From contig JAGFNK010000192.1 in the NCBI GenBank assembly GCA_025769875.1, forward strand, positions 1 to 64,000: DNA of 64,000 nucleotides, in the 5' to 3' direction. The notes below the pieces were generated by a model that made no database searches, was not told the DNA's origin, and saw nothing but the letters and a program-made list of their open reading frames with translations. This document shows, one piece after another, positions 1 to 64,000 of the stretch (the stretch's first letter is position 1; each line of letters begins with the position of its first letter). Both the position numbers and the translations under genes were made by a program. The DNA comes from Russula earlei (taxonomy: Eukaryota; Basidiomycota; Agaricomycetes; Russulales; Russulaceae).

Positions 1-430
1 TGCAAGAGACAGAGGCAAAGGTTGGAGGCCAGTGTAGCGAGGAACTTTAAACAAGGCGGTCATTGGAGAATACCTTGGAGGCGAGGGGAATCTTTAGACT
101 GAGCAGTCATGGGGGAGTACCCAGGAAGATGAGAGTATCACAAATGGACAGTCTGACGACTGCCATGCTTCATTGGGGCTTATATACAGTGTACAGGGTC
201 AATTACAAAGAACTGGAACTATTCTAGACCCTTTGGTACCATCCAATAGGACTACAGAGGCATAAACTTGCTTGTGTCAAGTTTCAGGCTTACTGAGTGC
301 ATTACTAATCTTTGTGGAGCGATGACATCATTATGATGTTACTGTGGAGCGCTTAGTGAGCCTATGAGGTCACTGTGGAGTCGCTCAGTCAGCCATCATG
401 TCATTGGAGCCTTGATGATGTCAGACAAGT
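1..430 (-). repeat. Divergent LTR relic, reversed
   Basis: Bases about 112-186 resemble the reverse complement of the 3' part of the LTR at 1,502-2,464: a stretch around the words ggacagtctga and ttatata occurs in matching order. The match is patchy, so this would be an older or related LTR family in the opposite orientation. No coding sequence is recognisable before the integrase fragment. The boundary to the gypsy fragment near 689 is abrupt and suggests that the element's 5' part was deleted or replaced. Confidence 0.4.
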
Positions 431-688
431 TATGCAACAGTTTCTAAGAGTTGGTGCTGCTGTTTCGGGTTCTTGGTGGCTGGGTGACCATGTGGCTGCC
501 ACATGATGGTTACCCAATTGGGAAATGGGTGCCTGGTTGTGTTATAGTGCCTTTGCAATAGCAATATCTTGTACCGCAGGAGGGGTAGTCCAGAAAATGG
601 AAGGGAGTTGGCAATGCAAAGTGAGAGAGGTCTCTCTTGAGTGAAATGGGACAATCTACGGCCAGGGCCTGGCCTTGGTTCATAACAG

Positions 689-1489
689 TCAGATGGGGAA
701 ACAGAAAGAGTCAACCAAGAACTAGAACATTATTTGAGAATCTTCTGTAACCACCAACAGGATAACTGGGCCGAACTAGTCCCATTCATGGAGTTTGCTC
801 ATAATGCATGCACCCATAGCACGACCCACAAAGCCCCCTTTGAAATATGGTATGGCTTCAACCCAACGTTTGCCCCCCCTTTTAGTTTCAACACCAAGTT
901 CCCTTCTTTCCTGGAACGTCTGCAACAACTAGATCTACTTAGAGAGGAGGTCGCAGCCTCCCTCCGGAATGCCACAGCACTGATGGGACAGCCCAGCTCC
1001 CACTTCCCCAAGTACCAGTTTAAGACAGGAGACTTAGTCTGGCTGGAAGCCACTAATCTGAGGACAACACACCCAAAAGCCAAGATAGCCCCTTGATGAT
1101 ATGGACCCTTCAAGGTTGTCACCTCATACCCAGTCAATATATGCCTAGAACTACCAAAGACATGGAGGATACACCCAGTCTTTCATAACTCCCTGATCAA
1201 ACCATACAAAGAGACCACTGCCCACAGTCCTAACTTCAAACAACCTCCCCCTACTATAGTGGAAGGGGAGGAACAGTATGAAGTGGACAAAGTCCTAGCG
1301 TCCAGACATTCCCCTAACCGTAGAGGCATTCAATACCTAGTACAATGGAAAGGGTACCCCACGGCAGAGAACATTTGGGAGCCCGTGTCCAACCTAATCA
1401 AAGCCAAAGAGGCTGTAAAGGCCTTTCACCAACAGTACCCAACAATGCCCAAGCCTAATAACATAGTTGCAGGAGCAACTAGGTCATAA
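689..1489 (+). pseudogene. Ty3/gypsy integrase C-terminal part with chromodomain (relic)
   Basis: The reading frame opens with a typical integrase core tail (SDGETERVNQELEHY), followed by FAHNACTHSTTHKAPFEIW and the linker YGPFKV. It ends in a chromodomain at 1,259-1,489 with YLVQWKGYP and NIWEP, the methyl-lysine-reading fold that chromoviruses use to target heterochromatin. The frame is interrupted by two consecutive TGA codons at 1,094-1,099, exactly where relatives carry Arg-Arg before YGPF; this fits CGA-to-TGA change. Everything upstream (protease, RT, RNase H, most of integrase) is missing. The 3' LTR follows directly. This is a dead fragment of a Metaviridae-type fungal retrotransposon. 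Confidence 0.85.
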
Positions 1490-1501
1490 AGAGGGGATGA
1501 A

Positions 1502-2464
1502 TGTCATGAACCATTCTCCCAAGAGGGCCCTTGAAGGACCCTTCCTTATAGGAGGAAAGCCAGCCTCTATGGTGTCACCCTGTTCACACGAGCAAAAGGG
1601 GTGAGTAGAGGTGTCCACAATATTGCATGTGCATTGTCGTGTGAGCAATTCTTGGCACAATCGACATACAGCAAGCCCCACTTAAGGGCAACCCTTCTAG
1701 CAATAAAAGACAGTACTAGGCCCTTCCTAGGGACCCTTTAGGACGACTATAGGTGCTCTACAATAGGCACTAACACAGTATCAAAGACCCTGCAATGCAT
1801 TATTAGACTAACTCTAATAACTATAGAACAAACTATAAGGCAATACTAGGAACCTTAATAGAAACATTAGGGTCGACTCTAAGGACCCTAATGGAACTAT
1901 ATAAGGGGCCTTATAGGATAATACTATTCCATGAACCAGACTACAAGTCCTCAAATGACCGGCCCTAAACTAACTAACAGAAATGAATCAGGTGCTTGCA
2001 TGTGTACTAAGGCAGTAAACACATGGACAGTGAAGGCTCTTACTCATCAGAAGAAGCCTTCTTACTCAGCAGCTTACTGAGCATGACTGAGCATGCTCTG
2101 TAAGCGCACTCTGACTTCTTACTCATCCCTTATTGTGCTTGATAACAAGGTTATAACTTGTTCCCCATTTTAGCAGTTCTCTTGTAGTATATAAGCGCTC
2201 AATAAAGTAGCGGACAGTCCTCAGACTGTCCATTTGTTTATGGCACTCTCTATCCCTGGGATACTCCTTTAAGGACCGTCCCCTTGTCATCATTCTGGAC
2301 TCTTCCCTGCATACCTGCGTGACTCTACCAGTAACTATACCTCTTTGGTATTTGTTACTGCTTTGGACTCTACTCCTTGCCCACACCATCTTGGATGTCT
2401 ATCGACTCATCTTTGAACTGACCCCTCGCTCTTGAACTGGATAGTTCAACAGTGAGTTTTGACA
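1502..2464 (+). repeat. 3' LTR of the gypsy relic
   Basis: The LTR starts just after a purine-rich tract (aagaggggatga, about 1,488-1,500) that follows the chromodomain stop. It begins TGTCA and ends TGACA, an inverted terminal pentamer. Its contents recur at 6,642-8,374: the gccagcctctatggtgtcac block, a TATATAAG box near 2,190, and the end gttcaacagtgag. Length is about 963 bp. Only the 3' LTR is present next to the coding relic; no matching 5' LTR is seen upstream in this orientation. Confidence 0.8.
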
Positions 2465-2790
2465 GCCACTGCTCTGTCCCCACCGTCTGCCATCACCCCT
2501 GCATCGCCCACTGCCATCTCCCTTCCTGTTGCCATACCCTCCATTATCACCTCTGCTCCATCCATCTTTGTCACTGCACCAGTTCTGTCCATCACTGCCT
2601 CCTTGGTCTCACCCTCAGTCTTCGTCTCAGCACCTGCTGCATCAGTCTCAGTTTTGCGTGACACCAGCACCGCCGCACCATCACAACCTCTCGCCACCAG
2701 CACCACCCCAGAAGACCAAGAAGGCCTTGGCCACAAACTTAGCCACGACACACCACAAAAGGAGCAGCAGCCACCTGCTGGTGATATGTG
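2465..2790 (+). repeat. Fragment of the low-complexity core family
   Basis: Directly after the LTR, the plus strand reads an Ala/Ser/Thr/Pro-rich peptide. Its end (DTSTAA, SQPLATSTTPEDQEGLG, HKLSH) matches nearly word for word the end of the minus-strand reading frame in the inverted-repeat element at 16,313-17,632. It is therefore another, truncated copy of that core. The LTR border cuts it on the left and a reversed copia relic on the right. The frame is still open, but in low-complexity DNA that is weak evidence for coding. Confidence 0.7.
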
Positions 2791-2819
2791 TGGCCTGAGA
2801 ACATGTGCACCAGCAACCT

Positions 2820-4768
2820 TCAGGTCAGCATGGTGGGTCTCTTCTCCAGGGCGTGTGCAGACACGTGTGTTGCAAGGACGTGCAACCAAGAGGGGTCAGG
2901 GGTTGTCCCACTCCTGGCCTCTTCAGATGTCAGATCATCCAAGGCGTACGTGGGTAGGTTTGCATCAGCATGCATCGCCTGGACCCTATCAAGAGGTGTC
3001 CAGGTCATGCATTCTGTGACATCAGTGGGTTCACCCCCTTCATGTAATTGGAGGGTCTTCAGGTGTTGGCCCGTTTTGAGTTTGATGCACACAGTGGATG
3101 GCTTGGGGTGCTGGGGTGCTTTCAACTTGTGCTTCAGCCCACGGGTGTGTTTCTTCTGTGGCTTATCGTCTGTCCAGGTCACAACCTGTTCAGAGAATGT
3201 ATCCAGGGAGGCCTGGAAGATCATCGCACATGCAGTAAGCACAGCTTCGGTTTTGTGGCCGCGTTCCACAAGGGACAGGTCTGGCATCGCTATGTGTGCC
3301 AACTCGAGTGTTGGCATTTCAATGGCCATAATGTATAAGCTTCCATGTAATTGTCCCTCACATACAAGTCAGGTTTTGTTGTATTTCCCGCATGTCTGCC
3401 CCTGGAAGTGCACTTCCACCCCATGTTGAGCAAATTGGGAGACCAATAAGAGGTTCCCTTTGAGGTCTGGGACATACAGGACGTCACGGAGTATCACAGT
3501 ACTCCACGCGCTGCATGCACGCATTCGGACTTGCACTTGTCTGGCTCCGGTGGCGAGTATTGTGCTATCATCGCCTAAGGCGACTTGAATGGGTGATGCG
3601 AGCAGGGTGAACTGAGTGAACCAATTGTGATGGGATGTCACGGTGAGCCAGCCATCTTTGAGATCAGCGGCTGGGAGTTGCTCCTGAGTTGTGGCTGCAC
3701 AGGATCAGCTCATCTTCAGCTGCCAGATGTAATGAGATGCTGTTATCGGATGTGGGGACAAATGCAATGGCAGCACTGGCTGGTAGCTGAGCTGCGGGTG
3801 TCACTACAATGTGCATGCTTGTGCCAGTCCCAGTGGGTGTGGGCATCGCTGCATTGTGCGCACTCATGCCAGTCATAGCAGGCATGGGTGTCACTGTGTT
3901 GTGCATGATCATGCCTGTCCTGGCTGCTGCTGCTGCTTTGTCCTCCGGTTTTCCATGAATATTCCAGCATTTGTGTGTATTGTGCCCCCTGCATCTGCAG
4001 TGAGTGCACTTTGATGTTGTGCCTTTCTTGCTTTGCATTTCCCAGCTCTTTCTCATTTGGGTCACCTTTGCAATGTGAATCGTAGCCGCATCACTGGTCG
4101 GTTGGATCTGATGCTCCTCATGGAGGATGCGGTCTGTGACATGCTTGGCTGTAAGCAGGCTGGGCAGCAGTCGAGTGAAGAGTGGCCTTGAGTTTGGCCA
4201 TGTTTTCCAGTAGTGTGAGAATTAGCATCCACATGAGGGTTTTCTTGTCAATGGGGTATCCAAAATTTTCAAGGGCTCAGGCGGCATGCAACTGTTGGAT
4301 TATTTGAGGAGCCATGGGTTCAGTTTCAGAGAATGTGACCTGGTATAGGTCCATAAGTAAATGTGCAACATGTTGCTCACCCTTCCCCGCAAAATGTTTT
4401 TCAAGTGTGTCCCAAGTATGTTTGGCTCCAGCAGTGCCTAGGGCAGTCTTGAGAGCATGCCTGTTTAACATCAGTAAAATGTGGGCATGTGCTTTGCGAT
4501 CTTTCTGCTCCCAGTTGGCGAAGCCGCTTGGGTCATTGCTGGGGTCCAGTTTTGAGTATGTCCCTTTTATGATTTCTATCAGGCCATTTGTTTTGAACAG
4601 TGCCTCTATATTAGCTTTCCATTGTGTGTGCGCAACTGTGCCACCTTTGAAGAGTGGTCCGTCATAACTGTGTTGGCTGCCCATGTAAGTTTTTCCCATG
4701 GCTCCTATGGTGGGAGCGTGGCTGCCTCTTGAGGGCGTGACATTTACAGTTGCTGTGGGGGCGCTCAT
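2820..4768 (-). pseudogene. Ty1/copia gag-pol relic (gag, zinc knuckle, protease, pre-integrase)
   Basis: Read on the minus strand, 4,768-4,277 encodes a copia-type gag domain (HTQWKANIEALF, WDTLEKHFAGKG). The gag frame is ended by TGA near 4,277 and decays with frame changes. Around 4,000 follows a CCHC zinc knuckle (CTHCRCRGHNTHKC). At 3,641-3,369 come sequences typical of the protease/pre-integrase joint (VILRDVLYVPDLKGNLL). The block 3,329-2,820 resembles the pre-integrase stretch. No integrase core, reverse transcriptase or RNase H remains. This is a non-functional relic inserted opposite to the neighbouring gypsy fragment. Confidence 0.75.
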
Positions 4769-4841
4769 GGCATTTTGTTACGCAATTTGGAAGCTGGTGG
4801 GAGTTCATGATGTCAGGGATGACCAGGTCTCATAATCTGTT

Positions 4842-4990
4842 GAAGCTATAGAATAAGAGCTCAGTCTTGTGTGTAAAAGACTGTATTCAGGTTAGTATGC
4901 TAAGCTATAGAATAAGAGCTATGTACAATATTAGCTATAAAGGGAGCTATAAAGGAATGTTGTACTGACCTGTCTTGTGTGTAAAAGACT
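4842..4990. repeat. Short direct repeats
   Basis: The word aagctatagaataagagct occurs at about 4,842 and again near 4,900. The word cttgtgtgtaaaagactg occurs near 4,865 and again near 4,977. The block reads as a partial duplication, possibly the remains of a copia LTR flanking the gag relic. No element ends could be fixed. Confidence 0.5.
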
Positions 4991-5009
4991 GAGGGAAAAT
5001 GAACAATAA

Positions 5010-5340
5010 CTAAATTCAAATTATTTACATGTATGGTCTGGGTTGTCTGTTCACGCAGCACTTAGTGGCTGCATGTCCAACAGTTGCTATGAAAATATGC
5101 TTTAATTTCATTGATGAAGTCCTCTGCTTGACTTTGATCCCCATCAAATGTGGCTGGCAAGTTCCCAAAGGTTTCAATGTCGGGGTTGGGTGGCACCACT
5201 TGTTGAGGTTGTTGCATCGCCAGTTGTGGTGCAGGGGGTCCTCCTGGTCCACCTAGTCCTCCTCGTCAAAGTGCATTTTGTAGAGGTTGAAGAGTTTGAG
5301 TTGGGGTGGCACCAATAGGTTGTGCTGCAGCTTGTGGGGC
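5010..5340 (-). pseudogene. Ty3/gypsy gag fragment
   Basis: On the minus strand one frame reads a Pro/Gln-rich stretch followed by LPATFDGDQSQAEDFINEI, which matches the start of fungal gypsy gag proteins (x-F-x-G-x-x-x-x-A-x-x-F-I). The frame ends in a stop soon after (around 5,050) and no pol follows. It shares orientation with the copia relic but belongs to a different element. Confidence 0.6.
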
Positions 5341-5429
5341 TACTGCCGCCTCCAGGGTGGTGACTTGGACTACTTGTGCAGGTGCAGCTGTCATTTGTGA
5401 TAGTCCCAGGTGATGGAGGACAGTGAGAG

Positions 5430-6111
5430 TGTCACATGTTGGTGGATTTCACTCCACCAAAGGCAAAGACACATGAAACACCTTTGTGGTGTGATGCCGC
5501 TATGCCTCCAGACCCAAAAGGGCCCAGAATAGAATGTTTTGATCTCCCCCTTGATGGGGGAAAGTTGTTCTGAGTAACTCTTTGCCTCAATCCAGCATCC
5601 ATCCCGTTTGTTTCCAATCGTGTGTACTAAAAAGTTAAAAAGCTAAAAAGAAGTCTTTTATTTGAATGTCTCAGATATGGGTACTGACAAAAAAGTCTTA
5701 AGGACACTGTGGAGCTCACCAAGAGTGCAAGCTCAACACCATGGTTGAAGGCCACAAAGGCAATATTTACTTATGTGACTCAGAAGAAATTTTATACTAC
5801 ATAGCAAAATTTTATGACTAGTACTTACAGGTATTGTAGCTGTGAAGATGTACTTAAAAAGGCTCAAAGAAAAACAAGCCAAAGGCCAAGAGAGAGTAAT
5901 CTCCTGCTTAGTCCCCTCACACATGCCATTGAGTCCCATTCCTCACTTCCATGTACTGATTGTCATGCCCTCAGACCTTCACCTCAGTGTCATAATCTTC
6001 ACTACGTGTGTGGTTAGATTGGTGGGGATGTGCGGGGCTTCCGCGTTTGGTGAGTATGGTGGTGGGGTGTCTAATAGTGCTGGGACACAGGCGTGTGGAG
6101 AATCTGTTGAT
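5430..6111. other. No gene recognised
   Basis: AT-rich, CpG-poor filler between the gag relic and the left end of the pogo-like transposon. The longest open frames are under 115 codons and resemble nothing known. It is probably further decayed repeat DNA. Confidence 0.5.
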
Positions 6112-6641
6112 CAGTGCCATGTACTATTGCTTACCAAGTGTTTCACCACAGGTAGTACTAGTGTTTCACCACCACACTGATAACACTTACTAAGCCCCAA
6201 AACATCTCCAATCTTCTTCAAATTGATGATCTGAGAGGTTATAAGTATTAGGAACATTCCTACAATTTTTTCCTGATTTGTGATTGAGGTTGAGGTCAGC
6301 AGAAGCTACATTATGAGGAGTGAATCACATATTTTTAACATTGAGACACAAGGAGTGAACTGATCCTTCCTGTTTTTTTTCTCATATCAGCAATATATAT
6401 TTCCTATGGATTGAGAGTGATTGTACCATGACCATAGACCAGTTTGTGGTTTTCCAGCCCACCATGACACTTCCCCACCATAATTTAAGTGCCGCCAAGT
6501 GTGCTATTTTGGGCAAATTCAATCAATCAACATTGAAATGAAAGTTGGTAAATGGGGAGGCAGCATCAGCGAAGGCCAGAAGAGAAAGGTGATTCAAAAC
6601 ACAAACGGACACTGCAAAAGAAGGTCCAGGACATCACAGAT

Positions 6642-8374
6642 TGTCAAGACTCACTGTTGAACAATCCAGTTCAAGAGCAAGGGATAAGTTCAAAGACAAG
6701 TCAATAGACGTCCAAGATGGTGTGGGCAAGAAGTAGAGTCCAAAGCAGTACCAATTACCAAAGAGGTATGGTTACTGGTAGAGTTGAGCAGGTATGCAGG
6801 GAAGAGGCCAGAATGGTCACAAGGGGATGGTCCTTAAAGGAGTATCCCAGGGATAGAGAGTGCCATAAACAAATGGACAGTCTGAAGACTGTCTGCTACT
6901 TTATGAGAGAAAACCCAGCCTCTATGGTGTCACCCTGTTCACATGGACAAAAGGGGTGAGTAGAGGTGTCCACAATATCACATGCACATTGTTGCGCAAG
7001 CAATTCTTGGCACAATTGACATACAGCAAGCCCCACTTAATGGCAACCCTTTTAGCAATACTAAGGACCTTAATAGAAGTATTAGGGTCGACTCTAAGGA
7101 CCCTAATAGAACTAGATAAGGGGCCATATAGGCAACTCTATTCCCTGAACCAAACTACAAGTCCTCAAATGACTGGCCCTAAACTAACTGACAGCAAATG
7201 AATCAGGTGCTTTGCACATGCACTAAAGCAGTGAACACATGGACAGTAAAGGCTCTTACTCATCAAGAGAAGCCTTCTTACTCAGCAGCTTACTGAGCAT
7301 GACTGAGCATGCTCAGTAAGCATACCCCAACTTCTTACTCATCCATCTATTGTGCTTGATAACAAGGTTATGACTTGTTCCCTATTTAGCAGTTCTTTTG
7401 TAGTATATAAGCGCTCAATAAAGTAGCGGACAGTCTTCAGACTGTCCATTTGTTTATGGCACTCTCTATCCCTGGGATACTCCTTTAAGGACTGTCCCCT
7501 TGTGACCATTCTGGCCTCTTCCCTGCATACCTGCTCAACTCTACCAGTAACCATACCTCTTTGGTATTTGGTACTGCTTTGGACTCTACTTCTTGCCCAT
7601 GCCATCTTGGACATCTATTGACTTGTCTTTGAGCTTATCCCTTGCTCTTGAACTGGATTGTTCAACAGTGAGTCTTGACACTTATATACTACAAGAGATC
7701 TGCCTAATAGGGAACAAGTCATAACCTTGTTATCAAGCACAATAGATGGATGAGTAAGAAGTCAGAGTACGCTTACTGAGCATGCTCAGTCATGCTCGGT
7801 AAGCTGCTGAGTAAGAAGGCTTCTACTGATGAGTAAGAGCCTTTATTGTCCACGTGTTCACTGCTCTAGTGCACATGCAAAGCACCTGATTCATTACTGT
7901 TAGTTAGTTTAGGGCCAGTCATTTGAGGACTTGTAGTTTGGTTCAGGGAATAGGGTTGCTTATAAGGTCCCTTATATAGTTCCATTAGGGTCCTTAGAGT
8001 CAACCCTAATACTTCTATTAAGGTCCTTAGTATTGCTTTATAGTTTGTACTATGGTTAGTAGAGTTAGTCTAATAATGCATTGTAGGGTCTTTAGTATCA
8101 TGTTAGTGCCTTTTGTAGAGCACTTAGAGTCGTCCTAAAGGGTCCTTAGAGAGGCTATAATACTGTCATTTATTGCTGAAAGGGTTGCCACTAAGTGGGG
8201 CTTGCTGTATGTCAATTGTGTCGAGAATCACTCATGTGACAATGCGTGCATGATATTGTGGACACCTCTACTCACCCCTTTCGTCCATGTGAACTGGGTA
8301 GCACCATAGAGGCTGGGTTTCCTCTACTAAGGAAGGGTCCTTCAAGGGCCCTCTCCAGGAAATGGTTCATGACA
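6642..8374 (-). repeat. Solo LTR (reversed), split by a second LTR
   Basis: The outer unit is a reverse-oriented copy of the LTR at 1,502-2,464. It starts TGTCA at 6,642 and ends TGACA at 8,374, and is interrupted at about 6,905-7,681. The breakpoint lies between the TATATAAG box and the ataaagtagc word of the LTR. The flanks cagat (6,637-6,641) and caggt (8,375-8,379) look like a 5 bp target duplication with one change, as Ty3 integrases make. No internal retrotransposon sequence accompanies it, so it is a solo LTR left by recombination. It sits inside the pogo-like transposon. Confidence 0.75.
6905..7681 (+). repeat. Forward LTR inserted in the reversed LTR
   Basis: This is a plus-oriented copy of the same LTR family. 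It begins about 55 bp inside the LTR (aacccagcctctatggtg) and runs to the canonical end TGACA at 7,681. The 5' end is therefore missing. It lies inside a reversed copy, which gives inverted arms of up to roughly 700 bp around position 7,681. Confidence 0.75.
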
Positions 8375-8403
8375 CAGGTGGTCACATCAGGCCAGGCAAA
8401 CAG

Positions 8404-10642
8404 TGGATTGCCAGGTTCCTTGCTTGACACCCAAGCATTAAACTTGGGAAGCCCTCAGGCCTTGATCCAAAATGCGCCCAATGTTTCAACCACACAACCA
8501 TCGCAAATCACTTTGCACTTCTTGAAAAGGTTCTTCATGACCTTGATATCCCTTGGGAGAATGTCTGGAACATGGATGAGATGGGTTGTCAGCAGGGAGG
8601 AGGGAGGAAGGTCTCAGCTAAAAAGTACTTTGTGCCACAAAATAAATGACCACATTATCGTCAATGATGTGGGAACCTGGAGCTTGTTACAATCATTGAA
8701 TGCATCAATGCAACAGGAGATGCCATCAAACCAGGGTTTGTGTTCCCTGGAAAGTGGTTTCATAAGGGCTGGCTGGAAGTTGATCCAAAGATCAAGTGAG
8801 TTGAGGCATGACCATTGATGCTTGCACTTGCAACAAAACTCACCATTTCCCATATGCAGTGTTCCGGTATCACCCAATGGCTGGACTGATGAGTTTCTCT
8901 GCACACAATGGTTCAAGAAGTGCTTCATCCCCCAGGAAACAGCAAAGAACATGTCTGGAAAACCAACTCTTCTCATCTTCAATGGGCACAGTTCACACCT
9001 CACAGAGGAAATCCACCAGCTTGCCCTCTCCCACAACATCCATCTTTTCTGCCTCCCTGCCCACACAACTCATCAGCTACAACCCCTTGATGTCAGCATC
9101 TTTGGGCCTCTTGCAACTGCAATGGCACATTGATGTGATCAAGTTCTTCAGGACACTGGGGCTGAAATTCCTATACAAGACTTTGTCAAGGAGTACATGG
9201 TGGCTCATGACAAAGCTTTCAAGCCTGAGACCATCAAGAAGGCTGTTAAAAACAGTGGAATCAGGCCACTCAACCCTGACATCTTTGCTGAGGCAGACTA
9301 TGCACAAAGTAGAGTCTCATCAACCCAGGCCCACACTCCCTTGACTTATCCCCAGGCATTATTTGGTTACCAGCCTTACACATGCCTTCCTTGTGATGAT
9401 GACAACCTCCCTGATGGGGATCCCTGTGACAGGGAGAATACAGATGGTGAAGGCTATGGAGATGGTGACGGTGATGGGGGTGACAATGGCAATGGCACTG
9501 GCAACAGTGCTGACACTGACAATGGTGCTGGCAACAGTGCTGATGCTGACAATGGCACTGGCAATGGCAATGGCAGTGAAGGTGGCATGGATGAGGACAA
9601 TCAGATTATTGCAGCTACCAATTACTCAAATGTAGCATTACATGCCAGCAGCTCAATTCATCACCAACAAACACCTCAGAGAGCACCCATTGAACTCCCT
9701 GCTATTGCAGTTGGGAACCTTCACCAGTGACAAGACCCAGAATGCTTCAAGCTGGATCCAGAACTCACTCAGCCCCAACAGCTTTCTTATGCTATGGTAG
9801 AGATACAAAGGCTTTCTGAACGAATGTGAGACATTGAGAACAAACCCAATGAGACAATGACACACTGTGCCATGGCAGTTGGAGAGATCACCAATCTGAA
9901 GGTAATTATAAACACAAAAAAACAGAGGAAAACACAAAGCACAACAGTCACCTTAAACTCACACTGGATCACAAGTGGAGCAGGCTTGGTGGAGTTCAAC
10001 CAGCAAATTGTGACTCAAAAGGACAAGAAGGAGAAGCTTGCTGAGGCAAAGCAGAAGTGGGAGGCAGTGGTGGCTACCAAGCAAGCTGAGAGGGATGCGA
10101 GAGGTCTGACATCAGCATTTTGAGGATCACTCACTCCCAAAACCAAAGACAACCTTATGGAGATCATCATGGCACTTGTGATACCAATGGAGGCTGGGAA
10201 GAAGTTCAAAAAGGAAGAGCTCATTGAGATTATTCAAACACATATGAACAAACATCTCAAGCTCAAGGACAATCCACACTTCACCAGCTTGTTTGGTGGT
10301 CATCAATGACAAGGAAGCGCTGACAACAAAAACCTTCCCCCACTGGTTGCAAACACCCATGTGGCCAGCATGCCATCTGCACATGCCAACATGCATCATT
10401 GACATCCGAGTCAGTCCAGATCCACAGTGCTTTCAATGATGACATCTCAACCATTGATCCCCAACTCTCATGTCAACTTCACAACTCTCCATGGCCCCTC
10501 CACATCTTCCCATCCTTTCACCCCTCTGTCTGCCCCTCATTCATTCCCTCTACCTCATGGAGCATACCATTCACACCATAATTCTGTACATTCCTATAAT
10601 TTACCTCAATATCCTTTCTTTAATAATGGTAATCCTTTCTAA
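8404..10642 (+). pseudogene. DDE_1 (pogo/Tigger-like) transposase, inactivated
   Basis: Translating through stops gives a recognisable transposase: LGKPSGLDP, then WNMDEMG (first catalytic Asp, about 8,570), CINATGDAIKPGFVFPGKW, NGWTDEF, TLLIFNGHSSH (second catalytic position, Asp replaced by Asn at 8,981) and HQLQPLDVSIFGPL (third Asp). Downstream come a Gly/Asp/Asn-rich stretch (about 9,430-9,590), a charged coiled segment (about 10,015-10,110) and a natural TAA end at 10,640-10,642. Bases 8,404-8,811 read in one frame and about 8,850 onward in another, so there is one frameshift. Eleven premature stops occur (8,425, 8,647, 8,665, 8,797, 8,809, 9,131, 9,728, 9,827, 10,121, 10,307, 10,400), all TGA. 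The N-terminal part lies before or within the LTR insertion and is not clear. Confidence 0.85.
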
Positions 10643-11449
10643 TTGTTAAATAGAACCTTTATTAGTTGTGAATAGTCAAGCTTTTAAATACTTAATGTGT
10701 TCTGTTGCAACATGCTCGAAAATGCACTTCAGCTTGTCAGATGCCAACATTGGATCACAGATTTTGGACATTCAAAAGTGTTACTTTTGCATGACATGGT
10801 GGTGAAACACTAGGTACTTTTTGATGGGGGCTCATCATTGCTTCATCCTCACTTTTCATTGAGATAATTAGATTTTCTGGTAGCCATGAAGCTTATCTTT
10901 TGAACCATGCATGCCATCAGTATAATTTTTGTAGTCAATGTAGTGTAATTTAGTGATCAGTAAATCATGGTGAAACACTCATTAAGCAATAGTAGTTCAG
11001 ACAGGCACCCTTATTTGGACAGTCACACATGTCATGGGCTTGTTTGTAACTCCACCAAGTCAAGATGTAACTCCACTTGGCAAGTGCTAAATGTGTGTGT
11101 GTGCAATGCCCCTACCACCCCTGATCTTGCTGTGGGGAATCTGCACTTATCTCAGAGAGTTGATGTTGGCCACCTTTCTTTCCCTCAATGTGCCCACAAT
11201 GGCAATGAGCACAGTCATGGCTACAGCCCTGGTCATGGGAGTGCAGCACCTTTACTCAAGCTCAATGAGACTGAAGTGCTTCTGCACCATGCACCAACTC
11301 CACTTTGGTGTGTCTGTGGACACATGAGTGAGAAAGAGTGGGGCTGTTGGACCAGTAAGTGGATGTCAACCAAGGGACTAGAGGTGAGAGAAAGAAAGGG
11401 AGAGAGCCAGTATTGTGTGCAGTCATTTGGATTCAGGCAAAGGCAGACA

Positions 11450-11800
11450 GATGAGAGGGGAGAAGGAAAATATTCTTATTCTGAACTGTTTTACTACAGA
11501 GTAGCTAAGTGTTTTATGTACAGGAATGAAGAACAAAGGGAAGGGAAGTGATGAAAGGGAATTTGAAAGGGAATTTGAGGCTGGCCAAGGTGGTCAAGGT
11601 GGTGGCAAAGGACCTGCAACACAATCATGTTGAGTGGGCTGTGGTGTGCATGCATAGTCAGTGGCAAAGGCTGGGCTGGACAAAGTGGCAAGGGCTTGGA
11701 GAGGCAGTCAAGATCTTGTCATTGGGCATGAGGTGGTAGCATGGGCATGCAGTCAGTGGCAAAGGATGAAAGCAATGGCACATCACATCCATCACAGTTC
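11450..11800 (+). repeat. CpG-depleted copy of the core-family 5' segment
   Basis: From tattctgaactgttttactacagagtagctaa the sequence parallels 15,598-15,900 for about 300 bp, including ttgtgg/ctgtgg, tgcatgc and ggcaaaggatgaaag. Where the copy at 15,598 has CG, this one mostly has TG or CA. It is an older, mutated copy in the same orientation, without the flanking inverted repeats. Confidence 0.65.
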
Positions 11801-14800
11801 TGCACTTGATTCCAACCAGCAAGTGTATCTAACCTATTTTGGAGCCATAGAAATTCTGATGCAGCATTGCTCAGCAGGTGTGACCAACTGCTATTTTTTT
11901 GATCTCAACAAACCACAATGGCATTCAGCAAAAAAATCTGTTGGATACTTTAAGATACAGTATAATAAGTGCTATGAGAATTTTTATGCTGATTGAGCTT
12001 GGATTGAGGGAGAGATCTCAAGTGTCTGAACAAGGGTACCTGTCTGAACTACATGGCAGGGTTAGTAGTAGTATCCTCTTTGACATCATCAGTGGATTCT
12101 TCAGTGCTGCTAGGTTCCTTGGTTTGACCAGTTACAAGTTGTTCTATGTCCTTCTGCCTGTTTCCAATGGGTAGGCACTGATCTTCAGTGAAGGATAATT
12201 CATGACAGTGTTTTTTGAGATAGTATATTGGCACTGTTTGCTTGTTGACCACTTTCTTCCCTGAGGGGCTGTTGTTGAGATTATCATTGATTTGGTGTGT
12301 TACCACTACCCTGGGACGTTGTGATGTAATCACAGCTCAGATGCATTGACATGTTGGTTACACAGACCGGGCACCACCAGCTTAGCTCAGGTGCATGACA
12401 TGCTGGATCATGCAGACCGGCTCAGCTCATACACTGAGATCTGCATATGTTACAATGATAAGTTAATTGATGACAACCAGTAGCTACTAACAACTGATCC
12501 TTTATGATACAAGTTGGTAGTTATGATTACTTTGCTTAGAGATGCTCTTGCATATTTAAGAGGCACTCAATTAGCTAGATCACTTCAGTTTTGTCTTACA
12601 CAATACTGAAGTGAGTACTTACTGTTTCCTATCTTATCTCTCACATCTAATCACATGTTGTAGATATCTTTTGATAGGTATTACTGAATTATAGTTTTGT
12701 CTTACACAATACTGAAATATCTTTTGATAGATCTTAAAGATCTTATTGCTGTTATCATAACCTGTGCCCATCTGCTTCAACAGCTGGTACAACATTTTCC
12801 TTTTACATTTACTTTTTACCTTTTGCTATGGACTGCTTGCCTTTGTACATCCCTTTACTGGTCTCATGATCTCTTACATCTTGTGATCCCTTCTGTGTTA
12901 TCATGTGATCCATACATGTCCAGGTAACACTGGATTGCTGTTACTTTCCCTTTGTTTGGTTCTCTTCCCATTTATATTCATTTCTTAGCTTTGACTGTGC
13001 AATGCTGTGCATTTACTGTGCAGCACAGTTACTTGGTTATGACTCATTTGTGGCCTCATCCTTATGACTCCTACTTACTATGACTCCTACTATACTAGTA
13101 GCACAGTCAAAGTGCAGCTATTGCTGCACTTCTCCTGTATATATAAGCTCAGTACTTTGTGACAAAAGCCCTAGGCTTGGTCCCTTGTAGAATCCAACCC
13201 ACTCTTGTCCAACATATTTGCCTGCAACCCACTTCACTCCTAATCCTCAAACCACATCCACCTCTCCATTTCATCAACTCTTCACACACACACACCATCC
13301 ACCATCTACTCTCTCCATATCCCTTCCTCCCCTAAGAGTCTCTCTTCACTCGACTGAGAAGAGCTCTCCTCCTTAAAGACCTACCTTCCTCTTCTCTCTG
13401 CATGTTCAAGGTCTACAATGGACTTGAACACATATAGCTAGTGGAACTGGCCCTAGTCTATCCCATTACAAACTTACCTTAGCTTCTCAACAGACTGAGT
13501 CATACTAGGAAGGGTCTATTGGCCATAACCTGTTTAGCATAAAACACTTCGACCACTGCAGGGATCCTTACTCTTTACAACAGGAACCAGCCCATTCACT
13601 TGAACACACTTCTACTATCAACTTGATTTCAGGCTTAAGAATTGACACAGCTAGTTACCGTGACAGGGGCAGTAGATGTGATGTTCAATGAATTTATAGC
13701 CTTTATTGCCTTCAGTGATCCAAAATATGTATTGATTTAGTGGAGCATTGTCCTTGGCTGGTGGTGGGACAGAGATGTTGCTGTCTGAATCACTGTGATT
13801 GTTGTCGCCTTGTGCAATTTTGTGTCTAGAAGAAGTCAAATCTAATGTCACCAACACTTGAGAGAGTGACAGTAACAAGAGATCTGAGTAGCGTTCAATG
13901 TATGAGTAAGCACTCCCAGAGCTTGTGAGTGGACAAGAGACTGCAATTCAAGAGACTATGAGACTAGAGGACAGGAGAAGTCTACATGACAGATGGTTGA
14001 CATATTTATACTGAAGCAGTGTTACTCGAGATGTTCTCCCTGTGTGCCAGCTGTACTCCCTGCTGGCATCTTGCTGGTGATCTCCTTGTTGTCATGCTCT
14101 GACTCGTCCAGCGCATTGGTTGTCAGTGATAGGTGCTGTCAATTGTGGTGTGCAGGTTCACTTGCATCAGCAATATCACAAGAAAAATTTTGACTTCTTT
14201 GACTTTTTTGCTGTATAGGGAGTATTTCTAAAGTTGAAAGTTCATAAAGTAGTAAAGTGCCATTCAAGCCTCCATAAAGCCAGAAAAAGTAATAAAGTTT
14301 GTAAAGTCTGTTAAAGTCCCAGATATGTCCCAGATCAACATTGAATGGAGGGCTCTTAACTTTAGCAGTAACCCCATAAATTGGTTGATAGCCCTAAAGC
14401 TGGCTGATGTGACTTTCTGACTTTTGAGAACTTTACAGAACTTATGCAGCTTTCTCAACTTTCTTGGCTATATAGTTGATATTCAGGTCACAACTTTCTA
14501 GAATTAGGGTTGGTCCAAGTGACTGTTGACTTCTCAACTTTTTTGACTCTACTATCACATGTTGTGGGTTTCAAAATACCAGAGAGTTTCAATATGCAGT
14601 TTTATAAGAGATCACCACAACAAATTAGCTGATCCTTGCTTGGATTATCACCAATACTGTATACCAATTTATGGATCAAAGAAATCAAGAAATTTCATTG
14701 TGCTTGTTGTGCAGCATAGAGCACAGCTCACAGGCTAAGCAACCCACCTTAGAGGTTGGCTAATGCTCAAGTGATATTGGGGTGTAGAGCAATGGGTATA

Positions 14801-15139
14801 CTTGTCTACATGTATGGTAATTATACCTCTATGACCCAGGGCTGTTCCTAAGTCCAAATGAGGTGACTACAGGTGTCCACTATATCACGCATTCACATAT
14901 GTGTGATGTGGAAACATTCTAGATGCTGCATAAGGCTGCATCTTGTGATAGATAGCATAGTGTACATAACCCTAGTCCCATATGTGCATCTACTATAGTT
15001 CTGTCTAACACATAATATCTATGAGCAGATCTAGAACCTTGTATGAAGGTCTTTGCCTTCTTTGATCCATTCAGTTTCCAGTTCAACAGTGCTTGCTTTG
15101 CAATCTTGCTGATATTACAGGGGAAGACTCAAAATTTGA
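11801..15139. other. Decayed repeat DNA, no gene recognised
   Basis: AT-rich and CpG-poor. It contains a local duplication at about 12,338-12,432 (two copies of an agctcag...acagaccgg unit of roughly 45 bp). Direct repeats of ttttgtcttacacaatactgaa lie near 12,590 and 12,695, next to two copies of atcttttgatag. At 13,138-13,146 a tatatataag box precedes a pyrimidine-rich leader, which looks like an LTR promoter, possibly ending ...attgaca near 13,646. A short minus-strand frame at 13,878-13,651 and one at 12,333-12,049 have no recognisable family. Bases 14,216-14,460 are rich in aaagt/taaag words. Confidence 0.5.
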
Positions 15140-15548
15140 TTATTGCCATTTTCAGCGCACTTGGCGGAGCTTGAATTCCACCCAAATCAGCGCAGAAACC
15201 CCCTCAAACATGCGGGATGAATATCTCCCTCAAAACAGCTTCAATTCATATGAAATTTATTGTCCCTGAATTACCTGAATGAGGACTAGGCAGCCCCATT
15301 GTTTTCATGAGATGAGTGAGAATTGGTGGAGCTGGACTCAAGCCACCTCCACATGTGTATTAGATGAATTACAACTCAAAATCATGGTCTATATCTATTA
15401 TTTTTCCCTCATGTTGTACCCATGGGCTGTCTTGAGGCAGCCCCATAGTGTTTTTGACTCAAGTGTTGTGGTGTGCAACATTGTTTCCAGTGCAATTGGA
15501 GTCGTGGCCAGCCACTCATCACCCCTCTCGCCTCTCGATTCTGACCAT
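15140..15548 (+). repeat. Left terminal inverted repeat
   Basis: Matches the reverse complement of 17,650-18,060 over its whole length, with roughly 20-25 mismatches and one small indel by eye. The most conserved part is 15,315-15,485. Homology stops at ctgaccat (15,548). Confidence 0.85.
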
Positions 15549-15597
15549 CCTTCTTGTTTTTCACAGACAGAGAGGAGTGGGTTGCAAAGAGGGGTCC

Positions 15598-16312
15598 TAT
15601 TCTGAACTCTTTCTACTACAGAGTAGCTAGGGTGTTTTTATATACAGGAGAGAGGTACTAGAGATGAATGGCATGAAAGTGAATCAAGACTGGTTGAGAC
15701 GGTCGAGGCGGTTGTGAAAGGCTTGAGACGCGAACGCATCTAGTGTGCCGAGGCATGCATGCGCGCATGGTCGGTGGTGAGGGCTGAGCGATGCGATCGA
15801 GGTCTTGATGTCACAAGCAAGATGGCTTGTGGTGTGCGGTCGGTGGACTGCCTGGAACGAGAGGGAGGTGGCAAGGGATGAAAGGGAGCTGAGGTGTCAG
15901 TCTCATGTCGTGTCGTGTCGCGTTTTTGCATGTGATTTTGAGGACAGCCATAATCTTCCTTACACCTCCCGGGGGCTTGAAACTTTGACCATCCTTGGTC
16001 AAGCGTCTGAATGCGAGTGTTTTGAGCCTTTCACGCCTGAATTGAGGTGGTGGTCATGGCTGCTTGTGCTGCGGAAGACACGAAGGCGGCGATCAGCAAT
16101 GGCGATGATGGAAGAGGCGAGGGCAATGGGAAACGGAGGCGATGGAGACGAGGGCGGCGGTGACGAGATGGCGGCTGCATGGTGGTGGTGTTGTCTTATG
16201 GTGGTGGCGGCGTGGTCATCTCCATTGCAGGTGGTGGCAGCAGGCATGGACGAGGAGCAAAGGCGTAGGCGGTGAGCTTGAGTTCGTAGATAGAGACGTA
16301 GGTGACGAGGAC
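15598..16312 (+). other. Core, 5' segment (no gene recognised)
   Basis: The first 300 bp recur at 11,450-11,800. The rest becomes progressively GC-rich and includes runs of ggtgg/ggcgg words. Open frames exist in several registers on both strands because stops are scarce in this composition; none resembles a known protein. Confidence 0.4.
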
Positions 16313-17632
16313 TCAAGAAAGAGGATGCGTGGGGCGGCTTGTGCGGGGGTGGGATCTGTCATCTTGCGGCGGTGGTGGCGGGGTCGTCTCCACTGCAGGT
16401 GTCAGCAGCAGACGTGGGCAAGAGTGCGCGAACGGATGGGGAGGCGATGTGGGAGGCGGCGTGTGGTGTGCTGTTGGCGTTGGCGACTGCTTCTCCTGTG
16501 GCGGCGGCTTCTGCTCCTGTTGTGGCGTGTTGTGGCTAAGTTTGTGGCCGAGGCCTTCTTGGTCTTCTGGGGTGGTGCTGGTGGCGAGGGGTTGCGACAG
16601 TGCGGCGGTGCTGGTGTCGCGCGAAACTACTAAAGCGGCGGCTGAGACTGAGAAGACTGAGGCTGAGACTGAGAAGACTGAGGCTGAGACTGAGAAGGTG
16701 GCGGCAGACTGAGCTGGTGCGACGGTGGAGGCGGACGGGGCGGAGGCAATGACTGAGGGCGACGCAGGGGCGATGGCAGCTGTGGCTGACAAGGGCGTGG
16801 CGGCGGTGGCTTGTGAGACGGTGGTGGAGACAGCGGCGTGTGGCGCTAAGACGTCGGTGGCCGAGGCTGAGGCTACGGTGGCGGCTGACGAGACTAAGGC
16901 GGCTGGCAAGGCTAAGAGCATGGTGGCAGCAGTTGACTGATCTGAAGCTGGGGCGATGGAGATGGCTGGCAAAACTAGGGGTGCGGTGGCGGCAGCTGAG
17001 ACTGAGAAGGCTGAGGCTGAGGGCAGGGTGGAGATGGTGGTGGCTGGCGATGCTGGTGCTATGACGGACTGGGCTGAACTGACAAGTACGGGCAAGGCTA
17101 AGACGGAGACTGATGCGAAGTTGGCAGCTGGCACGACTGAGGCTACTGTGGCGACAGACAAGGCGATGGACAAGACTGAGGGCGACAAGACAACTGAGGG
17201 CGCGGAAGCGGATGAGACAAAGGTGGGGGTGGCAGACGAGGCTGCAAGGGCTGAAGTGGCGGGCGGCGCTAAAATGTCGGTGGGCGAGGTTGAGATGGTG
17301 GTTGTGCATGGAGCTGAGACAGTGGCCATAGCAGGCGACACTGAGGGCGCGGGAGCTGGTTGGGCTAAGATGGGGACAGTGGCAATAGGCGATGTCACAG
17401 CTGAGGCTACGGTGGCAGGGACAGACAAGGTGGCGATGATGGCGAATGCGGGTGATGCTGGGACGGCGAGGGCAGGTGGAGCCGAGGCGATGATGGCTGG
17501 TGAGTCGAGGATGGCGGCAGTGAACGAGGTGACGGGAACGGCGGACGAGGTGGGAACTGCAGGGATGATGGGCAAGGCAGGTGAGGCGGAGGTGATGGTG
17601 CACGATGTAGGGACGGAGGCTGGAGCGGGCAT
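16313..17632 (-). CDS. Hypothetical low-complexity Ala/Ser/Pro/Thr/Val-rich ORF in the core
   Basis: An uninterrupted 439-codon frame with ATG. The first 330 residues are almost only A, S, T, P, V, I and L, built from degenerate units such as SVSASVF, which is exact in tandem near the end (DNA 16,640-16,697). The C-terminal 90 residues are different (DTSTAA, TTPEDQEGLG, then Pro/His-rich). The latter part is conserved in the copy at 2,465-2,790, which might argue for coding. Against this, the opposite strand and another frame are also open over 250-355 codons, there is no signal or domain, and no intron pattern is visible. It could be a captured gene fragment or a non-coding GC-rich satellite. 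Function unknown. Confidence 0.3.
   Translation of the reverse strand: MPAPASVPTSCTITSASPALPIIPAVPTSSAVPVTSFTAAILDSPAIIASAPPALAVPASPAFAIIATLSVPATVASAVTSPIATVPILAQPAPAPSVSPAMATVSAPCTTTISTSPTDILAPPATSALAASSATPTFVSSASAPSVVLSPSVLSIALSVATVASVVPAANFASVSVLALPVLVSSAQSVIAPASPATTISTLPSASAFSVSAAATAPLVLPAISIAPASDQSTAATMLLALPAALVSSAATVASASATDVLAPHAAVSTTVSQATAATPLSATAAIAPASPSVIASAPSASTVAPAQSAATFSVSASVFSVSASVFSVSAAALVVSRDTSTAALSQPLATSTTPEDQEGLGHKLSHNTPQQEQKPPPQEKQSPTPTAHHTPPPTSPPHPFAHSCPRLLLTPAVETTPPPPPQDDRSHPRTSRPTHPLS
16640..16697. repeat. 21 bp tandem repeat
   Basis: The unit gctgagactgagaagactga repeats in register about two and a half times. Its words return near 16,995-17,020. It underlies the SVSASVF heptapeptide repeats of the minus-strand frame. 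Confidence 0.8.
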
Positions 17633-17649
17633 GGGCGCAGGGTATGTGT

Positions 17650-18060
17650 ATGGTCAGAATGGAGAGGTAAGAGGGGCAATGAGTGGCTGGCCGTCACTCC
17701 GATCACACTGAAAACAATGTTGCACACCACAACACTTGAGTCAAAAACACTATGGGGCTGCCTCAAGACAGCCCATGGGTACAACATGAGGGAAAAATAA
17801 TAGATATAGACCATGATTTTGAGTTGTAATTCATCTAATACACATGTGGAGGTGGCTTGAGTCCAGCTCCACCAATTCTCACTCAAATATCATGAAAACA
17901 ATGAGGCTGCCTAGCCCTCATTCAGGCGATTCAGGGACAATAAATTTCATATGAATTGAAGCTGTTTTGAGGGAGATATTCATCCCGCATGTCTGAGGGG
18001 GTTTCTGCGCCGATTTGGGTGGAATTCAAGCTCCGCCAAGTGCACTGAAAACGGCAATAA
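17650..18060 (-). repeat. Right terminal inverted repeat
   Basis: The inverted partner of 15,140-15,548. Each arm contains a matching open frame of about 80 codons (start near 15,312 on plus, 17,886 on minus). This follows from the repeat itself and is not taken as a gene. Confidence 0.85.
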
Positions 18061-20051
18061 AACAGTTCTGGATATAGACAAAAGGGTGAAACTGTGTGAC
18101 AGTGTGTACTCTGACACCCATCTGGTTTCAAAGTCTGCCCCTCAGCTTTTTTTTTTTTTGGATAGTGCTTTATTAGGTAGTTACAGGTGTCTGCTGCTCA
18201 GCTATGCATCACATTTGAATGCAACACTGCCAAAGCAGACCAGTTGTATGAGTCAGCATGACAATCTGATGAAAGTCTTGAAACTCCCAATTTTTGGACT
18301 TGCACAATCAGCTTTCTTCTGACACAACCACCCATCCATTTTATACCAAAGTGATGCTTCAGGGGGCTAGTTCATATATTATCACATTGATTCCAAAAGA
18401 CCAATCATAAAAATGTGTTGTTGATGCTTTTCTATTTGTGATTTAGTAAAAGTTTTGAAACTCCCCACTCATGATAGAATAAAGACTTTATAAAGCTAAA
18501 AAATATTTATGTGTTTTTCCTGATGTGAACAGCAGCAGAGGAAATTTCTTGTATAGGATAGGATGGCCGCGTAAACAAAGACAAGACATGCTATTTTATC
18601 CTGCTCGACTAGAAGAATGTTGTTGGGCCGATGCCTCCAGGCTGGGTGTACTTACGCCGCGGCGTCCGATGAGTTTACCCGTGACGTGCCTCTCTTCAAC
18701 CATGCCTGTTTGCTTCCTGCCCTTCTCCCTTCCGTTCGTGAAAAGGCTCGGCCAAAGCGTCACCTATGACCTCTCCATCTCGTTTGAAATTGAGCAAGCT
18801 CTACGAAAACAATCGCACAATAGACCACGCGAACCATGGTGTACGCCAAAGATGGCGATACCTCGTACTTAGACCGCCATCCCATCGCCTCGTGAGCACC
18901 TATGCATGCCATTGGCGGAAATGCTGGCTTATCCACCTCCCCTTCCTATTATATTTGTTTGCCCTCCGGCACCGTGATCGCATCCGTCAGATCCACCTTG
19001 ACATGCATATTCTGAACCTGCAGGAAATCACGGTGACGATGGATTTCCAACGCTCGAATCCCCGTATACGGGCCTTTAACCAACCCCGAAATGGGACCTG
19101 GGTCACCCCCACAGCACTTCATGCCGTCACGCTGTCAAACTTTGGCTTTCCGATAAGAGCTCCTTTATTGACGACTTCACCCTCGTCCTTGTTTTTTCCC
19201 CAATCGTGACGTTTAGAGGCAGCATGTTGGGATACGTCGACGCCGATCGTGCCACATGTGACGCTTCCCGATCTTGGTTGGCTTGACTTTGAATGTGAAA
19301 GTGCTCAATTAAAAGCGCTTCCTCCCCTTCACCCCAGACCATCGCCTTATCTCTCGCCCTCCATGGTTCAGTCGACGACGAAGGGGGCCCGGCCTGCCAC
19401 CCTGGGCCGAAGGAGCTCAAATATTTTCGGACAACGGCGACTCTTGATGCAAGCCGACACGTCCAAGTTCGTGCCATTCGTCGACGCTGTCGCAAAAACG
19501 CAGGCCTGCCTGCAGCCCCCGACCCGATTGACGCCTGTGCATGCTGAATGTGTTTTTTTCCTCAGGAACGAGAGAACTCGTGACCAGCCCGGCCTTCGTT
19601 GAGCGTGCGGGCGCTCTTGTTTGAACTTTGTCAGTGGAAGGACTTCTTCGTGTAGCATCGGATATAGGCGCAGACAAGCCAGATCGATGCAGTATTCCAA
19701 GATCCAGAGGGTACATTCAACGGATGCGGCGGCACGTATCATCCCCGTCGCTGGGCGGTAGTCCACACCACCGTTCGTTTCGTTAACGCTCGCGACGCAT
19801 GACATGATGGCACTGGCGATGAATGAAACGAGATCATGATTGATGAGTAACTGGTTCAGGCGATTGCATTGATCGCCGCGTCCTATCCCCGTAACAGCCG
19901 TGAATACGTTTCAAAAGACTCTGAAAATATTGAAAATGAGAGACTGCCGTATATTTATATTTGCGAATTTCGTGATGAAAAAAAAAGGGAGAGTGATAAT
20001 GGTGGTGGTAGATATATCCTACAACAGCGACACATCCCAGCGTCCAACATC
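18061..20051. other. Transition from repeat DNA to gene-rich DNA; no gene recognised
   Basis: Bases 18,061-18,530 are AT-rich with a T11 run at 18,150. From about 18,540 CpG content returns to host level. Open frames of 115-147 codons at 18,525-19,209 (+) and 19,127-19,805 (-) overlap each other and resemble no family; they may be gene debris. Nothing here can be tied to the terpene synthase downstream. Confidence 0.45.
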
Positions 20052-21341
20052 TCATGCCGCCTTTGAGCACTCCCGAGAGACGAGGTCGACGATCCTGGTC
20101 GCCTTCACCAGCCCGCCGTTATCGCCGAAATACCTCGTGGTCATGAAGCTCCAGTGCAACGAACCGACGATCCACTCCTGCAGGCCGTTCACGTACAGCT
20201 TGACGTCCTCGTCGACGCGGTCTCCCCACGAGGGGACCCGTTCCCGATTGCGGACGAACGCGTCGATCGTCTGCTTGCACATCTCGCCGATGCGATCCAC
20301 GGCCTGCTGAAGGCCGAGCCCGTCGTGGATCATGAAGACGCAGACCATGTTGTGCGTGTCGCCGCGAGACTGCTCGACGTTGTACGAGAAAAGGTCCTGG
20401 GCGGGTTTCCCTTTTGCGTCAGCAGGGTTGCCGGTGGGGGGCGAGAGATGGTGGGGAAAGGGGAGAAACGCTCACGTTGGACCACGTTACGAGGTCGTTG
20501 GCGCCCTGATTGAGCGCCGCGATCACGGGGTGTTCGATAACGGCATCGGGGAGCTCCAGATCAAGCGAGTATTCGATGAGGTCGAACACGGGCTTGCATC
20601 CGGAGGTATCCCGCCTCATGTCGATGTAGGTCTCGAGATCAGAGACGATCCCGTCCGCGCGGCAGAGCGCTTGCTGTTGAACGGCCTGGAAAAACATCTG
20701 CATGTGGGACTTGAACCGCTGTTGGACCGCCGGGGCACAGTCGCGAATGCAACGCGACCAGAAGCTGGGTGAGACGCGCGCCCCGCGCGATGAGCCTCTG
20801 TGTAAAACAAACGCGTGCGTGGTGAAGACCGCACTCACTCTCGCGCAAGCTTGGCCGCGTTGTTCTCTTGGATCCCACCTCGTTGGCCGCGCACGGGGCG
20901 GTAGTCGTCTGGCCACTCGAACGCGTTCATGACCCAATTCGCAAGGCCCTCGGCGTCCCGGGCCAGAAAGCCATCGGAAACGTCGTCCAGGTGAAAGAGA
21001 TAGTTCATAAAGTCGCTCACGACGCGGAGGCGCGGCGACGTGCAGTTGTTGTAGCAGTACGCGGTGAGTTCACCGGCTTGCAAGCCACGCATGGCGGCCA
21101 CCTTGTCCTGTGAAAAGTGCGGAGAAAAGGATAGTATCCAGTCGAGAGAGTCTGCGGCGATAGCGTCGCCATCATCGTGGTACGTGAGAGAGAAGGAACA
21201 ATGAGAGACGAGGTCCGGGAGGACGAAAAAGCTGGGTTCGAGGACCGTCGGGGTAGGTGAGAGAGCACGGACGAAGCTGAGAGGTGAATCGGGGGGAGTA
21301 GACGAGGGCGATAGTGTCGGTGAACTGTTGGGCGAAGACAT
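20052..21341 (-). CDS. Sesquiterpene synthase (class I terpene cyclase)
   Basis: Three exons (21,341-20,839; 20,764-20,476; 20,396-20,052) with GT-AG introns of 74 and 79 bp give 378 residues, normal for fungal sesquiterpene synthases. The aspartate-rich motif reads HLDDVSDG. The NSE triad NDLFSYNVEQ is completed exactly across the second splice junction, and the C-terminal RY pair occurs as TTRYFG. The family ionises farnesyl diphosphate with Mg2+ and cyclises it in the cytosol; the product cannot be told from sequence. The start at 21,341 (MSSPNSSPTLSP) gives a Ser/Pro-rich leader before FVLPDLVSHCSF; an inner start is possible. The first exon junction restores LARDFWSR. No P450 or other tailoring gene is adjacent. 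The gene lies at the border of the transposon-rich block. Confidence 0.92.
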
Positions 21342-22961
21342 GCCGGCGTAGTTGAGATCGAACGAACGACAACTTGAAGGTGAATCGAATGAGTGCGGAA
21401 TATCGCAAAGCAGGGCCCTCGCAGAGCTGCACAGGCTATCGAGTCTGTACGACATGACCAGACCTTTTATCCTGTTCCTTGGTAGAGGCCTCGAGTCGGT
21501 CAAGATGCTCCGTGCGAACGCGGACGAGTTACAGGTTCCGAGAAGCAAATATTCTTGTTGATGGTCAGGTCTCGAGAAATCCGCATAGAGATAGTTAATG
21601 AATCGCGGAGGGGGTCAAGCACGTCGAGCCGTGAAACAGATTTCAGTGGAGCTTCTCGATCCAGCTAAGTGGCTGACGGTTAGGAAGTGGCACGGCAGTC
21701 AGGACTAGAACCAATAATAGATGACCCGAGATTCCCGCCGTTGCCTTTCTTGCGACTGCGTTCGCAGCGCCACAACAGCAGGCATTCAAGGCTGGTGGAC
21801 GGGGTGGGTATGGATCCTCCTGAATGAAAAGTAAGGCGTCGTGTGACGACAAACGATGACACAGCGCGGGGTAATACACGTTGGACGTGCACCCCGATTA
21901 CGGATATTTGCAGAGCCACGCAGGTGGGTTCCGGAGTCTCTGGGCAATGAATAAGTCGGAGATCGAGAGAAAAATCGTGCACTCCACACTCCTCGAAAGA
22001 GATTGTTGGAGACTTGAACTTGATGATACGTAACTCATGTCAGGCGAACGTTTTGACGTCCGCCACAAAGGGAGGGGGGGGGCGTTGAAACACTCTTGGA
22101 CATGTGTGGGACGTATTTCGAAAGGTGAGCCATCAACCTATGGAACTAGGAGATGTGTAGGGGTCGGTGTAAAGGCAGGGAAGCAGGAACAGAAGACGGT
22201 TGAATAGTTGTTATGTAGCCGGGCCGGCATTCCGCTGCTGATAACCCTCAGTGGATTGCATCCGGTTTTTCGGCGATTGATAGACAGGTACCTCGAGTAT
22301 TCCCTAGTCGAGCTGAATACATTCCCCTCTTGGGAGTACTTGCTCACGCAATGCCAAAGGGGGAGAACGTGCCACCACGGTGTTTGGCAACGAACGAGCG
22401 GTAGACCGACCGTCTTCTCTGTTTACTTCTTCTAGAGATAAACCATGGAAGAGGTGGCGTTCCGCGGACACCGGGGGACCTTTCCAGCTTAGCGTGATTG
22501 ATGAAAGCGACCAAGGGCCTGAATCAACAGGCCGTCGAGCTCCTCTCTCAGCGCTCAGGCATAGACGTAGTCAACGGGGCGGACGAGACAAGTGGAATGT
22601 CACTTTCGCTCTGCCAGTTCGGAGGAAGCCGGCGGTGGAATTGACGGAGACTCACACGTGTGGCAGGTTCCACGAAGAATCGACAGGCATGTGACGCCGA
22701 GATGTGAGGGCCAAGCAAGGTGGAGCGCCTTGAAGCTACGTTCTCAAAGAAACGAGATGAGGACAGCAAACGAGTCCAGGAAGGACGAGACGGCGTCACC
22801 GAGTGTAGAAAATGCTGTTTGCACGGATTCGGGGAGTTAAGAATATCTCGGGGATTATGACAAAGTATTTACTGCTGAGTGTAAGGTATACGATCTTTCA
22901 GGGAAGCTGCACAGGGTATGAGGTGAGCTGGGAAACCGAGGCGCCGCTGCCTGTCACGGAG
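21342..22961. other. Intergenic, no gene recognised
   Basis: About 1.6 kb between two minus-strand genes. Only short overlapping frames (the longest about 105 codons) without recognisable domains. It probably holds the terpene synthase promoter (just above 21,341) and the 3' end of the F-box gene. No repeats were noted. Confidence 0.5.
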
Positions 22962-25087
22962 TTACAACGATACAAAGGAAGTGTCCATGCCATACCCAAA
23001 GTCCCAGATACAGATCCGCTACGTCCAGAAAAAGAGCCCGTGAATATCGGGAAGGTTGAAAGGACACACGTTACTTACCTGATCCTCTCCACACGACACG
23101 ACCTGTGGTATCCATTAGCCGCAGCATAGGAGGGGAAATATGGCCGCACCCACTTTTGTACAATCAAAACCCACAGAAAATATGCGGCCAATGTGCCCTC
23201 CCACGAGGTCGGTAACAAGGCGTCCGGTTTTGCGATCCCACACTTTGACACTAAAATCATAGCTACCGCTGACGACGAAATTGGCACTCAATGCGACATT
23301 GCGAACCAGGTCACTGTGTGCACACTGCTGACGGGACTTGCGCGGCCTCTCGCTCGAGGTTGCTGTGTTCGTCGTAGGATCGACAATGCCTACGTTGACC
23401 CCGCAATTGTGACAGACCGCAAGCGTGGAATTTTCTTCGCAGGAATCCTGGTCCAGAAACGGTGCCACAGGCAACGGCACTGCCGCTTGTACGTCGAATT
23501 CAGACGATGTGGACCAGCCAAGCGTGGACTCGAGGTTGAAGAGCCTGATATGTTTGTCCGAGGAGCCCGAAAGTACGATGGGGAAATCCAGATCGATGGA
23601 TGCAATACTACCGAGAAGAGCACATCAGAAGCACGTCAGATAGGTAGACGCTATATCGGGCATCGGGTGAGAAATGAAATGGTGAGGGGACTTACCCCCT
23701 GCTGTGGTGATTCTCGAAAGTGCGTAGAAGAGCTCCTGTATTGGCATCCCAGAGCCTCAAAGAGCGGTCACCTGACGCAGAGACAATGTGTGTGGGGGAG
23801 ACGGAAAGTGCGTTGACCGCGGCACGATGACCAGTCATGATGTGCAGTGGGTCAAGATCTGGGAAAAGGTAGGTTCGAACGGTACGGTCTCGGAGCAGGA
23901 CATCAGGCGCAGCAATGAGATTTCCGGAAAAACTCACACACCTTTTGAACATGATACCAAGCGCGCGTCGTCGAAACGAACACATAGGACGCTGTCCTCG
24001 TGATCGTCGATGACCTTTACCACCCTGTTCTGCACCAGGTCCCATACAACGACGTTGCTGTCGCTCCCTGCGCTGGCCAGATAGTCGCCGTGAACGCATA
24101 TACTCAAAACGCTCCCTTCATGCACGCCTTGGATGGTGCGGAGTACAGCTCCGGTCGTAAGGTCCCATTCCTTGATCGTGCGATCCTTGGACCCTGTAAA
24201 CAGGACCTGATTGCCAGTTCCTAGGTATGTGTAGAGCTGGAGGCAATATATCGTGTTGGCGTGGGAACCAGGAGTTCCTCGTGATAGCAGAGTGGAGAGA
24301 CGATAGGAGCCCGAGAGGAAGCGGTGTTGCAAACGAGTGCGGGTGAGATGAAGAAGCTTGTAATTTGGACGCTGGTGCTGAGCAGATTGCGTTGCAGAGG
24401 CCGAAGGAGAAGGGAGGCGCGCAGCCAGCTTGCGAGCGCCAATGCGACCGCAGGAACCCGTGCGACGGGCAGGGCCCGTTGATGACTGGTACCGAGTTAC
24501 GAACCCCTGGAGACTTGGAGCTGCCGTGGACCATTCCTCCCAGGGATCGTCCGATGCGAAGCCAGAGTCTTCGACGATGCGCGGGTACATGTCAGGTGGC
24601 ATTTCTATTTCCTCGTCGCCCATTCCCTCGTCATCGGTGTCGTGCTGCACAGATTGGGAGGAAGGGTATTGGAGATACGGCCGCGAAGGGGGGTTCTTCC
24701 AGTACCACCCCTTGGTCGTGCATAGTCGTTTCCAGAGGGTGTAGTCGTCAGCAAGGGTGCGCCAGCGTCGACTGACCAAGCCGCATTGGAGGAGCGTCTT
24801 TGAAGGGAGATAGGAGAAGATGTGCAAAGCGAGCTCTGTGGGAAGGAGCTGTTGTTGTCGAGTTGGTTAGAGGGAAAGAAGGATAAGACGAGGAGCGAGG
24901 ACGAACGCCGACGACATCCAGCTGAAGGAGAGGGACGATCCTCTTCTGGATGTTAGCGAGAGATGACCTTGGAAGGGAAGCCAACAAGGCGTAGACGAGA
25001 TCTTTCGCACGAGGTTCTCAGTTCTCAGCATCAAGCTCTACTGAATCGGAAGCGCGTACCTTCACGTTCCTGGATTGATTCTTCCAT
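22962..25087 (-). CDS. F-box/WD40 protein, SCF ubiquitin-ligase substrate adaptor
   Basis: Seven exons (25,087-25,060; 25,016-24,907; 24,848-23,942; 23,888-23,696; 23,607-23,154; 23,102-23,079; 23,018-22,962) splice in frame to 590 residues. A short leader (PRAKDLVYALLASLPRSS) is followed by an F-box at about residues 47-90 (LPTELALHIFSYLPSKTLLQ, then VSRRWRTLADD), which would bind Skp1. The C-terminal half is a WD40 propeller with repeat ends such as DRTIKEWDL, SNVVVWDL, DRSLRLWD, DFSVKVWD and ICIWDF. The layout matches Cdc4/Met30/Pop1-type adaptors that recruit phosphorylated substrates for ubiquitination; which paralogue is not decided. Exon 6 is only 24 nt (VVSCGEDQ). Confidence 0.9.
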
Positions 25088-25193
25088 GTCCACTGCAACA
25101 ACGACGACAAGAGCAAATGTGCCACTCAATTAAGCTAAAACATCATTCCCACGACCGACCAATGTAAATAAATAAATTACATATACACCCAAT

Positions 25194-25213
25194 GTCACGT
25201 CACGTCACGTCAC
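25194..25213. repeat. (ACGTC)n microsatellite
   Basis: Four consecutive tcacg/acgtc units overlap the stop end of the SH3-protein gene. Confidence 0.8.
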
Positions 25214-26433
25214 CCCCATGTGGCAACCGAACGCAAAGAGCTCGCTCGTCGCGTGGAGCGCCTGTCCCCAGTGCGCGAAACTCCTGCGAACTGCCCCCCG
25301 CCGCCTTCGAGGCACTCCAGCGGCACCATGCCTTGCTCCCCAGTACTATTTCTACATAGTGCCCACCCGTCGTCAAACTCCGTTTGGATGTATAGCGTCT
25401 CCCCGGGCGTGATTGGCAGCTCGTCCGGAAGCTGAGGGACGAATCTCACCCGGACGGTCGTCGGCACGCCGAATGTGTCGACAGAGGCTATCGACGGTAC
25501 GTTTGGTGAGTGCGTATCGGATACGGGGGAAACTGGGGGATTGTTGTAAGACTGCGGAGGCGCAGTCGGAGACACGGGGCTGTACGGCAGTGGCGGCTTG
25601 CGCGCGATGGTTCGAACAGGTACTGGGGCTCCCACGACACTGTCTCCCGGGCCCGCCGGTGGCGGCTGACTTGGCCCCGCGGCCGCTGCATCTGAGGCGA
25701 CCGAGTGAACGTGGCCGACGCCCTTCTCCAGCGAGGAGTCAGAGTCGGGACGTGGTGTCAGGCCGGTAGTCCATGTGACGCGGCTTGCAACGCGCTTCTG
25801 GATCCGGCGGTTCCTGACAACGAAGAATGACGCTGCACACAACACGAACAGGACGAGTAGGACTATGGCCGCGATGGCCCCTCCCGAGAGACCGGAGTGT
25901 GTCCCCGACCCGCCGGTCGTACCAGCCAGAAAGGTGTCCGCGGGTGAGGTCGTCGCAGGCATCGTTGCGCTCCCGAAAGGAATGTTTGGGCTGTCTGGGG
26001 AGGATGCTCTAGGACTTGGGATGAGCGGGGTGCTGGTAGAGGAGGTAGGCGATGGTGATGGTGGTGGTGATGGTGGTGGTAAAGATGATGACAATACAAT
26101 GCTCGAAGAGCTTGTGATCGCCGGAAAGGTGGCGTTAAGTACAGGATCAGGCAGGGGCAATTCCTCTGGTGAAACAATCAGCGTTGAGACCTGCACAACG
26201 GTGGTCTGGATGGGCGCGCTCCCCGTGCTCAAGGCCGGTGCATTAGTAAGGGAATCGGTGGGCACCGGGGAGCTAATGGTCAGGGGAGCCAAACCACCCT
26301 GGTTATCAAACGCGTCGTAGTACAGGTTTGGGCGCGCCGGTCCCGCGCCTGGCGAGTAGCGCAGTTCATCGGTCGGGCGTGGCCCCGGGTTCAATGGGAG
26401 GACCTGCACAGCAGGATGAAAGGGAGGAGACAT
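25210..26433 (-). CDS. Single-pass membrane protein with C-terminal SH3 domain
   Basis: One open frame of 407 residues. Residues 1-180 are Ser/Thr/Pro-rich and probably extracellular. A membrane helix follows near residue 185-208 (AIAAIVLLVLFVLCAASFFVV), then a basic stop-transfer stretch (RNRRIQKR). After a disordered Pro-rich cytosolic part, an SH3 domain occupies about residues 325-390 (VRVRFVPQLPDELPITPGE, GWALCRN, GMVPLECL). The design recalls cortical or fusion-related membrane SH3 proteins (Fus1/Sho1-like topology), but no orthologue is claimed. A true N-terminus with a signal peptide may lie upstream: a possible acceptor (ctgtgcag) precedes VLPLNPG at about 26,403, so ATG 26,433 is tentative. 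Confidence 0.75.
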   Translation of the reverse strand: MSPPFHPAVQVLPLNPGPRPTDELRYSPGAGPARPNLYYDAFDNQGGLAPLTISSPVPTDSLTNAPALSTGSAPIQTTVVQVSTLIVSPEELPLPDPVLNATFPAITSSSSIVLSSSLPPPSPPPSPSPTSSTSTPLIPSPRASSPDSPNIPFGSATMPATTSPADTFLAGTTGGSGTHSGLSGGAIAAIVLLVLFVLCAASFFVVRNRRIQKRVASRVTWTTGLTPRPDSDSSLEKGVGHVHSVASDAAAAGPSQPPPAGPGDSVVGAPVPVRTIARKPPLPYSPVSPTAPPQSYNNPPVSPVSDTHSPNVPSIASVDTFGVPTTVRVRFVPQLPDELPITPGETLYIQTEFDDGWALCRNSTGEQGMVPLECLEGGGGQFAGVSRTGDRRSTRRASSLRSVATWG

Positions 26434-27492
26434 GAGAAAAGGAGTGAAGAGGGCCAGAGGGCCAGAAGTTGGGGGAGAGCGAGAGTGACCGCGTTATACG
26501 CAGCTGGTCTGCCCAGCCCCACTTCGCTTTCAAGTCCCGTCCCGTGAACAAGGATGGGTGCGTGCGAGAAGGCCGCTGAAGAATGAACAAATGGGCATTT
26601 TGAATCTCCCGCCTTGCGACGGTCGTGGGGCGGCAACGCTCTCGATAGCAACACACCGTTTAACGGACAACGCCTCGACAATGAGAAAGGGCCATGGAGG
26701 CGCTTAATTTCCTTTTACGGAAATTGGACCCTGTGCTGGGACTGCGGGTGATCGGGTCCAGCAATATACAACAACCTACAAGTAGCACTGACAATATACC
26801 TACCCGCTTCAATTCTCTGCTCGGTGCCTCTCGGTTCGTGAAATAATGGACGTGGGTCGAGTGGTGTACGTGCACATTCCAACAGGGCCATCTCGGGTTC
26901 GGGTCCACCGAACGAATGTACCAATTAGGACAATACAATTGAATAGGCACGCTCGCTATCAAGAAAGCGATGCAATGCAAGGTATAATGAGGTATGTATG
27001 GATTGATCGAAGTAAGAATGTATGTAGGCTATTGCGAATAGTCGGATCTTTGACATGCCGTGCACAGTAGTTGATGCGCTGAAGTGTGATGCGCTGATAC
27101 CACCGATATTAGATTCTCGGCCGGAGAGCCAAGACAGCCATTGACTATTGGATGCCCTCCAGGACTCGCATGAGGGAATAATCCCACCGGGTTCAGGAAG
27201 GACCTTGGCAACTTTCACATCACACACATGTATGGTACCTGGTCTAGGACATCTCCGCAATCATGATAGTACCTTTATAAAGCGGGTGCTGTCTAGTCTG
27301 GCTCTCGGTACAGCAAATAACAGTCCATTAGAGATTTGGAGGGGTAAAGTATTTGGCGTACGACACCAATGTGGGTAGAGGGTCGTTGTGCATGACGTAC
27401 TATAAATATCACGACGGTCTTCTCGAACGGTGATACGTCGACATGCGCCTGCAGCCTGGCCTCTTGACAGCCCGTCTTAATTGCTTCCGGAC
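26434..27492. other. Intergenic, no gene recognised
   Basis: Contains the upstream region of the SH3 gene and the 3' flank of FAN1. Short overlapping frames only. A hydrophobic minus-strand frame near 26,440-26,500 could be a missing signal-peptide exon of the SH3 gene, but it could not be spliced convincingly. Confidence 0.45.
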
Positions 27493-30400
27493 CTACCCAA
27501 TCGCCAGGCGCTTCGCCACAGGCTCCCTTGGCAAAGTCTCGTCCGCGGAGCGCTTCTTGGCCAGGGTGACATCCAGGTCGCTCTCCTGAAGATACTGTGA
27601 TGCGTCTAATTCATCCTCCTCTTCCCACACGGATATTACGGTCTCCGCCTCCCTGTCGACGGGTTTGGGTTTTCTCCGTGCAGCGCGCGACTTCTTCTTG
27701 CCGTTCCCGGTAATTTGCCGTTTTGTACCCAGTTCTGCTACATGACACACTTCGACGCTGACCTCTGCGCGCTGCATAACGTCAATCCAGAGCTGATAGG
27801 CGTCCATAAGTAATGGGCATTGAGGCTGAGGTTGAAAGAAATCCCCACTTTTTGATTCTCCTGCAGCTTGTCTCCAGGACCCTTGACTTCCACGAACTTG
27901 CATTGTTTTTCTGCATAATTCCAAATAAAAAGATCAGGGACTCCCGACCCGCGCTGGGCGTAATCTTCGCAAAGGACTCGACACAAGCAAGCTAGTGCCT
28001 CCCCTCGAAAACACTGCAATAACGTCACACCTGCAGGAGCTGGGAAAGTCGGCACCTACCTCTGCTATTTCCAGGAGATCCTCCCTGGGGAACTGATCCC
28101 AGCGCACACCCAAACACCAGGTCCCACGCTCCCGGTGCTCTTCGTCTACGGTTTGAATGATGTTGCGTGCGTTACCTTCGCAGATTTGATCCAGGCGAGT
28201 TTCAATGGGTCCCTGCCGTGCATGATAGAACGTGTCCTCGAATATATCGAGCGGGGCCATCTGATAAGGAGTTTCAAATGCCCCAGGTATTGGGGCAAAT
28301 ACGATGTCCCAAAATAGCAGGCCAAAGAGGGTCGTGACGATGCGGCCTTCGCAGTGATAACCCTTGTAACCAAGGCGCTCGTAGTGTTGTAACGCATACG
28401 TCTCGACGTTAACGACCTCATCGCCTTGTCCCTTCCACATCGATTTTCCCTTCTGGACGTCCTTGGTACGTAAGAAACACATGTCAGGATCAGCGAAAAT
28501 AGTTCTAATGGGACATTCGTACCCCGAGAACGCCAGCGGCGGGTGCAGTAACCTGCCTGGTCTTGAAGGTCGGTTTTACAACTGAAAATGGTAAGACCCT
28601 TTGCTTTCCCTCTGCTGGCGTGTCAAGGGGCGGCTCTGGAACTGCAAGAATGCTCCGTAGTCGGATGCCTGTGATAGATACGTCCTCAGCGACGGAGAGC
28701 GGATCATCTTGGTGTCGTTCCTCTGGGCTAATGCCCATCTTTTTCTCCAATGCCGTAAGTCGGCGAGATAGACTAGGGCGGTAGACTGAGAGCATGATAA
28801 TCAGGGCTTCATTACAAAATGGGGTGGGGCGCTCTCACCAATGTGCGTATCTCGGTCATTCAGGGCATCGAGCAGGCCACGCATCGCACGCCTCAGGTTT
28901 TCAGAACTTTTCCCACAGTACCTCGTCAGCACCAGAGCCCGCCTTTCGTACCACTTCCCACGCCTCCCGCGCCTCCAACGGCGCTGACTCAGGAGAGTCT
29001 CGAGTACTTCCAGTTCACGGCCATGGTATTTCAGAATCCCGAGAGCTTCCGCGCCTTTCTGCACAATCCGAGTGAGGACATGACCTGACAGGGTAGTCCA
29101 ATGATGAGGTAAGGTGTTCATGGAGGTGCTCAAGTAAATACCTCGATCAAATCTCTCGAGTCCGCCAGGTCTCGGATCGCAGTGACCTTCTCCGAGCTCC
29201 TTCCATTCAGCATACGCGAGCTCGAATATGGCGAGCACTGCCCGTGCGTCGCGAGCGCGTTGGCTCTCTTCAACGACATCACCTTCCAAGCATATCTCGG
29301 CCGTAGCACCGGACTCGCTTTTGGGTGGGAGCTCATGGGTAAGATGACTCGTCACTGAGCGCGAGCGCGAGCGAGCCCTGGCTGTTCCGTTGTGAAGAGC
29401 GTCCACCTGTGCTTCGAGTTCCAGGGCTCGCTCATACGCTAGAAGCGCAGCCCGTGTAGGCCAGATGTCGGAGCTTCGTATGCAGTCGTAAGGCTGAAAA
29501 GCACGCTTACGTGCACGAGAGAGGATGGAAGGCGTAAGAATGTCCGGGGTGTAGTGCGTGCTTAAACACCTCTGTGTTACTGGGGCGTACATAAAAGGCA
29601 AAAGGGGCGCATACCAACGAAAGTAAACCAGGTTCAGCCTACGCAGAAGGGCGAACACGGAATCATTGACCCGAATACATGTTCCTATGAAGTCACTCGG
29701 TCCCAAGTAGGGAACTGAGAAAGAGGGGACGAACCAAGCACTTTCATGGTCATTTGGCGCAGATGGTCGCATTGTGACTTCCTGATGAAAGGTAATCGTC
29801 TTTGTTTTACAGGCAATTTTGCAACCTTTGCTCTCGGGCCAACAGAAGGCAAAATCGACTGCGAGGAAGCGTGTTTGATCAACAAACTCTCGATTGCCGC
29901 CCGCTGCACCAGTACAATTGGTCAGGGTGAACGTTATCACCTTGAGAGACAGCTCACGTTCAAGCTAGCCTTCCCGATCTTCATATCTTTCGCCAGCTGC
30001 TTGAGCTCATCCATGCTCAGACAGTCCAGAAGCTCATGAAGCTCGGCGTTGGACTCGTCCTGGGCAAAAAAGGAGAGATCTCCGCAGGGATGCTCGGAAA
30101 TACCCTCAATCTTTACAGAGGATGGGCCAGATTCAGTCTTTGGCCTCTCCGAAAAAAGAGCGGGAGGCGGCTTGGTGATTTCCATCTCATCAAGAGTGAG
30201 GTCGATGATCTCCGGTTTTTCTTGTTTGAGTACGTGCTTCTCAGGAAAACATTGCTTTGGACAGACGCAAAGCAGCTGGATTGCTGTCGTTATATTCTCA
30301 CCCAGTTCGTGCTGGTACTTCAGTGAGCTGAGACGATGCCACTTTCCAGGTTTGCGAAGACAGAGGCGAATGAGAAGATATTTGGCTGAGTCTACGTGCG

Positions 30401-30755
30401 TGAAGATAAACAAGAGATTGGAATGCGGATCACAGTTTCAACACGCACACGGAAGTAAACTGAATCGGTCGATAAAGTCGATTTCGGAAGGGTGGAGAAG
30501 GTGGGATTCGTAATTGAGTATGGCAATCAACATCTCTGAATTAGTCCGTTAACGCGGCCTCGAGTCTCGGCAAAGAATGGATTATGTACCATCAAAGAGT
30601 TCAACATACATAGACTGACGCTTTTCATCGACTTCTAAATAATCATCTTCGTCTACGCGGTCAGACAGGACAGCGCGTTGGTGAATTTCCGAGTCACCAT
30701 CCAGGCCAAATATGAAAGCCTGAACAGACTGTGTGCTAGGTGATGCCAGAGACAT
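27493..30755 (-). CDS. FAN1: Fanconi-associated nuclease FAN1
   Basis: Eleven exons could be joined in frame (30,755-30,590; 30,535-30,449; 30,391-29,958; 29,903-29,735; 29,684-29,615; 29,560-29,142; 29,084-28,839; 28,785-28,553; 28,461-28,060; 28,013-27,849; 27,792-27,493), giving 896 residues. Signatures in order: LRKPGKWHRLSSL, a SAP-like DNA-binding stretch (CLSMDELKQLAKDMKIGKA), CIRVNDSVFALLRRLNLVYF, KGKSMWKGQGDEV, and the C-terminal VRR-NUC domain with RGSGVPDLFIWN and FVEVKGPGDKL carrying the catalytic Asp, Glu and Lys. The family is a structure-selective 5' flap endo/exonuclease in interstrand-crosslink repair. No UBZ finger is seen at the N-terminus, as in other fungal FAN1. The start (MSLASPSTQSV) is the first in-frame ATG. 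It is transcribed away from SNW1. Confidence 0.93.
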
Positions 30756-31121
30756 GGTTTCCTGGGAGATACTTTTAATACATGAGTATAGATGGATTTA
30801 GATGTAAGATGTGGGAAGCGGGATAGCCAGAGTGCGCGCGCCTGGTCTGTGACACATATAACAACCTCGACCTCACGTGTCCGCGTTTGGGACATCAGCC
30901 GCTTGCTTGACAATTCGCATCAGCGGTGACAGGGTAATTCCTATCGATACGTAGTAAATATTAAATACCGTACTCTTCCCAACAACAATGAAATAAGAGT
31001 AGCCCGCATGAGCTAGATGATCAAAGGTGGTGAGCGACAATACAATAACGGCCCAAACAGATTTGTCAGCAGCCCATCTTGCACCCCCTCTGTTGCTCGT
31101 TCAAAGTCAAGACAGGACAAG
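30756..31121. promoter_or_regulatory. Shared upstream region FAN1 / SNW1
   Basis: 366 bp between divergent start codons. No TATA box was identified with confidence. The spacing suggests common or closely packed promoters. Confidence 0.5.
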
Positions 31122-33125
31122 ATGCTGGCTAATGCTCTTGCTGCGTAAGTGCCATGTACCTTTCAATTTTCAGCTCCAGTAACGTGCTCCGACCAGTGCA
31201 CTTCCTCCCCCAATCCATGCTCCTGCCGTTCCGGACGAGGAGGAAATCTTCCAACAAACCACTACATCCACACTCACTCCCCCAGTTGTTTCTCATCAAG
31301 TCGTACCTCCTTATGGACAGAGAAATGGATGGAAGCCAACGTCACAGGAGGACTATGGTACACGTTTCCTGCACGCTTTTTGAACTTTTCTTACCTTGTC
31401 GTTTCCAGGCGATGGAGGTGCTTTTCCGGAGTGTCATGTAGCCCAATATCCTCTAGATATGGGTCGGAAAAAGGTATGTTTCCCTGACGCCATGCATCCC
31501 ATATCATATCATCTCATGACTTCATAGGCTTCCTCAGGGAATACACTCGCCCTTCAAGTGGACAGCGAGGGCAACGTTCGATATGATGCTATCGCGCACC
31601 AAGGTCATCGGCACGGAAAGCTGGTTCAGTCCCAGTTTAAAGATCTCGTGCCTTTAGCACATCGGAAAGACCTGGATGATGAAGCGCGTTCTATGGAGCG
31701 ACCCTCGGATGAGGAAGTACAAGCCACCGCCGAGAGGACACGGGCTGCGCTCGAAAAGATCACCAATGGAAAGATCAAAGCCGCGCAGCCCAAAAGTGTT
31801 CCAGATAGTCAGGGAAAGACGTCATTTATTCGATACACTCCCGGTCAACAATCTGGTGGCGCCTTACAACAACGCATCATTAAAATGACTGAAGTCGTAG
31901 AGGACCCACTCGAGCCTCCACGGTTCAAGCATAAGAAGATTCCTCGTGGGCCTCCTAGTCCACCACCACCAGTACTCCGCAGTCCACCAAGGAAAGCAAC
32001 CGCCCAGGAACAGAAGGAATGGATGATCCCGCCATCAATATCTAATTGGAAAAATAACAAGGGGTTCACCATTCCTCTGGACAAACGATTGGCTTCTGAC
32101 GGTCGTGGTTTACAAGACGTACGTGAACTTGCTTGTTTCCCACTATGTCCCGTTGATCTCTCCCACTAGGTACACATTAATGACAACTTTGCCAAGTTTT
32201 CGGAAGCGCTATATATCGCTGACCGACACTCACGAGAGGAGGTCCATCAGCGTGCTTTGATGCAGCAAAAGCTTGTCCAAAAGGAGAAAGCTGCCAAAGA
32301 GGAAAACCTGCGCCTGCTGGCGCAACGTGCACGGGAGGAGCGCGCTGGCATCGCACCTTCCCGGCCCGCAGCCGAAACACAAGCTGCCATGAGGACCTCC
32401 CTTGCTGCGTATGGGAGTGGCTCGGGAAGCGCATCGGAAGGCGACGACTCTGAAGAGGAAGAGGCCGCTAAAGTGCGCGACGACATGCGTGCAGATAAAC
32501 GGCGTGAACGCGAGCGTGAGATGCGCATGAACAATATGGGAACGGAGCAGCGCGCCAAGATGCTTGCGCGTAAACAAAACCGTGACATATCGGAAAAAAT
32601 TGCGCTTGGTCTTGCAAAGCCGACGTTATCAAAAGAGTCTATGCTCGACTCGCGCCTATTCAACCAGGAATCACTATCAGGCCAGTTTGGGGACGAAGAA
32701 TCATATAGTTTGTATGACAAACCCCTCTTTCATGGATCGTCAGCCGCTGCGGCGATATACAAGGCCCGCGGCAACATTACAGAAGAGGATGAGGATCGCT
32801 TTGGCGGCGGGACTGAGGAGGGCATTGGGCGTGCATTGGATAATGATCGGTTCGGATTAGGACAGGCACAGGTAGGGTTCGAGGGTGCTCGGGAACAGGA
32901 AGTAAGGGAAGGTCCTGTGCAGTTTGAGAAGGATACGACGGACGTATTCGGTGTCGATAAGTTCCTGGACGAAGCGAAGAGCGGGCGCAAACGGGGATTA
33001 GACACTGAAGCGTGAGTTTTAACTTTCAATTTTCCTAGCCCTGCTCGTGCTGACAGAGATTACGGGTTTCCAGGGGATCGTCGCGAAAACGGCAACAAAT
33101 AGATAAGGCAGCGCAAAGAGAATGA
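31122..33125 (+). CDS. PRP45: SNW/SKIP-domain splicing factor Prp45
   Basis: Six exons (31,122-31,144; 31,197-31,357; 31,409-31,473; 31,528-32,118; 32,170-33,011; 33,074-33,125) splice in frame to 577 residues. Conserved family blocks are PPYGQRNGWKPTSQEDYGD, GGAFPECHVAQYPLDMGRK, the SNWKN signature followed by GFTIPLDKRLASDGRGLQ, and FAKFSEALYIADR. A charged helical C-terminal half follows, with EEEEAAKVRDDMRADKRR and FGVDKFLDEA. SNW1/Prp45 bridges the activated spliceosome and is a core NineTeen-related factor; in animals it is also a transcription co-regulator. The second exon must start at 31,197, because the nearer acceptor would include a stop. The final exon adds GSSRKRQQIDKAAQRE. Confidence 0.93.
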
Positions 33126-33364
33126 TTATTATTCCACAGCTTGTCGTTTTGTTTCGTTGTCGTTGTACCTCTATCTCACGTGACCTACGTATAATTCAAC
33201 TTGCCGTTTTAGTTACTTTTAGCATTGCGGACAGAAGCGTTTTCTTGATGTTCAGCGAGTTGGACGATTAGCAATATGCTGGCCATACTACCACGGGGCA
33301 TATAACTATCACAGAGCATTCCGCTCTCCGAAGAGGTCCTCCCACTCTGCCTTCATCTTGTCAG

Positions 33365-35876
33365 GCACCACTTTCCTCGTACGTTTCCGGTGTTTGGTCG
33401 CCAGACAACGGTTCCCTGTATATCGCCACAAAAGACTCGGTCATCCGTTACGATGCTTCGGGAACGCTTGTCAAATCCCTGTGGCCGTTGTCCGACAGCG
33501 GCAACATACCTTCTGATGACATTGGCGGACTTGCCGTCAAAGACAAGGGCACGCTCATCTTGTCCGTGCGGAGCACCGTCCACATCGTCGAACACTCCTC
33601 CTCGGCGTCTTCCGCGACCGAGGATCGTGCAAACGCTGCCCGCTCACCCCGACTCGGACCCCGTCCACGCTCTGTCGCTCTCCCACGATGGCACGCTGCT
33701 CACCGTAGCTTCCGCAGGCGCCGTTGTAGTGCACAACCTCGCGCTCGGCACCCAGACCGCGCTGCGCGGGCTCCCGGGACCCGTCGCGGTGTGCACGTTC
33801 CACGTCCACTCGCGCGTGCGCCTGCTCTTGGGGATAGGCCATGAATTGGTGATATACGATATCACGCGCCCCTCCGCTCCCTCGCGCGTTGCCTCCATTG
33901 GCGGTGGCAAGATGGGAGATGTCGTGGCGGTGGCGTGTAGCCCGTACAGCAAGACGCTGCTTGCGGTCGCATGCAGCGAAGGATACGTCGCCCTCGTGGA
34001 CCTCGATAAGGAGCTAAGGTATTCCCTTTGCCATAGCAGTTGCCGCGTTCGGAATGTGCTCACCGCCCCTCTAGTCTCATCCGCTCTTTTTCGTACAAGT
34101 TCAGCGTGACATCGCTGCTCTTCTCCCTCGACGGCGCGTCATTGTACATTGGGACGGAGAATGGCAAGTTGCTCCTCCAGACGCTCCGCTCTATGGAGGC
34201 GCCGAGAATAATTGCCGTTGGCGAACAAGGCTGCAGAGTCGAAGGCTTGGCGATAGCAGTACGCACTTCGTCCCCAGCTGGCGGCGCAGATCTCATTTCT
34301 TCTCACCCACAGAACAAGAGTAAGCTCTCGATCGATGCCAACTCGAGGACCACTGGGTCTATCAACAGCAAACCGGTACACCAACCCGAGATCAGTAGCC
34401 CTCTTCGATTGTCCACAAGCAAAGTGCCACATGCCCCTTCAATAAAAAAATCGATATCTGACAGCCCTGCCGAGACGGGCAATCCTCCACCGAAGAATGA
34501 ATCTCCCCCACTTCGAAAACGTGTTAATTCGGCTACTACTCTCGGAAACCGGAGAATCGTGTCTTCTGTACGAAGCATATTTGCGAATGATTCACTCAAC
34601 GTCCCTCGTGGTACGTTTAAATGTACCGCAGGCGTGCTTGTTGCTTAAGCCCACTGTTGCAGATACAGGGAAACCTAGTGCGGGAAACAAAGGCCATGCA
34701 GCAGAAACAAGTACTTCGCCTCCTCTGTCGCCATCATCTCTCACAACCTCGATCAATAAACCCTCCTCCCGCGTTTCTCTTCGGCCGAAACCATCGAATT
34801 CTACGACTCTGTCGGTTCCCGGAAGTTTGGCGCGTGAGCGGACTTTATCAGGCTCGTCGACGCGCCGTACGGAAATATCGGAGGCGAAGGCGAGCAGTGT
34901 CGCAACCTCACACGCTAGTCCCCGCACCCGAACAACATCCGCGCCGAAGAACCCAGCGAAGTTGAGTCCCACTATGATTCCCCGCCACCGGACGAAGGTA
35001 TCTACGTCGCCCGCCCAGTCGTCTGCATCTCGCGTACCGAACCCGTTGGATGCTGCTTCCCCGTCTTCACGGCGGACGCCGCCTGCAACTAGACGAATGG
35101 GTACAAGATCTAGCGGCTCAGCAAGAGACCCGTCGCGGCAAGCCACGACCTCTAGTGTGGGGCGCACGAGGACGACCCGCGTCCGCACACTAGTGCCGCC
35201 AGTGGCATGTATACCTCCGCCGACACTGAGCACCAGCACGCGCATGCCTTCACCAGAATCGTCGATGCCGTCCCCACTACGCGACACGATGCCGCCTTTC
35301 CCTATCAGAGAAGATAAGACGCAGAGAAAAGGACTGTCGATGCTCGGCCTTGCTACACCCGAAGTTGAGCGCTGGATCGCAGGCGATGGCGAGAGCAAAG
35401 ATAGGGGCAAGGCCAGGGGCAAGAACAAGGACCTCGACGTGAACGGTGCCGTCGAGTTTCCGGCCGACAGCAGTGAGGAGGACGATGGCGAAGGGCCGAA
35501 CAAGCCCGAACTGAACCGGCGCGGGCGAGAAAACATCGAGGGCGCGCCGTGCTTGCGTCCGGTTTCGATGCAGATCACGCCACGAAAGGCAGCGTGGGCC
35601 ATGTCCCCGCTCCGGCACAGTATCGCCGAGGGTTCTCCGGGCGTGGGTGGCCTGACGGGCCTGCTCCACGCGCACATTTCGGACGCGATGCTTGACTTTC
35701 GTCAGGAAACGCGTGCGGAGATGGTCGGACTGCATCTCGACCTCGTGCGCATGGGTCGCGCGTGGCGTCGGGAGATGCGGGATGCGATGCAAGAGTACGT
35801 AGGCGATCTGAAGGAATTGCGGGAAGAGAATCGGAAGTTGCGAGATGAGAATGAGCGGCTGCGAAGAGGATATTGA
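33365..35876 (+). CDS. NEDD1-like WD40 protein (gamma-tubulin recruitment), with a frame break
   Basis: Downstream of an acceptor at 33,363-33,364 come WD40-like blades (SGVWSPDNGSLYIATKDSVI, then AHPDSDPVHALSLSHDGTLL). Introns at 34,019-34,074 and 34,611-34,662 follow. The middle is Ser/Thr/Pro/Arg-rich and disordered. The last 60 residues form a coiled coil (FRQETRAEMVGLHLDLVRMG, then LREENRKLRDENERLRRGY). This propeller-tail-coil order and the tail motif match NEDD1/GCP-WD proteins, which dock the gamma-tubulin ring complex at spindle pole bodies. The first exon with the start codon was not found. Between VHIVEHS and IVQTLPAH (about 33,600-33,645) the frame shifts by one base with no possible intron. 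The assignment rests on architecture. Confidence 0.65.
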
Positions 35877-36072
35877 AAATGTTGGGCTGGCGGCTTCGCA
35901 AGCGAAGTAGTGAGGGATTCTTGTCAGTGCTGAAGTATATCTAGTGTGTTCTTTGTTCTTGTGAATTTCTGTTGGACGACACAGTACAATCAGTATGTTG
36001 CGTTCCTCTCGCCGGACCTCGCATGACTAAAAGTCGTTTCTTTGACCCTGACCACGGACAGTCACGCTATAA

Positions 36073-37331
<1,259 letters not shown>

Positions 37332-37436
37332 GTTTGTACCGGTGATATACGAGCAGCACACGACGTGTATGTACAGTGATCCCGTGACTGGGCCGTGGAT
37401 TGTTAAAAACTACGTGCGTGACCGCTGTCGCAGGTA

Positions 37437-38906
37437 ATGACCGAATTGCCTCCCCCTCCCCGTAAAAAGTCTGGATTCCGTACGGCTCTTGAATTCACTG
37501 GTATTCCCCCATCTTGGCTTGACAAACGACCCCGACTTCCTTCGCGCAACTGGCTCATCTTCCTTTCTGTCACTCAATCCCTCATCGCGTATTATGCCTA
37601 TGACCGCCATCAGTCACGAAAAATTCGACAGGGATACGTCGACCGTGTCAAGCACCTCGCGGAAGAAGCGCTCCCTCCGCTGGATTTTCCCCGCACCGTC
37701 ACCGTGTACAGCGCAAAGTGGCCGGGTGACGATGACTGGGATCGTGGGTCGCGGTATTTCAGGAAGTACGTCAAGGTCTGCCCGTCCCACGTCTCTCTAT
37801 CGACAGGGACCCTTTCGCTCATTTGCGCCCCGCGCAGCCCATATTCGTTGCCGCGGCCATCGATTACACCGTCATTGTCGGCAAGCGCCACGGCGACCTC
37901 GCCACGCGCGTAGCCAACGACGTCAAAAGCGAGCGACGCGTCGCCCTCGGTTTGGACCCGCCTTCGCTCTCCGTGCCCTCCTTGTCCGACAAGGGAACGA
38001 CGGAGGCCAAGAGGCGCCGTGTGCACGAGGGCGGCACCGTCATCGTCGGCCGGCCCGCTTTCAAGGAGTACGTGGCCGGGCTTCGACGCGGATGGACGGA
38101 GCCCCTCGAGCGTGTCGATCCCGACGAGCTGCTTGCGAGGGACCTCGAGGAGGACGGGCACTTCGACGAGCCTGGGGTCTCTCCTGACCCGTCGTCGTCG
38201 TTTTTGTCGTCTTCCTCGTCGTCCGACGAGCTCGCGGACGCCGAGCCTCTTCCAACCCGTTCCCGCCTTCCACCATCATCGAGCCCTCCCGGTCTCTACT
38301 CCCCACTCCCCACTCCCTTCCGCCCGCCCTCCCCGTCCCGGTCCACACAAACGCGAGACCCTGGCGTGGATGTGCCCCCCCCGGCTCACCTTACCCCCTC
38401 AACCGCCGCTCCTCCTCGTCCCATTCGTTAATCTCGTCGGAATCAAGCTCGTCCCGCTCATGCTCTGGGAATTTTTCAACGAACGACACAAAGTTCGGGC
38501 CGGCGCCGAGGCTGCGTACAAGCTCGTCTCGCGTGCCACGCGCCCATTTGAGCGCCCCGACCTCGACTTTGACGCGTCCGCAGAGGGCTACTACAAGTCT
38601 TCAACGGGCGCCATTCCAAAGGACGTGGAAAAAGCGCGCGCAGAGTACTACAAAGCTCTGCCGGAAAAGCTCACAACGGCCCGCGCTCTAGCGCGCGGTG
38701 AACGTGAACCAACGAAGTTGGAGATCGAGGCGCCACCTCCGACAGAGGTAGAGTTGCGTGCAGAGCGACTAAAAAAGGAGACTCGATGGCGAGCGGACGA
38801 GCGTGGTTGGGAAATTGTCCGCCCGGACACACCTGCCGCGTGGGACGACCGTTGGGAAGGTGCGCTAGAAGTCTTCGCTGACCTACCAGCGGTGCGTTGG
38901 GAATGA
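37437..38906 (+). CDS. TIM54: Mitochondrial inner-membrane translocase subunit Tim54, frame broken at a C8 run
   Basis: Exon 1 (37,437-37,775) reads FRTALEFTGIPPSWLDKRPRL and a membrane helix NWLIFLSVTQSLIAYYAYD. Exon 2 starts at 37,838 with PIFVAAAIDYTVIVGKRHGD, as in Tim54, a subunit of the TIM22 complex that inserts carrier proteins into the inner membrane. After a Ser/Pro-rich loop (about 38,190-38,370) the second half (PPQPPLLLVPFVNLVGIKL, then LWEFFNERHKVRAGAEAA) continues to 38,906 but in another frame. The switch coincides with eight consecutive C at about 38,375-38,382. No AG acceptor could bridge it. Either one base is missing or extra in the assembly, or the gene is damaged. Confidence 0.85.
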
Positions 38907-39262
38907 ACTTCTCAGTCGCTCGGGGGGAGTGCGCTCCTACCTATGACGTATCTGACTATAGAATATTAACACTTACACTTACATAGTATATATTCGTTTT
39001 AATGATAAATGAAGTCCCCATCTCAGCGCAACGAAGTGATCGGTCCAGAAGACAGACTGGTACCAGATTGATTGCCAATGACCCCCAATTGCGCATCACA
39101 TGTGAATAGTTTGATGGATAACGGCGAGCGAGTCAATATCCTCAAATTCCTGTTAATGACATTCAATCTAGTCGACGAACTCGATACTGTCCGTGGCCGC
39201 CAGCCATTCTTCGAAATCAACAAGGTAATTGTGTTCTGGCTCGAGATGGTCGTGTTTTAGGC
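38907..39262. other. Intergenic between convergent genes
   Basis: 356 bp between the stops of TIM54 (+) and HFM1 (-). AT-rich, consistent with two 3' untranslated regions. Nothing else seen. Confidence 0.6.
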
Positions 39263-42200
39263 TCAGCGGCCAGGGAGGAGGGGTACGGGGTTCCAGTCCT
39301 CTCCATACTTCTTCCTCTGCTCATTTTTCCACGCAGCGTAAAAGGAAGGCTCTTCAGAGTCCAAAGTCGGAAGATGGTGGGATTTTGTCGGAGATGGGGA
39401 CCGACAAATCAACGGAGCTACAGGAGGATCTCTGGTCGCTTCCGAACCAGGAACGTCAAAAAGAGATTTGTCGAGGACGAAATCCTCTGGCCCCGCAGAG
39501 AGATCGGTGACAGCAGAAATTGAATTTAGACCGTCAAACCCCGAGTCCGAGTCAGAGACAAAAAGACGAGAAGGCGCTTCGATATCCAGTTGTCCCTTCT
39601 GGTCATTGGTGAGAGCGGGAACTTCCAACTCTATACATGCGTACCTGTCGTCGCGAACGTGGGCTAATGTTCCCCGTAGACGAGGTGGCCTTAGTCTGCT
39701 TGGTCATAGTAACAGCGCAAAACTCTTCCCGATGAGTGGTACTGGGCCCCGAAACATCCTGGGTCTTCGTAGTATCTATTCCAGTTGATGACATGCCATC
39801 TAGAACAGTGTCGCAGATAAGAGCATCTACGTCTGGGTCCGAGTAATCAGAGACACGAGAAGCCAGAGATTGCCCGGCGCTGCGAACGCTAGCTCGTACT
39901 ATTTCACGAGCGTCCGGGAAGTCGTCTGAGTCGGAGATCTCTATAGGGCTTGTTTGGCCAGTCATGTCGTCATCCTCCTCCAGGACAGAGAGGCCTATGT
40001 CGAACTTCGGCCATTTTTTCGTAATGTTGGGAGCAAGTTGAACATCGCCACTAGGAGGACCATGTAGAAGTTTGATCCGCTTTCCGTCAGGGATCCTCAG
40101 ATGTGAGTCAGTCCCAGATCCCTTGTGAATGACCTCGAGTTGTCGAAGGCTAGCACTGAGATGCCGGGATGAAGCCTTGACAAGAGACGAACTCTTTGAA
40201 CCTGGGGCGGAATCCTTATCCGTTGCTTGTCGCGCTCTCTTCTTGACCGACGAATCCGTTCCGAGCTGCAATCCTACACTACGCCGTTTCGGCGCAAGGG
40301 ATGGCTTTTTAACACCATCTCGACAACTTTGTTACGATACTCAGATCATTCGTGAGTGCGAGAGCGCAGCGATGCATACCATAAATGACCACAGGCAGAC
40401 TTATCCTTGCAGGGATGATTGCACCTGGAGATGTGCAGTTAGAATCCTTGACGGGGCAAAAAGGAAATGATACCTGTATTTCCCATTTGGCAACTTTTCT
40501 GCATTGGTAAAAAATTCTGCCTGTTTTTCAGCGCTCAAAGAGCTAGGTGATATTGCTTCCCGCCCGTCCTTCGTCGTGTCATCTACGTCGGAGGTGGAGT
40601 GGGAAGATGGCCCGACATAGACTAGAGACCTTACGGGCAAGTTTCAAGGTTGACTCTTTGATTGGAATTTCATCGTCACTTAGTTCCATATTCCAAAATT
40701 CTTCGTTCCCTTCAAGACCTTCGAGTTCTATTTCCTGTCATCGTGAATGGCCAGGGGCAATTAGCCTTGGTGCGCCCAAGTTACACCCTCATACCATGTT
40801 GGTCTTTGGACGGGTATCCATAACCGGAAACAAGTCCGTGTTAATCCGGGGCTTGTATTGCGAACTTATGGTAACGCCAGCAATGGCATCCTGCATCTGT
40901 TGTAGTGAACATGGGTACAGGAGTATGTCTAGCTCACCGACGACAAATGAACCCATATACTTTGGCTCGGCTTTGTAAGTTGGGCTGTAACAGAGAACGA
41001 CTTTGAGTCTTGGAGAGCCTTGGTGCTGCGAGAAAATTTGTGAGTTTATCGTGACTGAATTTTCGAGAAGAGCAGCTCAACGGGATCCGCCGGAAATCAA
41101 TAAACTCCAAGTCGGATGTTACCGTCAGGATATAGGTCATGTCACGATAATGTCCACTCTTTTGGGTTTTGGATTTAGAAGTCACGCATTCTAAGGAAAC
41201 CGAGCACTGGATGTCCGCTTTCACGGTGACGGCGCTACCACCGCTCACAGTAGTGCGTGTAACTGCCATTTCATGGATGGCGACAGAGTACTGTGGAAGT
41301 TCCCTGACAGCAAATAAAATCTTGTGCCCAGAAGCTTGTTTTTTGTTAAGCAGCTGGTCGATGGTCAGTATCAAGAGACAAATCATTTCGGAAGATGCAC
41401 CAGATCAAGTTGAATGGGGTCTTGCCCACGCAGTTTCTCAAAGTTCGTAATGCCACGTTCGGCGAGTATCTAGCAGCAAACGTGTCAGCGGTATATCGAA
41501 TGCGTTGCATTCACGGGACCTTCATACTAAGCCAAGAAAGTGAGCCACAAATTGGGTAAGCGATATCAAGGGCCAAGGCTTACGACTTCTCCCCAATGGT
41601 TTCGATTTGGCAAAGTACTGTGGGCCGATCTTCCCAGACTTTTGCACTTATATTGCGCGCCCTTCATGACAACATGTGTGAATTTTCTGATTGTTGAAAT
41701 GCTAAGTCGACATGTACTCACAGCTCCAGCCCGTGCTTGATTTGAGCCCCAATTTTCTTTGATATCGCAACCTCGACCATGGCTGAAGAGCTCAGCTGAA
41801 GACGTTGTAACCACAATGACACATCCCACCTCTGGCAATGCGACTGGCGTGCCGAAATACGACGATCGAATCAAGCAACGCGTTGCTTTCTCCGAATTTG
41901 TACTCTGCTGTGTGAAGAGAAATCCTTCCCAGAGCAGCCTGGTAACAGCCATGATCGGCAGTGCTCCTTAGTCGTAATCGCGAGCTACCTGAATCAACAA
42001 AAACACTTTGTCTGCGGTCTTTTCAACCCGCCCTATTCTGAAGCGGATGTCATCGTGCGCTCGGAGTTTGTTGTAAACCTAGCATATTGAAATATTGAGG
42101 TGAGGGGTCACAAGACATGTGAATGCTAGTGCTAGCCTGTTTATCCCCAGCTCGCATTTTCAGCTCGGAGAACCTGGGCACAGCGTTAGATGAGGCCAGA

Positions 42201-45200
42201 GCTTAGTATTTAACGCACTCTTCCGAGGTCGCAAGCGCTTCTAACTTGATCGGAAAAGTAAATTAAATTGTATCAAAAATATCTTGAGGTAAAGCTACCA
42301 TGTCCCGCAGAGTAGCTTTGACGGGAAGACTCATGATCGAAGCCATCTGGATATTGAAGTCAATACACGGGGCGGAAGAGCAAGAAATTTTTGATACTGT
42401 AGCCTGCCTAAGGTAGAACTATTGACCTGCAATGAGCTGAGAACAAGCAACGGTTCCTTAGAATGCGTACTTTGCTCATAATTTCACCGAACTCTGTTGA
42501 GCGCAGCTCCCCCGACTTCTCGTCTACGTATGTCAGAAGCTCTGCCTTCTTAAGATCATTGAAGCATTTCGAAATCATCCCGTTCAATCCATCCTTCCAA
42601 GGTTGTCCCTGTGGCATATACCGATGCGGGTTCTGACCCAAGCGGCGAAACATGAATGAGTGGCGTATCCATTCCTTCGCTGTCTCCATATTCGTGATAG
42701 TCCCAAGACCGACCTCTGAATTCAAATGTTCAGTGAGGTTAGTATGCAGGGAGCTCTCTAGGATGGTTTGACCACATCCAAGTGCGCGATATTTGCTCTC
42801 GAGCCCTGACTCGCACATGATAATGGCCACACCTTCTTTATCTGCACCATTTGCTTAGCAAGAGCCAGTCCTGTACCAAGTTGGGACGCACCGAACTGTG
42901 GTCGCCCCTGGTCAAGAAAAGGGCTTTCATGTTGTGTCATACCTGAATTTAAGACAACTCACAGCCCGTCCGATCATTTGCATGATATCCAAATCCGAAT
43001 ATTCTTGGGATGCACCATTTTGAAATAATCTGACGTCTTTAATCACGACGGTGTGAGCAGCTGGAGGAAGAATATTGGGCAAAGAGAACACTCGTTTCCG
43101 CGGAGCGGCTCACGGAGATTCACGCCAACAGCAAGAGTCTGAAGGAGATAAGGATGGCTACAACCACTTCAAAAGGCAAATGACTAACGTACCGAAGTTG
43201 CAACAACGACACGCAGAACCTTGTTCAAAAACAATTCCTCTACAACCCTCTTGTCTGAAAGCTCCAGTCCGGCATGATGAGCACCAATGCCGGCTGCGGC
43301 AAGTTCTACAGTAAAGAAATGTGATGGACAAGCGGCTGCCTAACGACGTGCCGCACATCTTACTTTCAAGTTGCTTGTTCACAAAGGTCTTTTCGATCCT
43401 ATAAACTACGTCAGCTCGTATTTGCCAAAGAGGAGAGTGAACAACTTTGTAGGCAGCGACCAAGGCAACCTGTGATTGCGTTCGACTGCTTTGTTGTAGT
43501 CCGCCATTAGTTGTTCCGCAGTGGAAAGCACACCTATCGCGTTCGTTGAGGCCAACTGTAAGTTTGACGTGTAGAAGGGAATCACCCTTCCGAGTTGACA
43601 CGAAAATCAAAATAGGCTTGTTGGCAGAATGCTGTTGAAGAAGAGGGAATAGTCGGTAGTTCAAGGATTGTGCGAATAAAAAATCGTTCTGATTCTTGCC
43701 CCGTGGAAAGCCATATACAAATCGCGAGAGCTGACAGGGCCGATATTCCTCTCCAAACTGTTTGGGCAATCAAGACGCATGAATGAACAACATAGTACCC
43801 AAGATACCTGAAATGCGACAGCAGCACTATTCGAGTAACGACTCGCAATCCAATGGGCAACATCGTCAATGTTTGGAACTGTGGCAGACACCGCCACGAA
43901 ACGAACAGCCGATCCCCGCTTCTTCATACGACATACGACCACTTCGAGTGTACTTCCTCGCAATTCATTCAATATATGGACCTGTGTTCAATGGTTATAC
44001 CATGTAAACGCATTACAGGGAGGTCTTACTTCGTCGATGAGGAAGAGGCGTATCTGAGAAAGAAGCTGGCTATGATTTGACCTGTAGCAAGTTCTGTCAT
44101 CGGGCATCAGGATGGCATTCCGTGAATCACTCACCAACTCCTCGTCAGGCTATCCCACTTCTCTGCCTATTACATGATATCAGGCACTGCGTCGAGGTCA
44201 GGTAGATGTTGAACGTCACCGTCGTAATGCTGATGCGATTAGTCAGGTCAACCAGAATAATCATAAAAACAAACACCTAACATTATATTTGCATTCTTGA
44301 ACTCCCCCCAAACACTCCTGCTAGGCTGCACGGTGTCACCTGTCATCTCGCTGCCTACGCGATATCAGAGTCTTGAGTATAACATCTGAATGAAGACGCA
44401 TACATTTGATGCCAAGAGGTCCAAACTTTTCCGTCCAATCCCTGGCTCTTTCAGCACACAGCGCCTTCTCCATTTCAGTGATTACCCTGTGAGACTATGC
44501 GAGCGGGCACACCTTTGTCGGGGCTACGTAAACGCATTTCTCGGCAGCACCACCACCCGACGAATTGATGAGCATATGAATTATAGAAAGCTCGAACAAG
44601 ACAGTCTTTCCACTGCCTGTTGGTGCTGAGGAGTTTCGGGGAGACAATAGATAGTTGTGACAATTTCACTGTGGCGTTTGTACATACCGCTCGCTACCTA
44701 GCGCAGACGTTCAGTTCGCGAGTCCCTCAGAGGCAGAGTGTCGCAAGCTCACCAGATTCTCCCCAGACTTCATGATCTAGGATAGGTAGATATATCACAT
44801 TGCACCTGTAAGACGAGCTATCCCCCTTACCGTGTCGAAGCAACTTGATTGCATGGCATTGAATACCCCAAACTTGAACATGGACCGATACATATCGGCT
44901 GGGAGAGACGTTGGCGACCTTTACAGCACTATGCAAGAAGGGTGAACACGAACGTAATTCTGAAACCTGGCGAAGCCGTATGCTGCCTGAACTGCGTGGA
45001 GCTCCCTCTTGCACTGGAGCTGGAAAGGTATCCGGTGCGCCGCGTTGTACAGCACCCCCAAACTGTGGAGCGTGTATTGAAACGCGGTCCTGATGCGTAT
45101 TCCGCACAGGGATGTTCTCGAAGTGCGAACCGCGCGGCTCGCGGACTGACAGAAACAGGTCAGTGCGAAGAAAGCGAGACAATCGAGTGCCTACACGGAG

Positions 45201-45601
45201 AGCCCTGATCGTGATATGCGACGGAAATGCCGAATTCTCGGGAATTCGATTGAGGCCGTGCGCCAGAAAGGCGTTGAAAATTTTGTCCTGGTTCGCGATG
45301 GGCAGCTGTGTCACCGAGGAAAGGCTCTCTTCCCGTCCCAGGTGGGCCTCGAAAGGGTGGCGAAGGTTTCGGAGAAGGATTCCAAGACCCTATCATGCCG
45401 TAGAGGTTAGCTTTTTCTGAGGTCAGACTGACTCCGAATGGCACGCATACATTCACCAAAATCCTCAAACGAGCCACGAGCGAGAGCGTCGTCCAGAAGT
45501 TCGTCCAATGAAGAGGTCGGGACATCCTCTGGGCGGTGCCGAAACGTCTCTTCCGAGCGATAGTAGTCGCTTGGGATTCCGTACACGTCTTCGTCGTCCA
45601 T
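39263..45601 (-). CDS. HFM1: Meiotic DNA helicase HFM1/MER3
   Basis: A large multi-intron gene. Start MDDEDVYGIPSDYY at 45,601, stop at 39,263. Reading 5' to 3': FKFGVFNAMQSSCFDT (Q-motif region, about 44,840), Walker A SAPTGSGKTVLFEL (about 44,605-44,640), WTEKFGPLGIKC, MTGDTVQPSRSVWGEF, FLIDEVHILNELRGSTLEVV (DEVH box split by an intron, about 44,030), VSATVPNIDDVAHW, PILIFVSTRKG, GIGAHHAGLELSDKR, IMQMIGRAGRPQFG. Then come a winged helix and a Sec63 domain (about 42,830-40,950). Near 40,430-40,310 a cysteine/histidine motif CNHPCKDKSACGHLCCRDG is typical of HFM1 and absent from Brr2. The tail is acidic and Ser-rich. MER3 unwinds recombination intermediates to promote interfering crossovers in meiosis. 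Not all exon edges were resolved; no frame break was noticed in those checked. Confidence 0.92.
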
Positions 45602-45811
45602 CGTGCTGGCTGCTAGGCTGATGCAGACTGAAGGGAATGGTTCTGGGGTCGATAAGCTCGTGAGACGCGCAGGATTCACATCACGTGAAGTGGCCGGGCG
45701 GTGCACGGGGTAAACGAGCAATCTATGGCCGCACGCGTTCTTACGTCTATTTGTAGCCTAGCCCAAGCCCCATCGCAACGCACTGCTAATACTCACAGCG
45801 AAACGTTATCA
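45602..45811. promoter_or_regulatory. Shared upstream region HFM1 / CKS1
   Basis: Only 210 bp separate the divergent start codons of a meiotic helicase and a cell-cycle regulator. No known element was recognised. In-frame codons upstream of the CKS1 start (ATG at 45,725) could add an N-terminal extension to CKS1. Confidence 0.5.
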
Positions 45812-46372
45812 ATGGCCTCCAAGCAAACCCAGCAGACCCAACTGCAACAACAAAAGCAAAAAGCAGAGTCAGAAGCGGACAAGATCAAAGAGTATATTGC
45901 AAAGCGAGTACTTCATCGCATCATCCGAGTTTGCGCTTATCGACTCCATCAACCCTCAGTATCCATTATTCTGACCGTTACGCCGACGACGAGTACGAAT
46001 ACCGTCATGTCATACTGCCAAAGCCCCTGTTCAAGATGATTCCGAAGACGTATTTCAACCCGGACGATCCTGGTGTGCTCCGCCTCTTATCGGAAGCAGA
46101 GTGGCGGGGGATCGGGATCACACAAAGCCTGGGTTGGGAACACTACGAGGTCCACGGTACGTGGTCTGCTCGTTTGCCTCTCCTTTCCCTTTTTCCTTTT
46201 TCATATGCCTTCTGACACCTACCCGACTTCTGTAGCTCCCGAACCTCACGTGCTCCTCTTCCGCAGATCAAAGAATTTCGACTCTCAACAGGCTGCGCAG
46301 CAGGTTCAGGCTTATGAGCTGCAGTCGCGAGATAAAGCCGCGGGCGCTGCGAAGAACGCTCGGAAAAAGTAG
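45812..46372 (+). CDS. CKS1: Cyclin-dependent kinase regulatory subunit Cks1/Suc1
   Basis: Three exons (45,812-45,891; 45,960-46,156; 46,236-46,372) give 137 residues. The core shows [50 protein letters not shown] and [10 protein letters not shown]. This is nearly the full Suc1 signature, including the anion-binding residues that read phosphorylated CDK substrates. The N-terminal Gln/Lys-rich leader and the basic C-terminal tail ([12 protein letters not shown]) are outside the fold. The first intron uses donor GTATAT after phase 2. Cks1 docks on Cdk1 and supports entry into and exit from mitosis. Confidence 0.95.
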
Positions 46373-46730
46373 CACGTGCATCAGCAGTCCGCCCTCATCG
46401 AATTCAGCTCGTCCTACAACCTGGGGTCTTATGGGTCTCGTTTTCGCTGCCTCGCCTCTGCCGTGTGCACTGTCGTCTCCTGAGATTCCACTGTATTTTT
46501 GTTTTACCGGTCCAACAGCTCTTGTGACGATTGTATGCCTTCTCCCTCGTCTAATGCACCATATCCTGTCCCGGTACGTAATCATGCCGAAGGGTCGCTC
46601 GGCGGCTAGAACCTACTATCTGGCATCTAATTACCATTTTCGGGACTAAGGTCCAGTCATGAAAAGGGATGCGTTTTATCAGTATAATCTAAAGCACAAC
46701 AGGTGCTACATGATTAAAGGCGACTCTCTA
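46373..46730. other. Intergenic between convergent genes
   Basis: 358 bp between the ends of CKS1 (+) and the M16 protease gene (-). Presumably two 3' regions. Nothing else recognised. Confidence 0.6.
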
Positions 46731-49700
46731 TCAAAACTTCGCGGTTGGCAAGTCATTCCAAGCCACCAGTGACCTGGGGTATTCTGAAACTTTCAGTGAT
46801 TGCCTGAATGCCTGGATATCTTTGATATGTATAACGCCTGCCGAGAGCGAACCTTGCGCGTCCTTTTGTGCAGGGAAACATTCCATGAGGTGAGGCAGCG
46901 CGGCGAAAATCCTGTCGGGTGTTCCAGCGGGCGCTTCCACCAGTGCGTTTTTCCAAAATGCTGAAAATTGGGTCTCGGTCGGCTTACCATCCGCGAACAA
47001 TGAAGCGTTCCAATCGGCGTCCTCGACCTGGATGCCGTGTTCCCGCACGATCTGCGCGAAACCGCCGGCAGTCACATGGCTGACATGTTTTGGTGGCGGC
47101 TTCTGTGACTGTGCATGAATCGATAGCTTGGATCGGGTCTTAGAGGATGGGTGGACACGAGTGAGGAACAACGACAAGACATCCTGCTTGGTAACAGTCT
47201 CCAGATACTCGGAGTCTTCATCGCCTATGATGCTTTGTTTGAGCAGGGCACGTAAACTATGATCACAAGAGGCGACACTCACGGCGCAAGAAATCCAGAT
47301 AGCCCGAGTCAATCTGTGTCCAATACTTGCTGACCTCTTCATTAAGGTTCTTTGCGGCCTCCCGCCACGTTCTCTCAAGACCATCCTTCTGCTCGACGAA
47401 CTCTTCATCTGGCATGAGTTCAATGACACCTTTCATATGGTCCAGGAACGCCTCCACACGCTCCTCCAAGTACACGGGCCCGCGTTCGCTCTGAACAAGG
47501 ATGCGCAAGCCCACCCCGTTATTGCCGGGTGTGGACCACAGGCTTGCCCCGACAATATACCCTAATTGCTCTTTCGTGCGAAGGATATCGAAGGCGGGCT
47601 CCGACAAGATCTGAGTGAGTAGAGCCGCAGTGACCCGGATATGCCGATCAACCTTTAATCCATAATGGACGTAGTACGTTAAAGCAGAGTTGGGTTCATT
47701 GGGATTTACAACAGGGGTGGACCAAACATGATTGGTACCTTGCAAAACCAGTTTGTTGAGTGTACAAACATGTGAGCTGAGGTACGTACCTTCTGGAAGC
47801 TCTAGTGATAAGTCAACAGGCCCTATGTTTGGTAGAGGACTTGGTGAGATGATTTCTTCCGTCATTTTGGCGAGTCCAACAGCTTCGTCCTTGTATATGT
47901 TCCCAACTACAAGCATCCTGGTCTCCAATTCAGACAACAACGCTTCTATGTGTTGCTGAAGTTGTGCTGGAGTGATAGCTGTCAAATAGAGGTCACGATT
48001 GCAACTCCATTCCCGATGTCTAGAGCCGATCGCTTACAGCCAAGAACCTGAAGTTTCTCTGGGATTGTCCACTGCTTCTCATTCATGAGGTATCGTCCGT
48101 AATAATCCGACAATTGATAGGTTTGCCTGAGGAAAAAGTTCTCCCAATCTCGTTTCATCTATGGGAAGAATATCAACTTGGTCAATCGTGTCTGATGAGG
48201 TGTATATGTTATTCACCTTTTCTTTCATAACTTCCAGCCGGTCTGTACGAACCTCCAATGTCTTTGCTTTCTCTAATACATCCCGCAGAAGGACGTGGAG
48301 CTTATCGTTGTATCCAGATACTGAGACATAAAACCCTAGGGTTGACGCCTCGAAGGAGTAGGTTAGACCTGCTAGCTCTGCGTCATAGGAGTACTCATTG
48401 AGAGCGTCGGTCACAAGAACGGAATAGAGTCTATATTGGAGTTCAACTGATAGCCCGAATTCCGATGACCGTGCCGTGAACTCACTTGGTCAAGACAGAG
48501 GCGATGGGAGACTTGTTTCGCAATCGCGGTGCGCATTTCGATTATAACGCGAGCCTTGGGTACCCAGAACTGGTCGTCCTTCTTGTGCCAGAGAGTTGTG
48601 CGCGGGCTCCGATATATCAGGTGAGGACGCGGCTGTGGCTAGAAAGAATCGTGTTCTTTTCGAACAGGTCATGCAGCTACAAATCGATTGAGGCATACCT
48701 GTGTAACCTCCCGCTTGTCGACATCCAACCGCTTGGGAATAAAGTCATTTGGTCGAGGGAGATGGAAAGCGTCAACGGTGTTTGGACCTTCTGCCTGCAG
48801 GAACATGAGTTTTAAAAAAACCTAATGTGATGTGAAGAAAGGGAGCGTGGTACCTCCCGGACAAAAGCATTGTCTAGCCGCTCGACTCTGTATCGTGTCC
48901 CATACCATGGCTCTATCTCCCACTGCTGAGTTCCAAATAGCCTCTGGAACTCTTCCTTCCTTGCCATGAGGACCGAACGGCTGTTCCTTACGCTCAACCC
49001 CTCGAGGGTATGCATTGCTACAGCTCGTGCGGTGCCATCGGAGTCCCATTCAGAGACAACTTGAGGTGCCTCGATAACAAGCTCGCGGGGCACTGGCCAT
49101 GAGAGGTTTTCAGACACCCAGACAGCATAATCATCAGGACGTCGTTTCTCTGAGAATCGGAAGCGGATGTTCGAAATGGAAGACACCTCGGTCTGGAAAA
49201 CCGGACTGAGGTCGGTTGATCGTAGCATGGAGAGGTATTTGAACGTGGCCATTCCAACTTCTCGATAGTTTTCTGGGGAAAACCCTGTCAGCGAAAACAA
49301 AGAAGAATAAAAGCATAAAATAGGCTCACGGAACCCATTCTGTGTGAGATGGATAGTTATTTTGAAGGTTGCAAAGCCACGTGCAAGATCTTGAACACCA
49401 GTGCTCAACGTCGTGATCCAACCGCGTTCTTTCAAATATGAGTGCAGCGAACCAGGCCCTTCGTGGCCGATTATGCTCGCAAGATAACTACCCGGCTTGA
49501 AGCGCCAATGAGAGGTCTGTTCGTCTATCGGAAATGATATTTCTATGGCATGAAAATCCATGATTGTTTGGACGGAGACAAGGGTCTATTGTCAAAGCAG
49601 CTATAACCTGTAACAGACAAGGGATGAAAGTAGAACGTACGCCTTTGTCGTCAGGGCCGAAAGGATGATCGTGAATCCAAGGTAAAGGGACCTGGCCACG

Positions 49701-50871
49701 ATTTTGTATAGGTGAGAAAAAATTGGCCACCAACCCGGACAATCGATCCAGTGGTTCTACCAGATCTGGGTTAGAGAAGCCGGGATGAGACTCGGGTGCA
49801 AGATCACACCTTTGCCGATGACGCATAGCCTCATGCGACCTGCACAGTATTCACTGTTCCACCATTCAACAACGCGACGGCGGGTCTCCCGACCGATGGG
49901 ACCACCATCGTCGCTAGACTCTAGACTGGATGCGGAAGATATGGAGGAAGATGGAGATGGGAGGGCCGAAGAAATCACGGGAGGTTCTTTGCTACTATCC
50001 AGGTGGCTTGCAGTAGCATTGACGTCGCTCTTCTTGACGCCGTCGTCCTTCAACCTGCGCGCTGCAGCTGTCAAGCTAACTTTGTTCCCGCTACCAAATT
50101 TGCTCCATACATGGCCGGGCTTGGTGAGGTGTTTGTTGAGCTGGTATATACGCCATATGTCGTTTTGATGATTCTTCTTGTGTTCGGACTTCGACTGCAT
50201 TCAGTTCGCGGACGGTACAGGATGGCGAAAATAAGGGAGAGTGGAAAAACCCAGAAAAGCGTTCGAGAGCTCCGGCTAAGGGAGGAGGTTGCGACGTTGA
50301 AGTAAAAATTGGTATTTGTGGGTGCTGTGAATGCATTCGAGGAACCGTTATTTCTGGAAAGAAACTGCAACGTCGTCAGAAGGAGTGAGGAGGATATCAC
50401 AACGGCATACCTCGGAATACTCATTCTCCTTCGGGAATTGTTCGGTCCCCTGTCAGAGGGCGTCATTAGTAGGTTTACAATTTGTTGCTTGGAGAGATTG
50501 GCACCATAAACAATAGATGCTCACAAAAGTGAGCGAGCCCTGGCATATCGACCTAACAATAGGATGCCACGTGTCAGCGATACATATTAGCACACCAGCA
50601 GTAGGTGCGACAACAGAGAACTCACGGGGTCATGTAAATGGCCGACAGCAATATCCAAGCTGGCGGCTGCCTTGTCAGCTTTGGCATCATGCACCAACAT
50701 AGCTTGTAAGCCATTATCAAGTCTAATCAATCTGTAATCGCGGTCATCTTGCTGAGACTTCTGTATCGCCTTGGTGTACACCCAGTGAGGTGGGGACTTT
50801 GGAGAGAGCTGACGCGCCCAGTTCTGAGCATCTTCTGGCACTCCGACATCAATTGTCACTGCGGAGGTCAT
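46731..50871 (-). CDS. STE23: Insulysin-type zinc protease (M16; Ste23/IDE family)
   Basis: A multi-exon gene. Start MTSAVTIDVGVPEDAQNW at 50,871 (an in-frame ATG at 50,964 would add an Arg-rich, possibly mitochondrial leader). The inverted zinc motif HFCEH lies at 50,517-50,531 in VDMPGLAHFCEHLLFM, followed over an intron by GTEQFPKENEYSE, NNGSSNAFT and TNTNFYFNV. C-terminal half: NPNEPNSALTYYVHYGLKVD, RTKEQLGYIV, WSTPGNNGVGLRILVQSE, and FLDHMKGVIELMPDEEF. The family uses a closed chamber to degrade short peptides; in yeast Ste23/Axl1 also trims a-factor precursor. Around 49,870-50,080 relatives run on without a gap, but this gene has an inserted Ser-rich segment of roughly 70 residues. The C-terminus ends NDLPTAKF at 46,731. 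Not every exon edge was fixed. Confidence 0.92.
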
Positions 50872-51949
50872 GGCGGGGCGTTTTGGGACGATTATCGAGT
50901 GCGGCGTTGTGATGATGGGGGGAAAGATGGAGCGATGCTTTGTAAACCTTGCACGAAGTGGCATAACTATGGCACAATATCGCGACCGCGGTCTCGAGGA
51001 CCGTCAAGTTGGGCGCTTGCCGGATGCGATCGCCAATTCCAAATCATGGCAAGTCAGGATCACCTGGTCCTATAGTCTATTATTCCAGCAAACAATTACA
51101 ATAGTCTCGGAGTGACAAGCGACGGTATCCCGGTTCAGTCATTCCCGCATTCCCCGTCAGGAGCTGATAGTAGAGTGGAGTGCCTTTCTACTTTGCTTGA
51201 GATAATGACTGGTGCGGTGTCCGTGCCGAAGCCGAACTCACGCGACAGCAGTTTGCATAATGCGAATATGACAAATATTACTCCTCGGGACTCGGAAACT
51301 GAACGGGGGAAACCTTGACAAGGAAAGCAGAAGCTCTGGCGTGTCCAAATCACGATGCATCCCCGCGGGCTCATGGACACAACGCTTGTATTTCGCGCTG
51401 CATGAATTAGGCATTCGATAAGGACGATGTGAGCTTGATAAGAATAACACGAAGGTAATAGGTTGATCCCTGATATAATATAACCTCAACGACGAGGGGG
51501 GCAAATCCCGGTTCTAGTCTCGGTTCACTTGGGGCATAGGGCATAGTTTGTTAGGGTTAAGGTAACCAAATATATGCAAACAGGTCCACAGAGAGAGCTG
51601 CATCTCTGGTGTTAGGTGAAAGTTCGCATAACTTCACTCCTGTTATCCGATGCTTCTCAACTAGAAACTTGTCTTGAGAAAGCATGAGCTGAACCACGAC
51701 AAGTAACGAGTGTTGAGTACGCGCCTGTGGCTGACCGTTTATCGCTCCTTCCTTTTTTGTTACCGACCAAGTCACAACGCGTCCCCGCTCGCACTCACAC
51801 CCGGACGTGTTTATACACCTCGGCCAATATTCTGTCTCGGTCATCCACCTCTTCCTCCTCTCACTTCAGACACACACTTACCCGCGCGTACAACACCACT
51901 CTGTTTCCCCCCCACCTTTCTGGCACGCTCAGACCCCATCGCGTCAATT
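50872..51949. promoter_or_regulatory. Divergent intergenic region
   Basis: 1.08 kb between the M16 protease start (-) and the start of the 1132-residue gene (+). A CT-rich stretch at 51,840-51,940 precedes the plus-strand start, as is common for fungal core promoters. No coding frame is recognisable. Confidence 0.45.
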
Positions 51950-54900
51950 ATGACCAACATGTCAAATACGTCGCGACATTCACGCAATACTAGTCCCCCG
52001 CTTTCAGTGGCAACTCCGAGCACTGTTGGCCCTCAAACGCAACGGCTCAACATCGTCACCCGTCTGGCGGTGGAAGGAAGTGCCAAGCGAGCGGAAGGTG
52101 TTCCCATCAAAATGTACATGAAGGTTAGTTGTTCCTTCGAACATCTCGGTCACATCTCTGAAACACAGTTCCTTCATCAAGCTTGCTCTCCCTGTCGACA
52201 ACATCGTGCCTGGCAGCGCGATTCCCCTCTTCAAAGGCTGGTATCCACATTTGTCATTCCTTGGCTTAGTCTAACTCGATTTGCAGAGGAAACCGTGAAG
52301 ATTCTCGAGTCTGAAGTACATCCTCTGGACTCTTCTTCCGTCCCTTACAATTTCTCATCGGCAGCCTCGCCACTCCTCCACAATGCCGCTCGTGCTTTGA
52401 ATCTCCCTGCTCGTTCTCCTCACTCTTATCTCACACTCTTCGACCACCGGTCTAACAACATTTCTTCTCGCTTCGTTGCCTCACCTTCAACATCTAGCGA
52501 CACAGACGTCCCACTTCTGGAAGAGAAGTACACGGGTCATATTCTTGTTAGCGGATACCAAGTTTCGTTTGTGCTGCCCAGTGAATTACCCCCTCTGCCC
52601 AAGCTGGGTAGTAGGTTGGACAACAACGGGGACTATACACCTTTGCCAACGAAGCTTAGGGGAAGGCGAGCCTCAGTCAGCGATAAGAACGTTATTCTCT
52701 TCATGGCTGGTATCAATATGATGGTTCCCTATCTGACCCACCCTCAGCGGGCCCCCTGGCTGGTAAGCTTAGTTCAAACGTTCCATTCTCTTTGTTCTAA
52801 GTCCCGTCTTATTTCCAAAGTTGTCCATACCTACACCTCGCTGCCTCTCCAACACGCTCAAATTGCGCATTTTCGCCCCAGACTCGTCGGCCACCTCGTC
52901 CCTTCAGTCCCTTTCATCAGGTGAAGGTGACTCCGACTTTCCTTCATGGGACATGACTGCCGATCCACATGTAACACGAATGGCGAATCCCCGGCGTTCT
53001 CCATATCAGTATCAACACTTTGCTGATGACGAGAGCAGCGATTCTGCAAGTGCACCCGGCTTCTCTGATGGATTTGGCATCCAAGGCACCTTCCCCAGTA
53101 CCGAACGTATTCGTGTACGCTGGGCAGCTCCAGTAAGAAGCATCAAGAACGGGAGTGCTGGCCGCCGACGGGTCGGGGTAACGGATGTGCGCGGGGAGAT
53201 GTCGTGCGTCATCGCCGGACGTGACCGTGACAGAAAAACAGGCAAGGAAGGCGTGCTGGTTCACTTGAACTACAAAGGGACCTGTCAAGGAATATGGTAT
53301 CCCGGTGTTGCCACCCTCCTCGGCATGGACGTCGGACTTGAGGCGACAGGATGTGACGTGGGCTGGGCAAAAAATAATAACCACGGCTGGGATGTCGTCG
53401 GTGGGCCAGGATATACAGGGCATGAGATAGATGGTGCGGAACAGCCGCAAGTTGAACGACTAACATCCTTTGACATGCCGACAATGATGATCTCAAACCT
53501 GCCAACCCCTGCGACGCCCAATGGACATACTCCGTCCAGGCAAAGCTCCATCTCTTCAACTTCTTCCCTGCTGCGCGCTCCGCTACCACCCCAGAACGTT
53601 CCTGAATATTCCTTCGAAAGCTCACCAACAACACCGGGCTCAGAGGCTGGTTTATCATCAGTTTTTTATACCACGACGGACAATGATACCAAGGAGCCGA
53701 CTAGGTCCTCTTCGCTCGCGCAGTCGGAGTCAGAGACGCCTCTTCCGTCCTTGCCCATCACACTACACCTAAATATCAACGACTTTCTCCCTCCAAACAG
53801 TAAGGTCTTCACATTTACGATCAAGGGTGTTGTTCTTGTCACGCCAAGAGCTCCGGAGGGCGACGCATCCCCTCATCCATCCGATACTGATGATGAATCG
53901 AGAGGATTACTGGTTTCGCTCCCGCGCTTTCGCATTCTTGCGGCAGACACGGAACAAATTGAGACGACCGTTCACAATAACATCGATTCTCCAACGGATG
54001 TAGTTGAGGTCTGCCCTTCATCAGACCTGAATGCGCGGAAAGTTGAATTAGCACGTGGCGCACGCACTCGAGTTAGCTCGCGCGGCGGCTTTGTCGCTCT
54101 CCGCCCGCTCCGGGTTCGGCTGCCGCGTACCCCAATTCCGTCTCAGCCCACCCCCCGACGCGACGGGATTGGCCACCTGATAAATCACCAGCACTCACCT
54201 GGTCTGCATCGCGTCGCGTCTACTTCCGCGTTACGGGAGTCGCTGCATACGAACATCAAGCCGATTCGAGATGGTCCGCTCATGATCCCATACGTTCACG
54301 CGACAGTGACTCCTCTATTGTCTATCCGTGCATATGCTGTCTGTTTAAGGTTACCTGCGCCCGCTGACGCAGACAGTGAATGGCTAGATTTCGGGCTGGG
54401 GCACCTTTCCTCACCTGGGATCGCCGAGAAAGGCCATGGGGGTCACGTACGCGCGCAGATCATAGCCGCAAGTCTGGATAACGTGCCCGTCAAATTTGAA
54501 ACGACCGCAATCACAAAGACGGAACAACCCGCCGCCGGTTCTGCTCTTATGTTTCAACAGATGAGCGGGAAAGAATGGGAAACCTGGGTACGCGTTCACA
54601 TGGCATCATCGAACGGCGCACTCGTAGAAATCACGTACCTCGTCGACGAGTATGATGACCTTGGAAAGAAGGGCAAGGGCAAAGAGCGTGCGACAATTGG
54701 CTCGGGCTCAAGTCTAGATATCATTCTCCCCGCATTCAGCATTCCCGTCGGTAGACTCCAAGTCGACGTCGAGAGTCCCTCAGGTACGTCGTACGTAACT
54801 CTCGGGGAACAAGGAAAAACCCAATTCTCTTCTTTTAGGTTTCGAGATAGTCTCCGTGCAATCAAATCTAGAGCATCATCAGACATGTGGCGATCATCAC

Positions 54901-55569
54901 CGACTTCGGCAGTTCGGGTTGCGAGAATTTTTCCACTCGCAGATCCGCGCCCACATCGTCCCGCAGGCGCGCTCGCGAAGACTGGATGCGGCCCCACCCT
55001 GGCCGTCCTCGCCCACCTTCCTCCGAGCGATAGCGTACGCGGCACCGGCCGTCTTCCTGCTCATCCTAATCGTTCTCTTTGGTGGAATCCACAAGGACCT
55101 CAGCCGACTTCACTCTTCGTTGGAGCGGTGCGGAGCCTCCGGACCGAATTGGGCTGCTCACCGCGACAACGTCGTTCCCTCGGTCACCACTATCACGGCA
55201 ACTGTCCTGAGCCGGCCCACGGGCGCGGCGGGTACCAGTCCCGATGATTCTGAGTGGGACGCGGCGTCTAGCTCAGGCTCGGACGACGAGGCGCGTTCGG
55301 CGCCAATGTTTGTTACCATGATCGATATCACCTCTCCACCTTTGACTCGAAACGAGCGTGCGCGGTCCCCATCGGGCGAGACGTCCGCGCATGGCGAGCA
55401 CAACGCGCTCCTTCCCGTCGAGCGCCTCCCGTTGTTATGGCCGATCCGATTCGGACTTCCAGGACTTCCGTTCACGAGAGCAGAGGCCTTGGAGGCCATA
55501 GAACATAGCATGAGTGTCGCTTGGCAGATCTTGAGGCGGCTTTATCATTTCCCCCTAGACCCGCCTTGA
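51950..55569 (+). CDS. 1132-residue membrane protein of unknown function
   Basis: Five exons (51,950-52,123; 52,182-52,236; 52,287-52,762; 52,821-54,783; 54,839-55,569) join in frame. Intron 2 (52,237-52,286) appears to use a GC-AG pair. Readable stretches: IKMYMKLALPVDNIVPGSAI near the N-terminus, HPLDSSSVPYNFSS, LFMAGINMMVPYL, IRVRWAAP and CQGIWYPGVATLLGMDVGLE. There are long Ser/Pro-rich linkers, and a clear C-terminal membrane helix FLRAIAYAAPAVFLLILIVL at about residue 1,000. Much of the chain has beta-rich, adhesin- or arrestin-like spacing, but no family was identified. A tail-anchored protein facing the cytosol is the simplest topology. It is probably a basidiomycete-conserved protein. 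Confidence 0.8.
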
Positions 55570-55762
55570 CACTACTACCATACCGTGGACTGTCCCCGCG
55601 CAGTGCTGTATTATACCGATGTCTTTATACCAAACTTTTTTTTTATGCTTCACGATAACTTTTGTCCGTTACCGAACATCAAGTATGCGATATACAATAC
55701 ATGATACGATGAGTAAAAAAAAAAAAAAAAAGGCAGATTAATCCATCTCATAGCATCATCAT
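55570..55762. terminator. Convergent 3' region with A17 run
   Basis: 193 bp between two convergent stops. It carries a T9 run (55,636-55,645) and an A17 run (about 55,715-55,731) that could mark 3' ends of one or both transcripts. Confidence 0.4.
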
Positions 55763-57999
55763 TCACTGAGCCCAGGGAGAACGAAGGAGATCAGCGAGGG
55801 CTTGAGCCTCGATGCGATAATCAAGAGGCAACATCTTCTGGATACCATACCGCACGCGATTTTGCTCCTGTAAATCGGGTCAATGAGATTCGTCCAACTT
55901 GGGTGCGGACTCCTCTTACATTGAACGAGTGTTGGGAGGCCCTACAAGTAAAATTATACGGCTGGCAGGTAGCATTGAGCATGATGTAGTTGGCCTTGGC
56001 CTCATTCTCCTCCTATACGAATTTTTGAATACCTCGCCGTGATACCAAGCAGCGAACCTACCTGAAGCCTACGAAGCTCATTACCGGTCATGCCAAAAAG
56101 GGTGTTTCCAATGTCGTTAAAGCCAGAGAGCCAGATCTGGCTGGTGTAATCACCAACAGCCATCGATATGATGTACCTGTGAACGATCCCATCGTATCGC
56201 AGGATAGATATATAATCAGGGCGCACTGACCGGTACTCCGGCTTCTCGTGGCTGCGATCACACTTCTCACATCTCCAACCGTCGTGCGTCTCCATCACCT
56301 TTTTGTTGCATTGCGGCGTAGGGCAGGCTGGATACATAATATTATCGGTTTTGATGTGCATGATGGTGGCGCGCATCGAGAAAAAGTCCGGTTTGTCGGA
56401 CATGCCAAGTTGAGCCTCCTTGACGTCGAGAATCGTGCGCATCTCATTGCGGTTGATTGGCCCCCCTGCACCAGATGACAATCCGGCCTGGGTATGCGAT
56501 TGGAAAGACGTTTTAGCGCCTCCATCTATGAACCAGCCTTTCAAAGCATGCGCCTCTGGGATATCAGGATCAACGGCCATCGATCCGGAGCTGAGAAGGG
56601 ACAAGGAAAGGCCTGGTGCACAGTAGGATCAGGAAGGTTTGCGAATCGGGAAACCTACTCGCCATTATATTCGCTAACCCGAACGCCTTTGAATGCGATG
56701 ACGGAGTCAGATGAAGAGTTGAATTGCTCTGCTTGCTTCCCCCATAAAGTGAGTCGGGATGAGAACTTCGTGTTGTCCACTACGGTAAGGTCGCGCTTTT
56801 GCGTCTGTAACACGATCGGTAACGACGTAAGCCTTGCACTCGTCGGAGACGAACCATTTTATTGTTCCTTGTCATGATTTCGGCTAAATCCCCGACATCT
56901 TTCACGACGACAAGGACATCTGACATTCACGGGCGAGTTACGAAAGATACAAAAATAGGGCGAAAAGCGTACCACAGACAGCGTCTTTCTCGAGACCTTG
57001 CAACCCTTGGAGATCCACGAAGTTGTAGCGGATCACAGGGACATCGACATCATGGCACTGCGTTTCTTCTTAGCCCTCAGCCGAAGGGTATGCAGCAAGG
57101 AACCCACCTCTTCAATTTCCGTGCCACGGTCGAGACTCAGCTCATAATCATTCGAAACCGTAGAAAACTTCTTCTTTGCAAGGTTGACACGAGCTTTAGA
57201 GACGAAGTAGACACGATTTTCCTGAAGCCTTTCGAACAGTTCATCCACCATCGTATTCCAGGCAGTTCCCTTGATCTCCCCTGAGTCATCCATCAAGGTT
57301 ACGCTGAAGAGTCGTCCTTCCCCCCGCTGGTTAGAATAGTGTCTGATGTCGCTCTTTTGCACCACGCGGACCTTGATTCGCCAATTGTTTTGATAAGGCG
57401 TGAGGGCGACGATGGGATAGATTGGATTGGCGCGATTCATAGCCGGTCGGCTTTCGAGTTGGGGTGCAGCTGCAGCTGAGGAGGACACCGGCGCGGCTGG
57501 ACCGGGCGCGGACGCTGGTTGCGGTGGAGGAATGTTCAGAGGGGAGGGGTTGCCTATTTTGGGCACGTCTCTCTGTAAAACCTTGAGACCAAGAAGAATG
57601 ACGAGTCTGATGACACCATTGAGGTCTCCAGAAGATGGGCAATAAACGAAAGACGGACCGCTTGTCCATTATATGCTGACAGGACATGTTTTCGATGACG
57701 GCCACGGTGTTTTTGCCGACGCGATCTTCTTCGACGAGGAAGTTGAGTTGAGTGGCCAGCATAGCTTGCAAGAAATGCAAGCCGTCGGAGATGATGATCC
57801 TATACCTGTCAATTACGCTGTTGGAGTTGCCTGGGGCTCCCGCGTTATTGCTCGCGACGACTTTTTTGATGGAAAGGAACTGTAGAGTGGGCTTTGAGTT
57901 CCAAAGGGACTCGTCATCTTTGTCTCCCGAGTTGAGTCTTTGGCAAATGCCCTCTGTGAGCGAGAGGGAGATGAGCGAGAGGGAGAGATCGCTGGTCAT
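55763..57999 (-). CDS. RFA1: Replication protein A large subunit
   Basis: Start MTSDLSLSLISLSL at 57,999. Exon 1 ends at 57,659 and exon 2 runs 57,606-57,108, which are in frame with each other; further exons continue to the stop at 55,763 (RSPWAQ end). The N-terminal OB fold (LQFLSIKKVV, YRIIISDGLHF) is followed by a Pro/Ala linker. DNA-binding domain A reads NPIYPIVALTPYQNNWRIK and FSVTLMDDSGEIKGTAWN. Domain B includes TKFSSRLTLWGKQAEQF and FKGVRVSEYNG. Domain C has the zinc ribbon CPTPQCNKKV ... WRCEKC. RPA coats single-stranded DNA in replication, repair and meiotic recombination. IDO ends 110 bp upstream of this start on the same strand. Confidence 0.95.
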
Positions 58000-58108
58000 G
58001 GGGGTGGAGATGAACTGCTTAATAATTAACGCGCGCGACCCGCGACGCGGTGGTGAGTGATTAACATTACGTAACAGATGTATTACTAATACGTGTCATT
58101 CCCACGGT

Positions 58109-59630
58109 TCACCTCCTCCCAACCAACGAGCGGTCCGTTGCATCCCGTCCTGCCTTGAGTAACGACGCAACGTTGCTGCCTCCTGTCCCTTTCGCACGAC
58201 CACCCTCTCGCTGCATTCCCCGCCGTTCCGACGCTTCTTCGGGAGTACCAGGGGGCGTCGTGCCTGCCATGGATATGACATAAAGGGTGACGATCCGTAT
58301 GTGCGCGTCTCGGAATTTCTTTAAGGCGAGAATGGAGAGGTCGTATGACTCCCGTAGCAACGGTGACGTCTTGGCCAGCGATCGAACAGGAACGGGAAGG
58401 GCACCAAGGTCCCTGAGGTAGGCGTGATGGGCCCCAGGCATGTAGCGTCGCATCCGTTCCATGAAGCCCCTGTCTGCCTTCTTATTCTCCTCCGAAGGGG
58501 CTGGACTTCTCTTTTGGTGCAGTTGATGGTCGACGTCCAGGAAAACATCTATTGCGTGCATCACCGTGCTCTGGCCAGCTGAGGCCCCAGCAAGGTCCAA
58601 GGTGTCCGACTCTGGGATGCCGTCGTAGATCCATTTGGGCGATCCGCCGCAATCGCTTCCGCGAAACCACAACCTGGCTTCCCAGTAGAAACTGTGCGGA
58701 TCGACGGTCTCTTTCATATTCTGAAGGATATCCGTCAAGTCTTGTACCACTGTCGCCAGTCGCCTGAGGTCCCTTGCTGTCTTGGTTACGGCGTGGAGGT
58801 CCGTGAAATCGGGTATCTGCGCGTAATCTTCGATGATGCGCAGTATTTCCACTCCGCGAAGCTCTGCCTTGGCAGACAAAATGTAGAAATTTTTCTCTGC
58901 GATGGTACTGGAAAAGGTGTGTTCGAACGAGATGTTGTTGGCTGACATGGGTAGTTTCGGATCTGCCGGTTTTGCGTTCCATAAAACCGTATCCGCAAAA
59001 GTCAGCACTGGAGCGATACCGAGTACTCGGGAAACCTCGACTATGGGAACCGCCAGACATTCAGGAACGTGGATAGGGGTGGGAGAGCCACTCGGATGAG
59101 AGTGGACATAGAAGTTGATCAAAAAGGCAAGAACCATGTGGGCACGCTGCAGGAGGCCAAGCTCGCCAGCCAGGGGTTCTGGATCCAGCAAGGGAAACTG
59201 AGAAACTATCAGTTTCAGCTGTCCAACACGGGCTAGCAGTAATCATGCTCACAGTCCTGACCCGCTCTCTCCAAGCTTCTCCAGATGTTCTCTTGTCTTT
59301 CGCACTTGCTCGGGTGTCTTCTCCCAAGCTGAGGTTTTTCTTTGCGTCGTCCAACGCGTCTTCCCACAGCTCAAATTGACCACTCAGCCTTGGCAGCGGT
59401 GCTGGTGGGAAGAAGCCAGTCGCGTAGTCGATCTGATAGTGCTCCATCTTGAATCCCGCCAGGGTCTGGGGTTGTTCCAAGTCGAATATCGCTGCGTTGA
59501 GCATGTGGAAAACGTGCCCAATAGAAAGGTAGGAGTATGGTCTGTGGGGAACGCTAGTGATGAATCGCATCGTCGTATGCGGGTGCGGGAGGGTATGTCG
59601 CGAGGTGTTGGGGACCTTCCATGGTGGCAC
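58109..59630 (-). CDS. IDO: Indoleamine 2,3-dioxygenase
   Basis: Two exons (59,630-59,253 and 59,197-58,109) joined by a 55 bp intron. The first contains GFFPPAPLPRLSGQFELWE, the second FLINFYVHS, VPECLAVPIVEVSRVLGIAP and VLTFADTVLWN. It also has WFRGSDCGGSPKWIYDG and the proximal-haem region FRDAHIRIVTLYVI, whose His is the iron ligand. The enzyme opens the indole ring of tryptophan to N-formylkynurenine, feeding the kynurenine route to NAD. The distance to the Ser/Gly-rich C-terminus (residues after about 440) is longer than in yeast Bna2. The start is uncertain: ATGs at 59,630, 59,570 and 59,447 are all in frame, and the family alignment only becomes firm near MEHYQIDYATGFF. The longest form has 488 residues. 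Confidence 0.93.
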
Positions 59631-61825
59631 CTGGTGCCTTATATGCGTTTAAGCAAATTGTTTCACGTCCCAGTGCAGGCCAAGCTCAACTGGTCTCACC
59701 TAGAACTCACGGTTCATCCAAATCGCCGTGATGATGACAATGTACGGCGTGGTCTACCACGAAGTGTATTGATCGCGTCGTCCAACGGCGATTCGCGAGT
59801 CATTTTAGGCCAGGGATTGGTACATGTGCACATCGAATACACGTAGAGTTGTTGTTCCCTAGCACAGCCATGCGGACTGATGCAAACCGTTCCTGCTGAT
59901 CGTGAGAGGTCGAGGATGCTCGACACGAATCTGGCTCGTGCAGCCAGTGGATAATACGTTCCTACTAGTTCAAACGTGCATCCACGTTACCGGTCTGCAA
60001 ACGCAGTGACGGCAACCGCCCCCTGACTCACGTACGACCTTGAGCGCCCGTATTCTCCTCGAGCGCATCACTCGAGTTTCAAACCTCCGGGCCAGCACGC
60101 TGTCGTCACCCTCCGCGGAAGCCGACCGACCGATGCCGTGAATCGGATGAAGTATACATACGGTTATAGGGAACAGTGAAGTTCCCCTCAGCAAAGTTCA
60201 ACCCGTCAAGCGAAAAAGAAAAAAAAAAAAAAAAAAAAAACAATGGACGAAGAGAACGATGGAAGACGTGCGGGTGCTTACCGAATGAGGTCACCGTTCG
60301 TTACGTACAGGTGCTGAAACTCGGCAATAGCTGTGAACTTTTCATTTCCCTCTCGCTGTGCTACGCTGTGGGCTGGACTGGTAGCAGTAGGTTAGAAACC
60401 TACAAGATCCGCTAGAATTGTTGCGCGCCATCGGGGAGAGCGAAACGGGTGGCAAGTTACCCCTTGTAGCGGGCCGTGATGGGGGTGCGAGGAAAAAAAT
60501 AAACGCGCGTTCCTATGGCCGCATGGCGAGACCGGTCCCGGCCATCCTCAAATCGCGATCCAAGTCAACACTTATTTTGGCGCACCCGTCCGTCAGCCTG
60601 ATCACCCTTGGGACGGCCATGCGGGCCCGACGGAATACCTCCGCCGAAACTTTAGCGTCTCGAGGAGACGGTGTGTATCTGCACAGCCTCTGATCCAGGT
60701 CTGACTCTGATGACGGCTCGGCTGATGACGCTCGGTGGCATCGGCTCATCCGCCACTCGCTCGCCCTCCATTCGAGCAGCACACACCACCGTTATCTCAG
60801 CATTTAAAAAATTTTGATGTTATGTGCGTGAATGCTGCGATGCGGCCGATGAATGAATGGCCCTGATGTTGATTCCCGCGGTGGATGGATGTGCATCTTT
60901 TGCGCTCTGTTCCACACAGCATGCGCAGATATCTCGTCCGCAGCTCGAGCCCTGTAAAGTTTGATGGATGGGGAAGGCTCAGCCAGGCTCTCGGTAACGT
61001 TTTCAGTCGGGGTGAGTTGTGCCTCCAACATGATGGACCATGGACGTTGGCGTGACTTCTGACAAGTTTCGCTATGGAGCACGCCCGAGAGGACTGCTCC
61101 GCTCCGGTTTGGCTGCGGTTGACTTGGGGCGTGGACGAATGGCCCGGATGGAGTCATCCGTCGACTTCTCGGTCCATCTCCCTACCGATTCCCGACTGTG
61201 GTCACAAGACTGGACGCCTCAAAGTTGAACACAAAGCAAGGCGTCTGCACACCTCAACTGACACTCGTCAACCAAAAGTCTATAAGTCATTAGAAGCCGG
61301 CCTTGCACTGCATCAACATTTCGGGGAAACTCTGACACGATATATAGCCAAACTGGTGCGGCCGCCACGGTAGCGCTAACAGAGGGAACGTGGCGGTAGC
61401 CGTCGCTGTCACCGTTAAACCATAGGAAGCCGTATGGATGCATGACAATTGAGGGCTGATCATACTTACAGTAACAGGCGGCAATTAATGTTAATGGCAC
61501 CGCTGGCACGTTCAAGCACGACCGGTTTCTGTAGAGATGCTATGCATTCACACACGACCGAATTGGATTTCCTTGGTGTTCCTTGTTTCGGCGTTATGCA
61601 ACGGGCTGCCAAGCCCCACGCATCCACAAGGGACACAGTTCGTAGAATAATTGGACTGTGGCAGGTCGGACGTCTACAACTGAAGGTGGTGACCAGATAA
61701 ACCAGTTGCCGGCACTGCAGCTACCACAACAGTACCATAACACGAGTAGTAGAGTAATTGCGAGGATAGCGCGAAGGTAGCACACTGAAGTCATATGATT
61801 TATGCCGGACAGTTGCAGTTGGGTC
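59631..61825. other. Intergenic, no gene recognised
   Basis: 2.2 kb without a supportable gene. Small frames such as 60,418-60,693 (+) and 61,157-60,804 (-) have no recognisable domain. An A-rich run (60,213-60,240, about 22 A in a row) stands alone, with no retrogene upstream. The IDO promoter should lie just above 59,630. Confidence 0.5.
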
Positions 61826-63579
61826 TCATTGTCTCCACTGAAGATACCCATCTCCGTCAACGGTACAACGTCGGCTTACCACTTCTTGCACTTTCTCAGC
61901 CACACCACGTTTCCCCCCTCGAAGATCTTGGACCTTTGCGATGAGCTCCTGCAAGGTGAGCGCTGCCGAACCGCTAGATATGTGGCGGCCTTGAACAAGA
62001 GCTTGTATGTCAGCTTCAATTGGCAAACCGTATCGCAAGAAGGATGCTGTAGGAGGCGGTTTCTTATGCAAGGCCTCGGGAAGCTCAAGTTGCGGAGGGA
62101 TTTTCATTTTCTCCGAAAAATGAGGCCTCAAGGCTGGCCAGATCTACTCGGTCGAGAGAAGCTGGTGACCAAGCCGGGCGACCGACTACCTTGTTCAGCA
62201 CTAGAGGTGACCCCGGTACGAAAGTCTGGAGAAGCATCATGCTAAGGGAGCAGTCAGTTGGTCGTATACTGGTGAATCGGCCAAAGAACGGACGCAAAAC
62301 GCAGTTGCGATGCCCAGTTCCATCTTGAAGCATTCCAGGAGGTCAAGTAGCTTGCCTTTCCTGATAGTTACGAGAGCAAGTTTGAGGCTGGTTGGGCTAC
62401 GCTGCTCTAGCATTGCGAGGGTATCGTTTGCCCATTGCGAAAACATCAGACCCCTGATCACCCGTCGTGAAGGTATTCAAAGTGGCAACAATGTCTTCGA
62501 CCGTGTCCTGAGAAAATGCAGTGTCCAATGCTATGCGGATCGGGCCACTTAGTGGCGGGATTGGATCGGTAGGTTCTTTATCATGGTACAGATCCTCAAT
62601 AGCTTCGTTGACTTGCGCATATGTTGGTTTTTCTAGAGCTGCGAGACTCTCTAAGAGCATAGGAACACGCGCAGAAGGTATGTAGTGGGTTGCAAGGCCA
62701 TGTTCGCTGCGTTATAGTTGGGTGAGCAACTTGGGGCAAAGGTAGAAGGATAGCCTACAATGCAGCCCGGCCTGCCAAAGGCGTCCCCGTGAGAGCGAGA
62801 TATGTCCCTAACTGACCGTCCAGACGGGAGAGGTAGTAGGAAGCACCGACATCAGGGAACAACCCGATTTTCGTTTCCGGCATTGAGATCAAACAGTTCT
62901 CTGTGGCGACTCTGAATGGAGCGGGTGCTACCAAACCGAAACCACCGCCAACTCCATACCGAGCGGCGTTGAGTCAGAAGCGAGAAATGGAGAAAATACA
63001 CAGCTGGATACATACAAGTTATCCCAGTCCATAATGGCCACATACGGCTTTGACAGATTAGCAAGGAAGTAATCTAGCCCATATCTGAATCACAGTCAGC
63101 GTGGTTTCGTAAAAGGGTTGTCTATTCGTACTCGCGCCGAAAAAAGTCGACAGCCTCAGGACGGGTAGCGTCACTCGTCGAAAGCTCGATGACGCCTGAA
63201 AGGTTTCTCAGTGGGTGGGGACTGAACGCAAGGGAGAACGAACTAGAAACGTCACCGCCAGCGCAGAAGGCTTTACCGGCACCAGTGCCCACAATGACCC
63301 CACAAAGCTCTGCATTTTCCCATTGCTGGAAGGATGTTATTGGTCGATGATCGAGACAGTAGCAAAACATGATGCGGTACGTACCTCGATCTGATATGCC
63401 AAGGCCTTGATCATTGGCGTGTTGAGGGCATTTAACTTTGGTGGTCGGTTGAGGGTGAATTTCCGTACTGCAAGGTTTTCCTCGAACCTTACGAGCGGCT
63501 ATGGAGAGCGAGGTTCAGAAAAGAGCGTGAGGTGTGCAAGAAATGGGGAGACCTCTAAGGGCGCTGGGTCAGAAGCCAT
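61826..63579 (-). CDS. HIBCH: 3-hydroxyisobutyryl-CoA hydrolase (enoyl-CoA hydratase family), frame broken
   Basis: Start MASDPAPLE at 63,579. Exon 1 63,579-63,553 and exon 2 63,498-63,385 ([20 protein letters not shown]) join in frame. Then come [54 protein letters not shown] and [39 protein letters not shown] carries the catalytic Glu and Asp. The tail has [10 protein letters not shown] and [10 protein letters not shown]. The enzyme removes CoA from 3-hydroxyisobutyrate in valine breakdown, usually in mitochondria; no targeting leader is evident. Frame breaks of one base appear near 63,026 (inside IMD-GIT), 62,205 and 62,105, none bridgeable by introns. Either the gene is a pseudogene or the assembly has errors here. 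Confidence 0.85.
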
Positions 63580-63772
63580 GTGTCTGGAAAGGACATCGGC
63601 CCTACGAGCCTGCTGTCAGAGATCGGGTGGCCATGCGATGGAGGAAGCGCATGTTCCTGTGCAAACCAACTCGGTACCACCGAGAGCAGAGCATGTGAAG
63701 GATGATGACGGCAAATGACTTGACCGAGCCCGAAATCGGTCTCCCGGGCCGCCCGAACTGTATGTCTCGACC
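63580..63772. promoter_or_regulatory. Shared upstream region HIBCH / TBCE
   Basis: 193 bp between divergent starts. No element was recognised. If the hydrolase has a mitochondrial leader exon it would have to lie in or beyond this interval. Confidence 0.45.
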
Positions 63773-64000
63773 ATGGCCATTCGCAGTATAGTTGAACCCG
63801 CAGCCAGTGACGCCCCTACAAGTACTCTTCCATCTCCAGGCACCCGATTCACTCATTCCGGCTACACTGGGACCATCCGGTATGTCGGGGAAGTCGATGG
63901 CGCCGGTGGTGTATGGCTTGGTGTAGAATGGGATGACTCGAGTCGAGGGAAGCATGACGGGTCCAAGAGTGGCAGGAGTTATTTCTCGTGTCTGTGAGTC
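63773..64000 (+). CDS. PAC2: Tubulin-specific chaperone E / Pac2, first exon (cut by window end)
   Basis: From ATG 63,773 the frame reads a short leader and then a CAP-Gly domain: GTRFTHSGYTGTIRYVGEVD, GVWLGVEWDD and GKHDGSKSGRSYFSC. The GKHDGS form of the CAP-Gly groove is typical of TBCE/Pac2, the cofactor that loads alpha-tubulin onto beta-tubulin during dimer assembly. A donor GTGAGT at 63,994 suggests the first exon ends at 63,993. The leucine-rich and ubiquitin-like parts expected for TBCE lie outside the window. Confidence 0.85.

What the first reader, a model, noticed from the sequence alone, without database searches (positions are those of the whole stretch)
8404..10642. Eleven premature stops in one transposase, all TGA
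Seen: read through, the pogo-like transposase has eleven in-frame stops, and every one is TGA; the only TAA is the natural end. Several sit where Arg is expected. The second catalytic Asp became Asn at 8,981 in a ttcaatg context, which fits the opposite-strand change of ttcgatg. The gypsy integrase adds two tandem TGA at 1,094-1,099 at an Arg-Arg position. Inference: decay was driven almost purely by C-to-T at CpG (methylation-linked deamination), not by ascomycete-style RIP at CpA, which would also have made TAA and TAG from Gln codons.
Basis: partly seen in the sequence, partly recalled or inferred. Interest (0 to 1): 0.75.

Follow-up and report, generated by a model that had tools for sequence, protein, structure and literature searches.

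The report
Transposon decaying only at CpG sites
In a Russula-like mushroom genome, dead mobile elements are being worn away almost only at CG letter pairs while neighbouring genes are spared, a known kind of decay that this locus lets one measure by comparing its two parental copies.

Summary
The pogo-like transposase has nine, not eleven, premature stops, all TGA. The two at 8797 and 8809 lie in a likely 64-base intron (8796-8859). Decay at CpG and not CpA is strongly supported. At the nine sites three related copies read only TGA, CGA or CAA, the states open to a former CGA; 8 of 9 show CGA or CAA. Against copy L010, 62 dinucleotides are TG in one and CA in the other, against at most 3 of any other double transition. 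An allelic contig (C792) gives a cleaner test. CpG differ at 96 of 225 on the repeat side and 6 of 872 on the gene side, with similar non-CpG divergence (32/9,078, 22/9,356). In one young repeat CpG loss is about 94 times that of gene CpG (range 43-255). No strand runs, no TCG bias. DNMT5-like and DNMT1-like genes exist; methylation itself is inferred. CpG-biased decay with TGA stops is published for Agaricomycetes (PMC4457147, PMC6980582, PMC4014442), so this is a new member of a known kind; the two-haplotype measurement is the useful extra.

The parts
6122..10994 (+). pogo-like DNA transposon: TA at 6122-6123 and 10993-10994 as target-site duplication, terminal inverted repeats of about 25 bp from 6124 and from 10992
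   Evidence: ends shared by other genomic copies and terminal sequences printed
6645..8372 (.). repeat nested inside the transposon, made of inverted sub-repeats; copy L010 lacks it; a related copy lies at 1502-2464
8404..8795 (+). transposase, first exon part (frame 0), three in-frame TGA (8425, 8647, 8665)
8796..8859 (+). likely 64-base intron (GTGAGT...CAG) holding the TGA at 8797 and 8809
8860..10642 (+). transposase, second exon part (frame 1) with DDE_1 domain (PF03184, E 9e-20), six in-frame TGA, TAA end at 10640
8981..8983 (+). codon at the catalytic Asp position, now Asn, at a lost CpG
1094..1099 (+). tandem TGA in a gypsy-type integrase, followed by a chromodomain in 1100-1447
15140..18060 (.). 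younger high-copy element with about 410-bp inverted ends (15140-15548 and 17650-18060) and a GC-rich core 15600-17650 that keeps most CpG and differs strongly between haplotypes at CpG
18475..18500 (.). border between CpG-poor repeats and the gene side; most genomic copies of the last repeat stop at about 18475-18481
18500..29615 (.). gene-side control aligned to the allelic contig C792: 6 of 872 CpG differ (counted from 18480)

Best explanation
A dead pogo-like transposon in a Russulaceae-like fungus lies in a block of repeats that is, or was, methylated at CpG. Each methylated C can turn to T on either strand, independently and at a roughly steady pace, so CGA codons become TGA (or CAA), and other Arg and Asp codons change through the opposite strand. 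Shown here: changes are concentrated at CpG, fall on both strands, are confined to the repeat side, and are recent as well as old. Inferred: that 5-methylcytosine laid down by the DNMT5-like or DNMT1-like enzymes is the mutable base, and that the deamination is not catalysed.
For: 62 TG/CA opposite-strand pairs against L010 and at most 3 of any other double transition; in all pairs of the element ends 642 against 56 for the next commonest. At the nine coding stop sites only TGA, CGA or CAA; CGA or CAA at 8 of 9. Nine TGA against 49 untouched CAA/CAG/TGG codons. Between haplotypes CpG differ at 96 of 225 on the repeat side and 6 of 872 on the gene side, Fisher 1.5e-66, with non-CpG divergence 0.35% and 0.24%. 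Repeat-side CpA differences are not raised: 5 of 1,666 against 5 of 1,449 on the gene side. In the young core 33 CpG are lost in the window only, 43 in C792 only and 7 on opposite strands, without strand runs (z -0.84, -0.86). CpG loss grows with age: depth 0.2-0.7 at 0.1-1.3% non-CpG divergence, median 2.1 at 2.7%, 5.3 at 4.1%. On C273 a methyltransferase matching PDB 7r76 (E 8e-74; the entry names it Rad8, and that it is Cryptococcus DNMT5 is recalled); DNMT1 relatives on C27 and C34.
Against: No methylation data. The excess over gene CpG (about 94, range 43-255) is well above the roughly tenfold usually quoted for mammalian methylated CpG (recalled). Core paralogue pairs give lower ratios of CpG loss to other divergence (42-68, one 247, 14 pairs) than the haplotype core (136) or the transposase pair (130), so the clock is rough. 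Other contexts are not wholly flat: repeat-side CpC differs at 9 of 1,033 against 4 of 1,557 on the gene side, and over the element ends CpA differs in 6.6% of comparisons against 2.5% CpC, 4.9% CpT and 70% CpG. Stops inside the listed DDE_1 matches of the genome are 74 TGA, 27 TAA and 10 TAG (copies not independent, introns not removed). Gene-side CpG differences crowd towards the repeats (5 of 177 within about 2.1 kb, 1 of 695 beyond, P 0.0016), which could be leakage; all differences are denser there too (15/2,096 and 13/9,004).
Confidence: 0.78

Rival explanations
1. An active, repeat-directed mutator of the RIP kind that targets CpG in Basidiomycota (a methyltransferase-linked deaminating process, perhaps at meiosis), not chemical decay.
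For: Restricted to the repeat side with a sharp border; about 94-fold excess over gene CpG; a hint of leakage next to the border; RIP or a RIP-like process is proposed in PMC4014442, PMC4457147 and PMC6980582.
Against: No strand runs as one-strand bursts would leave (that expectation is recalled): with single outliers of either sign (WIN -2.22, L023 +2.37) and means 0.26 and 0.17. No TCG preference. Losses have accrued separately in both haplotypes, and older pairs have lost more than younger ones.
Confidence: 0.18
2. TGA is read as an amino acid in this element (recoding), so these are not stops.
For: Every internal stop is TGA.
Against: Relatives have CGA or CAA at 8 of the 9 coding sites, the partners of a lost CpG; the catalytic Asp is lost too; the same CpG loss runs through other repeats.
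Confidence: 0.01
3. The haplotype CpG differences are base-calling errors at methylated CpG in the assembly.
For: Some long-read chemistries miscall methylated C as T (recalled); the sequencing technology is unknown.
Against: Context-driven errors should hit both haplotypes and the paralogues alike, yet losses differ between them. The haplotypes share 46 same-strand losses against 7 opposite-strand ones, the five other pairs examined 5-14 against 1-6: descent explains this, shared context does not. Older pairs carry far deeper loss.
Confidence: 0.03

Closest known systems
CpG hypermutation of repeats in Agaricomycetes (Ganoderma sinense PMC4457147; Tricholoma matsutake PMC6980582; Rhizoctonia solani AG8 PMC4014442)
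   Same: C-to-T at CpG in repeats. PMC4457147 states that CpG change makes TGA while CpA change makes TAG and TAA, and that almost all affected elements were methylated; PMC4014442 calls TGA the primary nonsense product.
   Different: Between haplotypes here CpA shows no excess (CpA is second-most preferred in G. sinense) and genes are spared (affected in R. solani AG8); the rate is measured between two haplotypes of one locus.
CpG depletion of rust-fungus repeats (Austropuccinia psidii, PMC8063080)
   Same: Older repeats lose CpG; the authors favour decay of 5mC over RIP.
   Different: A different subphylum; here allelic and opposite-strand evidence is added.
Ascomycete RIP (Neurospora type)
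   Same: C-to-T in repeats that kills transposons.
   Different: CpA target and RID enzyme there; here CpG, both strands, no rise of TpA.
Dim2-linked mutation of repeats in Zymoseptoria tritici (PMC8497519)
   Same: A methyltransferase goes with raised C-to-T change in repeats (about 15-fold total base-substitution rate) in a mutation-accumulation experiment.
   Different: CpA context there.
pogo/Tigger transposons of Tc1/mariner type
   Same: DDE_1 domain, short inverted ends, TA duplication.
   Different: This copy is broken by nine stops, a lost catalytic Asp and a nested insertion.

Membership tests
CpG methylation-coupled decay of repeats | C-to-T excess at CpG | tested here: met
CpG methylation-coupled decay of repeats | both strands hit, independently | tested here: met
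   62 opposite-strand pairs; no strand runs
CpG methylation-coupled decay of repeats | confined to repeats | tested here: met
   96 of 225 against 6 of 872; border at the repeat end; one locus only
CpG methylation-coupled decay of repeats | cytosine methyltransferase genes present | tested here: met
   DNMT5-like and DNMT1-like matches
CpG methylation-coupled decay of repeats | 5mC present on these repeats | not testable with these tools
   no methylation data
Ascomycete RIP | CpA preference | tested here: not met
   CpA 21 of 874 against CpG 25 of 31
Ascomycete RIP | RID/Masc1 methyltransferase | tested here: inconclusive
   PF00145 matches lie on three contigs and look DNMT5-like or DNMT1-like; no tree was built and introns can hide genes
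Pucciniomycotina RIP-like process | TpCpG preference | tested here: not met
pogo/Tc1-mariner transposon | DDE_1 catalytic domain | tested here: met
pogo/Tc1-mariner transposon | short inverted ends and TA duplication | tested here: met
pogo/Tc1-mariner transposon | N-terminal CENP-B-type DNA-binding domain | not tested
   the 5' part is interrupted by the nested repeat; relatives such as P0024 and P0026 carry PF03221

The most novel reading that the evidence does not exclude
The near hundredfold excess of CpG loss in repeats over gene CpG of the same two haplotypes reflects an active CpG mutator in Agaricomycetes, or the loss of thymine-mismatch repair at methylated CpG, making CpG decay a standing defence in place of RIP.
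Probability: 0.2. Interest if true: 0.65.

Novelty: new member of a known kind. Interest (0 to 1): 0.38.

Why it matters
Whether CpG mutation of basidiomycete repeats is RIP or simple decay of methylcytosine is unsettled: PMC6980582 leaves it open, and PMC12543289 finds RIP-like enrichment only in ascomycetes (passages read). A dikaryon's two haplotypes give an internal clock. Genes and non-CpG sites set the time, repeat CpG show the excess, and strand order separates bursts from slow decay. The same comparison can be made genome-wide wherever both haplotypes are assembled.

Tried and rejected
My own first reading, that the change of frame in the transposase was a frameshift, was wrong: copies L010 and L012 have no indel there against the window and the stretch fits a 64-base intron. 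Recoding of TGA: rejected. TCG target as in Pucciniomycotina: rejected. Loss of uracil or thymine glycosylase as the cause: Pfam PF03167 found nothing, but the NCBIfam ung model found a gene exon by exon on C4. The Pfam miss was therefore false, and the mug miss (only 2 of 14 controls rang) shows nothing. TET/JBP: no match, but no control rang. In one search the WIN-L012 pair gave no value because L012 keeps no CpG there, and of the 91 pairs of terminal regions only the 45 with over 600 sites and a defined value were used. Of the 120 listed relatives, 43 were used. Papers: passages only were read of PMC4352252, PMC4014442, PMC12543289, PMC9624357 (nothing taken from it), PMC8063080, PMC6980582, PMC4457147 and PMC8497519. 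Horns 2012 (PMC3318451) is not held and was seen only as cited.

Full report
What is there. The window is the first 64 kb of a 90,876-base contig (C192) in a 66.6-Mb, 1,374-contig genome. A host protein at 25213-26433 matches Russula dissimulans best among named hits (57% over 99%), then other Russula, Lactifluus and Lactarius, so the organism is Russulaceae-like. Bases 1-18,480 have CpG observed/expected mostly 0-0.4 in 500-base steps, except the GC-rich core of a young element at about 15,600-17,650; 18,001-64,000 has 1.03. The parts of that block that were compared are repeats (1502-2464, 6122-10994, much of 10996-14000, 15140-18480) and 1100-1447 holds a chromodomain; about 2,500-6,100 and 14,000-15,140 were not tested. 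The finding lies in a pogo-like transposon at 6122-10994 with TA duplications and short inverted ends, a DDE_1 domain and a nested 1.7-kb repeat.

The stops. Eleven TGA and no TAA or TAG interrupt the two frames, but two of them (8797, 8809) sit in a likely intron. The stretch 8796-8859 begins GTGAGT and ends CAG, in the window and in copies L010 and L012. Neither L010 nor L012 has an indel against the window at 8700-8900. Of 81 relatives aligned on both sides, 67 have 1-5 residues between them and the rest range from -32 to 22; about 22 codons would be needed if the stretch were coding. Nine premature stops remain. Beside 9 TGA and 1 CGA stand 49 CAA/CAG/TGG codons that never became stops, P about 8e-10 for equal risk, taking all nine as former CGA. 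Relatives have Arg as commonest residue at 5 of the nine sites; at three others other residues are commoner and at 10400 Arg is absent.

Copies. At the nine sites L010 reads 5 CAA, 2 CGA, 2 TGA; L011 covers six (6 TGA) and L012 four (3 TGA, 1 CAA); no other codon occurs. By site: CGA seen at 2, CAA at 6, only TGA at 1. At the two intronic sites L010 and L012 read TGA. CAA is the product of losing the same CpG on the other strand. Window and L010 show 62 TG/CA pairs in 2,519 dinucleotides and every other double transition at most 3; L012 shows 22 against at most 1; L011, the allele of the window copy, shows none, as expected for a recent split. Over the element ends, all pairs of 16 copies give 642 TG/CA and 56 of the next commonest. 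From such counts the transposase region had about 129 CpG when the window and L010 copies parted, and each now keeps 9. At the codon of the catalytic Asp the four copies show the two opposite-strand products of a lost CpG.

Two haplotypes. A gene stretch (20400-23000) has a second, nearly identical place on contig C792, which aligns over 8910-29614. I take it as the other haplotype: 28 differences in 11,080 gene-side bases. CpG differ at 96 of 225 on the repeat side and 6 of 872 on the gene side (Fisher 1.5e-66), while other sites differ at 32/9,078 and 22/9,356. On the gene side CpG are no more mutable than other C (ratio 1.1). In the young core 99 CpG are intact in both, 33 are lost in the window only, 43 in C792 only and 7 on opposite strands, against 8 other differences in 1,686 sites. 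Loss there is about 94 times that of gene CpG; the range 43-255 reflects Poisson error on the six gene events. The two haplotypes share 46 same-strand losses against 7 opposite-strand ones at sites where another copy keeps CG, so they descend from one insertion; the five other pairs examined show 5-14 against 1-6. The low-CpG block ends where the last repeat ends: of the 39 other matches to 18400-19000 (the window and C792 excluded), 37 stop at 18475-18481, one reaches 18487 and one covers 18479-18525 (capped list).

Mechanism. Slow decay and a burst mutator predict different things. Strand runs are absent in the transposase pairs (z 1.11 and -0.56), in 13 copy-by-region tests (means 0.26 and 0.17, single outliers -2.22 and 2.37) and in the young core (-0.84, -0.86). 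TCG is not favoured. CpG loss rises with other divergence, though not in strict proportion: ratios are 136 for the haplotype core, 180 for other haplotype repeats, 42-68 with one 247 for 14 core pairs, a median of 81 for 45 terminal-region pairs and 130 for the transposase pair. Part of the paralogue divergence may have arisen in active source copies (inference). DNMT5-like and DNMT1-like genes are present. I judge methylcytosine decay most likely; the size of the excess and a weak crowding of gene-side CpG changes near the border keep an active process open.

Known or new. PMC4457147 (passages) reports CpG-preferring C-to-T change in Ganoderma repeats, methylation of almost all of them, and TGA against TAA/TAG as the expected stops. 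PMC6980582, PMC4014442, PMC4352252 and PMC8063080 (passages) report CpG bias in other basidiomycetes. The kind is therefore known. The listings of searches (12 to 20 titles each out of 20 to 140 papers) show no title or abstract start that describes an allelic, gene-controlled rate of this sort in an agaricomycete; that is a limited look at open-licence papers.

Noticed in passing
window 15140-18060: High-copy element (40 places in a capped list, window and allele included) with about 410-bp inverted ends and a GC-rich core whose open frames look low in complexity; its type was not identified.
   Followed up: partly
window 6642-8374 and 1502-2464; C792 about 1536-2502: Fold-back-like repeat built of inverted blocks. 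C792 carries one at window position about 10,395 that the window lacks; C792 does not reach back to the one at 6,645.
   Followed up: partly
L019-L021, L024, L025, L062-L064: Shorter relatives that share both ends of the pogo element but carry about 700 bases beside window position 10,537 that the window copy lacks, perhaps a non-autonomous family.
   Followed up: no
window 18687-20577: Five of the six gene-side CpG differences lie within about 2.1 kb of the repeat border, a hint of spreading or leakage.
   Followed up: partly
L037, L039-L043, L049, L050, L054: Many DDE_1 relatives list one TAA inside the domain match, perhaps an intron or an old shared stop; whether the position is the same was not checked.
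   Followed up: no
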